Assembly (NCBI GenBank): GCA_030824115.1
Contig: JAVBYI010000009.1
Coordinates: 1-64,000 of the forward strand
Length of the DNA: 64,000 nt
Origin: Rhodocyclaceae bacterium
GTDB lineage: Bacteria > Pseudomonadota > Gammaproteobacteria > Burkholderiales > Rhodocyclaceae
Direction: 5' to 3'
The notes under the pieces were generated by a model. The model made no database searches and was not told where the DNA came from. It saw only the letters and a program-made list of their open reading frames with translations. Made by a program: the position numbers and the translations under genes. Positions 1 to 64,000 of the stretch are shown in pieces (the stretch's first letter is position 1; each line of letters opens with the position of its first letter).

Positions 1-98
1 TAAAGATCTGTTGCTGCTTCAGCACCAACGAAGCCCGCAATTATAGCTACACAATTCCCACCGTCAAGACCTTTTTGAAAACTTTTTAACAAATACCT

Positions 99-122
99 AA
101 AAAAGATCAGCCTCGGCTGATC
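99..122 (-). terminator. Rho-independent terminator of tyrS
   Basis: On the minus strand a perfect 8-bp stem (GATCAGCC / GGCTGATC, positions 105-112 and 115-122) with a 2-nt loop is followed by six U residues (99-104). It overlaps the tyrS stop codon, so transcription ends immediately after the gene. Confidence 0.85.
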
Positions 123-1300
123 GAAACCCGTGCGAACTTGCGCTTACCGACCTGCAGTACCACGGTTACACCCGACTCAATAACAAGTGCTTTGTTCTCC
201 ACCTTGCCGCCATCCAGTCGCACACCACCACTATCAATCATGCGCAAGGCCTCCGATGTGCTCGCGACTAAGCCGGCTTGCTTAAGAATCTGGGCAATCG
301 GTCCGGACTGCAGATTGAACTCGGGCATGCTATCGGGCATGGCGCCCCGCTGGAAGCGGGCTTCGAAATCCGCCAGCGCCTTCTCTGCATCTGTTTTAGA
401 GTGAAAGCGCTCCACCAACTCCAGTGCAAGTAGCACTTTGATATCACGCGGATTGCGGCCCTCGTGCGCGTCCTGTTTCAGTGCGTCGATTTCCTGTACG
501 GTCTTGAATGACAGCAATTCATAGTAGCGCCACATCAAGTCATCGGAAATCGACATCAGCTTGCCAAATATCTCTTGGGGCGCTTCGGCAATCCCGATAT
601 AGTTGCCAAGCGACTTGGACATCTTGTTAACGCCGTCCAGTCCCTCCAGTAACGGCATGGTCAAAATGCACTGCGGGGCCTGTCCATAGTGCTTTTGCAG
701 TTCACGCCCGACGAGCAAGTTAAACTTTTGATCGGTTCCGCCAAGCTCTACATCCGCACGCAATGCTACGGAATCATAGCCTTGGCACAAGGGATAGAGG
801 AACTCATGAATGGCAATAGGCTGATTCCCAGCATAACGCTTGGCAAAGTCGTCTCTTTCAAGCATCCGCGCCACGGTATGTTGTGCGGCAAGCTTGATCA
901 TGCCCGCAGCTCCCAAGGCGTCAAACCAGGTCGAGTTAAAACATACCTCGGTTTTTTCGGGGTCAAGGATCTTGAAGACCTGATCACGGTACGTTTGTGC
1001 GTTCTCTAGGACTTGCTCTCTTGACAACGGTGGACGTGTCGCGTTTTTTCCAGTCGGGTCGCCAATCAGCCCTGTAAAGTCACCGATCAGGAAAATAATC
1101 TGATGCCCCAACTGCTGGAAGTGCCGCAGCTTATTAATCAGCACTGTGTGACCAAGATGCAGATCTGGGGCTGTGGGATCAAAGCCCGCCTTGATCCTCA
1201 ACGGGCGAGCGGCAGCAAGTCGCTCCAGTAATTCAGTCTCAAGCAACAATTCATGCGCGCCACGTTTAATTTGTTCAAGCTGTGATTTTGTATCGATCAT
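107..1300 (-). CDS. tyrS: Tyrosine--tRNA ligase
   Basis: Class I aminoacyl-tRNA synthetase that charges tRNA-Tyr with tyrosine in the cytoplasm. The 397-aa protein has the HIGH-type signature HLGH at residues 48-51 after the [10 protein letters not shown] block, the KMSKS loop at 226-230, and a C-terminal S4-like RNA-binding domain in the last 60 or so residues. The length and short motif spacing fit the TyrZ-like second bacterial TyrRS subfamily. It is transcribed away from the M23 peptidase gene across a 122-bp region that must hold both promoters. This divergent pair is a usual betaproteobacterial arrangement. Confidence 0.97.
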
Positions 1301-1422
1301 CCGGGCATACCCATGGTTTTATTGTTGAATTACATGATAGTCTTGCGGCTTTGGCTTGATTCTTTGGCGAAATAAGCGTTCTCCAAGAGCGCGCCACTCA
1401 AGGACAAGAGAAAATTTTTGGC

Positions 1423-2742
1423 ATGCCGACAATTTTAAACCAGCGAAAACTTGCCCTGACGCACAATCACAAAAACCCAGGACTGCTTTCTCTGGCCGCC
1501 ATCGTGATGATTACGGGAGGTGCCCTAGCGTTTGGTACGGCACCCGATACCCTCACTTACAGTGGGCAACGCTATTCGGTAACCGAGCCTCTAGACACGA
1601 CATCGCCGATTAAAGTTATCGATGCCGAAACCATCCACACGCGGGAGCTCAAGATCCAGGCTGGCGACACAGTGGCCGAACTGCTTGAGCGCTCGGGGAT
1701 TTCGGACAAAGATGTTCTGCCTTTCCTGCGATCCAACCAAGAAGCTGCCAGTCTTTTCCGACAACTGGCCCCGGGGAAGGTTATCTCCTCTCAGATTGAC
1801 GCAGACGGCACACTACTGGCCCTCAGTTTCCCCCTCAATGGCAGCGATAACGCATATCTCAGCATTCGCAATACGGCCGAAGGATTCACGGCCAAGACGC
1901 TGGAAGCCGATTACGAATCCAGAGTGGTACATCAGTCTGCAATCATCCGTCACTCCCTCTTTGGTGCCACTGACAGTGCCGGCATTCCTGACAGCGTCGC
2001 ACTTCAGGTTGCCGAAATTTTTAGTGGGGTTATCGACTTTCACCGCGATCTGCGCAAGAACGATCGCCTGTCCATTATTTACGAACTGAAAACCCGCCAA
2101 GGAAAGGCTGAAAAGCTCGCGCGTATCTTGGCAGCTGAATTCGTCAATGACGGCAAACCCCACCACGCATTCTGGTTCCAGGTTGCTGGCGGGGCAGGGG
2201 GTTATTACGACCTGAACGGGAACAGCCTGAAAAAAGCATTTCTACGGTCCCCACTTGAATTCTCGCGTATCACATCAGGATTTTCCAGTGGCAGATATCA
2301 TCCCGTGCTGCGCGAAATGCGTGCCCATCGCGGGATTGACTACGGCGCACCAACCGGTACTCGCATCCGGGTCACCGGGGATGGTGTCATCGAATTTGCC
2401 GGGGTACAGGGAGGGTACGGCAACGTGGTTACCGTTCGCCATCCCGGTGGAAAAACCACCGTCTACGGGCATCTATCGAAGTTTGCGCCCGGCATAAAAA
2501 AGGGGGCACGAGTTCAGCAGGGAGACGCCATTGGCTATGTCGGGGCCACGGGGCTGGCGACAGGGCCTCATTTGCACTACGAGTTTCGAATCAATGGGGT
2601 CCATCTGAACCCGCAAACTGTCGCACTACCGCCCGCGACCCCATTGCCCGCAACCCAACTGGCCGATTTTCGCCACCAAGCCACCGACCACTTAGCGACC
2701 TTGGAAATGCTCGGGGTCTCGCCGCTGACAATGCTTGACTAA
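1423..2742 (+). CDS. M23 family murein endopeptidase (MepM/OapA-like)
   Basis: Predicted periplasmic zinc D,D-endopeptidase that cuts peptidoglycan cross-links during wall growth. A single hydrophobic segment near residues 21-40 looks like an uncleaved signal anchor. Residues about 70-130 (GDTVAELLERSG...) form an OapA/LysM-like domain. The LytM domain near 290-400 carries the zinc ligands H302 and D306 (HRGID) and H385 in the HLHYEF motif (H383/H385). All catalytic residues are present. In many betaproteobacteria anmK follows this gene; here erpA follows directly on the opposite strand. Confidence 0.92.
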   Translation: MPTILNQRKLALTHNHKNPGLLSLAAIVMITGGALAFGTAPDTLTYSGQRYSVTEPLDTTSPIKVIDAETIHTRELKIQAGDTVAELLERSGISDKDVLPFLRSNQEAASLFRQLAPGKVISSQIDADGTLLALSFPLNGSDNAYLSIRNTAEGFTAKTLEADYESRVVHQSAIIRHSLFGATDSAGIPDSVALQVAEIFSGVIDFHRDLRKNDRLSIIYELKTRQGKAEKLARILAAEFVNDGKPHHAFWFQVAGGAGGYYDLNGNSLKKAFLRSPLEFSRITSGFSSGRYHPVLREMRAHRGIDYGAPTGTRIRVTGDGVIEFAGVQGGYGNVVTVRHPGGKTTVYGHLSKFAPGIKKGARVQQGDAIGYVGATGLATGPHLHYEFRINGVHLNPQTVALPPATPLPATQLADFRHQATDHLATLEMLGVSPLTMLD

Positions 2743-2757
2743 GCCATCAAGCATTGT
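2728..2757. terminator. Convergent hairpin between M23 peptidase gene and erpA
   Basis: Inverted repeat with 11-bp arms (2728-2738 and 2747-2757, core CAATGCTTGA / TCAAGCATTG) and an 8-nt loop containing the peptidase stop codon. It lies between two convergent genes and could terminate in either direction, but the T-tracts are weak. Confidence 0.55.
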
Positions 2758-2770
2758 TGTCAGGCCAGGA

Positions 2771-3121
2771 TCAAGCCGAAAATGACGATCCGCACCCGCA
2801 AGTACTGGTTGCATTCGGATTCTTGATCACAAACTGAGAGCCCTGCAGACCTTCGGTGTAATCAATTTCCGCACCGACCAGATATTGGAAGCTCATCGGG
2901 TCGATCAATAGGGTAACGCCATTTTTCTCCATGACGGTGTCGTCTTCAGCGGCTACTTCATCAAAGGTGAAGCCATACTGAAATCCCGAACATCCGCCAC
3001 CGGTTACAAAAACTCTGAGTTTAAGTTCGGGATTTCCCTCCTCGGCAATCAACTCTTTCACTTTGCCGGCTGCACTATCTGAAAAAACGATCGGGACAGG
3101 CATCTCATTGGGGGCATTCAT
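2771..3121 (-). CDS. erpA: Iron-sulfur cluster insertion protein ErpA
   Basis: A-type Fe-S carrier that delivers clusters to apo-enzymes, including the IspG/IspH isoprenoid enzymes in characterised species. The 116-aa protein has the family's three conserved cysteines: C44 in GGGCSG and C108/C110 in the C-terminal CGCGSS motif. Length and the [21 protein letters not shown] block match ErpA better than IscA. It is the promoter-distal gene of a minus-strand series that also holds bactofilin, DUF6776, rpsI and rplM, although the 86-bp gap before it suggests its own promoter. Confidence 0.95.
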
Positions 3122-3207
3122 ATTTTTCTCCTGGAGGGTACATCAGGGTTGCGATGGTCCGGCGTAATTGGCCGAATCGTAATTATCTGATACGACTTGG
3201 CAAATTT

Positions 3208-3609
3208 TCAATGGCCAGACGCAAGTTTTAATTCAACCGCTCGAACGGCCATTTCATCTTGGTAAACAAGCCGCCCTTGTACAACCGCACCAAGCTGCAT
3301 CTCGATCGCCCGATATTCGACATCGCCGGTTACCCGGGCATGCGATTGCAACTCGATGAACTCGGTCGAGTGAATCGGGCCGTTGACCGTACCGTTCACC
3401 ACCAAATTCGATACGCTCACAACCCCTTCAATCCGCGCATGCTCACTGAGCACCAGGGTTCCTGAGGCATCCGCTGCTGCGGAGACATTGCCGTACACCT
3501 CACCATCAATACGCAACCCGCCGCTAAAGGTGATATCGCCCTTGATGATCGTCCCAGCGCCGATCAGGCTGTCAATCCGGTTATTTGGCTTGTTAGGTTT
3601 GCTAAACAT
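3208..3609 (-). CDS. Bactofilin (polymer-forming cytoskeletal protein)
   Basis: Small beta-helical cytoskeletal protein of the bactofilin/DUF583 family. The 133-aa sequence has the typical IGAGTIIKGDITFSGGLRIDGEVYGNV start followed by short hydrophobic repeats (LVVNGTVNGPI, ARVTGDVEY, AVVQGRLVY) that build the right-handed helix. The ends are short and polar, so it is the minimal single-domain form. It lies 9 bp downstream of the DUF6776 membrane protein gene, a conserved pairing that suggests the two act together at the envelope. Confidence 0.92.
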   Translation of the reverse strand: MFSKPNKPNNRIDSLIGAGTIIKGDITFSGGLRIDGEVYGNVSAAADASGTLVLSEHARIEGVVSVSNLVVNGTVNGPIHSTEFIELQSHARVTGDVEYRAIEMQLGAVVQGRLVYQDEMAVRAVELKLASGH

Positions 3610-3618
3610 GGGTATCTC

Positions 3619-4404
3619 CTAGAGGCTCACGCTCTGGCTGGTCAATAGTTTGCCGCCTTCTGAAATCACGAACTCAACCTTCCCAGGGCTAAAGCCTTCA
3701 GGAACTTTGAACTTGCCTTCGATACGCCGAAAATTACGTAGCGCTATTTGGTACTGACTGATATCTGGATCAGCCCCGCCAACGGGCAGGGTGATCTTAG
3801 CACCCGTGCCCGAGCGGGGCGATATCATCAGTTGCAAATCGTAGGTTGCCTCCTTACCGCGTCGGTCACCATGCAGCGAGATCAGAAAACTGAACTGATA
3901 TGCCTTCGGAGCAAGCGGACGAATGCTAATGCGATCCAGAGAAACACCGCCGGGCGCGGTAGCCGTTTGATAGGCCGACTCAACCTTGGCCAAGCGCTCA
4001 AAAACAGCCAAATCCTCTTTCAGTTTGGCATTTTCCGCAACAAGCATACTGTTCTGTTCGGAAAGCAGTTTTTGCGCCGAACGCTCAATCTGCAATGTGC
4101 TTTCGCTACCAGAGAGAAGGCTGCGCATTCGCGCCACCTCCTCTTCCAGTTCTGCATTGGTCGCTCGCAACTGCTCAACGACCTTATCGAGCTCACCGCC
4201 ATCGTAGCCAACAACACGCTTGCCCGCATCGTAAATCAAAGCAACAACAGCCACGGCCAAGCCTGCAAGCACCCCCAGCGCCAACAACTTGACGTGCCAA
4301 GGCAAATGGGGGCGTATCGCCAATTGCGGCGCGGTGATGCCAAACCGCCCGCGCAAGCGGCGCAGCTTTACGGCAAGACGGGAACTGGGATCAATCCAGG
4401 ACAT
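3619..4404 (-). CDS. DUF6776 family membrane protein with coiled coil
   Basis: Conserved betaproteobacterial protein of unknown function. A basic cytoplasmic N-terminus is followed by one transmembrane helix at about residues 36-62, a long coiled coil at about 70-145 (ELDKVVEQLRATNAELEEEVAR...) and a C-terminal beta-rich domain (about 150-261). Its position directly before bactofilin suggests a periplasmic partner or anchor for that cytoskeletal polymer; this is inferred from context. Confidence 0.8.
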   Translation of the reverse strand: MSWIDPSSRLAVKLRRLRGRFGITAPQLAIRPHLPWHVKLLALGVLAGLAVAVVALIYDAGKRVVGYDGGELDKVVEQLRATNAELEEEVARMRSLLSGSESTLQIERSAQKLLSEQNSMLVAENAKLKEDLAVFERLAKVESAYQTATAPGGVSLDRISIRPLAPKAYQFSFLISLHGDRRGKEATYDLQLMISPRSGTGAKITLPVGGADPDISQYQIALRNFRRIEGKFKVPEGFSPGKVEFVISEGGKLLTSQSVSL

Positions 4405-4474
4405 GCGTCGAATCCAACCATCCGGTTCATGCTCACACCCTCAACTCTCTGCGATAACAGCGAATGCTATCAAC

Positions 4475-4496
4475 AAAAAACCGCCCGAAGGCGGTT
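4475..4496 (-). terminator. Rho-independent terminator after rplM-rpsI
   Basis: A 7-bp stem AACCGCC / GGCGGTT (4479-4485 and 4490-4496) with a CGAA tetraloop. On the minus strand it runs into a U-tract (A4475-4480 on plus). It lies 16 bases past the rpsI stop codon and ends the ribosomal protein operon. Confidence 0.88.
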
Positions 4497-4511
4497 CCTT
4501 GCTGTAAGCGC

Positions 4512-4904
4512 TTAGCGCTTCGAGAACTGCTTGCGCCGACGCGCCTTGTGGAAACCGACCTTCTTACGCTCAACCTCACGTGCATCACGCGTCACAAATC
4601 CAGCCTTCGACAGGGCAGACTTCAGCGTTGCATCGTATTCAATCAGCGCACGGGTAATGCCGTGACGCACGGCACCGGCCTGACCAGACTCGCCGCCACC
4701 AGTCACATTGACCATGATGTCAAAAGTGGTCACATGCTGTGTCAGTTCGAGCGGCTGACGCACGACCATGCGACCTGTCTCGCGTGAAAAGAACTCGTCG
4801 ACCGGCTTGTCGTTCACCACGATCTTGCCGCTGCCTTTTTTCAGGAAAACGCGTGCTACCGCCGTCTTGCGACGTCCTGTGCCGTAATTGTAATTCGCTG
4901 CCAT
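4512..4904 (-). CDS. rpsI: 30S ribosomal protein S9
   Basis: Small-subunit protein S9, whose C-terminal tail reaches toward the P-site tRNA. The 130-aa protein starts [13 protein letters not shown], as in relatives, and ends with the diagnostic basic [11 protein letters not shown] tail. An upstream in-frame extension exists, but the ATG at 4904 preceded by AGGACG on the minus strand fits the family length. It forms the universal rplM-rpsI operon, with 14 bp between the two genes. Confidence 0.98.
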
Positions 4905-4918
4905 GTTCATTCGTCCTG

Positions 4919-5347
4919 TCAGATATCCAGGGTCTTGGGCTGCTGCGCCTCGTGCGGATGAGCACCGCCGGCATAGCACTTCATTTTCTTCAGCATTGCA
5001 TAGCCCAGCGGGCCCTTCGGCAGCATGCCCTTGACCGCTTTTTCAAGAACGCGGGAGGGAAAGCGCTGCTGCAGCTTGATGAAATTGGTCTCGTAAATGC
5101 CGCCGGGGAAACCGGAGTGGCGGAAATATTTCTTGTCTTCTGCCTTGTTGCCGGTCACGCGCAGTTTTTCAACGTTCACGACCACGATGTAGTCGCCAGT
5201 ATCCACGTGCGGCGTGTATTCGGGCTTGTGCTTGCCACGCAGACGGTGGGCGATTTGGGCAGCCAGGCGACCAAGTACCTTGTCGGAAGCATCGACAACG
5301 AACCAGTCACGCGTGACTTCATGCGATTTGGCGGAAAAAGTCTTCAT
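4919..5347 (-). CDS. rplM: 50S ribosomal protein L13
   Basis: Early-assembly large-subunit protein L13, 142 aa. It starts [29 protein letters not shown] and contains the conserved [15 protein letters not shown] and MLPKGPLG motifs. The reading frame is open far upstream but only this start matches the family. The 229-bp region to the divergent OsmC-like gene contains repeat copy 1 and presumably the operon promoter. Confidence 0.98.
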
Positions 5348-5496
5348 AGGAAATCCTGCGGTGCAGTTCAAACAGTGACGCGACTTGCTGATTGGCAATA
5401 CAACAAGCCAGTCCAAGACGCGGAAAGCCGAGCATGATATCCAAGAAAGTCCGACCGAGTCAAACATTTCTTTTTGTTGGCCGACAAAAACACATT

Positions 5497-5520
5497 GCCG
5501 TCCCGCCAGCGCCGACTTTT
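5497..5520 (+). repeat. Dispersed 24-nt element, copy 1 (intergenic, C-type)
   Basis: Full match to the consensus, with C at position 7. It lies between divergent rplM and the OsmC-like gene, 56 bp before the latter's start codon. Confidence 0.85.
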
Positions 5521-5576
5521 GGCCAGCATCAAACTCTCTACAATGGCAGGCAACAATCGACCCTCGGGAGAATGAA

Positions 5577-5993
5577 ATGGAATGTACGGTCAGGTGGCAC
5601 GAAGGCATGAGCTTCATTGCGCAAACCGGTAGCGGTCACCTCGTGCCAATGGATGGTGCGCCGGAAGCAGGCGGCCATAACTGGGCAGCGCGACCGATGG
5701 AGCTTTTGCTGGCCGGTGCAGGTGGGTGCACCTCATTCGATGTCATTTCCATCCTGAAAAAAAGTCGTCAGGACATCCGGGCTTGCGAGGTTAAATTGAC
5801 TGCCGAACGCGCCGAAGAAGACCCCAAGGTCTTTACGCAGATTCACTTGCACTTTATCGTCACGGGACGAGAACTGAAGCCTGAAACGGTAGAGCGCGCC
5901 GTCAAGCTTTCCGCCGAGAAGTATTGCTCCGCCTCGATCATGCTCGGCAAAACCGCCGAGATGAAGCACTCCTTCGAGATCGTCGAGGTCTGA
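5577..5993 (+). CDS. OsmC/YhfA family protein
   Basis: OsmC-fold protein of the YhfA branch, a family that includes thiol peroxidases acting on organic hydroperoxides. The 138-aa protein has the two conserved cysteines, C51 in [10 protein letters not shown] and C117 in AEKYCSAS, that would form the peroxidatic pair. The start at 5577 has GGGAG seven bases upstream. A longer in-frame reading through repeat copy 1 was rejected because it lacks family similarity. It is divergent from rplM and convergent with coq7, only 4 bp away. Confidence 0.88.
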
Positions 5994-5997
5994 ACCG

Positions 5998-6624
5998 TCA
6001 GATCCGGTAGGCAGTTACCGTCATCACCTTGGCCGAGATTTTCATGGCGGCTTTGACAAAACCCGACAGTTCTTGCGCCCCGAGTCCTGCCGCCATGCTT
6101 GCATGGCGAATTTCGTCAGCCTTCATCTGATCAAGAATCGCACGCGAGCGTCCATCAGTGGCGGGGAGTTGATCCAGATGACTGAGCAGGTGCGCCTCTA
6201 CCTGCCGCTCCGTTTCGACGACAAACCCGAGGCTGATCGGATCACCAAGACGCCCGGCAACCGCACCAATGGTCCAGGCGCCCGCATACCAAAGCGGGTT
6301 TAACAAACTCTTGCGGCCACCCAGTTCGGCAATCCGTCTTTCTGTCCAGTTAAGGTGTTCTGTCTCTTCCCAGGCCGCCTGCTGCATCGCAATCTTGGTT
6401 CGATCATCGCGAGCCGTGGCCGACTGTCCGGCATACAAAGCCTGCGCACAAACCTCGCCCACATGGTTGATACGCATCAGCGCGGCCACATGGTGACGCT
6501 CTTCTTCTGTCATGGCGGCCTCATGCATCTGTTCGCCCGGCATGGGACGCGTCGTCGGCGCCACGGCAAACACGGTACGTAAGGCCTGGTCGACTTGTGA
6601 AATCAGGGGGGCGAGCAAGCTCAT
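5998..6624 (-). CDS. coq7: Demethoxyubiquinone hydroxylase
   Basis: Membrane-associated di-iron monooxygenase that adds the last hydroxyl group in ubiquinone synthesis. It has the ferritin-like helices with iron-binding motifs: INHVGEVCAQ, WEETEHLNW (ExxH), VETERQVEAHL and ADEIRHA. A start at 6624 (MSLLAPLISQVDQAL, GAG upstream) gives 208 aa, the normal length. The upstream neighbour CNP1-like ends 7 bp before it, so coq7 is probably the last gene of an rppH-CNP1-coq7 transcript. It implies aerobic respiration. Confidence 0.93.
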   Translation of the reverse strand: MSLLAPLISQVDQALRTVFAVAPTTRPMPGEQMHEAAMTEEERHHVAALMRINHVGEVCAQALYAGQSATARDDRTKIAMQQAAWEETEHLNWTERRIAELGGRKSLLNPLWYAGAWTIGAVAGRLGDPISLGFVVETERQVEAHLLSHLDQLPATDGRSRAILDQMKADEIRHASMAAGLGAQELSGFVKAAMKISAKVMTVTAYRI

Positions 6625-6631
6625 GGCAATC

Positions 6632-7156
6632 TCATAGCGCTTGAGGATGCTTGCCTCGGCGCAGGGCATCGCGACCCTCCTCGGGCGTAAAGATCGCTAC
6701 GCCGCTTGGGCAGAACAAATCTCGCGACAACGCCGCATGGTGCCGATTCACCGGCTTGTTTTCAATGGGCCGCCACTCGCTCAGTCGGGCTTTTGTCCAG
6801 CGACCATCGCGATGTCCTGACGCATAGAGCCGGAATTCACGTGTATCGCAACGCATGCCCTCGAAGCTGATGTTGGTCGCGCCACCGCTGGTCTGGACCA
6901 CCAGGACATAACGCACCACACGATCCTTGCCCACCTGCAGCGTTGAGGCATCGATCATGAATCGATGCGAGGTCATTTCGCTGACGTAGAACGGCAAAAG
7001 ATTTTCCATTTGGGGGAATTCTGGGAGGACAGCCTCACTCTCCACCCACTGGGGCGCATCAGGAACATCGTTTAATTTCGGCTTCCCGAAATCACCCAAC
7101 TGAGCAAGCACACTGGCAGACAAAAAAAACCAGAAAACGGCAACAAAACTCCGCAT
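6632..7156 (-). CDS. CNP1-like family exported protein
   Basis: Secreted protein of the CNP1-like family, named after a neisserial cryptic-plasmid protein; function unknown. A signal peptide is visible ([19 protein letters not shown]). The mature part carries two cysteines (GMRCDTREF, DLFCPSG) that could pair in the periplasm. Its ATG overlaps the rppH stop (TGATG), so the two are translationally coupled. Confidence 0.8.
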   Translation of the reverse strand: MRSFVAVFWFFLSASVLAQLGDFGKPKLNDVPDAPQWVESEAVLPEFPQMENLLPFYVSEMTSHRFMIDASTLQVGKDRVVRYVLVVQTSGGATNISFEGMRCDTREFRLYASGHRDGRWTKARLSEWRPIENKPVNRHHAALSRDLFCPSGVAIFTPEEGRDALRRGKHPQAL

Positions 7157-7704
7157 CACGCCTTCTCCTCCTTGTGTGATGATAGCCACTGCGTCCAGTC
7201 AAGCCCCGGCCAATGCGGCATGCGTTCCGCGTTCTGGAAAATCAGGCGCGCCAACTCCGTCAGCGCTTGGGCATAGACCATGCGTTTAAAGTCGATAACC
7301 GCATCAAGTGGTACCCAGTAACTACTCCAGCGCCAAGCATCGAACTCCGGCTTTTCCGTTGCCCGCAGACTGACATCGCTGTCACGGCCCACCAATCGCA
7401 GCAGAAACCAAATCTGCTTCTGCCCCCTGTAACTCCCGCGCCATTCCCGGCGCACCCACTGCCGGGGAACGTCATATCGCAACCAATCGCGCGTGCGCCC
7501 AATGATGCGCACATGCTCGGGCATGAGGCCAACCTCTTCGTACAACTCGCGGAACATCGCCTGCTCGGGCGACTCTCCCTTTTTGATGCCACCCTGCGGA
7601 AACTGCCAGGAGTGTTCGCGAATTCGTTTGCCCCAGAATACCTCGTTACGCTGATTGGTCAGGATAATGCCGACGTTCGGGCGATAACCTTCCCGATCGA
7701 GCAT
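7156..7704 (-). CDS. rppH: RNA pyrophosphohydrolase
   Basis: Nudix hydrolase that converts the 5' triphosphate of mRNA to monophosphate, starting RNase E-dependent decay. The 182-aa protein begins [17 protein letters not shown], the family start. It has a full Nudix box at 38-60 with the REXXEE core (RELYEEVG) and the WQFPQGGI lead-in. A longer frame starting 42 bp upstream lacks family support. It is divergent from proS over 124 bp. Confidence 0.95.
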
Positions 7705-7828
7705 GATGAAAGACCTCAAATGTTTGACTGGTTGGAATTGTTCCACATTTACCCCTGCCGAGGAAAGCCGAGCAGGTTCAAAGGGACAGTTAAAATCCGC
7801 GTTTAATCCTTAGCTACGGAATTTCGTC

Positions 7829-9559
7829 ATGCGCGCCAGTCAATTCTTCATCGCCACCCTGAAAGAAGCCCCCACCGACGCCGAGATCGCCTCCCACAAG
7901 CTGATGACCCGCGCCGGCATGATTCGCAAGCTGGCAGGGGGCATCTACAGCTACATGCCGATGGGCCTGCGGGTGATCCGCAAGATCGAGGCAATCATCC
8001 GCGAGGAAATGAACCGCGCCGGCGCCATTGAATTGCTGATGCCGCTGGTGCAGCCCGCCGAACTCTGGCAGGAAACCGGTCGCTGGGACAAGATGGGGCC
8101 GGAAATGCTGCGCGTGAAGGACCGCCACGACCGCGACTTCATCATCCAGCCGACCTCCGAGGAAGTCGTCACCGACATCGCCCGTGGCGAAATCCACAGC
8201 TACCGCCAGTTGCCGAAGAACTTCTATCACATCCAGACCAAGTTCCGCGATGAGCGCCGCCCGCGTTTTGGCGTGATGCGCGGCCGCGAGTTCACCATGA
8301 AGGATGCCTACTCCTTCGACCGCGACGAGGCCAGCGCAGAGAAAAGCTATCAGGCCATGTATGCCGCCTATGTGAAGATTTTCGAGCGACTGGGTCTGAC
8401 ATTCCGCGCCGTGCGTGCCGATACCGGCGCCATCGGCGGCTCGCTGTCACATGAATTCCAGGTGATTGCCGATACGGGCGAGGATCTGCTGGTTTACTGC
8501 CCCGACTCCGACTATGCGGCCAACATCGAACTGGCCGAAGCATTGCCGCTACTTGCCGTCCAGCCAGCGCCGACATTTGTGATGGAGAAAGTCGCGACGC
8601 CCGACACCATCCGCTGCGAGGACGTCGCCAAGCTGCTCGGCCTGCCAATCGAGTGCACCGTGAAATCCATCGTCATTGCTGCGGACACGCCACTGGGCGC
8701 CGAAGTCTGGCTGCTGCTGATTCGCGGCGACCACGAGCTCAATGAGGTCAAGGCCGGCAAGCTGCCGGGGCTCGAAGGTGGTTTCCGCTTTGCCACCGAA
8801 CAGGAAATCATCGAGCACTTCGGCTGCCCGCCCGGTTATCTCGGCCCGCTCAACACAAAGAAACCGGTACGCATCGTCGCTGACCGCACGGTCGCCAACA
8901 TGGGCGATTTCGTCTCCGGCGCCAATGAAATCGGTTTCCACATCCAGGGCATCAACTGGGGCCGCGACCTGCCGGAGCCGGAAATCATTGCCGACATCCG
9001 CAATGTCGTCGAAGGCGATCCCTCGCCAGACGGCAAGGGCAAGCTGGCCATCCAGCGCGGCATCGAGGTCGGTCATGTCTTCTTCCTCGGCACGAAATAT
9101 TCGGCCGCGATGAACTGCACCTATCTGGACGAAACCGGCAAGCCGCAAACGATGGTGATGGGCTGCTACGGCATCGGCGTCACCCGGCTGGTGGGCGCGG
9201 CCATCGAACAGAATCACGATGAAAAGGGCATCATCTGGCCCGACAGCATTGCACCCTTTACGGTGGCCATCTGCCCGGTCGGCTGGGGCAAATCCGAAGC
9301 CGTGCGGCAGGCTGCCATCGAACTGTACGAAAAGCTGGTCGTCTCCGGTATCGATGTCATTCTCGACGACCGCGATGAACGTCCCGGCGTCATGTTTGCC
9401 GACTGGGAACTGATCGGCGTGCCGCATCGCATCACCATCGGTGATCGCGGCCTCAAGGAGGGTATGGTTGAGTACCAGCACCGGCGCGACCAGGAGGCCA
9501 CCAAGGTACCGCTGGCCGATATCGCGGCACTCGCCCGTCAGAAGGCATGCGGCGTCTAG
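7829..9559 (+). CDS. proS: Proline--tRNA ligase (prokaryotic type with INS domain)
   Basis: Class II synthetase for tRNA-Pro, 576 aa, E. coli-like ProS architecture: catalytic motifs 1-2 ([25 protein letters not shown]), an inserted YbaK-like editing domain at about 250-390 (ECTVKSIVI...), motif 3 ([13 protein letters not shown]) and a C-terminal anticodon-binding domain. Repeat copy 2 encodes AVQPAPTF at about residues 243-250, in the linker between the catalytic core and the editing domain, where length and sequence vary in the family. The 3' end overlaps the lytic transglycosylase gene by 13 bp. Confidence 0.97.
8555..8578 (+). repeat. Dispersed 24-nt element, copy 2 (in proS)
   Basis: Diverged copy (CAGCC instead of CGCC, CATTT end) keeping the exact 11-nt core CCAGCGCCGAC. 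Read in the AVSPAPTF frame within the linker before the ProRS editing domain. Confidence 0.75.
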
Positions 9560-10152
9560 GGCTGCTTTGCTGCCTGTTCTGGACAGCACATGTCTGGGCC
9601 GGCGCACAACAATACGAGCCCCTGGCCGCCAGTGTGCAGGCCGCCTTGCACGCTGCCGTGTCAGACAAGTCGGCGCCCGAACCGCGCTTTGACAGCATCG
9701 AGGAAAAGCTCGACTGGCTAACGGAAATGTCGCGGCGACTCGAAAAGCGCATGCCGGATCGTCAGGGCCGTCTGGAATTTCTCAAGACGGTGCGCTACGA
9801 GGCCCAGCGCGCCGGACTGGATCCGCATCTGATCATGGGACTGATTCAGGTCGAAAGCGGCTTTCGCAAGCACGCCGTATCCAGCGCCGGGGCGCGCGGC
9901 TACATGCAGGTGATGCCCTTCTGGGTCAGGCTGATTGGCAGCCGCGACAGCAACCTCTTCCATCTGCGCACCAACCTGCGCTTCGGCTGCACCATCCTGC
10001 GCCACTACCTCGATATCGAGAAAGGCGATCTCTACCGCGCCCTCGGCCGCTACAACGGCAGCCTCGGTCGCCCGGAGTATCCCAACATGGTCCGTGCAGC
10101 CTGGGAAAGACACTGGGCCTGGGGCCCGCGCGTCATCCAGGCGCGGCAGTAA
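9547..10152 (+). CDS. Lytic transglycosylase, SLT domain
   Basis: Periplasmic enzyme that cleaves the MurNAc-GlcNAc bond of peptidoglycan. It has a cleavable signal peptide ([20 protein letters not shown]) and an SLT-type goose-lysozyme fold with catalytic Glu E103 in LIQVESGF. The [17 protein letters not shown] and [11 protein letters not shown] motifs follow. At 201 aa it is a short single-domain form. It starts inside the proS 3' end, so expression is coupled to proS. Its stop codon uses the first As of repeat copy 3. Confidence 0.88.
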
Positions 10153-10175
10153 AAAGTCGGCGCTGGCGGGACGGC
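10152..10175 (-). repeat. Dispersed 24-nt element, copy 3 (C-type, supplies a stop codon)
   Basis: Full consensus in the 36-bp gap between the convergent transglycosylase gene and ffh. The preceding TAA stop ends on the first base of the element. Confidence 0.85.
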
Positions 10176-10188
10176 AGACAATTAACGA

Positions 10189-11559
10189 TTAGCGCGGCAT
10201 CCCCGGCATCCCGCCGCCCATCAGGCCTTTGGCCGCCCGCATCATCTTCGCCATGCCGCCCTTGGAGAACTGTTTCATCATCTTCTGCGTCTGCTCAAAC
10301 TGATTGAGCAGCCGGTTCACCTCCTGAACCTGCACGCCCGCACCGGTCGCGATGCGGCGTTTGCGACTGGCCTTGATCAATTCCGGCTTGGTCCGCTCCA
10401 GCGGCGTCATTGAATTGATGATGCCCTCGATGCGCCGAATAGACTTATCCTCGACTTGGCCACCGGCTTGCTGGGCCATCTGGGCAAATTGCGCCGGCAT
10501 CTTCTCGAGTAGCGCACCCATGCCGCCCATCTGGCGCATTTGACCGATCTGATCCTTGAAGTCATTGAGATCGAAGCCCTTGCCGGACTTCATCTTCTTG
10601 ACGAATTCCTGCGCCTTTTCCTGATCGACGCCGCGCTGCGCATCCTCAACCAAACCGAGAATATCGCCCATGCCGAGAATACGGCTGGCCATGCGCTCGG
10701 GGTGGAATTCCTCGATACCCGTAAGTTTCTCGCCGACGCCGGCAAACTTGAGCGGCTTGCCGGTCACATGGCGCACCGAGAGCGCCGCGCCACCGCGCGC
10801 ATCGCCATCGAGCTTGGTGAGAATCACGCCGGTCAGCGGTAGCGCCTCGTTAAATGCCTTGGCCGTATTCACAGCATCCTGGCCGAGCATGGCATCGACG
10901 ACAAACAAGGTCTCGATCGGCTTCAACTGGGCATGCAGTTCGCGAATCTCGGCCATCATCGCTTCGTCGATTGCAAGGCGTCCCGCGGTGTCGACAAAAA
11001 GGACGTCATGGAAATGGCGTTTGGCGTAATCCAGCGCGGCAGCCGCAATCTCGGCCGGCCTCTGGCCGACCTCGGATGGGAAAAAGTCAATGCCCGCCTG
11101 CGCCGCTACCGTCTTCAACTGCTCAATAGCCGCCGGACGATAAACGTCGCAACTTACCACCAGCACTTTTTTCTTCTGACGCTCCTTCAGCCACTTACCC
11201 AGCTTGGCGGTCGTTGTGGTCTTGCCGGCCCCCTGCAGGCCAGACATCAAGATGATCGCCGGCGGCTGGCAGGCGAGGTTAAGCTCGGCCTTCGCGCCAC
11301 CCATCAACTCGGTCAGTTCTCGATGCACCACACCGACCAGCGCCTGTCCTGGGGTCAGGGAACCGATCACCTCCTGGCCGACCGCTTTTTCCTTCACGCG
11401 CGCAATAAATTCCTTGACGACCGGCAACGCCACATCAGCCTCCAGCAAGGCCATGCGCACTTCGCGCAGCATTTCCTGGATGTTTTCTTCAGACAGGCGG
11501 GCTTGTCCGCGCAGGTTTTTTACGACCTTGGCGAGTTTTTGCGTCAGGTTATCGAGCAT
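10189..11559 (-). CDS. ffh: Signal recognition particle protein Ffh
   Basis: GTPase subunit of the SRP that binds signal sequences and 4.5S RNA and targets membrane proteins to FtsY/SecYEG. The 456-aa protein has the N domain, the G domain with GLQGAGKTTTTAKLG, DTAGRLAID and TKLDGDARGG, and the methionine-rich M domain at the C-terminus (MMKQFSKGGMAKMMRAAKGLMGGGMPGMPR split over the last 30 residues). The start is MLDNLTQKL at 11559; the longer frame has no family support. The divergent neighbour is the CcsA-like gene, as usual. Confidence 0.97.
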   Translation of the reverse strand: MLDNLTQKLAKVVKNLRGQARLSEENIQEMLREVRMALLEADVALPVVKEFIARVKEKAVGQEVIGSLTPGQALVGVVHRELTELMGGAKAELNLACQPPAIILMSGLQGAGKTTTTAKLGKWLKERQKKKVLVVSCDVYRPAAIEQLKTVAAQAGIDFFPSEVGQRPAEIAAAALDYAKRHFHDVLFVDTAGRLAIDEAMMAEIRELHAQLKPIETLFVVDAMLGQDAVNTAKAFNEALPLTGVILTKLDGDARGGAALSVRHVTGKPLKFAGVGEKLTGIEEFHPERMASRILGMGDILGLVEDAQRGVDQEKAQEFVKKMKSGKGFDLNDFKDQIGQMRQMGGMGALLEKMPAQFAQMAQQAGGQVEDKSIRRIEGIINSMTPLERTKPELIKASRKRRIATGAGVQVQEVNRLLNQFEQTQKMMKQFSKGGMAKMMRAAKGLMGGGMPGMPR

Positions 11560-11628
11560 GGTTTGAGCGTGTTTCCGGGGCAGTAATTCGAGAAATAAGC
11601 GTCTGGGGCCTTGGTGTAGACTCGCGTC

Positions 11629-12477
11629 ATGCAAATGATACTGCACCCGCCCTGGCCCCATCTGCTGGTTGCCGCCCTATATTCAGGCCTGGCCGGACAC
11701 TTCTGGCGCTCGCGCTGGCGTGGCGCGATGCTTGACCAGCCCATTCGCGGACTGGCGATCTGGGAGCGGGCGGTGTTGCTGTTCGCGCTTGCCCTGCACG
11801 GCCTCACGGTTGCCGCCGAATTGTTCCCCCCAAATGGGACCAACATGCGCTTCGGGTTTTCTGTCGCCTTGTCGATGATGACCTGGCTTGCTGTCGCGCT
11901 TTACTGGATCGAAAGTTTCTACGCCCGCATGGAGGGACTACAGATGCTCGGCCTCCCGTTAGCCGCCCTCTGCGGCCTGTTGCCGTGGCTGATACCCGGC
12001 CAGCATGAGATTCCGAATGCCGACTCGCCCTTCTTTCGCATGCACTTCCTGATGGCGATGTTCGCCTACAGTTTGTTCACCTTGGCCGCCTTGCACGCCA
12101 TTCTGATGGCGGTCACCGAGCAGCATTTGCATCGCGGCCGGTTAACGCCTCTGTTTGCTGGATTACCACCGCTCCTGACGATGGAAGCGCTGCTGTTTCG
12201 GCTGATCTCCATCGCCTTCGCCCTCCTGACCCTGACACTCCTGTCCGGCGCTCTGTTTTCCGAACAGATTTTTGGTAAGCCGCTACCGCTCAATCACAAG
12301 ACCGTCTTCGCCGTCATTTCCTGGCTGATTTTCGGTGCCCTGCTGGCCGGTCGCCACCGCTACGGTTGGCGTGGCCGCATGGCACTACGCTGGACGCTGA
12401 CGGGGTTTGGAGTCTTACTACTGGCCTATGTCGGCAGCCGCTTTGTTCTTGAAGTCATTCTTGGTCGGCCGCTTTGA
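11629..12477 (+). CDS. CcsA/YpjD-like cytochrome c assembly family membrane protein
   Basis: Inner-membrane protein with about eight hydrophobic helices and 282 aa, of the cytochrome c assembly (CcsA-like, YpjD) family found next to ffh in many proteobacteria. The haem-handling role of true CcsA is not established for this branch, and the tryptophan-rich WWD motif is absent. Function is therefore uncertain. It precedes pilC by 78 bp on the same strand. Confidence 0.8.
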   Translation: MQMILHPPWPHLLVAALYSGLAGHFWRSRWRGAMLDQPIRGLAIWERAVLLFALALHGLTVAAELFPPNGTNMRFGFSVALSMMTWLAVALYWIESFYARMEGLQMLGLPLAALCGLLPWLIPGQHEIPNADSPFFRMHFLMAMFAYSLFTLAALHAILMAVTEQHLHRGRLTPLFAGLPPLLTMEALLFRLISIAFALLTLTLLSGALFSEQIFGKPLPLNHKTVFAVISWLIFGALLAGRHRYGWRGRMALRWTLTGFGVLLLAYVGSRFVLEVILGRPL

Positions 12478-12555
12478 ACAAAACCCGGCTTTTTCGGCTT
12501 TACAAGGCCGCAATGCCTAGGCATCATCCCGATGCTGATTGATTAAGGAGCAGGC

Positions 12556-13770
12556 ATGGCTTCGCCAAAAAAAGACGACGGGCAAAAAACCTTTGCCTGG
12601 GAAGGCAAGGATAAGCACGGCAAGATCGTTCGCGGTGAATTACGCGCCGCGACTGAGACGGTCGTCAGAACAACCCTGCGCCGTCAAGGTATTTTGGTCA
12701 GCAAGGTCAAAAAGATGGGGGCCACGGGGGGCGGCACAGTCACCGATAAGGACATCACCCTGTTCACGCGTCAGCTGGCCACCATGATGAAGTCGGGAGT
12801 TCCTCTGCTACAGGCATTCGACATTGTTGGCAAGGGCGCCTCCAATGCTGCGGTCGGCAAACTGCTGTCTGACATCAAAACTGACGTTGAAACCGGTTCC
12901 GCGCTTAATCAGGCATTTCGCAAATATCCACTGTACTTCGATCAGCTTTATTGCAACTTGGTCGAGGCGGGTGAGCAAGCCGGCATTCTGGACTCCCTAC
13001 TGGATCGCTTGGCCATCTACAAGGAAAAGACTCAGGCCATCATAGGCAAAATCAAGAGTGCGCTGTTTTATCCGATCTCGGTACTCGTGGTTGCATTCAT
13101 CGTCACGGCCGTCATCATGATCTTCGTCGTGCCTCAATTCAAGGATATTTTTAGCAATTTTGGCGCTGAGCTACCCGGCCCGACACTCGTTGTCATCGGC
13201 ATCTCAGATTACTTCACCAAGTACTGGTACATCGTCTTTGGTAGCGCCTTTGGCGGGGTGTATAGCTTTTTGTACACTTGGAAGCGGTCCGTAACCATGC
13301 AGATCTTCATGGACAAACTGGCCCTGAAGCTCCCGGTTTTCGGCTCTGTCATCCGCAAAGCCACTATTGCCCGCTGGACGAGAACCCTATCAACGATGTT
13401 CGCCGCCGGGGTCCCGCTTGTCGAAGCACTGGATTCCGTTGGTGGCGCCTCGGGTAACTACGTTTATCGCGAAGCCACCAAACAGATCAAGGCAGAGATT
13501 AGTACGGGATCCAGCCTGACTGTCGCGATGCAGAATGCTGACGTCTTCCCCAGCATGGTGATCCAAATGGTTGCCATTGGCGAAGAATCTGGCCAGCTTG
13601 ATGCAATGACCGGCAAGGTCGCCGACTTTTTTGAGGCTGAAGTCGATGATGCGGTTGATGCGCTTTCCAGCTTGATGGAGCCGATAATCATGGTGGTTTT
13701 GGGCATCCTCATCGGTGGCATCATCGTCGCCATGTACCTGCCGATCTTCAAGATGGGTGCCGTCGTCTAA
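12556..13770 (+). CDS. pilC: Type IV pilus inner-membrane platform protein PilC
   Basis: Polytopic platform protein of the type IVa pilus motor. The 404-aa protein contains two GspF/T2SSF repeats (TLFTRQLATMMKSGVPLLQAFDIV near residue 75 and ARWTRTLSTMFAAGVPLVEALDSV near 275), each followed by membrane helices, and ends with the typical MVVLGILIGGIIVAMYLPIFKMGAVV. A strong AAGGAG lies seven bases before the ATG. The ATPase gene pilB that usually precedes it is not here; pilD follows after 8 bp. Confidence 0.95.
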   Translation: MASPKKDDGQKTFAWEGKDKHGKIVRGELRAATETVVRTTLRRQGILVSKVKKMGATGGGTVTDKDITLFTRQLATMMKSGVPLLQAFDIVGKGASNAAVGKLLSDIKTDVETGSALNQAFRKYPLYFDQLYCNLVEAGEQAGILDSLLDRLAIYKEKTQAIIGKIKSALFYPISVLVVAFIVTAVIMIFVVPQFKDIFSNFGAELPGPTLVVIGISDYFTKYWYIVFGSAFGGVYSFLYTWKRSVTMQIFMDKLALKLPVFGSVIRKATIARWTRTLSTMFAAGVPLVEALDSVGGASGNYVYREATKQIKAEISTGSSLTVAMQNADVFPSMVIQMVAIGEESGQLDAMTGKVADFFEAEVDDAVDALSSLMEPIIMVVLGILIGGIIVAMYLPIFKMGAVV

Positions 13771-13778
13771 ACCTGCGG

Positions 13779-14624
13779 ATGATTGCCATAGACCCATTCA
13801 CCCTGGCTGCGATCAGCAGCATCTTCGGTCTGCTGATCGGCAGCTTCCTCAATGTCGTCATTCATCGCCTGCCGATCATGATGGAGCGCGAATGGCAGGC
13901 CCAGTGCGCTGAACTGACGGGGAATACCCCCGCCCAGCAGGAACCCTTTTCCCTGGTCGCCCCGCGCTCCCGCTGTCCGCATTGCGGCCACCAGATCGGT
14001 GCGCTGGAAAATATCCCGATCCTCAGCTACCTGCTGCAAAAAGGTTGTTGCAAAGGCTGCGGCAAGGGCATCAGTCCCCGTTATCCGCTGGTTGAGGCGT
14101 TGACCGGACTCGTTTTCGGCTATGCCGCCTGGCGCTTTGGCTTCAGTCTGGCGGGCGTTGGTGCCATGCTCTTTCTGTCCATCATGATCGCCCTGACTTT
14201 CATCGATGCCGATACCCAGTTGCTGCCCGATGACCTCACGCTACCCTTAATCTGGGCGGGGTTGCTGATCAACCTTTTCCACACCTTCACGACCCTGCCC
14301 AACGCCGTCATCGGCGCAGCCGTCGGTTATCTGGCGCTTTGGTCGGTCTATTGGCTGTTCAAGCTCGCCACTGGCAAGGAAGGCATGGGCTATGGCGACT
14401 TCAAATTACTCGCCGCCATCGGCGCCTGGCTCGGTTGGCCGCTGTTACCGCTGGTGATTCTCCTGTCGTCTCTGGTCGGCGCCGTCATCGGTGTCGCTCT
14501 GATCGTGCTGGCCAAACGTGGCCGCAACGTGCCGATGCCCTTTGGCCCTTATCTGGCCATTGCTGGCGTGATTGCCCTGTTTTGGGGCAATGAACTCAAT
14601 CGAACCTATCTGGGACTCATGTAG
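13779..14624 (+). CDS. pilD: Prepilin peptidase / N-methyltransferase
   Basis: Bifunctional inner-membrane aspartyl protease that trims type IV prepilins after the glycine and N-methylates the new N-terminus. The 281-aa protein has the zinc-binding cysteines C66, C69, C91 and C94 in the cytoplasmic loop and both aspartate motifs, FIDADTQLLPD near 141-151 and GYGDFKLLAAIG. It would process PilA-type pilins, and also the MSHA minor pilins encoded at 41-43 kb. Confidence 0.96.
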   Translation: MIAIDPFTLAAISSIFGLLIGSFLNVVIHRLPIMMEREWQAQCAELTGNTPAQQEPFSLVAPRSRCPHCGHQIGALENIPILSYLLQKGCCKGCGKGISPRYPLVEALTGLVFGYAAWRFGFSLAGVGAMLFLSIMIALTFIDADTQLLPDDLTLPLIWAGLLINLFHTFTTLPNAVIGAAVGYLALWSVYWLFKLATGKEGMGYGDFKLLAAIGAWLGWPLLPLVILLSSLVGAVIGVALIVLAKRGRNVPMPFGPYLAIAGVIALFWGNELNRTYLGLM

Positions 14625-14680
14625 GCTTGATTTTGCCCTGATGGGCAAGCATTTAACGGGGTCGGTGGATCAAGCCCCGA

Positions 14681-14686
14681 TATAAT
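14681..14686 (+). promoter_or_regulatory. Candidate -10 box for fmdB
   Basis: A perfect TATAAT lies 22 bases before the fmdB ATG, with GGAG at 14699-14702 as ribosome site. No good -35 hexamer is seen at normal spacing, so this is tentative. Confidence 0.35.
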
Positions 14687-14708
14687 TCTGCAAATTCTGG
14701 AGAATCCC

Positions 14709-14966
14709 ATGCCTATCTACGCCTATCGTTGCAGCCAATGCGGCTTCGAAAAAGATGTCCTGCAGAAAATGGCCGACGCTCCCCTGACCACGTGTCCTGA
14801 GTGCAAAACCGACAACTTCAGCAAACAGCTGACCGCCGCCGGGTTTCAGCTCAAGGGCAGCGGCTGGTATCAGACCGACTTCAAGGGTGGCGGCCAGTCA
14901 GCCCCCAAGAACGATAACCCGCCGCCCTGCCAGGGAGGCACAGGTAGCTGCCCCTCCTGCAACTGA
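14709..14966 (+). CDS. FmdB family zinc ribbon protein
   Basis: Small protein (85 aa) of the FmdB/putative regulatory zinc-ribbon family, with two CxxC pairs (CSQCGF and CPECKT) and a disordered Gly/Pro/Ser tail ending in CPSCN, a third CxxC. Molecular role unknown. It stands just upstream of DUF502 and aspS, a common betaproteobacterial grouping. Confidence 0.88.
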   Translation: MPIYAYRCSQCGFEKDVLQKMADAPLTTCPECKTDNFSKQLTAAGFQLKGSGWYQTDFKGGGQSAPKNDNPPPCQGGTGSCPSCN

Positions 14967-14977
14967 TCCCTCGCGCC

Positions 14978-15604
14978 TTGAAAAAGTATTTCATTACCGG
15001 GCTACTGATCTGGATCCCGCTGGTCATCACAGCCTGGGTGCTGACGGCCATCGTCGGTACGATGGATCAGTCCCTGCGTCTCTTGCCAGCCGCGCTTCAC
15101 CCGTTGAACCTGCTCGGCTTCAACATTCCCGGGGCCGGTGCATTGTTGACACTGGTGATCGTTTTCCTCACCGGACTGGTCACGGCCAACATCATCGGCC
15201 AGAAGCTGGTGAAGTTCTGGGAAGCCTTGCTGGCGCGCATTCCGGTCGTCAAATCGATCTACTACAGCGTCAAGCAGGTTTCCGACACGCTCTTTTCGGG
15301 CAGCGGCGAAGCTTTCCGCAAAGTCCTGTTGGTGCACTACCCGCATCCCGAGGCCTGGTCAGTGGCCTTCCAGACCGGGACGCCACCGCGCCAGATCGGC
15401 GATCTGCTGGCTGATGAGTACGTCAGCGTGTTCATCCCCACCGCCCCCAGCCCGGTCAACGGCTTTTTCTTCTTCGTCAAGAAGAGCGAAACCATCGAAC
15501 TCGACATCAGCGTTGATGACGCCCTGAAATACATCGTCTCGATGGGTGTCGTGCCGCCGGCACAACGCTACCCCAATCTGGCAGGACGCGCCCAGAACGA
15601 ATAA
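14978..15604 (+). CDS. DUF502 family membrane protein
   Basis: Inner-membrane protein of the DUF502 family, 208 aa. Two N-terminal transmembrane helices (about 3-25 and 42-66) are followed by the conserved [20 protein letters not shown] block and a soluble domain. The start is the TTG at 14978 ([21 protein letters not shown]), matching the family N-terminus. It lies between fmdB and aspS. Function unknown. Confidence 0.85.
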
Positions 15605-15618
15605 TTTCCCCGGCGCTT

Positions 15619-15642
15619 GCCGTCCCGCCAGCGCCGACTTTT
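15619..15642 (+). repeat. Dispersed 24-nt element, copy 4 (intergenic, C-type)
   Basis: Full consensus between DUF502 and aspS, ending 21 bases before the aspS start codon; it would therefore be in the aspS leader if transcription reads through. Confidence 0.85.
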
Positions 15643-15663
15643 AGAGCTCAGAACGGAACCTTC

Positions 15664-17463
15664 ATGCGTACTCATTATTGCGGCCAACTCAATGCCGGCC
15701 ACATCGACCAGATCGTCACCCTGTGCGGCTGGAATCATCGCCGCCGCGACCACGGTGGGGTGATCTTCATCGACCTGCGCGACCGCGAAGGCATCGCCCA
15801 GATCGTCTGCGACCCGGATCGTCCTGAGATGTTCAAGCTGGCCGAGGCGGTGCGTAATGAATTTGTGCTCAGGATCACCGGCAAGGTGCGCCGCCGCCCC
15901 GCCGGTACCGAGAATGCCAACATGCCCTCGGGCGAGGTTGAAATTCTCTGCCACGAGCTGGAAATCCTCAACGCCGCCGTCACCCCGCCCTTCCAGCTCG
16001 ACGAGGACAACCTGTCGGAGAACGTGCGTCTGGTCAATCGCGTCATCGACCTGCGCCGGCCGCAGATGCAGAAGAACATGCTGCTGCGCTACAAAACCGC
16101 GCGCGCCTTCCGCCGCTTCCTCGACGATAACGGCTTCATCGACATCGAGACGCCGATGCTCACCAAGTCGACGCCCGAAGGTGCCCGCGACTACCTCGTG
16201 CCCTCGCGCGTCCATCCCGGTCAGTTCTTCGCACTGCCGCAATCGCCGCAACTGTTCAAGCAGTTGCTGATGGTTGCCGGCTATGACCGTTACTACCAGA
16301 TCGTCAAGTGCTTCCGCGACGAAGACCTGCGCGCCGACCGCCAGCCCGAATTCACCCAGGTCGATATCGAGACCTCGTTCATGGACGAGGCTGCCATCAC
16401 CAGCATCATCGAGCAACTGATTCGCTACGTCTTCAAGGATGCTATCGACGTCGACCTGCCCGATCCCTTCCCGCGCATGACCTATGCCGAAGCCATGCGC
16501 CGTTTCGGCTCGGACAAGCCCGATCTGCGCGTGACGCTGGAACTGGTGGATGTCACCGATGCCGTCACCGACGTGGCCTTCAAGGTGTTCAGCGGCCCGG
16601 CCACCTCCGGCGGCCGCGTGGCGGCCATGCGCATTCCGAACGGCAATCAGCTGACGCGTGGCGAGATCGACGGCTACACCGAATTCGTCAAGATCTATGG
16701 CGCCAAGGGCCTCGCCTACATCAAGGTCAATGACGCGACCAAACTCAACGAGGAAGGCCTGCAGTCGCCGATCGTCAAGAACCTCCACGAAGCCGCGCTC
16801 AAGACCATCGTCGAGCGTACCGGCGCACAATCCGGCGACCTGATCTTCTTCGGCGCCGACAAGACCAAGGTGGTCAATGATGCCCTCGGTGCCTTGCGCA
16901 GCAAGATCGGCCACGAAAAGGGCTACGTCAATGGCAAGGCTTGGGAACCGGTCTGGGTCATCGATTTCCCGATGTTCGAATACAGCGAGGAAGACAAACG
17001 CTGGACGGCTTGCCACCACCCCTTCACCTCGCCGAAAGATGGCCACGACGAGCTGATGAAGACCAATCCGGGCGAGTGTCTCGCCAAGGCCTACGACCTC
17101 GCCCTCAACGGTTGGGAAATCGGCGGCGGCTCGGTGCGTATCCACAAGGCCGATGTGCAGGCCCGCGTCTTCGAAGCCCTCGGCATCGGCGAGGAAGAAC
17201 AGCGCATCAAGTTCGGCTTCCTGCTCGACGCCCTCAAGTATGGCGCGCCGCCCCACGGCGGTCTGGCCTTCGGTCTCGACCGCATCGTCACCATGATGAC
17301 CGGCGCCGAATCGATCCGCGACGTGATCGCCTTCCCGAAGACACAGCGCGCCCAATGCCTGCTGACCGACGCGCCCTCGGACGTTGACGAAAAGCAGTTG
17401 CGCGAGCTGCACATCCGCCTGCGCCAGAAGGTTGAAACGCAAGTCGAAGTCGGCAAGGCCTGA
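15664..17463 (+). CDS. aspS: Aspartate--tRNA(Asp/Asn) ligase
   Basis: Class IIb synthetase, 599 aa. It has the N-terminal OB-fold anticodon-binding domain ([30 protein letters not shown]), motif 2 ([20 protein letters not shown]), the bacterial GAD insertion at about 290-420 and motif 3 ([14 protein letters not shown]). Many proteobacteria lacking asparaginyl-tRNA synthetase have a non-discriminating version; the sequence alone does not settle this here. A secreted RNase gene starts one base after the stop codon. Confidence 0.97.
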
Positions 17464-17464
17464 C

Positions 17465-17809
17465 GTGCGGCAGTTCTTTCTGCTCCTGTGGCTGGCCCTG
17501 ACTTGCGGGCTGGTACAGGCGCAGGAGATAACCCCCGCCGGCCTGCCACCGGAAGGGCGTGAAACCCTTGCCATGATCCATCAAGGCGGTCCGTTTCCAC
17601 ACAAGCGTGACGGCATCGAATTCCGCAACTTCGAGAAACGGCTGCCGCTCAAGCCACGCGGCCATTACCGCGAATACACGGTGCGCACACCAGGCGTAAA
17701 ACATCGCGGCGCACGGCGGATTGTCTGCGGCGGCCTGCCGCCGACGCGTCCCGAGGCCTGCTGGTACACCGCAGATCATTACCAGAGTTTCCATAAAATC
17801 ACGCCATGA
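17465..17809 (+). CDS. Secreted guanyl-specific ribonuclease (barnase/RNase Sa family)
   Basis: Predicted extracytoplasmic RNase of the N1/T1/barnase family. The GTG start at 17465 gives a 114-aa precursor with a clear signal peptide (MRQFFLLLWLALTCGLVQA) and a mature domain of about 95 residues. Family catalytic residues are visible: E70 in GHYREYTV, the arginines of RGARRIV (81-85) and H105 in TADHYQSF. It begins one base after aspS and its stop overlaps the start of the barstar gene (ATGA), which encodes the cognate inhibitor. Confidence 0.9.
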   Translation: MRQFFLLLWLALTCGLVQAQEITPAGLPPEGRETLAMIHQGGPFPHKRDGIEFRNFEKRLPLKPRGHYREYTVRTPGVKHRGARRIVCGGLPPTRPEACWYTADHYQSFHKITP

Positions 17810-18240
17810 ATTACGCCGAACTGCTGACCCGCCTCGATCACGCCAGCGTCTATCACATGCCGCTCGATGGCGAGGAAGCCCTGATCGCTGCGGCCGAACA
17901 GAATGGCTTTTTTGTCTTCCGTGTCGACCTCACGGGCGCACAGGACAAGGCGGAGATGCTCGACATCATCGGCAAGACGATGACCTTCCCCGAGTGGTTC
18001 GGCCACAACTGGGATGCGCTGCTCGATTGCCTGGCCGATCTGGGCTGGCGCCCTGCTGAAGGCTATCTGGTCATCCTCGAACATTGCGATGGCATCCACG
18101 GCCGCGCCGAGGCCGACTTTGTCGAGGCCCTGCAGGTCTTTGAAGCTGCGGCTAATGAATGGCGTGAGCAGGGCATTCCCTTCTGGTGCTTTGTCGACAT
18201 GCAGGCCGACGGCATCAACTGGCTCAGCGATATCGCCTGA
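17806..18240 (+). CDS. Barstar family RNase inhibitor
   Basis: Cytoplasmic inhibitor expected to protect the cell from the RNase encoded immediately upstream. The 144-aa protein contains the barstar core: FFVFRVDL, KAEMLDIIGKTMTFPEWFGHNWDALLDCLADL, then a domain ending in FWCFVDMQADG. The helix with the FGHNWDAL motif supplies the acidic active-site-plugging face in barstar. The start overlaps the RNase stop by 4 nt, so toxin and inhibitor are made from one transcript. Confidence 0.92.
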   Translation: MNYAELLTRLDHASVYHMPLDGEEALIAAAEQNGFFVFRVDLTGAQDKAEMLDIIGKTMTFPEWFGHNWDALLDCLADLGWRPAEGYLVILEHCDGIHGRAEADFVEALQVFEAAANEWREQGIPFWCFVDMQADGINWLSDIA

Positions 18241-18243
18241 TCC

Positions 18244-21957
<3,714 letters not shown>

Positions 21958-21960
<3 letters not shown>

Positions 21961-22575
21961 TTTCTTTTCTGGCTCATCCAGCCATGACCCAATGACTTCC
22001 TCGGCCTCTTCAATACCGGTCTTCTTCAGGCTTGAAAACAGTTGCAGCGTGAATGGTACGCCGGGGAAATCGGCGCTGGCGAGACGGCGTGCATCGGCCA
22101 GCGTCTTGGCCTGTTCCTGACGCGTCAGCTTGTCCGCCTTGGTCAGCAGGCAGTGAATTGGCTTGCCGGTTTCGCCAAACCAGCCGATCATCTTCCGATC
22201 AAGCTCGGTAAAGGGGCGGCGCGCATCCATGATCAACACCAGCCCGACCAGCGCCTCACGCCGTGTCAGGTAGTGTTCCAGCAGGCCCTGCCACTGGCGG
22301 CGCACGGTTTCAGGCACTTGGGCATAGCCGTAACCAGGCAGATCGACCATCGCGGCGCCATTCTTCAGGCGGAACAGATTGATCAGCTGGGTGCGCCCTG
22401 GCGTCTTGGAAACATAGGCCAGACGCGTATGGTCAGCCAGCGTATTGATGGCAGATGACTTGCCGGCATTGGAGCGTCCGGCAAAGGCAATCTCCGCCCC
22501 GCCGGCCTGGGGCAACATGTAGGGATCGGCAACAGAAATTTCGAATTCGGCGTGGCGGAATAGATTGGATGTCAT
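21958..22575 (-). CDS. engB: Ribosome biogenesis GTP-binding protein EngB (YihA/YsxC)
   Basis: Essential small GTPase for 50S subunit assembly, 205 aa. It has G1 GRSNAGKS at 33-40, G3 DLPGYGYA, G4 TKAD and the C-terminal FSSLKKTGIEEA. Repeat copy 6 encodes RRLASADF at about residues 162-169, in the poorly conserved stretch before the last strand and G5 (FSS). It is divergent from the cytochrome c4 gene, a common betaproteobacterial pair. Confidence 0.95.
22065..22088 (-). repeat. Dispersed 24-nt element, copy 6 (in engB)
   Basis: T-type copy with the AAAAGT end changed to GGAAAT; the rest matches. Read as RLASADF within EngB. Confidence 0.7.
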
Positions 22576-22664
22576 TGAAAGTGATAGTTGGGGGTCGCAA
22601 CATGAATGGAAGCTGATATAGAATAGCGCGTTTGCAAATCCTGCTGTTCTTCAGGAGCCTCTCG

Positions 22665-23321
22665 ATGACCCGTTTTTCGCTCATGACGATGTTTTCCGTC
22701 GCCGCTCTGGCCTTGTCGGCAACTGCCCAAGCCAGCGACGAAGCCAAGCCCGCCCCCTATCAGGGCGACGCCACCAAGGGCCAGCCGCTTGCTTCGGCAG
22801 TCTGTGGCGCCTGTCATGGTCCCGATGGCAACAGCCTGACCTCGGCCAACCCCAAGCTGGCCGGCCAACATGCCCAGTATCTGTTCAAGCAGATGAAGAA
22901 TTTCAAGGCCAACGCCGAGGGTAAGTCTGAGCGCATCAACCCCATCATGAACGGCATGATCGCACCCTACACCGAAGAGCAGATGAAGGATTTTGCAGCC
23001 TACTTCGCCACCCAGAAGCAAACAGGTGGCGAGATGAAGGATCGCGAAGCGCTCACGCTGGGCCAGAAAATCTGGCGTGCCGGTGATGCCAGCAAGGGTC
23101 TGCCTGCCTGCGCCGCCTGCCACGGCCCCGCCGGTGCCGGCCTGCCCGCCCAGTACCCCCGTCTGGCGGGTCAGTTCCCGGAATACACCGAAGCGCAGTT
23201 GAAGGCCTTCCGCGTCAGTGAGCGTGCCAACGACCCAAACCGCATGATGCAGATGGTCGCCGTCAAGATGACGGATGCCGAGATCAAGGCTGTGGCGGAC
23301 TACATCGCCGGGCTGCATTGA
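22665..23321 (+). CDS. Dihaem cytochrome c4
   Basis: Periplasmic electron carrier, usually donating to terminal oxidases. A signal peptide (MTRFSLMTMFSVAALALSATAQAS) precedes two homologous c-type domains, each with one CxxCH haem site (CGACHG and CAACHG) and a distal methionine ligand candidate (NGMIAPYTEEQMKDFAAYF; NRMMQMVAVKMTDAEIKAVADYI). The start at 22665 has AGGAG seven bases upstream. In many relatives resB and ccsB follow; here a histidine kinase does. Confidence 0.92.
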   Translation: MTRFSLMTMFSVAALALSATAQASDEAKPAPYQGDATKGQPLASAVCGACHGPDGNSLTSANPKLAGQHAQYLFKQMKNFKANAEGKSERINPIMNGMIAPYTEEQMKDFAAYFATQKQTGGEMKDREALTLGQKIWRAGDASKGLPACAACHGPAGAGLPAQYPRLAGQFPEYTEAQLKAFRVSERANDPNRMMQMVAVKMTDAEIKAVADYIAGLH

Positions 23322-23348
23322 ACGATACGCAAACTACGTTTCACGCCG

Positions 23349-23380
23349 AAAGGGGTGGCTGCCAGCCACCCCTTTTTCTT
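23349..23380 (+). terminator. Rho-independent terminator of the cytochrome c4 gene
   Basis: A 12-bp stem (AAAGGGGTGGCT 23349-23360 / AGCCACCCCTTT 23364-23375) with a GCC loop and a following U-rich run. It lies 27 bases after the stop codon. Confidence 0.92.
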
Positions 23381-23417
23381 GATGCGCCAGGTTTGATATG
23401 CCCGGTATGATGCACGC

Positions 23418-25331
23418 ATGATGAGGCATCTCGGTATTCGCGATCGCATCCTGTTGGCAGCGCTGGCACCCACCGTGCTGGTCGCCCTACTCGTCACCGG
23501 CGTGCTGGTGATCGGCCAGTGGCAAAACGCCATCGAATCACAGCATCGTCGCATCGCGGCGATGGCCCGACAGATTGCCGCCATCGCCGAATTCAACCTG
23601 TTCGCTGGCAACATCGGGGGACTGCAGCGCCAGCTCGAACTGACCCTCAACGAGCCGGACATCCTCGCTGCCGCCTTCCTCACCCCTGAAGGCGCGGTCA
23701 TTACCAGCACCGTTCCGGTTTCGGCCATTCCTGACGCAGACCAGATCTACGCCGGCTTTGAACCACCCGCCACACCCTACGGTGCCCATAACCACTGGCA
23801 TGCCCAACCGATCCGCTCAACCCAAACCGGCGAGTCCGACCTGTTCTCGATGCCGGAGCAGGACGTCCCCTTAGTCGGCCAGTTGATCGTACAAGTTTCC
23901 ACGGCCAGCGTTCAATCACAGGTGCGTCGTGATGCCCTGCAGGCGACCGGTATTGCACTGGGCATGCTGATCCTCGGCCTGCTGCTGGCGCTGGGTCTGG
24001 CGCGTGGCCTGATCGTCACGCTTGGCGAAATCAGCGCCGTCGTCGAAAGCATCGGTCGCAACCGTGCCCGCCGGCGGGCGCTGCATACTGGCCCAGACGA
24101 ACTGGGTCAGTTGGCACAAGGCGTCAACAGCATGGCCGACGCCGTCGCACAAACCCAGGATGACCTGGTGCGCCGCATCAACGAAGCCACCACCTCGTTG
24201 CGCGCCGAACGTGATGCCGCCGCACAGGCAGCCGAATCGCGCAGTCGCTTCTTCGCCGCTGCCAGCCACGACCTGCGCCAACCGGCGCATGCCTTGGGAC
24301 TGTTCATTACCCGATTGGAGCGCGATGCGCGCCATAGCCCCCTATTGCCGCGCATCGAACAGCTCGCCCACACGGTCAAGAACCTGCAGCAGATGCTCGA
24401 CGAACTGCTCGACTATTCGCGCCTGTCCGGTGGTGTCTATCGCACCAACCCGCGCCCCGTACGGGCCAGCGATGTCATCACTGCCTTGGCCGAGGAGTTC
24501 GATCCGATCGCCAGAGCCAAACATCTGGTCTTGCGCCAGCACGTAACCGATTGCTGGCTGCACACCGACCCGTCCCTGCTCAATCGCATCCTCATCAATC
24601 TGGTGAGCAATGCCTTGCGCTACACGCAGCACGGCGGCGTACTGATTGCCTGTCGGCGCGGGGCCACCCATGCGCGCATCGAGGTCTGGGACACCGGCAT
24701 CGGCATCCCGGAAGATCAGCAAACAGACGTCTTCGAGGAACTCGTGCAACTCGACAACCCGGAACGTGACCCCCGCAAGGGCCTCGGCCTCGGTCTCGCC
24801 ATCGTGCGCCGCACCGCCGACCTGCTCGACCATCCCCTGAACCTGCGCTCGCGCGTAGGTCGTGGCTCCTGCTTCGGCCTGACGGTTCCTCTCGCCATCG
24901 CGCCCGCTGCCTTGTCAAAGACCTTCGACGTCGAACAGAACTGGATCCTGCTGCTGGCCACCGATGAAGCCACCAACGACCAAATTAATGACTGGGAACT
25001 CTCACCCACACTCGCGCCCGGTATCGATACCGCCTTGGCCCTGATCGCCCACCTCGGCATACCCACGCTGGTGATTGCCGACACGATGGGTCTAGACGGC
25101 CTCACGCCATGCCTCGCCGCACTGGACCGTCTCGATGCCGCCGCAGGCCGGCCACTACCCGCCCTGCTGATCCATCCAGGGCCGGTGCCTGACACGGAAT
25201 TGAATGGCCCGCGCCACCTGCTGGCCCGCCCCTACCGCCCGGCCCGTCTGCGGGCGCTTATTGACCACTTGCTGGATGAGATGAACGATGGGGATGAAAC
25301 CGCACCACCGTCTGCGTCTCCTGCCGAGTAG
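23418..25331 (+). CDS. Membrane sensor histidine kinase with C-terminal receiver-like domain
   Basis: A 637-aa kinase. TM helices lie near 11-33 and 175-196 and flank a periplasmic sensor of about 140 residues; a HAMP linker and coiled coil follow. The HisKA phosphoacceptor is H284 in FFAAASHDLRQPAHALGLF, and the ATPase domain has NLVSNALRYT, DTGIGIPED and GLGLGLAIVRR. The last 120 residues resemble a receiver fold (LLLATDEATNDQ..., LVIADTMGLDG, LLARPYRPARLRALIDHLL), but a clear acidic pocket and phosphorylatable Asp are not evident. No response regulator gene is adjacent. The 3' end overlaps bioC by 74 bp on the other strand. Confidence 0.88.
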   Translation: MMRHLGIRDRILLAALAPTVLVALLVTGVLVIGQWQNAIESQHRRIAAMARQIAAIAEFNLFAGNIGGLQRQLELTLNEPDILAAAFLTPEGAVITSTVPVSAIPDADQIYAGFEPPATPYGAHNHWHAQPIRSTQTGESDLFSMPEQDVPLVGQLIVQVSTASVQSQVRRDALQATGIALGMLILGLLLALGLARGLIVTLGEISAVVESIGRNRARRRALHTGPDELGQLAQGVNSMADAVAQTQDDLVRRINEATTSLRAERDAAAQAAESRSRFFAAASHDLRQPAHALGLFITRLERDARHSPLLPRIEQLAHTVKNLQQMLDELLDYSRLSGGVYRTNPRPVRASDVITALAEEFDPIARAKHLVLRQHVTDCWLHTDPSLLNRILINLVSNALRYTQHGGVLIACRRGATHARIEVWDTGIGIPEDQQTDVFEELVQLDNPERDPRKGLGLGLAIVRRTADLLDHPLNLRSRVGRGSCFGLTVPLAIAPAALSKTFDVEQNWILLLATDEATNDQINDWELSPTLAPGIDTALALIAHLGIPTLVIADTMGLDGLTPCLAALDRLDAAAGRPLPALLIHPGPVPDTELNGPRHLLARPYRPARLRALIDHLLDEMNDGDETAPPSASPAE

Positions 25332-26115
25332 CCGAATCGGGTGCGGCCAGCTTCCAGGCATGGCCATAGACAATCTCGAAGCGCGCAGGTAACACACCCT
25401 CCACGCGAGGCCAAGCCGCCAACACCTGACGCCAACGTTGCCAGGGAAGCTGGCCCAACAAGGCATCGCGCACGCCGAGATGGCGCTGGTCAGCAAGAAA
25501 GGCACGCGGGCTACGATAGGTCAGCGTCAGCATTTCCATTTCCATCACCGGATCTGAAAAACCGGCCGCCACCAGCAAGTCGCCAATGTCGTGCATGTCC
25601 TGGAAATCATGAATCGGTGCGCCAGCTATCCGCAGCTCCTTCAAGGTGTCAGGGCCAAGGAGCGCAAACTGCAGCAGCCCCCCCGGCGCCAATACGCGAT
25701 GTAATTCACCGAATGCCATCTGCAAGCCATCGGGCTCAAGCCAGTGCAGCATCAGGTTGGACCACACCAAGTCGAGGCTGCCGCTCGTCAGCGGCAAGGT
25801 CCGTACATCGGCATTGATGAGCCGCACCTGCCGACCCCGCAATCGTGCCAGCCGCCGCGCCAACCAGCCACTGCGCGCCCGCACGGCTGCCAGCATCGGC
25901 TGGGCGAAATCAACCGCCAGCGGCAGTGCGGTTGGATAACGTCGCTGCAAGTCGGCGATGCCATCGCCGGTGGCACAGCCCACGTCGGCCATCCGTTGCG
26001 GTGCCAGCCGCACACAATCGAGCCGCTCGCCCAGACGGCGTCCCACCTCGCGCGCCAGCACGGCCGCGCTGTCGTAGGATGCAGCGGCTTGGGCAAACTT
26101 CTTTTTTAATGTCAT
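25258..26115 (-). CDS. bioC: Malonyl-ACP O-methyltransferase BioC
   Basis: SAM-dependent methyltransferase that masks malonyl-ACP as its methyl ester to start pimelate synthesis for biotin. A start at 26115 (MTLKKKFAQAAASYDSAAVLAREVGRRL) gives 285 aa and the characteristic BioC N-terminal helix. The SAM site is VGCATGDG, followed by the NLMLHWLEP and GGLLQFALLGPDTLKELR motifs. It is divergent from comF with only 16 bases between start codons, a conserved pairing. Confidence 0.9.
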   Translation of the reverse strand: MTLKKKFAQAAASYDSAAVLAREVGRRLGERLDCVRLAPQRMADVGCATGDGIADLQRRYPTALPLAVDFAQPMLAAVRARSGWLARRLARLRGRQVRLINADVRTLPLTSGSLDLVWSNLMLHWLEPDGLQMAFGELHRVLAPGGLLQFALLGPDTLKELRIAGAPIHDFQDMHDIGDLLVAAGFSDPVMEMEMLTLTYRSPRAFLADQRHLGVRDALLGQLPWQRWRQVLAAWPRVEGVLPARFEIVYGHAWKLAAPDSATRQETQTVVRFHPHRSSHPASGQ

Positions 26116-26131
26116 TGGCCGATCATCCGTA

Positions 26132-26842
26132 ATGCACGCGCGCTTGTCAATTTTCCACGCACTGTGGTCACACACCTGCTTGCTATGTGGCATGGTCAGT
26201 GACGCTGCCGCCGTCTGTCCTGGCTGCCTGGACGACCTGCCGCGCCTCGCCTCACCGCGCTGTCCGATCTGTGCCACGCCCTTGGCCGTCCCGGCTCCCA
26301 CCTGCGGTGCCTGCCTGACCCATCCGCCCGCCTACGATGCCACGCTTGCCGCCTGGCGCTACGGCTACCCGCTCGATGCACTGATCCACTTGCTGAAATT
26401 CGGCCACGGACCAGCACTGCGCCGTTTCGCCAGCGCCGACTTTCTGGCCCACGGCATGCTGCGCGATACCCCTCATGCAGGGACGATCATCCTGCCTGTA
26501 CCCTTGTCGCACCAACGTCTGCGCGAACGCGGCTTCAATCAGGCGCTCGAACTGGCCCGACCGCTGGCCAGAATCCTGAAGTTGCCGGTTGACGACACCA
26601 GTCTGACGCGCGCGCGCAACACGCCACCGCAAAGCCTGCTGCCCTGGCGGGCACGCAAAAAGAATGTGCGCCATGCCTTTGCCTGTACCAGCGATTTTTC
26701 CGGGCAATCCATCATCGTCGTCGATGACGTGATGACCACCGGCGCCACGCTCGATGCCGTCGCCCGCACCCTCAAGGATCATGGTGCAATCCGCGTCACC
26801 AACTGGGTCGCCGCGCGGGCGGTGAGGGATAACGCTATTTGA
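26132..26842 (+). CDS. comF: ComF family phosphoribosyltransferase-like protein
   Basis: ComF-type protein, needed for DNA uptake in naturally competent bacteria. The 236-aa protein has an N-terminal zinc finger (CLLCG, CPGC, CPIC, CGAC) and a type I PRTase domain with LPVPLSHQRLRERGFNQALELA and the PRPP loop IVVDDVMTTGATLD. Repeat copy 7 encodes RRFASADF at about residues 97-104, between the LLKFGHGPALRR motif and the PRTase core. The 3' end overlaps mshN by 8 bp (convergent). Confidence 0.92.
   Translation: MHARLSIFHALWSHTCLLCGMVSDAAAVCPGCLDDLPRLASPRCPICATPLAVPAPTCGACLTHPPAYDATLAAWRYGYPLDALIHLLKFGHGPALRRFASADFLAHGMLRDTPHAGTIILPVPLSHQRLRERGFNQALELARPLARILKLPVDDTSLTRARNTPPQSLLPWRARKKNVRHAFACTSDFSGQSIIVVDDVMTTGATLDAVARTLKDHGAIRVTNWVAARAVRDNAI
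26421..26444 (+). repeat. Dispersed 24-nt element, copy 7 (in comF)
   Basis: T-type copy with two small changes at the ends and the exact 11-nt core CCAGCGCCGAC. Read as RFASADF in ComF. Confidence 0.75.
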
Positions 26843-27956
26843 GTTTCTGCTCGACGGACGAGGCCATGTCGGGCGGCAGATTGCCCACTGCCTTGGCCTT
26901 GGTGTAAGCCTCTTTTGCCCCGGCGGCGTTGCCGGTCTGCTCCAGTGACAGGCCGAGACCAAACCACCAACGGCCCTCGTTGGGCCGCACCTGCAGGGCG
27001 GCCCTGAAACGCTCGGCTGCCTCGGCAGGACGCTGCTGTTTCTGCAAAAGATAGGCAAACAATCCCTGATAGTCGGCATCGTGCGACGCGTGGACGGCAA
27101 AGCGTTCGAGCGTCTGCACGGCGCTCGCCGCATCGCCCTGCTCGAATTGCAGGCGGGCAACGATGTTGGCCCAACTGCTCTGCGTCGGATCAAGAGTGAG
27201 ACCCTGCTCGGCCACCTGACGCGCCACATCCCAGCGCTTGGTCGCCACCAACACGGACAGATAGCCCTGGCGCGCTCGCGCCAGTTCGGGATCAAGCTCC
27301 AGAGCACGCTTGAACCAGGTCAGTGCTGTCTCGTTATCTCCGCTTTTGACAGCCTGCATAGCCTTGCGATATTCCGCTTCGGCAAGTTCACGCCCCTGCC
27401 CGGCCTTGGTGCGCTTGTCAATCTGGGTCTCTTCAGCCAGCGCCTGCGGCGCAGACGCCGGGATAGGCGCCGACTTGGACACAGCCACAGGCGGTGCCGT
27501 GACGGGTTTCGTGATCGGCAGTATTTTGGGCGACGGTAATGAAGACGCTGGGGCAGGTTTGGCCGACGGCTTCGGCGATGTCTGGCCGACCAGCATCGAG
27601 AGTTTCATCTCGGCCGCCCCGGCCGGTACGGCTGGCGCAGCAGGTGCCATGGGGACCATGGGTGCCACAGAAGTCGGCGCTGGGAGAACGGCGGCAGGCG
27701 TATCCGGCACCACAACAGGTGGCGCCGGCGGTGCCGCCACCGCCGGCACATCGGGAGAAAGGGTCCGCAACAGCAACAACACCATCGCCATCAGCAGTGC
27801 CCCGGCGCCCATGCCAATCGCCAGCATGCGCAGGTTTTGCCGTTGCACCTGCCCGCCCGGCGGCAAGGTACGCATGCGCAAGGGCAGGCCGGCGCGTTCC
27901 TGATCGCTCGCCGCGCGGGCATCAAGATCGCGCAGCATCTGGTTGATGACGCTCAT
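26835..27956 (-). CDS. mshN: MSHA biogenesis protein MshN (TPR)
   Basis: Last gene of the mshI-N operon. The start MSVINQMLRDLDAR is diagnostic of MshN/GspB-like proteins. A short cytoplasmic N-terminus, one TM helix at about 48-66 and a long Pro/Ala-rich periplasmic linker (about 70-190) lead to several tetratricopeptide repeats (about 200-373). Such proteins are thought to scaffold the pilus machine through the wall. Repeat copy 8, diverged, encodes AVLPAPTS in the linker. Confidence 0.85.
   Translation of the reverse strand: MSVINQMLRDLDARAASDQERAGLPLRMRTLPPGGQVQRQNLRMLAIGMGAGALLMAMVLLLLRTLSPDVPAVAAPPAPPVVVPDTPAAVLPAPTSVAPMVPMAPAAPAVPAGAAEMKLSMLVGQTSPKPSAKPAPASSLPSPKILPITKPVTAPPVAVSKSAPIPASAPQALAEETQIDKRTKAGQGRELAEAEYRKAMQAVKSGDNETALTWFKRALELDPELARARQGYLSVLVATKRWDVARQVAEQGLTLDPTQSSWANIVARLQFEQGDAASAVQTLERFAVHASHDADYQGLFAYLLQKQQRPAEAAERFRAALQVRPNEGRWWFGLGLSLEQTGNAAGAKEAYTKAKAVGNLPPDMASSVEQKLK
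27669..27692 (-). repeat. Dispersed 24-nt element, copy 8 (in mshN, diverged)
   Basis: Exact core GTCGGCGCTGG, but the flanks are changed (AGAA start, GAGAAC). Read in the AVSPAPTF frame as AVLPAPTS in the proline-rich linker. Confidence 0.6.
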
Positions 27957-27966
27957 GCTTGCATCC

Positions 27967-28800
27967 TCACCATGGCCACCAGCGCCGCGTCTGGATCGCA
28001 CCATCCGTATCTGCGGCTGCCGCCCGGACATGATGGCTCATTACTTGCGCCTGCCCTTCGCCAAAGGCCGCCAGCAGGGCCTTGTGCCCGAGAATATTAA
28101 TCAGGCGCGGCGTGCCACCCGAGGCGTGTGACATGGCCTTGATGGCGGCAGGCTGAAAAATCGGGGCGCCGCTGTGGCCGGCAATCCGCAAGCGCTGTTC
28201 GATGTAGTTACCGACCTCGTCGGTATCAAAGCGCAGCAGTTGATGACTGAAGGCGATACGCTGCTTCAACTGACGCGCGGAATGCGCATTCAGCATCTCA
28301 TCCAGCTCGGTCTGGCCGAACAGGACGATGTGCAGCAATTTTCGTTTCTCGGTTTCCAGGTTGGAGAGAAGGCGCAGACTCTCCAGCGTCAGACGCGGCA
28401 TGGTTTGCGCTTCGTCGATACAAATCACCACCTTCTTGCCCGCCCGTGCCAGATCGAGCAGACGGCGGTTCAGGCGCTTGATGACATGTGCTGCATCGGG
28501 CTCGCCATCAGCAGTGCCAAGGTCATCAGCCACCTCGTGCAGAAAGGCACGCGGCTCCATCTGTGGGTTGGGCAGATAGGCGGCTTTCCACTCGGGCGCC
28601 AGTTCGGCAAGGAAATTGCGGCACAACAGCGTCTTGCCGGTGCCGATTTCGCCGACCACCTTGATGAAACCTTCACCGCTTGCCAGGGCAAAATGCAGCA
28701 GATTGAGGCCTTCGAGGTGGCTGCGGCTCGGATAGATGAACTCCGTATCAGGCGTAATCCCGAACGGAATTTGCGTCAACCCGAAGTGGGCGAAATACAT
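27967..28800 (-). CDS. mshM: MSHA biogenesis ATPase MshM (ExeA/GspA-like)
   Basis: AAA+ ATPase of the ExeA/GspA/MshM family, 277 aa, starting MYFAHFGLTQIPFGITPDTEFIYPS as all members do. Walker A is GEIGTGKT (50-57), Walker B is VVICIDEAQ, and the sensor region GTPRLINILGHKALLAAF is intact. There is no C-terminal peptidoglycan-binding domain, in contrast to ExeA. Together with MshN it probably helps the secretin pass the wall. Confidence 0.92.
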   Translation of the reverse strand: MYFAHFGLTQIPFGITPDTEFIYPSRSHLEGLNLLHFALASGEGFIKVVGEIGTGKTLLCRNFLAELAPEWKAAYLPNPQMEPRAFLHEVADDLGTADGEPDAAHVIKRLNRRLLDLARAGKKVVICIDEAQTMPRLTLESLRLLSNLETEKRKLLHIVLFGQTELDEMLNAHSARQLKQRIAFSHQLLRFDTDEVGNYIEQRLRIAGHSGAPIFQPAAIKAMSHASGGTPRLINILGHKALLAAFGEGQAQVMSHHVRAAAADTDGAIQTRRWWPW

Positions 28801-28805
28801 GCGGC

Positions 28806-30563
28806 TTACTGAACCGGAACGGCCAATGGCGGCAGGACGAAATTACGCACCCGCTCGGCACTTTGTTCGAGATCCCGCACCCAGGCCTTGTCGTCGCTGA
28901 TGACTGTCGGTTTGAGCAGAATCACCAGTTCGCGCTTGGTCATGGCACTGCCACGCTGGCCGACCAATGCGCCGGCCGAAGCATTCAGCGTACCCGGCAA
29001 ACCGCTACGATCCGTACTTTGTCCCTGCGTCATCAGGCCGCCGATCGCCACGATATTGCCATCCAGCACACGCACGATACTGTCCGTCTCATTCACACTC
29101 GACGAGGCCAGCGGCAACGTGAATGACCCCATCGTGCCCAAGTCGATCACCTTGTTCTTTTCCTGCACGGTGCTAATGGCCGGATGGACATGCAGGATGA
29201 TCTGACCATCGTCATCGATCTGCGGCGTCACATCCAGCGAGATGCCGGAGAAGTAAGGCTGCAGGGTCAGGCTCGGCGTCGCCGTCGAACCACCGGCCGT
29301 GCTGGTCGTCGTTGTGGTCGTTACGTTGGTAACGAACAGTTCGTCCGTACCCACCTTGAGCACGGCCTTCTGGTTGTTCAGCGTGGCGATGCGCGGACTC
29401 GACAGCACCGATACCGTACCTTGCGTTTCCAGGAAGTTGAGCAGGGCCGCAAAGTTGGCTGCCTGGAAGGCGAGACCGAAAAAGCCCTTGCCCAGCGCCG
29501 ACGCGGCAATCAGCCCGGCCTTGCCGGGGGCAAAGGTGCCACTACTGGAAAACAGCTCATCGACCCGGTTGTCGGCATCCACGGCACCGGATGGGATGCC
29601 CGTCACGGCTTCGCCCGGCTGCGTACGCAGAATGGTGCCCGGCTGGACGGCACCAATAGAAACGCGATTCTTGCTGCCGTTGAAGGACGACCAGTTGATA
29701 CCGGTCTGGTATTGCTGGCTCAGCGACACCTCAAGAATCTTCGCCTCCAGCATCACCTGCCGCTCGACCATCACCTGGGTGGCCTTGAGATACTGCTCGA
29801 CGGAGCGCAACTCGCTCGGGTAGGCGCGAATCACCACCACACCGGAAATACTGTTGACCACCACGCTGCGGCCCTCACCGGTGACGATGGTCGTCAGCGC
29901 CGTGCGCATGTCGTCCCAGAAATTGGTATTGGAGTTTGTCTGGACGCGGCTGGTGGTCGAACCGCCCGGATTGGTACCCGTGCCGGTGCCGGCCGGCACC
30001 GGCGTCGCGCCGGTACTGGGCGTCGAGGTTGTGCCTGCCGCACCGCCCCCGGCGATCGAACTGGAGGTCACGCGCAACTGCGATTCGCCGGAGCGCACGC
30101 TGGCCAGGTAGTTAACCTGAAACACGCGCGTTTGCAGCGTATTTGGCTGGATCGAAATGCGGTTGCCCTTGATGTGGAACTCATAGCCGTAGAGCTCGCG
30201 AATCGCCTCCAGCGCTTCCTTGACGTTGACATCCTTGAGATTGACCGTGATGGTGCCGGTCACTTCCGGCCCCACCAGCATGTTGTATTTGGTGCCCGTG
30301 ACAATCGCCATGAACACCTGTATGGCTGGTGCATTGACGACCGACAGATCAAAACGGCTTTCCCCATTGCCATTCTCTTGCTGCGGCATCTCGACTGCCA
30401 GCGGCATCAGCATGCTGGCCTCGGCCGATTTGCTGACCTTGCGCTGGGTTGCTGCATCAGCAAGCTCTGTGTCGATGCGCTGGCGCACGAGATCGGGACG
30501 GGGAGGCGAGGCGTTACATGCGGCGAGTAAAACGGCCGAGGAAAGCAGGATTAGATGCTTCAC
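28806..30563 (-). CDS. mshL: MSHA pilus outer-membrane secretin MshL
   Basis: Secretin that forms the outer-membrane pore for the MSHA pilus. The protein is a 585-aa lipoprotein (signal MKHLILLSSAVLLAAC, lipidated C16) with an STN/secretin N domain (about 75-140), N1-type domain with a Gly/Thr-rich insert near 175-205, and the C-terminal secretin barrel (VLSSPRIATLNNQKAVLKVGTDELF ... KRELVILLKPTVI). It starts with GTG, overlapping the mshK stop (GTGA). Confidence 0.95.
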   Translation of the reverse strand: MKHLILLSSAVLLAACNASPPRPDLVRQRIDTELADAATQRKVSKSAEASMLMPLAVEMPQQENGNGESRFDLSVVNAPAIQVFMAIVTGTKYNMLVGPEVTGTITVNLKDVNVKEALEAIRELYGYEFHIKGNRISIQPNTLQTRVFQVNYLASVRSGESQLRVTSSSIAGGGAAGTTSTPSTGATPVPAGTGTGTNPGGSTTSRVQTNSNTNFWDDMRTALTTIVTGEGRSVVVNSISGVVVIRAYPSELRSVEQYLKATQVMVERQVMLEAKILEVSLSQQYQTGINWSSFNGSKNRVSIGAVQPGTILRTQPGEAVTGIPSGAVDADNRVDELFSSSGTFAPGKAGLIAASALGKGFFGLAFQAANFAALLNFLETQGTVSVLSSPRIATLNNQKAVLKVGTDELFVTNVTTTTTTSTAGGSTATPSLTLQPYFSGISLDVTPQIDDDGQIILHVHPAISTVQEKNKVIDLGTMGSFTLPLASSSVNETDSIVRVLDGNIVAIGGLMTQGQSTDRSGLPGTLNASAGALVGQRGSAMTKRELVILLKPTVISDDKAWVRDLEQSAERVRNFVLPPLAVPVQ

Positions 30564-30964
30564 TTTTTCTTCTCTCCTTTGACGGCATTCATGCCAATCG
30601 ACCCTGCCGCCTTGTCAGCACCGACTTTCATCACCTTTTCTGCCGCCGGCATCAGCCGCAGAATTTCGCGGCCCTCCGTACCAAGCAGCACCACATGATC
30701 TTCTTCCACCTTGACGAGACGTGCCTCGCCGACCTTGCCGCCCAGTTGCACCACTTCACCGTTGATCACCGCCGCCGGCCGTCCCTTGCCATTGCGGTTG
30801 AGAATGACCGATTGCAGGCCAATCGCTGCCGGGACCGCCGCCGCACTCGCAGCTGCGCCCGCTGGCACCAACGCCTGAGGCGGTGGTCGCGTCGGGTCCG
30901 CCAGTTGGGCCCAGGCAGGGCTGGTTAGCAGGAGGGGCAGGGCCAGCATCAAACGGCGAGCCAT
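30560..30964 (-). CDS. mshK: MSHA biogenesis protein MshK
   Basis: Small periplasmic protein, 134 aa, with a signal peptide (MARRLMLALPLLLTSPAWA) followed by LADPTRPP, the hallmark of MshK/PilP-like proteins. A beta-rich domain contains LQSVILNRNGKGRPAAVINGEVVQLG. It probably links the inner-membrane MshIJ complex to the MshL secretin. A degenerate repeat copy encodes KVGADKAAG near the C-terminus. Confidence 0.85.
   Translation of the reverse strand: MARRLMLALPLLLTSPAWAQLADPTRPPPQALVPAGAAASAAAVPAAIGLQSVILNRNGKGRPAAVINGEVVQLGGKVGEARLVKVEEDHVVLLGTEGREILRLMPAAEKVMKVGADKAAGSIGMNAVKGEKKK
30606..30629 (+). repeat. Degenerate copy of the 24-nt element (in mshK)
   Basis: Aligns end to end with the consensus with five mismatches, and the frame (KVGADKAA) matches the KVGAGETA form used by other coding copies. 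Possibly a decayed or pre-element sequence; not counted among the 19. Confidence 0.35.
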
Positions 30965-31668
30965 ATCGACTCCAGACTCAGGGTGTAAACCGTCAGGGTC
31001 AGTTCGCTGACAGGGTATTGGCTACTGAGATTCATGCCGCCCCAGAGCAGTTTTTGCGGGCCGTTTTCCAGCGCATTCACGTAGGCGAGCAAGTCGTTAT
31101 AGCTACCGGCAATCCTGATCTCAATGCCATGCTTGAAGATGTTGCTGCCGGCAGCCTCGGGGAGCTGCTTCGCTTCGGCAGGCTTTCCATCGGGCGCCTT
31201 TTTCTCGACCGGCGGGGTAATCAGTGGCTGCGGCGGCAGTGTCGCGAGACTCACCAGTGTCAGGCCACGATGACGACTGAGCAGGGACTGCAGCAGCACG
31301 GGCGCCTGCCTGGGCGAGACCAGCACGCCATCGAAGCCATGGATATCGCGATCGGCGTCAACCAGCGCCTGTTGCACTTGCGCCAGTGCCGCACGATTGG
31401 CTGCATCGGGATCGCTATCCTGCTTCGCCAGCGTCAGAAGCTGCGCCTGCAATGTGGTCTGTTCACCTTGCTGCTGGGTAATCGTCTTGGTCAGGCGGGT
31501 TTTTTGCAGTTGGGCCGGCTCGATCCAGAAGGTATAGCCACCAAACAGAATGGCAAACAGCACGGCACCGATCACCAGATATTTCTCGCGCGGCTGCAGG
31601 GTGGCAAAGCGCTGCGCCCAGCCCTGCCAGTTTTGTTGCAGCTGCTTGATGCCTTGCGTGCTCGCCAT
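30949..31668 (-). CDS. mshJ: MSHA biogenesis protein MshJ (PilO-like)
   Basis: Inner-membrane alignment-complex protein. Cytoplasmic N-terminus of about 30 residues, one TM helix at about 31-49 (YLVIGAVLFAILFGGYTFW), coiled coil to about 100 and a ferredoxin-like periplasmic domain (FKHGIEIRIAGSYNDLLAYVNALENGPQKLLW). The ATG at 31668 overlaps the upstream stop (TGATG). Confidence 0.88.
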   Translation of the reverse strand: MASTQGIKQLQQNWQGWAQRFATLQPREKYLVIGAVLFAILFGGYTFWIEPAQLQKTRLTKTITQQQGEQTTLQAQLLTLAKQDSDPDAANRAALAQVQQALVDADRDIHGFDGVLVSPRQAPVLLQSLLSRHRGLTLVSLATLPPQPLITPPVEKKAPDGKPAEAKQLPEAAGSNIFKHGIEIRIAGSYNDLLAYVNALENGPQKLLWGGMNLSSQYPVSELTLTVYTLSLESIWLAV

Positions 31669-32387
31669 CAACCGGCACCTCCGCTGGCATTCGCCGCAAA
31701 AGTCGGCGCTGGTGAGACGGCACTGCGGTTGTCCGCTTGCGCCGCTGCCTTGCCATCGAACGTTGGGATCAGCATGAATTCATGCCACTGTGGCACGGCG
31801 ACCGTAGCCGCCGTGGCCCCCGCAGTAGGCCCTTTTGCCGCTGGGCGCTCAAGCTTGAGTGCCGCGAACGTCTGTCCCTGAAAAGCGCTTTCCTTGTTCA
31901 GGCGACGGATGTATTCGGGGATCAACGCAGGATCGGTTGTATTGCCGCGAATCTCCATGCCGCGGCCCGCCGTCCTGACGGTAAAACCGGTCAGCCACAG
32001 GCCGCTCACGCTCTGACGGGAAAAACCGCGCAGGTATTCCGCATAGGAGTGGGCGTCGGGACCGACACTGCTGCGCAAGGTCGCCAGCACTTCGCCGCGC
32101 AGCGACAGCAGTTGACGTTTGGCCGCCAGCGTCTGCTCAAGACGCGGATCGGGCTTGCGGGCCGCCACGCGCTGGCCCATCGTCGTCACCTGGTCGCGCA
32201 TGACCTTTAGCTGCGTTTCGGCAGCAGCGGACTGAGTCGTCAGCGCCGGCAGGGTGCTGCGCTCCATCATGCCGAGGGCAACCACCCCCGTGGCGAGGAG
32301 CAAGCCGCCGATCACCACGTTCCCGAGCGCGAGCCAGTCGTGCTTTCTTTCCAGTGCGGGATCGTAGAGGTTGATGTGCTGAGCCAT
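31668..32387 (-). CDS. MSHA biogenesis protein MshI2 (PilN-like)
   Basis: PilN-like inner-membrane protein, 239 aa, with the MAQHINLYDPAL N-terminal motif that binds the PilM-like partner. A TM helix at about 22-42, coiled coil and a PilN-type domain (ISGLWLTGFTV-like, GNTTDPALIPEYIRRLNKESAFQGQTF) follow. Its last 20 residues are Ala/Pro/Gly-rich and are partly made by repeat copy 9 (AVSPAPTF), so the element forms most of a disordered tail. Confidence 0.87.
   Translation of the reverse strand: MAQHINLYDPALERKHDWLALGNVVIGGLLLATGVVALGMMERSTLPALTTQSAAAETQLKVMRDQVTTMGQRVAARKPDPRLEQTLAAKRQLLSLRGEVLATLRSSVGPDAHSYAEYLRGFSRQSVSGLWLTGFTVRTAGRGMEIRGNTTDPALIPEYIRRLNKESAFQGQTFAALKLERPAAKGPTAGATAATVAVPQWHEFMLIPTFDGKAAAQADNRSAVSPAPTFAANASGGAG
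31698..31721 (-). repeat. Dispersed 24-nt element, copy 9 (in mshI2)
   Basis: T-type copy with one change (GGTGAGAC). Read as AVSPAPTF ten residues before the stop codon. Confidence 0.8.
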
Positions 32388-32390
32388 TGT

Positions 32391-33314
32391 TCAGTCTCGC
32401 AAAGCGGCGCCCAGCGCACGCCAGTTCTCATATTGCGCCGATACATCGGCCAACCCCGGTGCGGCCTCAAAATCGAGAACCTCGGCGAGATTGGCGCTGC
32501 TCACCGGCAGCGACAGGTTTTCGGCGAGATACTCAACAAAGCGCTCGCCACCGGGCAGCGGGCCGACCAGCAGGCGGCTCAAAGGAATAGCGCTGTAATT
32601 ACGGTCAAAGTTGTCCAGCGTGCGCTGAATGTCGAGCAGCACCCGTTCGAATTGCGTCTCCGCCTGCGCACCGGCCAACTCGGGGCCGCTGACATCGAGA
32701 TATCGCACCGTGTACAGCTCGCCCTGATAGCTGATCGTCAGTCGCCCGCCCTTGCTATCGAAGGCCACCACCGCCAGACCCCGATTGAGCTCCTCGAACA
32801 AGGCGGCAATATTGCGTTGCGCCAACTCGGGAATATCGATCGCTTCCAAAGAAATCTTCGAATCCTGGAACAGATGCACGCGCGATTGCAGGGCCTCGCG
32901 ATTGGCGACGACCACCCACAACTGCGGGCTGTGCGAACCCACGGGCGGAATCACAATGACATCGATGCCTGCGGTTTCGATGGGAAAATCGACCATTTCC
33001 TTGATCCGCCAGCGCATCGCCTCGCGCAACTCCTCGCGTGGCATGTCCTTGGCGTTATCGGGTGCATCGACTTGCAGAAACTGGTACTGACCATGCCAGA
33101 GCAGCGTGGTACAGCGATTTTGCGCAAGGCGCTTGGCGTTCTTCAGGCGTTTCAGAGCATCCAGTTCGCCGCCCTCACGGGCAAAACTGTCGCAGGCGCG
33201 TACCTGCGGCCGCGCATCCGCGCGACGCAGAACATCGGCAACGACGATGCGGTCGGTGCCGAAGATCACCGATGTCCATCCGTCGCCTGCTGCCTGTTTT
33301 TTCCAAAACGCCAT
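32391..33314 (-). CDS. mshI: MSHA biogenesis protein MshI (PilM-like)
   Basis: Cytoplasmic actin-fold protein of the PilM/MshI family, 307 aa, first gene of the mshI-I2-J-K-L-M-N operon. Seen: FPIETAGIDVIVIPPVG, LEAIDIPELAQRNIAALFEELNRGLAVVAFDSKGGRLTISYQGELYTVRYLDVSG, typical of the second half of the actin-like fold. It would bind the N-terminal NLYDP motif of MshI2. The next gene begins 3 bp after its stop. Confidence 0.88.
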   Translation of the reverse strand: MAFWKKQAAGDGWTSVIFGTDRIVVADVLRRADARPQVRACDSFAREGGELDALKRLKNAKRLAQNRCTTLLWHGQYQFLQVDAPDNAKDMPREELREAMRWRIKEMVDFPIETAGIDVIVIPPVGSHSPQLWVVVANREALQSRVHLFQDSKISLEAIDIPELAQRNIAALFEELNRGLAVVAFDSKGGRLTISYQGELYTVRYLDVSGPELAGAQAETQFERVLLDIQRTLDNFDRNYSAIPLSRLLVGPLPGGERFVEYLAENLSLPVSSANLAEVLDFEAAPGLADVSAQYENWRALGAALRD

Positions 33315-33408
33315 ATTCTGGGCCTACATTACTGTGTGCCCAGAGTCTAACGATGGTCTTATATATGGGATTGCCGGAAAAGGCCGGGAAACCCTGCCTA
33401 ATCAGGCA

Positions 33409-33432
33409 AAAAGTCGGCGCTGGCGAGACGGC
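33409..33432 (-). repeat. Dispersed 24-nt element, copy 10 (intergenic, T-type)
   Basis: Full consensus in the 146-bp gap between pccA and mshI, at the boundary between the propionate module and the MSHA operon. It is the only intergenic copy of the T type. Confidence 0.85.
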
Positions 33433-33460
33433 AAATCATCACCAGCGCCGAGAGTTGACG

Positions 33461-35455
<1,995 letters not shown>

Positions 35456-35466
35456 GGCCTGTTTCC

Positions 35467-36999
<1,533 letters not shown>

Positions 37000-37010
37000 A
37001 GATGTTTCTC

Positions 37011-38015
37011 CTAGAAATACCGGTTCATCAGATTCAGGAGGCGGTGGGCGGCGACGGTGGGCGTCATGCCCCCATCGACCACCGCCTGTATTGTGTTCGG
37101 CAGCGCGGTCTTGACGGCCGGATGATCGCGGAAGCGATGGCGCAGGCCGCTGTCGATCAGTTGCCACATCCAGTCCAGCGACTGGCGGCGGCGCTTGTCG
37201 GCCAACTCACCGCTTTCCGTCAGTGTCTCGCGATAATTCAACAGTGTCTGCCACACCTTGTCGATACCCTGGCCGTGCAGGGCGCTGGTTTGCAGCACCG
37301 GCGGCAGCCAGTGGGCACTGGCCGGGTGCAGCAAGGATAGCGCCGCGCGCATCTGCATTGCGGCACGTTCGGCGGCCATGGCATCCAGGTCGGCCTTGTT
37401 GTAGATCACCACGTCGGCCAGTTCCATGATGCCCTTCTTGATCGCCTGCAGGTCATCGCCACTGTTCGGCAGTTGCAGCAGGACGAAGACATCGGTCATG
37501 CCGGCGACCACGGTCTCGGACTGGCCAACACCGACGGTCTCGACAATCACCACATCAAAGCCGGCCGCTTCGCACACCAGCAGCGCCTCGCGTGTTTTTT
37601 CCGCGACACCACCGAGGGTACCGGCAGAGGGCGAGGGGCGGATGAAGGCGGCCTCCTGCTGGCAGAGGCGCTCCATGCGCGTCTTGTCGCCGAGGATCGA
37701 ACCGCCGCTGCGCGAGGAGGAAGGGTCGACGGCGAGCACAGCAACGCGCAGGCCTTGGTCGATCAGGTGCAGGCCAAAGGCCTCGATGAAGGTCGACTTG
37801 CCCGCACCCGGCACGCCCGTCAGGCCGATGCGCAACGCCCGGCCGGTATGCGGCAGCAAGGCATCAAGGACCGCAGCGGCGCGCTCCTGATGATCGGGAC
37901 GCGAGGACTCAACCAGCGTGATGGCCTTGGCCAGCGCACGCCGCCGCCCGGCGACTACGCCCTCGACGAGGTCGCGATCCTCGGGTGACAACCCCAGTTC
38001 GGCCATCGGCATCAT
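37011..38015 (-). CDS. meaB: Methylmalonyl-CoA mutase-associated GTPase MeaB
   Basis: G3E/SIMIBI-class GTPase that gates cobalamin loading of methylmalonyl-CoA mutase and protects it from inactivation. The 334-aa protein has Walker [10 protein letters not shown] at 67-75, ETVGVGQSE and NKADLD. The C-terminal dimerisation helices are present. Starts at ATG ATG (38015/38012), so the exact first Met is uncertain. Located directly after mcm, with repeat copy 11 in the 32-bp gap. Confidence 0.95.
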
Positions 38016-38025
38016 TTCCGCACTC

Positions 38026-38049
38026 GCCGTCCCGCCAGCGCCGACTTTT
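38026..38049 (+). repeat. Dispersed 24-nt element, copy 11 (C-type, overlaps the mcm stop codon)
   Basis: Full consensus between mcm and meaB. On the mcm strand the TAA stop is followed directly by the element, two of the three stop-codon bases being part of it. Confidence 0.85.
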
Positions 38050-40222
38050 ACGCCGAGCCCGGCAAATGCGCTGCGCGGATCGCGCGCAGCACCTCATGGG
38101 CACACTGCGGAATCGGCGTGCCCGGCCCAAAAATGCCCTTGGCACCGGCAGCGAACAGTGCTTCGTAATCCTGCGCCGGAATCACACCGCCGACGAAAAC
38201 GACGATATCGTCCGCGCCCTGCTCCTTGAGCGCCTTGACCAGTTGCGGCACCAGCGTCTTGTGGCCGGCGGCAAGCGTCGATACGCCAATCGCATGCACG
38301 TCGTTTTCGATGGCCTGACGTGCCGCCTCTTCCGGCGTCTGGAACAGCGGGCCAATATCGACATCGAAGCCGAGGTCGGCGAAGGCCGTGGCCACCACCT
38401 TGGCACCGCGATCATGGCCGTCCTGGCCGAGCTTGGCAATCATGATGCGCGGGCGGCGCCCTTCGGCGGCAGCGAAGTCCTCGATCAGTTCGCGCAATTC
38501 GTCGATGCCGGGACTGGCCCCGAAGGCGGCTGAGTACACGCCGGAGACGACCTGATTGGTGGCGCGGTGGCGCCCCCAGACCTTTTCGAGTGCATCGGAG
38601 ATTTCGCCGACGGTGGCACGCAGACGCGTTGCCTTGATGGCGAGGTCGAGCAAATTTCCCTCGCCAGATTTGGCCGCTGCGGTGAGTGCGTCGAGGGCAA
38701 CCTGCACGGCTGCGCTGTCCCGGCTGGCGCGGATTTCCTTGAGCCGGGCGACCTGCGATTCGCGTACGGCGACGTTATCGACATCGAGAAAGTCGATGGC
38801 GTCTTCCTTCGCCAGCTTGTATTTATTCACCCCGACGATCACATCCTGATTCGAGTCGATGCGCGCCTGCTTCTCGGCGGCACACTTCTCGATCTGCAGC
38901 TTGGCCCAGCCGGTCTCGACGGCATGCGTCATGCCACCCATCGCCTCGACTTCCTGAATCGTGTTCCAGGCCATGTCAGCCATGTCCTGCGTGAGCTTTT
39001 CCATCATGTAGCTGCCAGCCCAGGGATCGACGACGTTGGTGATGTGCGTTTCTTCCTGAATCAGAATCTGCGTGTTGCGCGCGATGCGCGACGAGAACTC
39101 GGTGGGCAGCGCGATGGCTTCGTCGAGGGCATTCGTATGCAGCGACTGGGTGCCGCCGAACACAGCGGCCATCGCCTCGATGGTGGTGCGCACGACATTG
39201 TTGTACGGGTCTTGCTCGGTCAGGCTCCACCCGGATGTCTGGCAGTGGGTGCGCAGCATCATCGACTTCGGGCTCTTGGCGCCGAATTCCTTCATGATGC
39301 GCCACCACAGGAGGCGCGCGGCGCGCAGCTTGGCCACTTCCAGATAGAAGTTCATGCCGATGGCGAAGAAGAAGGACAGGCGACCGGCGAAGGCGTCGAT
39401 GTCCATGCCGCTCTTCATCGCGGTGCGCACGTACTCCATGCCGTCGGCCAGGGTGAAGGCCAGTTCCAGCGCTTGCGTCGCCCCGGCTTCCTGGATGTGG
39501 TAGCCGGAGATCGAGATCGAGTTGAACTTCGGCATGTTGTTGGCCGTGTAGCCAATGATGTCCGAAATGATGCGCATCGATGGCTCGGGCGGGTAAATGT
39601 AGGTGTTGCGAACCATGAACTCCTTGAGGATGTCGTTCTGGATCGTGCCCGAGAGCTTGTCCTGCGAAACGCCCTGTTCTTCGGCGGCAATCACATAGCC
39701 GGCGAGAACTGGAAGTACCGCGCCGTTCATGGTCATCGACACCGACACCTTGTCGAGCGGAATGCCGTTGAAGAGAATCTTCATGTCCTCGACCGAATCG
39801 ATCGCCACGCCGGCCTTGCCGACGTCGCCGACGACACGCGGATGGTCGGAGTCGTAGCCACGGTGGGTGGCCAAGTCGAAAGCCACGGAGACGCCCTGCG
39901 CGCCGGCATCCAGCGCCTTGCGATAGAAGGCATTCGACGCTTCGGCAGTGGAGAAGCCGGCGTATTGGCGAATCGTCCACGGCCGTGCCGCGTACATGGT
40001 CGCCTGCGGACCGCGCAGGAAGGGCTCGAAGCCGGGCAGCGTGTCAGCGTAGGGCAGGTCGGCCGTGTCGGCCTTCGTATAGAGCGGCTTGACCGTCAGC
40101 CCCTCGGGGGTCGTCCAGTTCAGCTTGCTGACATCGCCACCGGGCGCCGACTTAGCGGCGGCCTTGGCCCAGGCGTCGAGGCCCGGCACATTGACTTCTG
40201 GGTGTTTGGATTCCTGGCTCAT
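38048..40222 (-). CDS. mcm: Methylmalonyl-CoA mutase (single-chain, alpha-type)
   Basis: Adenosylcobalamin enzyme that rearranges (R)-methylmalonyl-CoA to succinyl-CoA. The 724-aa protein has the (beta/alpha)8 substrate domain ([37 protein letters not shown]-like) and a C-terminal B12-binding domain with the DxHxxG motif at [13 protein letters not shown]603 being the cobalt ligand. No separate small subunit gene is needed. The start at 40222 has GGGAG upstream. It is divergent from a GntR regulator across 94 bp that contain a palindromic operator candidate. Confidence 0.96.
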
Positions 40223-40265
40223 GCTTCCACTCCCGCCCTTTTTTGGCTGATGTTTATATTCAAAA

Positions 40266-40289
40266 GTCGAATGATGCTTGACATTCGAC
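40266..40289. promoter_or_regulatory. Palindromic operator candidate between mcm and gntR
   Basis: Perfect 8-bp inverted repeat GTCGAATG / CATTCGAC (40266-40273 and 40282-40289) with an 8-base spacer, overlapping the -35 hexamer of the gntR promoter and lying next to a TATAAA on the mcm strand (40253-40258). A good candidate site for the GntR protein to control both directions. Confidence 0.55.
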
Positions 40290-40306
40290 ATTTCGGATAA
40301 TACTGT
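40278..40306 (+). promoter_or_regulatory. Candidate sigma-70 promoter of gntR
   Basis: TTGACA (40278-40283), 17-base spacer, TACTGT (40301-40306). The predicted RNA start is only a few bases before the ATG at 40317, so the mRNA would be nearly leaderless. Confidence 0.45.
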
Positions 40307-40316
40307 ATCCATAATT

Positions 40317-40988
40317 ATGAATGCAAGACAGCCCACCGACAGCCTTGGCTCCCCCGCCCTCTATGAACAGGTCGCGGAACGCCTGCGCACCCGCATCTAC
40401 GCCCACGAACTGCCCCCCGGCGCCTGGATCGACGAACAGACGCTGGCCGACGAATTCGGCATCTCCCGCACGCCCATGCGTGAGGCGCTCAAAGTGCTGG
40501 CCTCCGAAGGCCTGGTCATCCTCAAGCCGCGGCGCGGCTGCTATGTGGCCGAAATGTCGGAGCGCGACATCGACGAAATCTTCCCCATCCTCGCCCTGCT
40601 CGAAGGTCGCGTCGCCGAGGAAGCGACGGGCCGTCTCGCCAGCGCCGACATTTCACATTTAGAGCAAATCCACGCCGAACTGGAACGCCACGGCGTCGCC
40701 AACGACGCCGACAGGTTCTTCGAAGCCAATCAGGCCTTCCACAACGCCCTGCAGCAACTCGCCGGCAACCGCTGGCTCTCGCAACTGATCGACGACACGC
40801 GCAAGTTCCTCAAACTGACGCGCCGCGACTCCCTGCGCCTCGACGGCCGCATCAGCCAATCGCTGGCCGAACATCGTGCCATCATGGCGGCGCTCAAGGC
40901 TCGGGATGCTGGCGCTGCCGCGCGGCACATGCACGATCACATCCTCTCCGGCCGAGACGCACTGATGCGCCTGCACACGCAAGGATAG
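40317..40988 (+). CDS. GntR family transcriptional regulator (FCD/FadR subfamily)
   Basis: Probable local regulator of the propionate module. The 223-aa protein has a winged HTH ([42 protein letters not shown]) and an FCD effector domain with the metal-binding acid/histidine pattern ([25 protein letters not shown]). The start at 40317 follows the promoter candidate. Repeat copy 12 encodes GRLASADI at about residues 104-111, in the linker near the beginning of the FCD helices. Divergent orientation to mcm suggests autoregulation plus control of mcm. Confidence 0.88.
40630..40653 (+). repeat. Dispersed 24-nt element, copy 12 (in gntR)
   Basis: T-type copy with a CATTT end and exact core. Read as RLASADI between the HTH and effector domains. 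Confidence 0.8.
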
Positions 40989-41043
40989 GGCCTCCTTACC
41001 TGAATCAATCAGCCGGCGCTTTCCGTTTTGGGTATTTGGTGGG

Positions 41044-41553
41044 ATGATGCACTGCATGAGACCGCACACCACCCGACCGATCGCGCACCTGAATACGGGC
41101 TTCACAGTCATCGAACTGATTGTCACGATGATCATCATCGGCATTTTGGCGGCGGCCGCCATCCCGCGCATGAACATGCTGGGCAGCTTTGACGCTCGCG
41201 GTTTTGGCGACCAGCTTGCTGCGTGGCTGCGCTTTGCCCAGAAATCCGCACTGGCGCAACGCCGCATGATCTCGGTTGACCTGAGCACGAACCCGCCCAC
41301 CTTGCGTCACAGCATCGCGACCGTCTGCAACACCGGCGGCACCCAGATGAATGGCCCCCCCGGCTGGCGCGCCGCTGCCGCTGGCACGGCACTCGACAAC
41401 GCGCTGGGCAACACGATCTGCTTCGACAGCCTGGGGCGTCCCTACGCACCGAACCTGCTGGCCGCAACCACCAGCTTCACGGTGCGCGATAGCAACGGCA
41501 CCGCCACCCGCACCATCCAGGTCGAACCTGAAACCGGATATATCCATGATTAG
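41044..41553 (+). CDS. MSHA minor prepilin, MshC-like (FimT/GspH type)
   Basis: Type IV prepilin-like protein. Leader peptide ends in NTG with cleavage before F, followed by the hydrophobic helix FTVIELIVTMIIIGILAAAAIPRMN with Glu at +5. The segment FGDQLAAWLRFAQKSALAQRR is typical of FimT/GspH-like minor pilins, and two cysteines could close a C-terminal loop. The start could be the ATG at 41044 or 41056. First gene of the mshC-D-O-P-Q operon, so MshC by position. Confidence 0.78.
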   Translation: MMHCMRPHTTRPIAHLNTGFTVIELIVTMIIIGILAAAAIPRMNMLGSFDARGFGDQLAAWLRFAQKSALAQRRMISVDLSTNPPTLRHSIATVCNTGGTQMNGPPGWRAAAAGTALDNALGNTICFDSLGRPYAPNLLAATTSFTVRDSNGTATRTIQVEPETGYIHD

Positions 41554-41980
41554 GCGTCAGCGCGGCGTAACGCTGATCGAACTGATCGTCTTCATCGTCA
41601 TCGTCAGCGTGGGGCTTGCCGGTGTACTGGCATCCCTGAATGTATCGGTCAGGGGCAGCGCCGATCCGCTGCAACCCAAGCAGGCGCTGGCCATCGCTGA
41701 AGGGCTTCTTGAGGAAGTTTTGCTAAAGAATTACACGGACCCGAATGGCGGTACCGAAGCCCGGCAGGATTTTGACAACGTCACGGATTTCGACACGCCG
41801 GACGACAGTCTGTCCACCGCCTACGACAGGGATCTGGTCGGCAACCTGTATGCCCCCTACGCCCCCACGGTCACCATTGATGAAGTGGCGATCAACACCA
41901 TCACCCTGCTGCAAGTCACCGTGCAGGTTGCCTACACTGGCGGCAGCATCAGCCTGACAGGCTATCGGGCAGACTATTGA
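41546..41980 (+). CDS. mshD: MSHA minor prepilin MshD-like
   Basis: Prepilin with leader MIRRQRG and mature VTLIELIVFIVIVSVGLAGVLASLN (Glu +5). The 144-aa protein then has PLQPKQALAIAEGLLEEVLLKNYTDPN, the characteristic MshD block. Overlaps the preceding gene by 8 bp and the next by one base (TGATG). Probably part of the tip or initiation complex of the MSHA pilus. Confidence 0.85.
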   Translation: MIRRQRGVTLIELIVFIVIVSVGLAGVLASLNVSVRGSADPLQPKQALAIAEGLLEEVLLKNYTDPNGGTEARQDFDNVTDFDTPDDSLSTAYDRDLVGNLYAPYAPTVTIDEVAINTITLLQVTVQVAYTGGSISLTGYRADY

Positions 41981-42828
41981 TGAAAACCCAATGCGGCTTT
42001 ACGCTGATCGAGATGATCATTTCCATCGTCATCATGGGCATTGTGGCCGGCATCGTGGCCATTTTCATCAGTCGCCCGGTGGAAGGCTATATCGACAGCG
42101 TGCGGCGTGCGGAACTCACGGATGTGGCCGACCTGGCCCTCAAGCGCATGGCCATCGACCTACGCACCGCCATTCCCAATAGCGTGCGTGTTGATGGCAC
42201 CGGCCGCTTCATCGAATTCATTCCAGCCCGCGACGGCGGGCGCTATTGCACTGATTTCGACACCGGCTGCAATGCCCTCAGCTTCACTGCAGGGGGCGAT
42301 ACCTTCAGCGTGCTGGGGCCAGCGGTCAGTGTGGCGCAGGGAGATCAGGTGGTGGTGTTCAATACCGGGCAGGGCGTAGACCTGAACGTGTATGGCGGCT
42401 CCAATCGTCGCGCCATCACCGGCGCCAGTCTCGGCGGCACCGCCCTGACCTTGGGCGCAACTGCCCAGTCGGCGGACACCATTACGCTGGGCGGCGCCAA
42501 CTCCTTCACCTATGCGTCCCCCTCCAACCGCTTCCAGATCATGGCCGCCCTCAGCGCCGTGACGTATGCCTGTGAAAATGTCGGCGGTGGCGCAACGGGT
42601 ACCGGCACCTTGAGGCGCTATACCGGTTATGGTTTTTTCAGCCCGCAAACCACCGATACGGATGATCTGGGGGCCGGGCGACTGCTGGCCAACAACCTTA
42701 GCGACTGCAGCTTCTTCTACCAGACCGTGAACGCCGCCAACGGCCTCGTCAGCCTGAACATCCAGATCCGTCGAGAAAATGAATCCGTCCGCCTGTTCCA
42801 GCAATTCCATGTCGACAACATGCCCTGA
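41980..42828 (+). CDS. mshO: MSHA minor prepilin MshO-like
   Basis: Pseudopilin of 282 aa with leader MKTQCG and mature FTLIEMIISIVIMGIVAGIVAIFISRPVEGYIDSVRRAELTDVADLALKRMAIDLRTAIPNSVRV, the MshO signature (PVEGYID...RAxLTD). Four cysteines (CTDFDTGC, YACENV, SDCSFFY) suggest disulfides. Chosen ATG at 41980; a TTG three bases earlier is not needed. Confidence 0.88.
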   Translation: MKTQCGFTLIEMIISIVIMGIVAGIVAIFISRPVEGYIDSVRRAELTDVADLALKRMAIDLRTAIPNSVRVDGTGRFIEFIPARDGGRYCTDFDTGCNALSFTAGGDTFSVLGPAVSVAQGDQVVVFNTGQGVDLNVYGGSNRRAITGASLGGTALTLGATAQSADTITLGGANSFTYASPSNRFQIMAALSAVTYACENVGGGATGTGTLRRYTGYGFFSPQTTDTDDLGAGRLLANNLSDCSFFYQTVNAANGLVSLNIQIRRENESVRLFQQFHVDNMP

Positions 42829-43252
42829 TTGCGCACGCCGGCAAACCGGTTTTGCCATCGTCTCGGCCATTTTCATTCTGGTCGTTCTGGCTGCCCTGGC
42901 GGGCTTCATTGTGTCGACCACGACCACACAAAACCTGAGCTTCGCCCAGGACATTCAGGGAACGCGCGCCTATCAGGCGGCCCGTGCCGGCACGGAAATC
43001 GGTATCGCCCGCTGGCTGGCAGATGCGCCGTCAGACGTGACGGTATGTGATGGCATAGCCGTCAACGTGGCACTGGCTGGAACGCCCCTTGCAGACTTCA
43101 GCGTCACCATGACCCCCACGCTCAGCAGTAGTGGCGGGGTAAATTTCTGTACCATCGTCGCTCAAGCCGTTCCGACAGGCGTACCGGCAGGATCGGCCGC
43201 CTATGTGGAACGCGAAATCCGCGTTGTGGTCGAAGGGAATCCAGCACCATGA
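42809..43252 (+). CDS. mshP: MSHA biogenesis protein MshP-like
   Basis: GspK/PilX-like small membrane-anchored protein of 147 aa. N-terminal MSTTCPDCARRQTGFAIVSAIFILVVLAALAGFIVS is a prepilin-like segment lacking Glu +5 in the usual form (GFAIVSAIFILV), as is normal for MshP. The region QDIQGTRAYQAARAGTEIGIARWL is the family hallmark. The start inside mshO (42809) keeps the operon overlap. Confidence 0.82.
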   Translation: MSTTCPDCARRQTGFAIVSAIFILVVLAALAGFIVSTTTTQNLSFAQDIQGTRAYQAARAGTEIGIARWLADAPSDVTVCDGIAVNVALAGTPLADFSVTMTPTLSSSGGVNFCTIVAQAVPTGVPAGSAAYVEREIRVVVEGNPAP

Positions 43253-46200
43253 AATCAACATTGCGTCTGGCCATTTGTCTGTATTCGACACTCCTGCTGC
43301 TGGTTGCCAGCCCGCGCAGCGAGGCGGCCATCAACTATGTCGGCCAGACCAATAATGGCGCCACATCCGGCAATCTCTCGATTACCCCGCCGACCGGCAG
43401 TATCGGCGACGTGCTGGTGGCCACCATTGCCGTGCGTCCGTACGGCAGCACGATCAGCACACCGTCAGGTTGGTCGCTGTTGTTGCAGTCCACCAATACC
43501 AACGACGTCACCATGCGCATGCTGACCTTCTACAAGGTGACGACCGCCACCAGCGAAACAGCCACCACCTGGACCATTGGCGGCACCAATACCGGCGTGA
43601 CGGGCGGCATCATGCGATTCTCGGGCGTAGACACCTCAAGCCCCATCAGTGCATCTGCGGCCAACGTCAACACCGCCAGCGGCTATACCGTGACCGCCAG
43701 CAGCGTCACGCCCACCGTGGCCAGCGCCATGCTGGTCACGGCGCATGCGTTCACCAGCGTCCCATCAAGCTGGACGCCGCCGAGCGGCATGTCGGAAGCA
43801 CTGGAGGCCTACTCGGTCACCCCCCCCAGCACCGGCGGCATGGGCATGGAGATGAACTACCAATCCCTGACCACGGCGACAGCAACCGGCACACGCGTCG
43901 CTACCGCATCCTCGGCCGGCACGGACGTTGCCTACGGCATCGGGCACTCGCTGGCACTGACGCCCTCGACGACATCCTGCAGTTATCAGTACACCGACAA
44001 CTTCAACCGGGCCAGCCTCGGTGCGGACTGGGCCGTTACCACCAGCGGGGGAAGCTTCACACCGGCCATTGTCAACAACCGGCTGCGCCTGACCGACCTG
44101 AGCCTCAACTCAGCCACCTCCACCCACCTCGGCCGCAGCTTCCCTGCCGCTGGCAACCGCGTCGTCATCGAATTCGACAGCATCGCCTACGGTGGCAACG
44201 GGGCAGACGGCATTGCACTGGTGCTCTCCAATGCCGGCATCTACCCACTTGCCGGCGCCTATGGCGGTTCGCTCGGCTACGCGCAGCGCACCGGCGTCAA
44301 CGGATTCTCCGGCGGTTGGCTGGGCATCGGCCTCGACGAATACGGCAACCTGCCCAATCCGACAGAAGGACGCAACGGAGGCACAACCTTCGTACCGGAC
44401 AGCGTGACCATTCGCGGCTCCTATACCGGCAGCACGCCCGGTACGAACGGCTATGCCTTCCATCGCAACTCCGGCGCGCTCTCGCCCGGCGTGGATGTGG
44501 CCGTCGGTAGCGGCACCATCACCTATGTGGGCGCCGGCGCCAACGACGACAGTGGCGCCCAGCAGGACGAAGCCGACAGTGGCGACGTCTACCCCCCGTT
44601 ACCGGCGCACCAGGCCAACGACCTGCTGGTGTGCTCAGTCACCTCCAACGACAACATCGCCCACTCGGTGACTGGCTGGAACCAGTTATACCAACTTGCG
44701 CAATCGGGTGCCTTGCCGCGCGCTTCGGTCTGGTGGAAGCTGGCAGCCTCCGCTGCCGAGCCCACCCCCACGGTGTCCCACTCTGGCGGCAGTGGCATCG
44801 TGGCCAGGTGTGCCGCCTTCCGGGGCGTCGATACCACCAGCCCCTTCGACGTTACCTATGGCAGTGCGCACCAGGCCGACACCACCAATAGCGACTATGT
44901 GCAAAGCGGCTCAATGACCACCGTGACCGCCAATGCCATGATGCTGTTTGTCGGACACGTCAATAATGACCGCTGCGACCTGAGCGCTTCGACCACCGGC
45001 GGCCTGAGCTGGAACCAGTCCTTCTGCGACGAGCACAACCCGGGCGGGGGCGGCAATGACGAAACTGTCGCCCTGCATTACGCCACCAAGGCCACCGCCG
45101 GGGCCATCGGCCCTATTTCATTCAGTGGGCCCAATGGCGATGAAAACCGTGGCGCCCTGATCGCCCTGCGGCCAGCGAGCATCATCCCCACGGGGCACCG
45201 CTACCGCATCACCATTGACCATACCGACAACGTGCATGCCTACGTCCAGGTTGAGCGCGACACCACGGCCACCGGCAGCAGCTACAGCACGATCATCGCC
45301 ACCTACGATGCCAAGGCCCAGTCAGGGCAGATCGCCCTGCCAGACAATTTCATTCTCTCCTATACCGGCTCATCGGGCGCTTCGAACAATATCCACGAGA
45401 TCGACAACCTCAATATCTGTGCGGCACAACCAATCGTATCGCCCTCGCTGCACCACATCAGGCTGTATCACGATGGCAGCGGCACCCCCGGGGTAGGCGA
45501 AACCGTCACCTTCAGGGCATGTGCCGATACCAATTGCTCCGTGCTCTATCTTGGCGCCGTCACACTCGACTTGAGTGTGAGCGGCGATCAGGGATGGTCA
45601 TCCGATCCCATCAGTTTCAGCGGAGGACTCGCCACGGTGACACTCTCGAAACCGACCAGCGGCGCACTGACCCTCGGCGGCACGGTCACCTCTCCCTCGG
45701 GCGCAGAGGCTACCCGTTGTTTCAACGGCACGACCGAAACCTGCACCTTCACCTTTGGCGCCACCGGGTTCGATGCCGTACAACCGGCGGCAGCCGTTGG
45801 CTCGCCGCTTTACCTCAGGCTGTCCAACGTGCCCTTCTCCGTCGATGTGCTGGCGGTAACGGGCGGCAGTATCAATACGAGCTATGTCGGCACCGTACTG
45901 GTCGATCTGGTGAATCCCGATGCCGCCAGCGGCAACTGCAGCGATGCCAATACCGGACTGACCAGTGCAACAACCTACAGCTATGTCGCCGGCGACCTTG
46001 GTCGACGCACCTTCAGCTTTACCTACCCGAATGCTGCTGCCAATGTCAAAGTGCGCATTCGCACCAGTCCGGCCACCTCGGTGGCCTGCTCCACCGACAA
46101 CTTTGTCATTCGCCCGCAAAGCTTCGCCCTGTCGGGCACGCTGCCCACCACGCCGACCGTTCTCGCCGGCAAAACCTTTACCCTGACAGCCGATCCGGGA

Positions 46201-47361
46201 GTCACCGCTGGTTACACCGGCACCCCGGCCATCAACACCGCACAGATCACCAATCAGGATGCTACGGCGATCAGCGGCGCGCTGGCCGGCGGATTTGCAA
46301 CAGCCACCGGGGGCAGTACCGATGCCGCGCTCGAATACCACGATGTCGGCACCATTACTTTCGGTACGGATGCGGTTGTCGATACCGGATTCAGCGCCCA
46401 GGATCAGGGCAAGACCCCGGCCCATTGCATTGCCGACTCGACCACCAACACGCTCAGCGGCAACCTCTATGGCTGCAACATCGGCAGCGCCGCCATCGCC
46501 GCCCTGGGCCGCTTCATTCCTGCTTATTTCGACACGCAAATCACCCCCACCTGCCCGGCCACCTTCGCCTTCTCGCGCCAGCCCTTCACGGTGACAGTCA
46601 CGGCCAAAAGCATCGCCGGTACCACCACGCCGGGTTACAGCGCCAGCCCGGGCCTCGCCAATGCTGTCACCCTGTCGGATGGCAACGCGGTGGCCACCGG
46701 CGCACTGACCAATACGGCGCTCGCAGCCGGCGCCTTCACCGCCGGGGTTGGCACCACCGCGACGCCGACATTTTCTTTCACCGCCGAACCATCGGCCCCG
46801 GCCTCGATCCTGTTGCGTGCCGTCGAATCCGGCGGCGATGGCGTGACCTCGAACGTCTCGACAACCGACTACCCAACCCACGTCGAAGGCGCCACCGAGG
46901 TACGCAGCGGGCGCTTTGTGGTCAGCAACGCCTTTGGCGCCGCAGCGCTGGCGCTGGCCGTTGCGCCCGGACAGATACAGTATTACAGCAGCGCCGGCGG
47001 CTGGGTCAATGACGACAACGACTGCACCACCATCCCGCTGCCAACCAGTCTCAATGGCGGCCTCGACTTCAGCGGCACGGGCGCTTTGGGGTTTGGCACT
47101 GCCGCTGCCTGGGTAGGCACGGCACAACCGGCAACCACCTCGACCGCTAACGGCGCAATCAGTTCGATGAGCGTGGGCGGCACCGCCCTAAGTGGCGGCA
47201 GTGTCGTGGGGCCCAATGCGTCGGGCTATGTCAAACTGAACCTGTCCGGCATTGCTAACTGGCCGGCATGGTTGTCCGTGCTGCCCGTAAAACTTTCATT
47301 CGGACTGTATAACCAGACCGGCAACTCGAAGCGGATCATTTATCGACGTGAGTTGCGCTAA
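43249..47361 (+). CDS. mshQ: MshQ-like giant pilus-associated protein (DUF6701)
   Basis: Secreted 1370-aa protein at the end of the MSHA operon, probably a pilus-tip adhesin. After a signal peptide come a beta-sandwich module (about 30-240, ...GDVLVATIAVRPYG..FSGVDTSSP), a lectin-like domain (about 248-740) and a long beta-rich DUF6701 region with Ig-like repeats. The lectin-like domain appears split: its first part (DNFNRASLGADW...) and last part (GHRYRITIDHTDNVHAYVQVERD) are separated by a second copy of the N-terminal module (about 420-640). This region contains no 24-nt element. Starts with an ATGA overlap to mshP. Confidence 0.85.
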   Translation: MKSTLRLAICLYSTLLLLVASPRSEAAINYVGQTNNGATSGNLSITPPTGSIGDVLVATIAVRPYGSTISTPSGWSLLLQSTNTNDVTMRMLTFYKVTTATSETATTWTIGGTNTGVTGGIMRFSGVDTSSPISASAANVNTASGYTVTASSVTPTVASAMLVTAHAFTSVPSSWTPPSGMSEALEAYSVTPPSTGGMGMEMNYQSLTTATATGTRVATASSAGTDVAYGIGHSLALTPSTTSCSYQYTDNFNRASLGADWAVTTSGGSFTPAIVNNRLRLTDLSLNSATSTHLGRSFPAAGNRVVIEFDSIAYGGNGADGIALVLSNAGIYPLAGAYGGSLGYAQRTGVNGFSGGWLGIGLDEYGNLPNPTEGRNGGTTFVPDSVTIRGSYTGSTPGTNGYAFHRNSGALSPGVDVAVGSGTITYVGAGANDDSGAQQDEADSGDVYPPLPAHQANDLLVCSVTSNDNIAHSVTGWNQLYQLAQSGALPRASVWWKLAASAAEPTPTVSHSGGSGIVARCAAFRGVDTTSPFDVTYGSAHQADTTNSDYVQSGSMTTVTANAMMLFVGHVNNDRCDLSASTTGGLSWNQSFCDEHNPGGGGNDETVALHYATKATAGAIGPISFSGPNGDENRGALIALRPASIIPTGHRYRITIDHTDNVHAYVQVERDTTATGSSYSTIIATYDAKAQSGQIALPDNFILSYTGSSGASNNIHEIDNLNICAAQPIVSPSLHHIRLYHDGSGTPGVGETVTFRACADTNCSVLYLGAVTLDLSVSGDQGWSSDPISFSGGLATVTLSKPTSGALTLGGTVTSPSGAEATRCFNGTTETCTFTFGATGFDAVQPAAAVGSPLYLRLSNVPFSVDVLAVTGGSINTSYVGTVLVDLVNPDAASGNCSDANTGLTSATTYSYVAGDLGRRTFSFTYPNAAANVKVRIRTSPATSVACSTDNFVIRPQSFALSGTLPTTPTVLAGKTFTLTADPGVTAGYTGTPAINTAQITNQDATAISGALAGGFATATGGSTDAALEYHDVGTITFGTDAVVDTGFSAQDQGKTPAHCIADSTTNTLSGNLYGCNIGSAAIAALGRFIPAYFDTQITPTCPATFAFSRQPFTVTVTAKSIAGTTTPGYSASPGLANAVTLSDGNAVATGALTNTALAAGAFTAGVGTTATPTFSFTAEPSAPASILLRAVESGGDGVTSNVSTTDYPTHVEGATEVRSGRFVVSNAFGAAALALAVAPGQIQYYSSAGGWVNDDNDCTTIPLPTSLNGGLDFSGTGALGFGTAAAWVGTAQPATTSTANGAISSMSVGGTALSGGSVVGPNASGYVKLNLSGIANWPAWLSVLPVKLSFGLYNQTGNSKRIIYRRELR

Positions 47362-47413
47362 ACAATACCGAGCAACGTCTTAAACTCACCACATCGTACT
47401 TGAGAGCAACACC

Positions 47414-47866
47414 ATGCCCACCTTTTTCCGCCATCTGCTTGCTGCCCTGCTTGCCCTGACCATCGCCCTGCCGGTGTTGGCTGCCGAACCAAATGTCGGC
47501 GCTGGCAAGGCGGCCGCTACCCTGAAGAATCGCATCGTCATCCAGGTGAACGAGGACGATGCCAAGAAGTGGATTGCGGTACTGGCCAATATCCGCAACA
47601 TTCAGGCCGACCTTGGCGCGAAAAATGTCAGCATTGCCGTGGTCGCCATCAGCTACGGCCTCGGCATGCTGACGGCCGAATCGCTCGCCGCCAACGACGT
47701 GCAGGATGCCCTCGCTACCGGTGTCGAGTTCATTGCCTGCGGCAACTCGATGAACGCGCAGAAAGTGGCAAAGGAAGACCTCGTCGATGGCGTGACGATT
47801 ACCAAGGCCGGCTACGTCGAGATCATGAAGCGCCAGCAGCAGGGCTGGACGTACCTTCGGCCATAA
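47414..47866 (+). CDS. Exported DsrE/DsrF-like protein
   Basis: 150-aa protein with a signal peptide (MPTFFRHLLAALLALTIALPVLAAEP) and a DsrE-like fold (RIVIQVNEDDAKKWIAVLANIRNIQADLGAKNVSIAVVAISYGLGML ... GVEFIACGNSMNAQKV). The cysteine in FIACGNSM is the only one in the mature part and is conserved in related exported DsrE proteins. Possibly handles sulfur in the periplasm, but this is not established. Repeat copy 13 lies right after the signal peptide (NVGAGKAA). Confidence 0.8.
   Translation: MPTFFRHLLAALLALTIALPVLAAEPNVGAGKAAATLKNRIVIQVNEDDAKKWIAVLANIRNIQADLGAKNVSIAVVAISYGLGMLTAESLAANDVQDALATGVEFIACGNSMNAQKVAKEDLVDGVTITKAGYVEIMKRQQQGWTYLRP
47491..47514 (-). repeat. Dispersed 24-nt element, copy 13 (in the DsrE-like gene)
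   Basis: Exact core, CATTT-type end, changes in the GAGAC part (CAAGGC). Read as NVGAGKAA immediately after the predicted signal cleavage site. Confidence 0.65.
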
Positions 47867-48529
47867 ATGCGGGCCATGATCGACTGGCAACAAATCGACA
47901 CCGTCCTGCTCGACATGGACGGCACGCTGCTTGATCTGCATTTCGACAACCATTTCTGGCAGACCCACGTGCCGCTGCGCTACGCCGAAGCGCGCCAGCT
48001 ACCAAACGATGTGGCCCGCGACGAACTGATGGCGCGCTACCACGCCCGCGCCGGGACGCTCGAATGGTATTCGGTGGACTTCTGGGCCACCGAACTGGAA
48101 CTCGACATCATGGCGCTCAAGGAAGAAGTGGCGCATTTGATCGCCGTACATCCGGCCGTGGTCGACTTCCTCGCCGCCACGCGCGCCGCCGGCAAACGCA
48201 TCGTGATGGCGACCAACGCGCACCACAAGAGCCTGACCTTGAAGATGGCCAGGACCGGACTCGAACCGCATTTCGATGCGCTCGTCTCGTCGCACGAACT
48301 CGGTTTTGCCAAGGAAGCGCGCGGCTTCTGGGAGAAGCTGCGCGAGGTCGAGCCATTCGACCTGGAACGCACCGTGCTGGTCGATGACAGCCTGCCCGTG
48401 CTCGATGCGGCGCGCGCTTTCGGCATCCGCCATCTGGTCGCCGTGCGTACCCCCGATACCCGGCAGCCACCGAAAGACACGCGCGGCTACCCGACCATCG
48501 ACAGCTTTGCCGAACTGATGCCCACCTGA
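47867..48529 (+). CDS. HAD hydrolase, GMP/IMP nucleotidase (YrfG-like)
   Basis: HAD superfamily phosphatase of 220 aa. Motif I is TVLLDMDGTLLDL, followed by HFDNHFWQTHVPLRYA, the YrfG hallmark. Motif II is IVMATNAH and motif IV is LVDDSLPVLDAA. YrfG of E. coli dephosphorylates GMP and IMP. Starts one base after the DsrE-like stop codon. A second in-frame ATG at 47876 is possible. Confidence 0.85.
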   Translation: MRAMIDWQQIDTVLLDMDGTLLDLHFDNHFWQTHVPLRYAEARQLPNDVARDELMARYHARAGTLEWYSVDFWATELELDIMALKEEVAHLIAVHPAVVDFLAATRAAGKRIVMATNAHHKSLTLKMARTGLEPHFDALVSSHELGFAKEARGFWEKLREVEPFDLERTVLVDDSLPVLDAARAFGIRHLVAVRTPDTRQPPKDTRGYPTIDSFAELMPT

Positions 48530-48532
48530 TCC

Positions 48533-50575
48533 ATGACCACCACGCACACCTTTCCGCTCGCCGGGCCGCTGTTGCGGGGATCACGCTGTCCGCGCGTCGC
48601 GCTGATCGGCCAGCCGCGTGCCGGCAAGAGCCGCATCTTCAAGGCCGCATCGAGCACGGTGGTGCATCACGAGCGCCTCGCCGGCGTTGGCCCGGCGTAT
48701 GCGGAATGCCAGGTCGAAGTCGGCCTCGAACAGATCTCCCTCGTTGATCTGCCGCCCTTCGACACCTTGCACACCCTCTCGGGCGACATGCCCGTGGTGC
48801 TCAAATACCTGCTGTGGGGCGACCGCTGGCCGACCATCGCGCGCCACGAATCGCATCAACCGGACACTGCCTTCGCCGCGCCCGACGTGCTGCTGCTGGT
48901 GATGGACGCCACGGCGCTGGAGCGCGATCTCGAACTCGCGCTGGAACTCGCGCAGATCGGCAAGCCGATGGTGATCGCGCTCAACCGCATGGACGAGGCA
49001 CGCAGCAAGCGGCTGTTCATCAACGTGCGCGCACTGTCGGACAAGCTTGGCGCCCCGGTGGTGCCGACCGTAGCGCACATGGGCATCGGCCTCGCCGACC
49101 TGTTCAGCACCGTCCTCCGCGCGGCACACGAGAAGCGCGCGCCGAAGCCACAGCCCCCCAGTCCCCACATCGTCGAGCATCTCGCACCGATCACCGACAT
49201 CGTCACGCAGGCCGCCGTCGCCAGCGCTTTTGACGTGCCCGCCACCTTCTTTGCCCTGCAACTGGCCGAGAACGACGATTACTTCTTTCAGGAATTGCGC
49301 TGCCATTTTCCGGCCGAGGCGATCACCCTGCTCGACGCGCGCGATGCCGCCAGCGACATCCTGCCGCGTCCGCTCGGCGAGGAAATTCACGCCGACCGCC
49401 ATCACCGCGCCGCCGTGCTTTACGAAGCCGTCACCCGCCCCGGCGGCGGCGCCTCTGGAGCGCGCTGGCAACCATTGCACAATTTGGCCGACGAGGTCTT
49501 CCTCCACCCGCGCTGGGGCTTCGCCGGCACGCTGGCGATCTTCGCCCTCGTGCTGTTCTTTGTCTTCGAGGTCAGCGCTTTTCTCGACAGCCTCACCGTC
49601 GCGCGCCTGATCGCCTGGGCCGAACCCTGGCAGCCGACCGATCTCATCGGCGTCCTCGGCCGCGCCGTACTCGACGGCGGCATCGGCCTGCTCGGCATCG
49701 TCATCCCCTACATGATCCCGCTGGTGGTGCTGCTGGTGCTGCTCGAAGAGTCGGGCATCATGCACCGCGTCGCCTTTGTCGTCGACCGTGGCTTCCACCA
49801 GCTCGGGCTGCACGGCGGCGTCGCCCTGCCCTTCCTGATGGGCCTCGGCTGCAACGTGCCGGCACTCGCCGCCACCGCCGCCGTCACCCATGGCCGCGAC
49901 AAGACCGTCGCCGCCCTCCTGATCACCTTCCTGCCCTGCTCGGCACGCTCGGCCATCCTGCTCGCGCTCGGCGGCAAATATCTCGGCGGCTTCGGTGTGT
50001 TCTGCCTGTTCATGCTCACACCAATTGTCGTCAGTCTGGTCGGCAAACTGCTCAAGCGCCGCTACCCGGAAACCACGCCGGGCATGATCCAGGCCATCCC
50101 GCCCTACGCCGTACCGACCCTGCACGCATTGTTGTGGAACACCTGGGAACGCAGCCGCGACATCGTCACCATCGTGCTGCCGCTGCTGGTTGCCGGCAGC
50201 GTCGTGCTCGCGCTGCTGGCGCACTTCGGCGCCGATGCCTGGATCAACCTCGCGCTGACGCCGATCACGGTCTGGTGGCTCGGTCTACCGGTCGTCCTTG
50301 GCGTGCCGATCCTGTTCGGTGTGTTGCGCAAGGAACTCTCGCTGCTGATGGTCTTTCAAGCCCTCGGCACACAGGAACTGGCCGGCGTGCTGAGCACCAC
50401 GCAGATCGCCACCTTCCTCGTCTTCCTGACCTTCTACGTCCCCTGCGTGTCGACCTTCGCGATGATGCTCAAGCTGCTCGGGCGGCGCGAAGCGCTCTTC
50501 TCGTTGGTGCTGTCAATCGGCGCGGCGCTGGCCGTCGCCCTCGCCGTGCGCCTGCCGCTGGAACTGTTGCTCTGA
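48533..50575 (+). CDS. FeoB-like ferrous iron transporter with divergent G motifs
   Basis: 680-aa fusion of an N-terminal GTPase domain and a polytopic FeoB core. The membrane part has both gate motifs (LMGLGCNVPALAATAAVTHGRDKTVAALLITFLPCSARSAI and GVLRKELSLLMVFQALG). The GTPase G1 is GQPRAGKS (26-33), instead of the common GNPNSGKT, and G3 is DLPP (72-75), lacking the glycine of DxPG; G4 NRMD (151-154) is normal. No feoA or feoC is near. Probably Fe(II) uptake, but GTP use may be altered. Four bases after the HAD gene. Confidence 0.82.
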   Translation: MTTTHTFPLAGPLLRGSRCPRVALIGQPRAGKSRIFKAASSTVVHHERLAGVGPAYAECQVEVGLEQISLVDLPPFDTLHTLSGDMPVVLKYLLWGDRWPTIARHESHQPDTAFAAPDVLLLVMDATALERDLELALELAQIGKPMVIALNRMDEARSKRLFINVRALSDKLGAPVVPTVAHMGIGLADLFSTVLRAAHEKRAPKPQPPSPHIVEHLAPITDIVTQAAVASAFDVPATFFALQLAENDDYFFQELRCHFPAEAITLLDARDAASDILPRPLGEEIHADRHHRAAVLYEAVTRPGGGASGARWQPLHNLADEVFLHPRWGFAGTLAIFALVLFFVFEVSAFLDSLTVARLIAWAEPWQPTDLIGVLGRAVLDGGIGLLGIVIPYMIPLVVLLVLLEESGIMHRVAFVVDRGFHQLGLHGGVALPFLMGLGCNVPALAATAAVTHGRDKTVAALLITFLPCSARSAILLALGGKYLGGFGVFCLFMLTPIVVSLVGKLLKRRYPETTPGMIQAIPPYAVPTLHALLWNTWERSRDIVTIVLPLLVAGSVVLALLAHFGADAWINLALTPITVWWLGLPVVLGVPILFGVLRKELSLLMVFQALGTQELAGVLSTTQIATFLVFLTFYVPCVSTFAMMLKLLGRREALFSLVLSIGAALAVALAVRLPLELLL

Positions 50576-50582
50576 GGCCACC

Positions 50583-51023
50583 ATGCAATCTCTTTCCGGC
50601 ATCACCGACGTCGCCCATGTCATCCAGCTCGCTGTCGCCCCTGTCTTCCTGCTGACCGGCGTCGGCGCCATCCTGTCCGTGCTGGTCAATCGACTCGGCC
50701 GCGTCGTCGACCGCTTCCGCACGCTGGAACACACACTCGCCGCCTTGCATGAGGCGGCGCTCGCCTCCACACGACTGGAAATGGACATCCTGTCGCGCCG
50801 GGCGCGGATGATCCACTGGGCCATCGGGCTGTGCACCGGCTGCGCTCTGCTGGTCTGCATGGTCATCGCCACACTCTTCATCGGCTCGATCACCGCCGTC
50901 GAAATGCCCGCCACCATCGCCAGCCTGTTCATCCTCGCGATGCTGGCGCTGGTCATGGGCCTGCTATGCTTCCTGCGCGAAATCGCCCTCGCCACCGGCG
51001 GCATCCACGTCGTACCGCGGTAA
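50583..51023 (+). CDS. DUF2721 family membrane protein
   Basis: 146-aa inner-membrane protein with three helices (about 8-30, 79-101 and 108-130) and the DUF2721 hallmark LAVAPVFLLTGVGAILSVLVNRLGRVVDRFR. Function unknown. Seven bases after the feoB-like gene, so likely cotranscribed; the pairing may mean a link to ion transport, but this is only context. Confidence 0.82.
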   Translation: MQSLSGITDVAHVIQLAVAPVFLLTGVGAILSVLVNRLGRVVDRFRTLEHTLAALHEAALASTRLEMDILSRRARMIHWAIGLCTGCALLVCMVIATLFIGSITAVEMPATIASLFILAMLALVMGLLCFLREIALATGGIHVVPR

Positions 51024-51026
51024 TGC

Positions 51027-51050
51027 GCCGTCGGCCCAGCGCCGACATTT
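51027..51050 (+). repeat. Dispersed 24-nt element, copy 14 (intergenic, forms a hairpin)
   Basis: Diverged at positions 7-10 so that it contains a perfect 6-bp inverted repeat GTCGGC / GCCGAC around CCAGC. Begins three bases after the DUF2721 stop, in a convergent intergenic region. Confidence 0.7.
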
Positions 51051-51138
51051 CACAAGTCGACTATGTGCCCTGAGCAGTTGTAGGGCGATCGCAATAGCAG
51101 ACGTCGGCCTGCTGGAACATGTCCTCGCGCTTGAAGGG

Positions 51139-51993
51139 TTAGACCTCTTCCAACTCCTTGAGCGTCTTGCCTGTGGAATCTCGCCAAGCGGTAAGTCCGT
51201 TTGCGCCTCCTCCGTGGACAACTGCGGCAGCCGCACTTGGACTAGAGAATTCTGTATTCTGGGTGAAGACGTAGAGGCCATCCCTCTCGATGAGCATTCC
51301 ATCCTGAATCAGTTTGTGCCGTAAGGCGACGACAAATGGGTGCTGGCTTTCGGCGGACGGTCGCAATGCCAGCACGGCCGTGGAATCCTTGAACACCACA
51401 AAGCCCGCCTCCGTACGCCTGCCTTGAGCAAGCACGTTCTTGATCTTGCAAATGAGGTTTGGCTGGGCCTTCGTTGGTTTCGCCGACCCTGAGATTGGTG
51501 TCAACAGATCAGAACCGAGAACTGGCAACACCTGCCGGATTCGAGAGAGAAAGACTTCCATGTCTTCGCGGTCAGACTCGGGAAGCTTTGGGTTGCTCCC
51601 ATTGACGTTCTCAAGCTCGTAGCGTCCCGCAGTCTTTGATTCTTGCCAAAGTCTATTTTCCAGGAACCGCACGTGCGCCTTGGTCAGGTTCTCGTCCTTG
51701 CTAACGAAGACAACGATTGAGTTCCAGAATTCCAGTGCCTTTGCCTTATGTTGCTTCAGGCGCTCCTTGATTACTTCTGCTTCACCAATGTACGCCTGTG
51801 GGTTCCCGGTATCTGGATTTGTTCCGAGAAGAAAGTACACCCCCGCGCTTCCAAGCTCTTCACGTGACAAGAGGTCGTCAAGCTCGGTGCGTGGAGCCGC
51901 CAGCGCTTTACCAGTCCAGTTTGAAACCTCGCCAACTCGCAGGCGCTTCGCGTCTCCGTGGGGCAAGAAGAGCTTGATCGTGGCTGAAGTCAT
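51139..51993 (-). CDS. GIY-YIG nuclease domain protein with DUF4357
   Basis: 284-aa protein with a GIY-YIG-like domain in the first half (GVYFLL at 51-56, AYIGEAE at 67-73, then VIKERLKQH and RFLENRLW with the catalytic-type Arg/Glu) and a C-terminal DUF4357 (NGLTAWRDSTGKTLKELE). Such proteins are common as accessory genes of unknown function. The gene is richer in A/T than its neighbours (visible codons such as tcgcgtctccg vs GC3-rich flanks), suggesting recent acquisition, like the adjoining 230-bp gap. Confidence 0.82.
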   Translation of the reverse strand: MTSATIKLFLPHGDAKRLRVGEVSNWTGKALAAPRTELDDLLSREELGSAGVYFLLGTNPDTGNPQAYIGEAEVIKERLKQHKAKALEFWNSIVVFVSKDENLTKAHVRFLENRLWQESKTAGRYELENVNGSNPKLPESDREDMEVFLSRIRQVLPVLGSDLLTPISGSAKPTKAQPNLICKIKNVLAQGRRTEAGFVVFKDSTAVLALRPSAESQHPFVVALRHKLIQDGMLIERDGLYVFTQNTEFSSPSAAAAVVHGGGANGLTAWRDSTGKTLKELEEV

Positions 51994-52206
51994 GATTTTC
52001 GTACGCAGTGAAGTCCGCAGGATGTTCTTGAAGGGGCGTTTAAGGTGACCGTGCCTCGCGTGTTTGTTATGCGCGGGCCGTGACCAAGAATTATGGCGAT
52101 TGAAATTCCGATGTGCTGTGACAAATGCTAAGACAATATACCAATCGGCAGTCGTGAGTGGCCGCTATGTATTGCAATTCCCACAGGCAGGTGATGGCCG
52201 ACAAGT

Positions 52207-52230
52207 GCCGTCCCGCCAGCGCCGACTTTT
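52207..52230 (+). repeat. Dispersed 24-nt element, copy 15 (C-type, overlaps the hepT stop codon)
   Basis: Full consensus at the 3' end of the HepT-like gene; two bases of the TAA stop belong to the element, as at mcm. Confidence 0.85.
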
Positions 52231-52561
52231 ATGGCTTCACTTGCGCGACAACAAACTGCTTCAGTGTCGGCAGGTCGTCCACCACGGTGACGAACACGAT
52301 GCGCCAATCCACCGAGAAATACGCATGCACGGCGATATTGCGAAAGCCGATGATTTCCTTCCAAGGAATTTCCGGCAAGCCGTTGCGCGTGGCGTCGGAC
52401 AGCCTCGCGGCCGCTTCGCCGATGGTGGAAAGTTTTTGCAGTACCGCACTCTGGACGAGCTCGTCGGACAGGAAACGTGCTTCGTCGAAATCTGTCACAA
52501 ACCGTTCGATTGCCTCGATGGCATCGAGGATGTCCGCCAGATACAGCGCATCACTCCGCAT
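52229..52561 (-). CDS. HepT-like HEPN toxin
   Basis: 110-aa HEPN-domain protein, the toxin half of a MntA/HepT module. The RNase-type motif R74-x4-H79 is in IGFRNIAVHAYFSVDW, and Y81 is in the position where the antitoxin can attach AMP in studied HepT proteins. The start at 52561 gives the normal length. It overlaps the nucleotidyltransferase gene by 11 bp. Confidence 0.87.
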   Translation of the reverse strand: MRSDALYLADILDAIEAIERFVTDFDEARFLSDELVQSAVLQKLSTIGEAAARLSDATRNGLPEIPWKEIIGFRNIAVHAYFSVDWRIVFVTVVDDLPTLKQFVVAQVKP

Positions 52562-52850
52562 GGATGACCTGAGCGTCGCGGAGGATATCGTCGCGGATGT
52601 GGCGGTTGATACCGTTCTTGGTGAGCAGGTCGACCGGCCGGCCGAAGATCCGCGCCAGTTCGTCGCGCATCCGCTGCAAGGCAATCAGGCCGACCCGGGC
52701 TTCTGGCGCAATGTCGATCAGCACATCGACGTCGCTGTCTGCCCCGAAATCCCCGCGCACGGCGGAACCGAAGACAGACAGTTCGCGCACGGCATGGGCG
52801 CGACAGAATGCCTGAAGGTCGGCCTGCGGAATAAGAAGTTGCGGGTTCAT
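52551..52850 (-). CDS. MntA-like minimal nucleotidyltransferase antitoxin
   Basis: 99-aa minimal nucleotidyltransferase. It has the GS-x10-DxD motif (G28 S29 ... D40 and D42 in GSAVRGDFGADSDVDVLIDI) and the GRPVDLLTKNGINRHIRDDIL segment. In the family it blocks HepT by adding AMP to a tyrosine. Translated first, overlapping hepT. Start MNPQLLIPQ at 52850. Confidence 0.88.
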   Translation of the reverse strand: MNPQLLIPQADLQAFCRAHAVRELSVFGSAVRGDFGADSDVDVLIDIAPEARVGLIALQRMRDELARIFGRPVDLLTKNGINRHIRDDILRDAQVIHAE

Positions 52851-52983
52851 GGCGATGCCCATGTAAATCAACGAGCATCAAATTTACCATTGAAGCGGCG
52901 TGTACGGCGGTCGTTGGAATGGCTGCTTTACACGGACACGAACGACGACGGCTTCTGGCCGACAATCAACCGATCCCTACCCG

Positions 52984-53925
52984 CTAACCACCCGAGGTCA
53001 GTGCCAGTACCAGCGGGGTCGTGACCGACGACAGCAGCGTGGACAACACCATGCCCGCCGCCACCGGGCCTTGCAGGCTGCGGAACTGTTGCGCCATCAT
53101 GTAAACGTTGATGCCGATGGCCAGCGAGGCGAGCAGTGTCACGGCTTGCGTTTCCAGCGGCGGCAGGCCGAGCGCCCGCGCCAGCAGCCAGACCACCAGC
53201 GGCTGCACGCCGAGCTTGATGACGCAGATTGCCAGACTTTGACTCAATCCCTCGCGAATCCGGTAGGCGGCAAGTCCCATACCGAGCACCACCAGCGAAA
53301 ACGGCACCGCGCCCTGACCGAGCATCGCCAGCGGCAGATCGATGAAGGCCGGCAGGGGCGTCTCGGCAAAGCCCCATAGCGTGCCGGCAAGGATCGAGGC
53401 AACAATCGGGTTGGTCAGCACACCGCGCGCCGTCTTGCCGAAGCCGCGCACCGAAAACGCGCCGTGGCGTGCCCACTCGACAGAGACGGTGACCAGCGTC
53501 CACAGGATCAGCGCATTGAAGACGATCACCATCGACACCGCCGGCAGGGCGCTGTCGCCCAGCGTGGTGCGGGCAATGGCGACGCCGAGCATGACGTTGT
53601 TGGAGAACACGCCGCCCAGCGCGAACACCGACTGGGCCACGCCATCGAGCCGGAACAGGCTGTGCGCGACCAGCCGGCCGATCACGAAGACGATCAGGCA
53701 GCCGCCAAAAAACGCCAGCAGCAAGCGCACGTCAACGGACGGCATGTGCGAGAAATCGCTCATCATCCGAAATAGCATCGCCGGCATCGCCACCGCATAG
53801 GCGAAGCGGCCGAGCGTCTCGGACACCGTCTCGGGCCAGCGCCCGAAGCGGGCGAGCGCATAGCCCAACAGCACCAGCAGGAACAGCGGGCTGGCGAGCG
53901 AAAAGTGGTGGAGAAAGGCGCTCAC
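52984..53925 (-). CDS. AEC family (auxin efflux carrier-like) permease
   Basis: 313-aa permease of the AEC family, with about ten TM helices in two five-helix repeats ([17 protein letters not shown] at the start; [18 protein letters not shown] with the N/G-rich crossover; [40 protein letters not shown]). Substrates in the family are organic acids such as malate or malonate. The GTG start at 53925 overlaps the VOC stop (GTGA). Confidence 0.85.
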
Positions 53926-54383
53926 CCGAGCGCGGCGATCACCTCGGGCGGCGCCTGCACCAGTTCGATCAGCACGCCTTCGCCGGCAATCGGAAATTCG
54001 TCGTTCGATTTCGGATGCAGGAAGCAGATGTCGTAGCCCGCCGCGCCCTTGCGGATGCCGCCGGGGGCGAAACGCACGCCCTGTGCGGTGAGCCATTCCA
54101 CCGCCTTGGGCAGATCGTCGATCCACAGGCCGACGTGGTTCAGCGGCGTCGTGTGCACCGCCGGTTTCTTCTCGGGATCAACCGGCTGCATCAGGTCGAC
54201 CTCGACCTTGAAGGCGCCCTTGCCCATGGCGCAGATGTCCTCATCCACGTTCTCGCGCTCGGAGACGAAATTGCCGGTGACTTCGAGACCCAGCTTGTCG
54301 ACCCACAGCGTGCGCAGCTTGTCCTTGGACGGACCGCCGATGGCGATCTGCTGGATGCCCAATACCTTGAATGGTCTGCTCAT
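53922..54383 (-). CDS. VOC family protein, possible methylmalonyl-CoA epimerase
   Basis: 153-aa protein with two glyoxalase-type modules ([32 protein letters not shown] and [25 protein letters not shown]). The ending [24 protein letters not shown] resembles methylmalonyl-CoA epimerase, in which FLHPKxxxGVLxEL is typical, and metal ligands (His in HVGL, Glu in IELVQ) are present. An epimerase is what the mcm module at 33-40 kb lacks. A glyoxalase or other VOC role is possible. One base after lgt. Confidence 0.6.
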
Positions 54384-54384
54384 A

Positions 54385-55164
54385 TTATTTTTTCCCTCTG
54401 ACGAACAAAACAACACCGATGACGATCATCGGCAATGAAAGCCACTGCCCCATGCTAACGACGTAGGACACGCCGAAGATGCCATGATCCGGCTCGCGGA
54501 AATACTCGCCGATCCAGCGGGCCACGCCGTAACCGATCAGGAACAGCGCCGAGACCTGCATGCGCGGCCGCTGTTTCGTCGAGAACCACCACAGTAGCGC
54601 AAACAGCAGCAGGCCCTCGCCCAGTGCCTGATACAACTGCGACGGATGGCGCGGCAGATTGTCGACGTAGGGAAAGACCATCGCCCACGAAATGTCGGCG
54701 CTCGCCGGACGGCCCCACAGTTCGCCATTAATGAAGTTGCCGATGCGCCCCAGGCCCAAGCCGATCGGCACCAGCGGCGCGATGAAGTCGGTGATCTGCC
54801 AGAACGTCATGCCGTGCTTCTTCGCATACAACCCCATTGCCACCAGCACGCCAAGGAAGCCGCCATGAAAACTCATGCCGCCCTTCCACACCGCAAGGAT
54901 TTCGAGCGGATGCTGCAGGTAATAACCCGGCTCGTAGAACAACACCTGCCCGAGCCGGCCACCGAGCACCACGCCGAGCACGCCATAGAACAGCAGATCA
55001 TCGACATGTACAGCCGTCAGGCCATGCCAGGGCTGCGCGACGGCGCGCCGCTTGCCGAGCCAGATGAAGGCCAGAAAGGCCAGCAGGTACATCAGGCCGT
55101 ACCAGCGAATCGCCAGCGGGCCGAGAGAAATCGCGATGGGATCGAATTGCGGATGGATGAGCAT
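54385..55164 (-). CDS. lgt: Prolipoprotein diacylglyceryl transferase
   Basis: Inner-membrane enzyme that adds diacylglycerol to the lipobox cysteine, first step of lipoprotein maturation. The 259-aa protein has seven TM helices and the signature [14 protein letters not shown], plus [12 protein letters not shown] and [12 protein letters not shown]. Repeat copy 16 encodes RPASADIS just after the signature, in a periplasmic loop that varies in relatives. Start [12 protein letters not shown] at 55164. Confidence 0.95.
54690..54713 (-). repeat. Dispersed 24-nt element, copy 16 (in lgt, diverged)
   Basis: C-type with changes in the centre (CTCGCCGG) and a CATTT end. Read as RPASADI right after the Lgt signature motif. 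Confidence 0.65.
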
Positions 55165-55205
55165 GTCCGCATTTTGCCGCAATCCAGAAGGTTTACACTC
55201 CGGTC

Positions 55206-55949
55206 ATGCTTTCAATCGCCACCTGGAACATCCACAAAGGTTTCTCGCAGTTCAACCGCCGCATGATGGTGCACGAGTTGCGCGAGCGGCTGCGTGCGCT
55301 GGATGCCGACATCGTGTTCCTGCAGGAAGTGCAGGGGCGCCACGAACATCATGCGAACAATCACGACAACTGGCCGACCGAGCCGCAGCATGAATTTCTT
55401 GCCGAGGGGGTGTGGACCAACCACGCCTACGGCCACAACATGGTCTATGACCACGGCCACCACGGCAATGCCATCCTTTCGCGCTTTCCCATCCTCGCCT
55501 CGCACAATCAGGATGTGACGCGCCTGCGTTTCGAGAAGCGTGGCTTGCTCCACAGCAGCGTGGCCGTGCCCGGTCTGGCGATGCCCCTGCATTGTGTCTG
55601 CGCTCATCTCTCGTTGTTCGGCCGTTCGCGCCGCCACCAGTTGCACGCCCTCGCAACACACATCGAGGCCCATGTGCCGCACGACGCCCCGCTGATCATC
55701 GCCGGCGATTTCAATGACTGGCGCGGCCGCGCCTGCGAACTGATCGCCCCGCGCCTCGGCCTCACGGAAGTTTTTTCCGGCCAGGAGGCACGCCCCTCGC
55801 GCAGCTTTCCGGCCGCGCTGCCGATCTTTCGCCTCGACCGCATTTACACGCGCGGCCTGCGGATGGAAAACTGTGCTGTGCACCACGGTCAGCCCTGGTC
55901 GACGATCTCGGATCACGCCGCGTTGTCGGCACAGTTCTCCCTGCCATGA
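55206..55949 (+). CDS. Endonuclease/exonuclease/phosphatase family protein
   Basis: 247-aa member of the EEP superfamily. Motifs: TWNIHKG, FLQEVQG (catalytic Glu), HLSLFGRSRRHQ, IAGDFNDW and SDHAALSAQF (catalytic Asp-His pair). Overlaps clsB by 4 nt; this EEP-clsB pair is common in betaproteobacteria. Its substrate is unknown; context suggests phospholipid-related phosphatase activity. Confidence 0.88.
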   Translation: MLSIATWNIHKGFSQFNRRMMVHELRERLRALDADIVFLQEVQGRHEHHANNHDNWPTEPQHEFLAEGVWTNHAYGHNMVYDHGHHGNAILSRFPILASHNQDVTRLRFEKRGLLHSSVAVPGLAMPLHCVCAHLSLFGRSRRHQLHALATHIEAHVPHDAPLIIAGDFNDWRGRACELIAPRLGLTEVFSGQEARPSRSFPAALPIFRLDRIYTRGLRMENCAVHHGQPWSTISDHAALSAQFSLP

Positions 55950-57124
55950 GGGCGGCCTACCTCCCCGGCAACCAGATCGACCTGCTTGAATCGGGGAAAG
56001 ATTTCTTTCCGGCGCTCGAAGCCGCCATCGCCGGCGCCGTGTGCGAGATTCATCTCGAAACCTACATCTTTGCGGATGACGAATCCGGGCAGCGCATCGT
56101 CGCGGCGCTCATGGGCGCGGCGGAACGCGGCGTGCCGGTGCGCGTGCTGGTCGATGGCTTTGGTGCCCGCGAATTTCCGGCCAGCCTTGGCCACCAACTG
56201 GTCGCTGCGGGCGCACAACTCGAAGTCTATCGACCGGAAGTCGCCCGCCTGCGCCTGCGGCGCCACCGTCTGCGCCGTCTGCACCGCAAGCTCGCCGTGA
56301 TCGACGGGCGCATCGCCTTCGTCGGCGGCATCAACCTCATTGACGACCTCAACAACGGCAGCAAGCCGGGGCTGGGGCCGCGCTTCGACTACGCCGTGCG
56401 CATCAGCGGGCCATTGGTCGCAGACATCCATCAAAGTATCGTCCGGTTGTGGCGCCTGATCGGTTGGGCGAGGCTGCAGCACCGTCCACCGCTGCCGCCA
56501 CCGCCCACCTGCACCGGGGACTCGCCCGCCGGCCCGATGGCCGCCGCCTTCATCATCCGCGACAACCTGCGCCACCGGCATGACATCGAGCAGGCCTATC
56601 TGGAAGCCATCGCCACCGCACGCAGCGAGATCATCCTCGCCAGCGCCTATTTCCTGCCCGGGCGCCGCTTTCGCCGCATCCTGCTCGCCGCCCGTGCGCG
56701 CGGTGTGGCGGTCACCATCCTGCTGCAAGGTCAGGTCGAATACGCCCTGCTGCACTACGCCACGCAGGCGCTCTACGGCAAATTGCTGGAGAGCGGCGTG
56801 CGCCTGTTCGAATACCGCAGTGGCTTCCTGCATGCCAAGGTGGCCGTGGTCGATGCGACTTGGGCGACCGTCGGCTCATCCAACATCGACCCGTTCAGTC
56901 TGTTATTGGCGCGCGAGGCGAATGTGGCCGTCAAGGATGCGGGCTTCGCCGCCCGGCTGCGCGAGAGCCTGCAGCGCGCCATGGCGCAGGATGCCGTCGA
57001 GATCACCCACGCCGATTTCAAACGCAGCAGCTGGCCGGCGCGGATGCTGCGCTGGACGGCTTATGGGCTGATGCGGGTGTTGCTCGGCATTACGCGCTAT
57101 GGCGGCAAGGACTATCGGGAATAG
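55946..57124 (+). CDS. clsB: Cardiolipin synthase B
   Basis: Phospholipase D-superfamily enzyme, 392 aa, without N-terminal TM helices, which marks it as ClsB rather than ClsA. Two HKD motifs are intact: H113-K115-D120 (HRKLAVIDG, followed by GGINL) and H296-K298-D303 (HAKVAVVD, followed by GSSNIDPFSLLLAREANV). Makes cardiolipin from phosphatidylglycerol. Convergent with the CoA-binding protein gene, 2 bases apart. Confidence 0.94.
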   Translation: MRAAYLPGNQIDLLESGKDFFPALEAAIAGAVCEIHLETYIFADDESGQRIVAALMGAAERGVPVRVLVDGFGAREFPASLGHQLVAAGAQLEVYRPEVARLRLRRHRLRRLHRKLAVIDGRIAFVGGINLIDDLNNGSKPGLGPRFDYAVRISGPLVADIHQSIVRLWRLIGWARLQHRPPLPPPPTCTGDSPAGPMAAAFIIRDNLRHRHDIEQAYLEAIATARSEIILASAYFLPGRRFRRILLAARARGVAVTILLQGQVEYALLHYATQALYGKLLESGVRLFEYRSGFLHAKVAVVDATWATVGSSNIDPFSLLLAREANVAVKDAGFAARLRESLQRAMAQDAVEITHADFKRSSWPARMLRWTAYGLMRVLLGITRYGGKDYRE

Positions 57125-57126
57125 GT

Positions 57127-57537
57127 TTACCCAAACAACCGCGCGAATTCAATCTTCGGGCAGCGATCCATCACCACATCCAGCCCCGCCGTGGCGGCCT
57201 TCGCTGCGGCTTCCGGGTGGATCACCCCCAGTTGCAGCCACAGCGATTTCGCACCGATGGCAATGGCGTCATCCGCAATCGGCGGCACATCGGCCGAGTT
57301 GCGGAACACGTCCACCATGTCAACCTTGACCGGGATGCTTTTCAGATCCGGGTAACAGGGCTGACCGAGGATCTCCTTTTGTCCCGGATTGACTGGAATC
57401 ACCGTGTAGCCGTGCGCCATCAGGTAACGCGCAACGATGTGGCTGGGCCGGTCTTCCTTGGGCGAGAGACCGACCATGGCGATGACCTTGTGGTTTTCCA
57501 GGATGCGGCGGATGCCGGCATCGTCGTTGATGATCAT
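57127..57537 (-). CDS. CoA-binding protein (YccU family)
   Basis: 136-aa Rossmann-fold protein of the CoA-binding domain family (YccU). Motifs: [35 protein letters not shown] and ALWLQLGV-like [22 protein letters not shown] near the C-terminus. Function unknown. The ATG at 57537 has AAGGAG upstream; a longer frame through repeat copy 17 would read PSRQRRL and is rejected. Overlaps gluQ by 4 nt. Confidence 0.88.
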
Positions 57538-58439
57538 AGATTCTCCTTGATGGGCATGGCCGCCACTCGCGGTACTTTGTTGAGTTGCCAGTTTGCGAAA
57601 GCCCACGGCCAAAAGTCGGCGCTGGCGAGACGGCATTCTTCAGGTGGATTCTGGCCGAGAAAGCGCGCGGCGGCAAACAGGGCAGAGGCGGGGGCATGGG
57701 TATCCACCGGTTGCGCCAGCGTTTGTTTCGAGAGCTTCGCCCCGGTGGCATCCACCGCCACCGGCAGATGGGCATAAGCAGGCGTCGGATAACCCAGCAG
57801 GCGTTGCAGGTAAATCTGTCTTGCCGTGGAGTGAATCAGATCAGCACCGCGCACAACATGGTCGATGCCCTGATCGGCATCGTCGACCACCACCGCCAGC
57901 TGATAGGCAAAGTAGCCATCGGCGCGCAGCAACACGCAATCCCCCACGTCCTGCGACAAGTCCTGATGCTGCCGGCCTTGCACCGCATCGTCAAAATCGA
58001 TATCACCCGCGACGCGCAGGCGCCAGGCCCGGGCGCTTTTTCCGGCCGGTAGGCCGTTGCGGCAGGTGCCCGGATATACCGGCGCGCCATCGACGCCTGC
58101 CGGCGCGCCTTCCAGTTCGCTGCGCGTGCAGCCGCAGGGATAGACGGTGCCCAGCGTCTTGAGTTGTTCGAGCACCTCGCGATAGCGCGCGGTACGCTGG
58201 CTTTGCACCATCACCGGTCCGTCCCACTCGAAGCCGAAGGCATCGAGCGTGCGCAAAATCGCATCGGCATGCTCTGGCTTGCAACGTGGCGCGTCGACAT
58301 CCTCCATGCGTACCAGCCAGCGGCCGCCGCGCGCTTTCGCTTCCAAGTATGAACCGAGCGCCGCCACCAGCGAGCCGAAGTGCAATGGCCCGGTTGGGGA
58401 TGGGGCAAAGCGTCCAACCGATTGAACTAAAATGCCCAC
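57534..58439 (-). CDS. gluQ: Glutamyl-Q tRNA(Asp) synthetase
   Basis: GluRS paralogue that attaches glutamate to queuosine at position 34 of tRNA-Asp. The 301-aa protein has [13 protein letters not shown] (11-23), zinc ligands C102, C104, Y122 and C126, and KLSKQT, but no anticodon-binding domain. The GTG at 58439 gives [17 protein letters not shown]. Repeat copy 17 encodes CRLASADF at about 269-276, close to the C-terminus. Divergent from trxA by 24 bp. Confidence 0.92.
57611..57634 (-). repeat. Dispersed 24-nt element, copy 17 (in gluQ)
   Basis: Perfect T-type consensus. Read as RLASADF near the C-terminus of GluQ. Confidence 0.88.
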
Positions 58440-58463
58440 TCACCCACCCCCACGGAGCGCCTC

Positions 58464-58832
58464 ATGGCCACCATCCAGCTCACCGCCGACAACTTCAAGG
58501 ACACCATCAATAGCAAAGATATCGTCATCGTCGATTTCTGGGCAGAGTGGTGTGGCCCCTGCAAATCCTTTGCGCCGACCTTCGAGGCTGCTTCGGAAAA
58601 GCATCCCGACATCGCCTTTGCCAAGGTGAATACCGAAGAAGAGCGCGATCTCGCGGGCGGCTTTAACATCCGTTCGATCCCCACGCTAATGGTGTTCCGT
58701 GAGCAGATCATCCTATACGCCGAAGCCGGCGCCCTGCCCGCGTCCGCGCTCGATCAACTGATCGAGCAGGTGAAAAGCCTGGACATGGACAAGGTGCGCG
58801 CCGACATCGCCGCCGAGGAAGCGCAGGGTTAA
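58464..58832 (+). CDS. trxA: Thioredoxin
   Basis: Thiol-disulfide reductant of 122 aa with active site WCGPC (C30, C33) in VDFWAEWCGPCKSF and the cis-proline segment IRSIPTLMVF. It is about 14 residues longer at the C-terminus than E. coli TrxA (SLDMDKVRADIAAEEAQG). No signal peptide, so cytoplasmic. The last 4 bases overlap the convergent PfkB gene. Confidence 0.93.
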   Translation: MATIQLTADNFKDTINSKDIVIVDFWAEWCGPCKSFAPTFEAASEKHPDIAFAKVNTEEERDLAGGFNIRSIPTLMVFREQIILYAEAGALPASALDQLIEQVKSLDMDKVRADIAAEEAQG

Positions 58833-59764
58833 TCCAGCTTCTCGCCGAACGCGGCCTCAAAGCGGGCGGCAAGGTCCGCGCGGCTGGGCTTGTGGTTTTG
58901 CCCGCCGCGATGGGCAATCTTGATGCTGCCCATCAGCGCCGCCAGACGGCCCGTCTTAGCCCACGCCCAGCCATTCGCGATGCCGTAGAGCAGGCCGGCG
59001 CGATAGGCATCGCCGCAGCCGGTCGGGTCGAGCAGTTCGGCCGCCGGCACGACGGGAATATCCACCCGCGTACCGTCCGCATAAATCTGCGAACCGTTTC
59101 CGCCGAGCGTCACAATCAACGCCTTGACCAGTGTTGCCAGTTCGTCGAGTGACTTGCCGGTACGCTCGGTCAACAGCTTGGCCTCATAGTCATTCACCGT
59201 GCAGTAGTCGGCCAGACGGATGAATTCGAGCAGCTCTTCGCCATTGAACATCGGCAGGCCCTGACCCGGATCGAAGATGAAGGGAATGCCCTGCTCGTGG
59301 AACTGGCGCGCATGCTGCAGCATGCCGTCGCGGCCATCGGGAGCGACGATGCCGAGCGTCACATCGCGCGCATCGCCGATGCGATTCTCGTGCGAGAAGT
59401 TCATCGCGCCGGGGTGGAAGGCGGTGATCTGGTTGTCGTCCAGGTCGGTGGTGATGAAGGCCTGGGCGGTGAAGCTGCCCGGCACCTTGCGCACATGCGT
59501 GGCGTCCATGCCCAGTTGCTTGAGACGGGCCATGTACGGGTCGCAGTCGTCGCCCACGGCCGCCATGATCAGCGGCTTGCCACCGAGCAAACGCAGGTTG
59601 TAGGCGATGTTGCCGGCGCAGCCACCGTATTCGCGGCGCATGTCCGGCACCAGAAAGGCGACGTTGAGGATGTGGATCTGTTCCGGCAGGATGTGGTTCT
59701 TGAAGCGATCCTTGAAAACCATGATGGTGTCGTAGGCGAGCGAGCCGCAGATGAGTGTGTGCAT
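58829..59764 (-). CDS. PfkB family kinase (adenosine kinase-like)
   Basis: Ribokinase-fold kinase of 311 aa. It begins MHTLICGSLAYDTIMVF and has GGCAGNIAYNLRLLG (substrate lid) and the C-terminal PfkB signature DPTGCGDAYRAG with catalytic base D252. The pattern resembles betaproteobacterial proteins annotated adenosine kinase, but the substrate cannot be fixed from sequence. Last gene of a minus-strand run aroQ-accB-accC-prmA-DUF3426-pfkB. Confidence 0.85.
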   Translation of the reverse strand: MHTLICGSLAYDTIMVFKDRFKNHILPEQIHILNVAFLVPDMRREYGGCAGNIAYNLRLLGGKPLIMAAVGDDCDPYMARLKQLGMDATHVRKVPGSFTAQAFITTDLDDNQITAFHPGAMNFSHENRIGDARDVTLGIVAPDGRDGMLQHARQFHEQGIPFIFDPGQGLPMFNGEELLEFIRLADYCTVNDYEAKLLTERTGKSLDELATLVKALIVTLGGNGSQIYADGTRVDIPVVPAAELLDPTGCGDAYRAGLLYGIANGWAWAKTGRLAALMGSIKIAHRGGQNHKPSRADLAARFEAAFGEKLD

Positions 59765-59776
59765 GTTCTTGATCCT

Positions 59777-60649
59777 TCAGGGATAAAAAAGATAGAGGCG
59801 GTAGCCAGCGGCCGAAAGATCGGTCGTTTCGAGACGCAGGGAGACAGCCACTTCGTCGCGCGGCGCAAAGAAGGCCGCTGATTTTCCGGCCGGCAGATAG
59901 TCGGCCGGCGCCAGCACCTTGCGCAACATGGGCGCATCAGCGGTGTCGGTCAGCGTCAGTTCAAGATGCGGATAGGCCTGCGCGAAGGGCGCGCGATTAC
60001 GCAGGTTGGCGGTGAGATGCAGGCGCTCTTTGTCGGCGGGCGCGAGATCGGAACTCTCGATCGCCATCAATTCAGGACGATGCGGATAAGGCACGTCGCA
60101 ACCGAGCGCTTCACAGCTTGCCGTCAGCGGCGCGCGCAACTCGGGGGCCAACACCGCCAGTTCGACGCGGAACAGATAGAGCAGTTGCCCGGCACCGAGC
60201 AATAGCAGCAGGACGATCCCGATCGCCCATGGCCAGCGGCGCGGGGGGGCTTCTTCCTCTGGTTCATCCCAGGCCTCAACTTCAGCTTCAGGTTCTGGTT
60301 CCTGTTCGGGCTCGACGGCTTCCGGTTCAGGCTCGGGTATCGGCTCTGGCTCAGGTGCCGGTTCGGATTCAGCCACTACCGCCGGCTTGGGAAACGGCCA
60401 GGGATTGGGCGCTGGATCAGGCACCTGTGGCATTTCCTCGGCGATGACGACATCAACAGGAGCAACTTCTTCCTGCTCGGGCAGCACCTCGGCCACCGGC
60501 ATCGCCACGCCGGTGGGTTCATCGCTCAAGCTGTCCAGCGCACTGAACACCATGTAACAGGCGCCGCAGCGCACCCGGCCCTGGCGCGGAATCAGTTGCT
60601 CATGGGTAACGCGAAAGGATGTCTCGCAATGAGGACAACGGGTCAGCAT
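59777..60649 (-). CDS. Zinc-ribbon membrane protein, DUF3426
   Basis: 290-aa protein. N-terminal MJ0042-type zinc ribbon (MLTRCPHCETSFRV ... RVRCGACYMVF), then an acidic, proline-rich linker made of imperfect EPEPE repeats (about 85-145), one TM helix (about 157-178) and the periplasmic DUF3426 domain (LTANLRNRAPFAQAYPHLELTLTDTADAPMLRKVLAPADYL). Function unknown; conserved downstream of prmA. Confidence 0.88.
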   Translation of the reverse strand: MLTRCPHCETSFRVTHEQLIPRQGRVRCGACYMVFSALDSLSDEPTGVAMPVAEVLPEQEEVAPVDVVIAEEMPQVPDPAPNPWPFPKPAVVAESEPAPEPEPIPEPEPEAVEPEQEPEPEAEVEAWDEPEEEAPPRRWPWAIGIVLLLLLGAGQLLYLFRVELAVLAPELRAPLTASCEALGCDVPYPHRPELMAIESSDLAPADKERLHLTANLRNRAPFAQAYPHLELTLTDTADAPMLRKVLAPADYLPAGKSAAFFAPRDEVAVSLRLETTDLSAAGYRLYLFYP

Positions 60650-60658
60650 GGGGCGAGT

Positions 60659-61543
60659 TTACCTCTCGCCTTCGAGGCGTACCCAGCCTTCATGCACGGC
60701 GCCAACGCGCAAGGGCAGGAACGGCGCATAGGCGGCGATGACCTGCGCGGCCTGCGTTTCCAGCACGCCCGACAGGGCCAGTTTGCCGCCCGGCGCCAAC
60801 CGCGACGTGAGCAGGGGGGCCAGCAACATCAGCGGATTGGTGAGGATGTTGGCAACCACGATATCAAAGCGCTGGTCCATCGGTGCGCTTGAGGGCGCCA
60901 GCCGCAATTCGACCTGATTGCGCGTGGCATTGTCGGCCGCCGCAGTCAGCGCCGCCGGGTCGATATCCACGCCGGCCGTCTCGCCAGCGCCGAGTTTTTT
61001 CGCGGCAATGGCAAGGATGCCGGAACCGCAGCCATAGTCGAGTACCGACACGCCGGGGGCGATCGTCGTTTCCAGCCACTCCAGACACAGGCGCGTGGTG
61101 GGATGACTGCCGGTGCCGAAGGCCAGCCCCGGATCGAGTTCGAGGTTGATCGCCGCCGGATCAGGTGCGACATGCCAGGAAGGCACGATCCACAGCCGCC
61201 CGGAAATGCGGATCGGATCGAACTGCGACTGGGTGAGCCGCACCCAGTCCTGCTCGGCCACTTCCTCAAGACTCAGGGGTGTATCCCGATCCATGCCTGC
61301 CTGCACCAGCACGGCGGCAATGCGGTCGGTCAGGTCGGGCGCCGGTTCAAACAGGGCGATAACCCGGCTGACCTCCCAGATCGGTGTCGTCGGTGAACCC
61401 GGCTCGCCGAACTGCGGCGTTTCAAGCTCGGTGCCGGCCTGGGCATCCTCAACGGAGACGGAGATCGCCCCCGCCGCCATGAGCGCATCCGAAAGCGCTT
61501 CGGCGTGCGCGGCATCGGTTTCGAGAGCGACGGAAACCCACAT
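60659..61543 (-). CDS. prmA: Ribosomal protein L11 methyltransferase
   Basis: SAM-dependent enzyme that trimethylates ribosomal protein L11. The 294-aa protein has an N-terminal L11-recognition domain, GLAFGTGSHPTTRLCLEWLE and SAM motif VLDYGCGSGILAIAAKKLGA. Repeat copy 18 encodes KLGAGETAG at about 182-190 at the point where relatives read KLGA-xxx-x-G-xDIDP, so the element is in register with conserved residues. NILTNPLM (catalytic NPxx-like) is present. Confidence 0.94.
   Translation of the reverse strand: MWVSVALETDAAHAEALSDALMAAGAISVSVEDAQAGTELETPQFGEPGSPTTPIWEVSRVIALFEPAPDLTDRIAAVLVQAGMDRDTPLSLEEVAEQDWVRLTQSQFDPIRISGRLWIVPSWHVAPDPAAINLELDPGLAFGTGSHPTTRLCLEWLETTIAPGVSVLDYGCGSGILAIAAKKLGAGETAGVDIDPAALTAAADNATRNQVELRLAPSSAPMDQRFDIVVANILTNPLMLLAPLLTSRLAPGGKLALSGVLETQAAQVIAAYAPFLPLRVGAVHEGWVRLEGER
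60975..60998 (+). repeat. Dispersed 24-nt element, copy 18 (in prmA)
   Basis: T-type copy with one change in the core (GCCGAG). Read as KLGAGETA next to SAM motif I of PrmA. Confidence 0.75.
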
Positions 61544-61562
61544 GGGCGCTTATTTGGAGCGC

Positions 61563-62924
61563 TTACTTGCGCGTCGCCGCCTCGCGCTCGGCGAGCTTTT
61601 CTTCGAGGTAGTGAATGCTGGTACCCCCCTTCAGAAAGCGTTCGTCGAGCATCAGGTCCTGATGCAGGGGAATGTTCGTCTTGATGCCATCGACCATCAT
61701 CTCGGACAGTGCGATGCGCATGCGCCGGATCGCCTGCTCGCGCGTATCGCCATAGGTAATCAGCTTGGCAATCATCGAGTCGTAGTGACTGGGCACCGTG
61801 TAACCCGAATAGACATGCGAATCGACGCGCACCCCGGGACCGCCGGGCGGATGCCAATTCGTGATTTTGCCGGGAGATGGCGTGAACTTGAACGGGTCTT
61901 CGGCACAGATACGACACTCCACCGAATGGCCCTTGACCTCGATATCACGCTGGCGGAACCATAGTTTCTCGCCAGCTGCAACGCGAATCTGCGCCTGCAC
62001 GATGTCGATACCCGTCACCAGTTCGGTGACCGGATGCTCCACCTGCACACGCGTGTTCATCTCAATGAAGTAGAACTCGCCGTTTTCGTAGAGGAACTCA
62101 AAGGTACCGGCACCACGGTAACCGATCTTCTTGCAGGCTTCGGCGCAGCGCTCGCCGACGCGGGCGATGGCGCGGCGATTCACATCCGGTGCCGGCGCCT
62201 CTTCGATCACCTTCTGATGGCGGCGCTGCATGGAACAATCGCGCTCGGATAGCCAGACGGCGTTCTTGTAGTTATCGGCCATGATCTGGATTTCGATATG
62301 GCGCGGGTTCTCAAGGAACTTCTCCATATAGACCACGGGGTTGCCGAACGCCGCGCCCGCTTCGCTGCGCGTCATGTTGACCGCATTGATCAGCGCGGCC
62401 TCGGTATGCACCACGCGCATGCCGCGCCCGCCACCACCACCGGCCGCCTTGATGATGACCGGATAGCCGACGGCGCGCGCAATTTTCACGATCTCCTTGG
62501 GATCTTCCGGCAACGCGCCTTCAGAACCCGGGACGCAAGGCACGCCGGCCGCTTTCATGGCATCCTTGGCGGAGACCTTGTCGCCCATCAGGCGGATCGT
62601 TTCGGCCTGCGGGCCGATGAAGACGAAGCCGGATTTTTCGACACGCTCGGCAAAGTCGGCATTCTCGGAGAGGAAGCCGTAGCCGGGGTGGATCGCCTCG
62701 GCATCGGTCACTTCGGCCGCCGAGATGATGGCTGGGATATTGAGATAACTCAGGGTGGATGAGGCCGGGCCGATACAGACCGACTCATCGGCCAGTTTGA
62801 CGTATTTGGCTTCGGCATCCGCGGTGGAATGCACCGCCACGGTGCGCACGCCCAGTTCGCGACAGGCGCGCAGGACTCTGAGCGCAATCTCGCCACGGTT
62901 GGCGATCAGGACTTTCCCGAACAT
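61563..62924 (-). CDS. accC: Acetyl-CoA carboxylase biotin carboxylase subunit
   Basis: ATP-grasp enzyme that carboxylates biotin on AccB, first step of fatty acid synthesis. The 453-aa protein starts [26 protein letters not shown]. It has [14 protein letters not shown] (ATP loop) and [14 protein letters not shown]. Another ATG lies two codons upstream (62930); the later one fits the family. Lacks linker and biotin domain, unlike pccA in this window. 11 bp after accB. Confidence 0.96.
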
Positions 62925-62935
62925 AGCCATATTCT

Positions 62936-63391
<456 letters not shown>

Positions 63392-63444
63392 ACAATCTCC
63401 AATGAATACCAATGCCTGCATGTTGCAGGCGAGATGATTGATTT

Positions 63445-63942
63445 TTACTTGCGAATGCGGGCAAGTGCCGCTTCGAGGGCCAGGCCGTAGCCCTGTGCGC
63501 CCAGGCCGCAGATGGTGCCCACGGCAATGTCGGAAAAATACGAGTGGTGACGGAATGCCTCACGGGCGAAGATATTCGACAGGTGCACCTCGATGAAGGG
63601 GATGCGCACCGCCGCCAGCGCATCACGCAGGGCAATGCTGGTATGCGTGTAGCCGCCGGGATTAATGATGATGAACTCGATGCCCTCGGCACCCGCCGCC
63701 TGGACGCGATCTATCAGGCCACCCTCGCTGTTGCTCTGGAAACTCTCGATCTGGATGCCGTCGGCGTGCGCCCGGGCTTCCATCATGCTGTGAATGTCCG
63801 CCAGCGTAGTATGACCATAAACATCCGGCTCACGCGTGCCCAACAGGTTCAGATTGGGGCCATGCAAGACCAGAATGCGTGCGTCACGCCCCGCATTGCT
63901 GTCCACTTTGGCAGAAGCCTTTTTGCGTTTTGGATTCGACAT
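63445..63942 (-). CDS. aroQ: 3-dehydroquinate dehydratase, type II
   Basis: Shikimate pathway enzyme of the flavodoxin-like type II class. The 165-aa protein has [20 protein letters not shown] (catalytic Tyr follows at VYG), [18 protein letters not shown], and the [18 protein letters not shown] motif with the catalytic His. A basic N-terminal extension of about 20 residues ([14 protein letters not shown]...) precedes the usual start; a shorter product may be made. First gene of the conserved aroQ-accB-accC-prmA run. Confidence 0.95.
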
Positions 63943-64000
63943 AGCTGCAAGTTTGCCGCAAATAGGGTCAAGTTGTCCAGTTCACCCGGCTCACCCCGCT

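Follow-up and report, generated by a model that had tools for sequence, protein, structure and literature searches.

The window analysed here, a stretch of 64 kb of the source genome, carries at 26132..26842 on the plus strand a gene for a ComF/GntX-like protein, which was matched by the profiles TIGR00201 (E 1.3e-27) and PRK11595 GntX (E 1.2e-42), neither of which reached its curated cut-off. The first-pass annotation had stated that comF carries a copy of the element, and a minus-strand copy of a 25-nt motif does lie inside the gene, with 3 mismatches from the 25-nt consensus. Further copies had been claimed for core genes; those in or at proS, prmA, and accB were confirmed by profile matches for all three genes, and the names engB and lgt, which came from that first reading, fit the starts of the encoded proteins. 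Profile matches also bore out that the window encodes comF, pilC, and pilD. The features are as follows, with mismatches counted over 25 positions.

5496..5520, minus strand: motif copy between genes, 1 mismatch
8554..8578, minus strand: motif copy in proS, 3 mismatches
10152..10176, plus strand: motif copy at a gene's end, 1 mismatch
12556..13770, plus strand: pilC, type IV pilus inner-membrane protein (T2SSF; PF00482, E 6e-68)
13779..14624, plus strand: pilD, A24 prepilin peptidase (PF06750 and PF01478)
15618..15642, minus strand: motif copy between genes, 1 mismatch
19702..19726, plus strand: motif copy in a 214-aa gene, 2 mismatches
22065..22089, plus strand: motif copy in an engB-like gene, 4 mismatches
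26132..26842, plus strand: comF (ComF/GntX-like)
26420..26444, minus strand: motif copy inside comF, 3 mismatches, encoding RFASADF on the comF strand
27669..27693, plus strand: motif copy in a TPR-protein gene, 6 mismatches
30605..30629, minus strand: motif copy in a 129-aa gene, 5 mismatches
31698..31722, plus strand: motif copy in a 239-aa, weakly PilN-like gene (PilN E 0.00036, below cut-off), 1 mismatch
33409..33433, plus strand: motif copy between genes, 0 mismatches
38025..38049, minus strand: motif copy at the end of a methylmalonyl-CoA mutase gene, 2 mismatches
40629..40653, minus strand: motif copy in a 223-aa gene, 2 mismatches
42576..42600, plus strand: motif copy in a pseudopilin gene, 6 mismatches
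47491..47515, plus strand: motif copy in a 150-aa gene, 4 mismatches
51026..51050, minus strand: motif copy between genes, 5 mismatches
52206..52230, minus strand: motif copy at a gene's end, 1 mismatch
54690..54714, plus strand: motif copy in an lgt-like gene, 5 mismatches
57611..57635, plus strand: motif copy in a 283-aa gene, 0 mismatches
60974..60998, minus strand: motif copy in prmA, 2 mismatches
63203..63227, plus strand: motif copy in accB, 0 mismatches

The window also contains a second pilus locus (26835-32387 and 41056-47361), which presumably resembles the MSHA pili and encodes a secretin, an AAA ATPase, TPR proteins, pseudopilins, and a 1366-aa DUF6701 protein.

Scanning both strands of the window with the consensus AAAAGTCGGCGCTGGCGAGACGGCA and up to 6 of 25 mismatches gave 21 copies of AAAWGTCGGCGCTGGCRRGACGGCA, 11 on the plus and 10 on the minus strand, whereas no copy at this threshold was present in three third-order Markov shuffles of the window. 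In the source genome (3.0 Mb, 24 contigs) the 20-nt pattern GTCGGCGCTGGCGNGACGGC was matched 386 times on one strand and 384 times on the other with up to 3 mismatches, about one copy per 3.9 kb; the same pattern read backwards was matched 5 and 4 times (9 versus 770). The element of 24-25 nt is therefore real, and the orientation balance claimed for it holds in the window and genome-wide. Such strong over-representation on both strands is a property of uptake sequences.

The base-by-base profile of 102 copies from 464 kb showed a 25-nt block, AAAWGTCGGCGCTGGCRRGACGGCA, with sharp edges, at which the information fell from 0.6-1.3 bits to about zero, and the flanks were not conserved. The GACGGC end was conserved as strongly as the GTCGGCGCTGG part, and conservation was loosest at two central positions and at the final one. 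The first-pass annotation had described an 11-nt core with looser flanks; the sharp edges and the conservation at both ends instead indicate a single long motif that is strong at either end and is not palindromic. It is longer than the cores of known uptake motifs. Summed over the block, the profile gave ~37 bits per site, a value that is inflated because the copies were chosen by match. Chi, KOPS, and matS-type signals carry less than this, and the figure seems too high for an unlikely alternative, namely that the motif is such a signal of chromosome organisation or repair, or a site for a nucleoid protein, and is recognised by a DNA-binding protein inside the cell.

The placement of the copies was analysed in 864 kb of the source genome, in which a home-made caller predicted 861 genes, with up to 4 of 24 mismatches allowed. 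Among the 214 copies found, 158 were inside genes, 38 between genes, and 18 straddling a gene end, so that copies between genes were enriched relative to the 7.6% of non-coding DNA (P 9e-7). Orientation was balanced here too, with 75 intragenic copies along and 83 against the gene and 108 plus-strand versus 106 minus-strand copies overall, and the dominant reading frames of the intragenic copies gave peptides such as RLASADF. Copies along the gene were shifted towards its 3' end (position 0.58 on average) and copies against it towards its 5' end (0.45; P 0.003). No two copies were within 100 bp of each other in the 864 kb, which shows that terminator-like inverted pairs are absent from this set, as had been claimed. 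The abundance of the motif and its largely intragenic position would suit a chromosome signal, and so would its spacing on contig C5, where one gap below 1 kb was observed versus 13.8 expected; on the other three of the four stretches the spacing was not clearly more even than chance. Chi and KOPS show polarity against GC skew, whereas the orientation of the motif had no correlation with GC skew, taken as a proxy for replication direction (rho 0.03, P 0.84, 43 blocks), and this argues against a signal of the Chi or KOPS type. A position both within and between genes, free of replication polarity, is a property of uptake sequences.

On contig C1 the copies left gaps of 42, 24, and 45 kb, the last two parted by a single copy, whereas in 95% of trials with random placement the second largest gap was smaller than 25 kb. 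The genes in these deserts had a lower GC content (0.537 versus 0.613; 100 and 279 genes) and atypical codon use. The first desert contained TnsA, TnsB-like, and TniB genes together with the Wadjet genes JetB and JetC, the second contained NeuB and a UDP-GlcNAc 2-epimerase, and the third was taken for a surface-sugar region on the basis of protein starts alone. Thus, on C1 the motif was absent from the Tn7-like/defence island and scarce in the surface-sugar locus; a 16-kb motif-free gap was also found on contig C7. A tag driven by uptake is predicted to be scarce in DNA of foreign origin, and under-representation in horizontally acquired DNA, a property of uptake sequences, was seen here on one contig (C1). 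The scarcity of the motif in long islands of the same chromosome also speaks against a chromosome signal.

Two side observations concern mobile DNA. The Tn7-like module lies beside Wadjet JetB/JetC in a motif-free segment (L087:8790-19290 and L088:722-1624; ~88.8-101.6 kb of contig C1). In addition, 72 stretches of IMG/VR viral contigs (L374-L445) contained an exact motif copy, with 58 further near-matches in 662 kb beyond one copy each, and one of them (L384) carried five copies at steps of 316-385 bp. These stretches may come from the ends of prophages, from host DNA, or from phages that carry the tag.

The origin of the copies was examined in alignments with homologues lacking the motif. 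Site-spanning homologues were available for 27 of the 158 motif genes, in 127 motif-less loci, with at most 12 alignments per gene. The alignment was gapless around the site in 72 of 125 cases; none of the motif residues was missing from the homologue in 103 of 125, and six or more were missing in 0 of 125. Identity was lower at the motif site (0.34) than over the segment (0.56), which suggests that copies settle in tolerant stretches. Three window sites were also aligned with L003, a Rhodocyclaceae MAG (RC263) that was among the matches listed for ProS in named genome contigs, with a ProS 92% identical, and from which the family of the window is deduced. L003 has the copies at 10152 and 15618, which differ in the 20-nt core by one and two changes, respectively, the former within differing flanks, and the proS copy was replaced without a gap; two of the three window copies checked thus stand at the same place in another member of the family. 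As read from the alignments of in-gene copies and these three window sites, motif copies arise by substitution, not by insertion, and an origin by point changes is a property of uptake sequences. The recent insertions that the first-pass annotation had named as evidence against an uptake signal were looked for in these alignments and were not found. These results also bear on a mobile or spreading repeat such as a REP, a MITE, or an in-gene palindromic element, an explanation that we regard as highly improbable. Hundreds of near-identical copies and the enrichment between genes would be expected of such a repeat; against it, motif-less homologues aligned across the site with no empty sites among the in-gene copies and three window sites compared, the motif is non-palindromic, and its sharp-edged profile has no conserved flanks.

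Conservation at the DNA level was evident in comF. The motif site was recognisable in 13 of 14 aligned comF genes of the genus and lost in G014. Where residues were identical, the codons were identical in 0.825 of cases under the motif versus 0.544 elsewhere in the 14 genes, and none of the 185 other seven-codon stretches of comF reached this value (highest 0.764). These genes came from 14 of the 19 genus genomes, the other five being fragmentary, divergent, or not fetched. The codon conservation under the comF copy indicates that the DNA word is maintained there, as seen in one gene and in related sequences. A chromosome signal could also account for a copy kept at the DNA level in comF. The same finding weighs against the motif being a relic, that is, an ancestral uptake signal no longer working, at least in the source species, since maintenance of the comF codons extends across the genus. 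A relic, which we consider improbable, could explain the low counts of some genomes as decay (frame counts, defined below, of 27 in the genome of L003, 87 in G040, and 63 in G204) and would suit the variability of the pilin operons, but 80 of the 214 copies in the 864 kb of the source genome were perfect against the 24-nt pattern.

The motif was widespread in the genus of the source genome and patchy beyond it. Of the 18 sampled congeners, 17 had 447-797 matches and one, G005, had 10. Outside the genus, G019, G026, and G055 had 774-840 matches and G040 had 91, whereas the other 38 family genomes had at most 55 and 40 genomes of other families at most 43, where controls reached 42 and 45. That most genera of the family show background counts and others have dialects would be odd for the housekeeping machinery that a chromosome signal implies.

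Dialects were searched for as over-represented 10- and 12-mers in 20 relatives, with 17-60 kb of each. In G028, which had 40 matches to the source genome's own pattern, AAAGTCAGTC occurred ten times in 40 kb versus 0.04 expected, and all ten copies were followed by eight bases and then ACGGCG or GCGGCG. This dialect and the motif of the source genome share the frame AAAGTC-N12-ACGGC and differ in the middle. The other k-mer candidates were discarded: those of G021, G023, G024, and G029 looked by eye like tandem, CRISPR, or REP repeats, the candidate of G040 turned out to be a duplicated pair, and the remaining matches looked like chance. Among these, the REP-like CTGTGGGAGC occurred 22 times in 40 kb of G023 (L157-L158), a member of a motif-less genus. 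A dialect may be hidden in a motif-less genus.

With the common frame, at least 40 copies were counted in 48 of 297 family genomes (source included) from 10 of 68 genera, sums made by eye. Lower counts were 37 in G306, 26 in G170, 19 in G293, and 16 in G113, and the remainder had at most 12. Two genomes each of Aromatoleum, Azoarcus, and Thauera had at most 2 copies each; the match of G284 at identical coordinates suggests that it is the Aromatoleum toluvorans genome, which would place Aromatoleum in the same family. G005, G210, and G140 showed background counts despite motif-rich species in the same genera and are possible cases of loss. In other families of the order, 290 of 291 genomes had at most 8 frame copies. 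The exception, G384, had 18, and among its copies listed the source-type motif and the AAAGTCAGTC type stood side by side; these copies may be imported DNA or contamination.

The dialect profiles, built from 6 to 194 sites each, read AAAAGTCGGCGCTGGCggGACGGCa for the source genome's own motif, AAAGTCGGCGCTGGYG..ACGGCG for g86 and g104, with g2 alike from 6 sites, AAAGTCGACGCTGG....ACGGCG for g85, and AAAGTCAGTC........ACGGCG for g11. Variation was also seen within the genus of the source genome, where G016 by eye mostly uses AAACTCGGCGCTGGCGRGGCGGC, which explains its low count of the exact frame. Dialects among related genera are a further property of uptake sequences.

Parts of the machinery for DNA uptake were encoded in the source genome. 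ComEC was found, with its domains, and its gene contains three motif copies with up to 4 mismatches. There were 13 N-methyl pilin matches, 12 of them over the cut-off, and one pilin operon encodes a ComP_DUS-family pilin (PF16732, 45.6 bits versus a cut-off of 27.3), FimT, a PilV-like pilin, PilW, and PilY1. Together with ComF, PilC, and PilD, these proteins are competence and pilus components of the kind whose lack, according to the first-pass annotation, would have spoken against uptake. In the 29% of the genome that was read, no match to regular expressions for ComEA and DprA was seen. ComEC was found in 55 of 61 genomes, some of them motif-less, but not in the motif-rich G018 (83% complete).

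The ComP-like pilin was one candidate for the receptor. Clear counterparts, judged by eye from a C-terminal CW...C ending (L267 of G105 was dropped because it gave no usable frame), were seen in 10 of the 15 motif-rich genomes and in 4 of the 10 motif-less ones. The pilin does not track the motif strictly: the motif-rich G011, G028, G026, G055, and G102 had no clear counterpart; G011 lacked one despite 797 matches in the dialect of the source genome, as did the complete G028. Counterparts were present in the motif-less G005, G029, G101, and G036, and the congener G005 has both ComEC and the ComP-like pilin, yet a background motif count. Among the four cysteines of the ComP-like pilin, C92, C133, and C142 were invariant in 14 sequences. 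The predicted fold of this pilin (pLDDT 83) resembled PilV (Z 11.3), a Shewanella pilin (11.0), PilE (9.5), and ComP (9.4); matches to minor pilins generally suggest that the modelled protein is a minor pilin, not ComP in particular. FimT of the same operon was also rejected, with a strong match in G002 only among 51 genomes and weak ones elsewhere. From a pilin collection of five motif-rich genomes, made with a home-made pattern (70 kept), the pseudopilin at L206:2815-3489 (minus strand) was common to the six motif-rich genomes compared. It was rejected as well: 246 of the 297 family genomes encode it, among them motif-less ones, and the motif-rich G102 does not. No pilin checked follows the motif distribution. 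On the same contig (C6) two long pseudopilins (L206:2815-3489 and 10132-10830) stand with a 1079-aa partner (L206:10818-14057); the three proteins have no informative Pfam domains and have relatives in several genera.

Comparison with the known systems drew on excerpts of the cited papers. The DUS of Neisseriaceae are described as 10-12 nt long with a required CTG core, present in very many copies, and divided into dialects among species and genera, with some genera having none (PMC3630211, excerpt). The motif shares the many copies, the dialects, and the motif-less genera within the family. It differs in having 25 nt, as had been anticipated in calling it much longer than the Neisseria signal of 10-12 nt (PMC3630211, excerpt), and also in its two conserved ends, its sequence, its density, and the lack of close inverted pairs. 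DUS are read by ComP, whereas the reader here is represented by candidate pilins only. As far as the excerpts of PMC3630211 and PMC2346458 describe the DUS, the motif is not a 10-12-mer with a CTG core related to ATGCCGTCTGAA; the nearest likeness is that its other strand reads TGCCGTCT (Neisseria ATGCCGTCTGAA from PMC2346458, excerpt).

A bias of copies to gene ends in the same direction as here is described for most, not all, of the Pasteurellaceae tested (PMC2346458, excerpt). The motif resembles the USS of these bacteria in such a bias, where equating the orientations depends on the AAAGT ends. The USS occur in two dialects with a shared GCGGT core (PMC12616744, excerpt), which is not conserved in the motif, and neither the core AAAGTGCGGT nor ACAAGCGGTC, as given in the excerpt of PMC2346458, is present in it. 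The 5' end of the motif, AAAGTCGG, resembles the USS AAAGTGCGGT (PMC2346458, excerpt); this likeness and that of TGCCGTCT to ATGCCGTCTGAA may be due to chance. The predicted USS receptor is PpdA/ComN, and DNA binding by FimT, in Legionella and others, is described as not sequence-specific (PMC12616744, excerpt). The source genome is like the FimT systems in having a FimT/GspH minor pilin in its pilin operon and unlike them in that binding there is sequence-independent, and its own FimT is weakly matched in most motif-rich genomes. On paper, the motif would work like DUS and USS, yet by its sequence, length, and core it is a member of neither. In the open-licence literature, uptake sequences were found described for Neisseriaceae and Pasteurellaceae only; neither a Rhodocyclaceae uptake sequence nor a paper on this motif was found there.

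Most of the sequence-level properties examined are those of an uptake sequence, and every alternative fails on polarity, on empty sites, or on hairpin pairs. We therefore propose, at a probability of roughly 0.8 and on genomic grounds, that the element is a DNA uptake sequence of a Rhodocyclaceae lineage. This supports the interpretation offered in the first-pass annotation: neither of the two findings that it had named against it was encountered, and the dialects, the scarcity in islands, and the DNA-level conservation in comF add to it. The motif would be a self-DNA tag on the chromosome of a lineage that is naturally competent now or was recently. A receptor on the cell surface, most probably one of the minor pilins of a type IV pilus, would bind tagged fragments, and pilus retraction would pull them in; the DNA would then pass ComEC in single-stranded form and recombine into the chromosome. 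Preferred uptake followed by recombination would let copies accumulate wherever a near-match mutates into being and is tolerated. Changes of the receptor would give rise to dialects between genera, and after loss of the receptor or of competence the copies would decay.

We further lean towards the view that this is a third, independently arisen system of bacterial self-DNA recognition. It would be based on a two-ended 25-nt signal, AAAGTC-N12-ACGGC, distributed patchily in Rhodocyclaceae, differing in dialect from genus to genus and in one case within a genus, and read by a minor pilin outside those known or by one that has been switched; it would hinder related environmental bacteria from exchanging genes. 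If the uptake reading is true, a third family whose dialects are its own would allow the rise, change, and loss of such signals to be tested independently, for which motif-rich and motif-less sister genera are available for comparison, and the variation of the motif offers a route to finding the receptor. The Rhodocyclaceae group is described as abundant in wastewater treatment (PMC7054561, excerpt), and the uptake reading, if true, predicts natural transformation with a preference for kin in this group.
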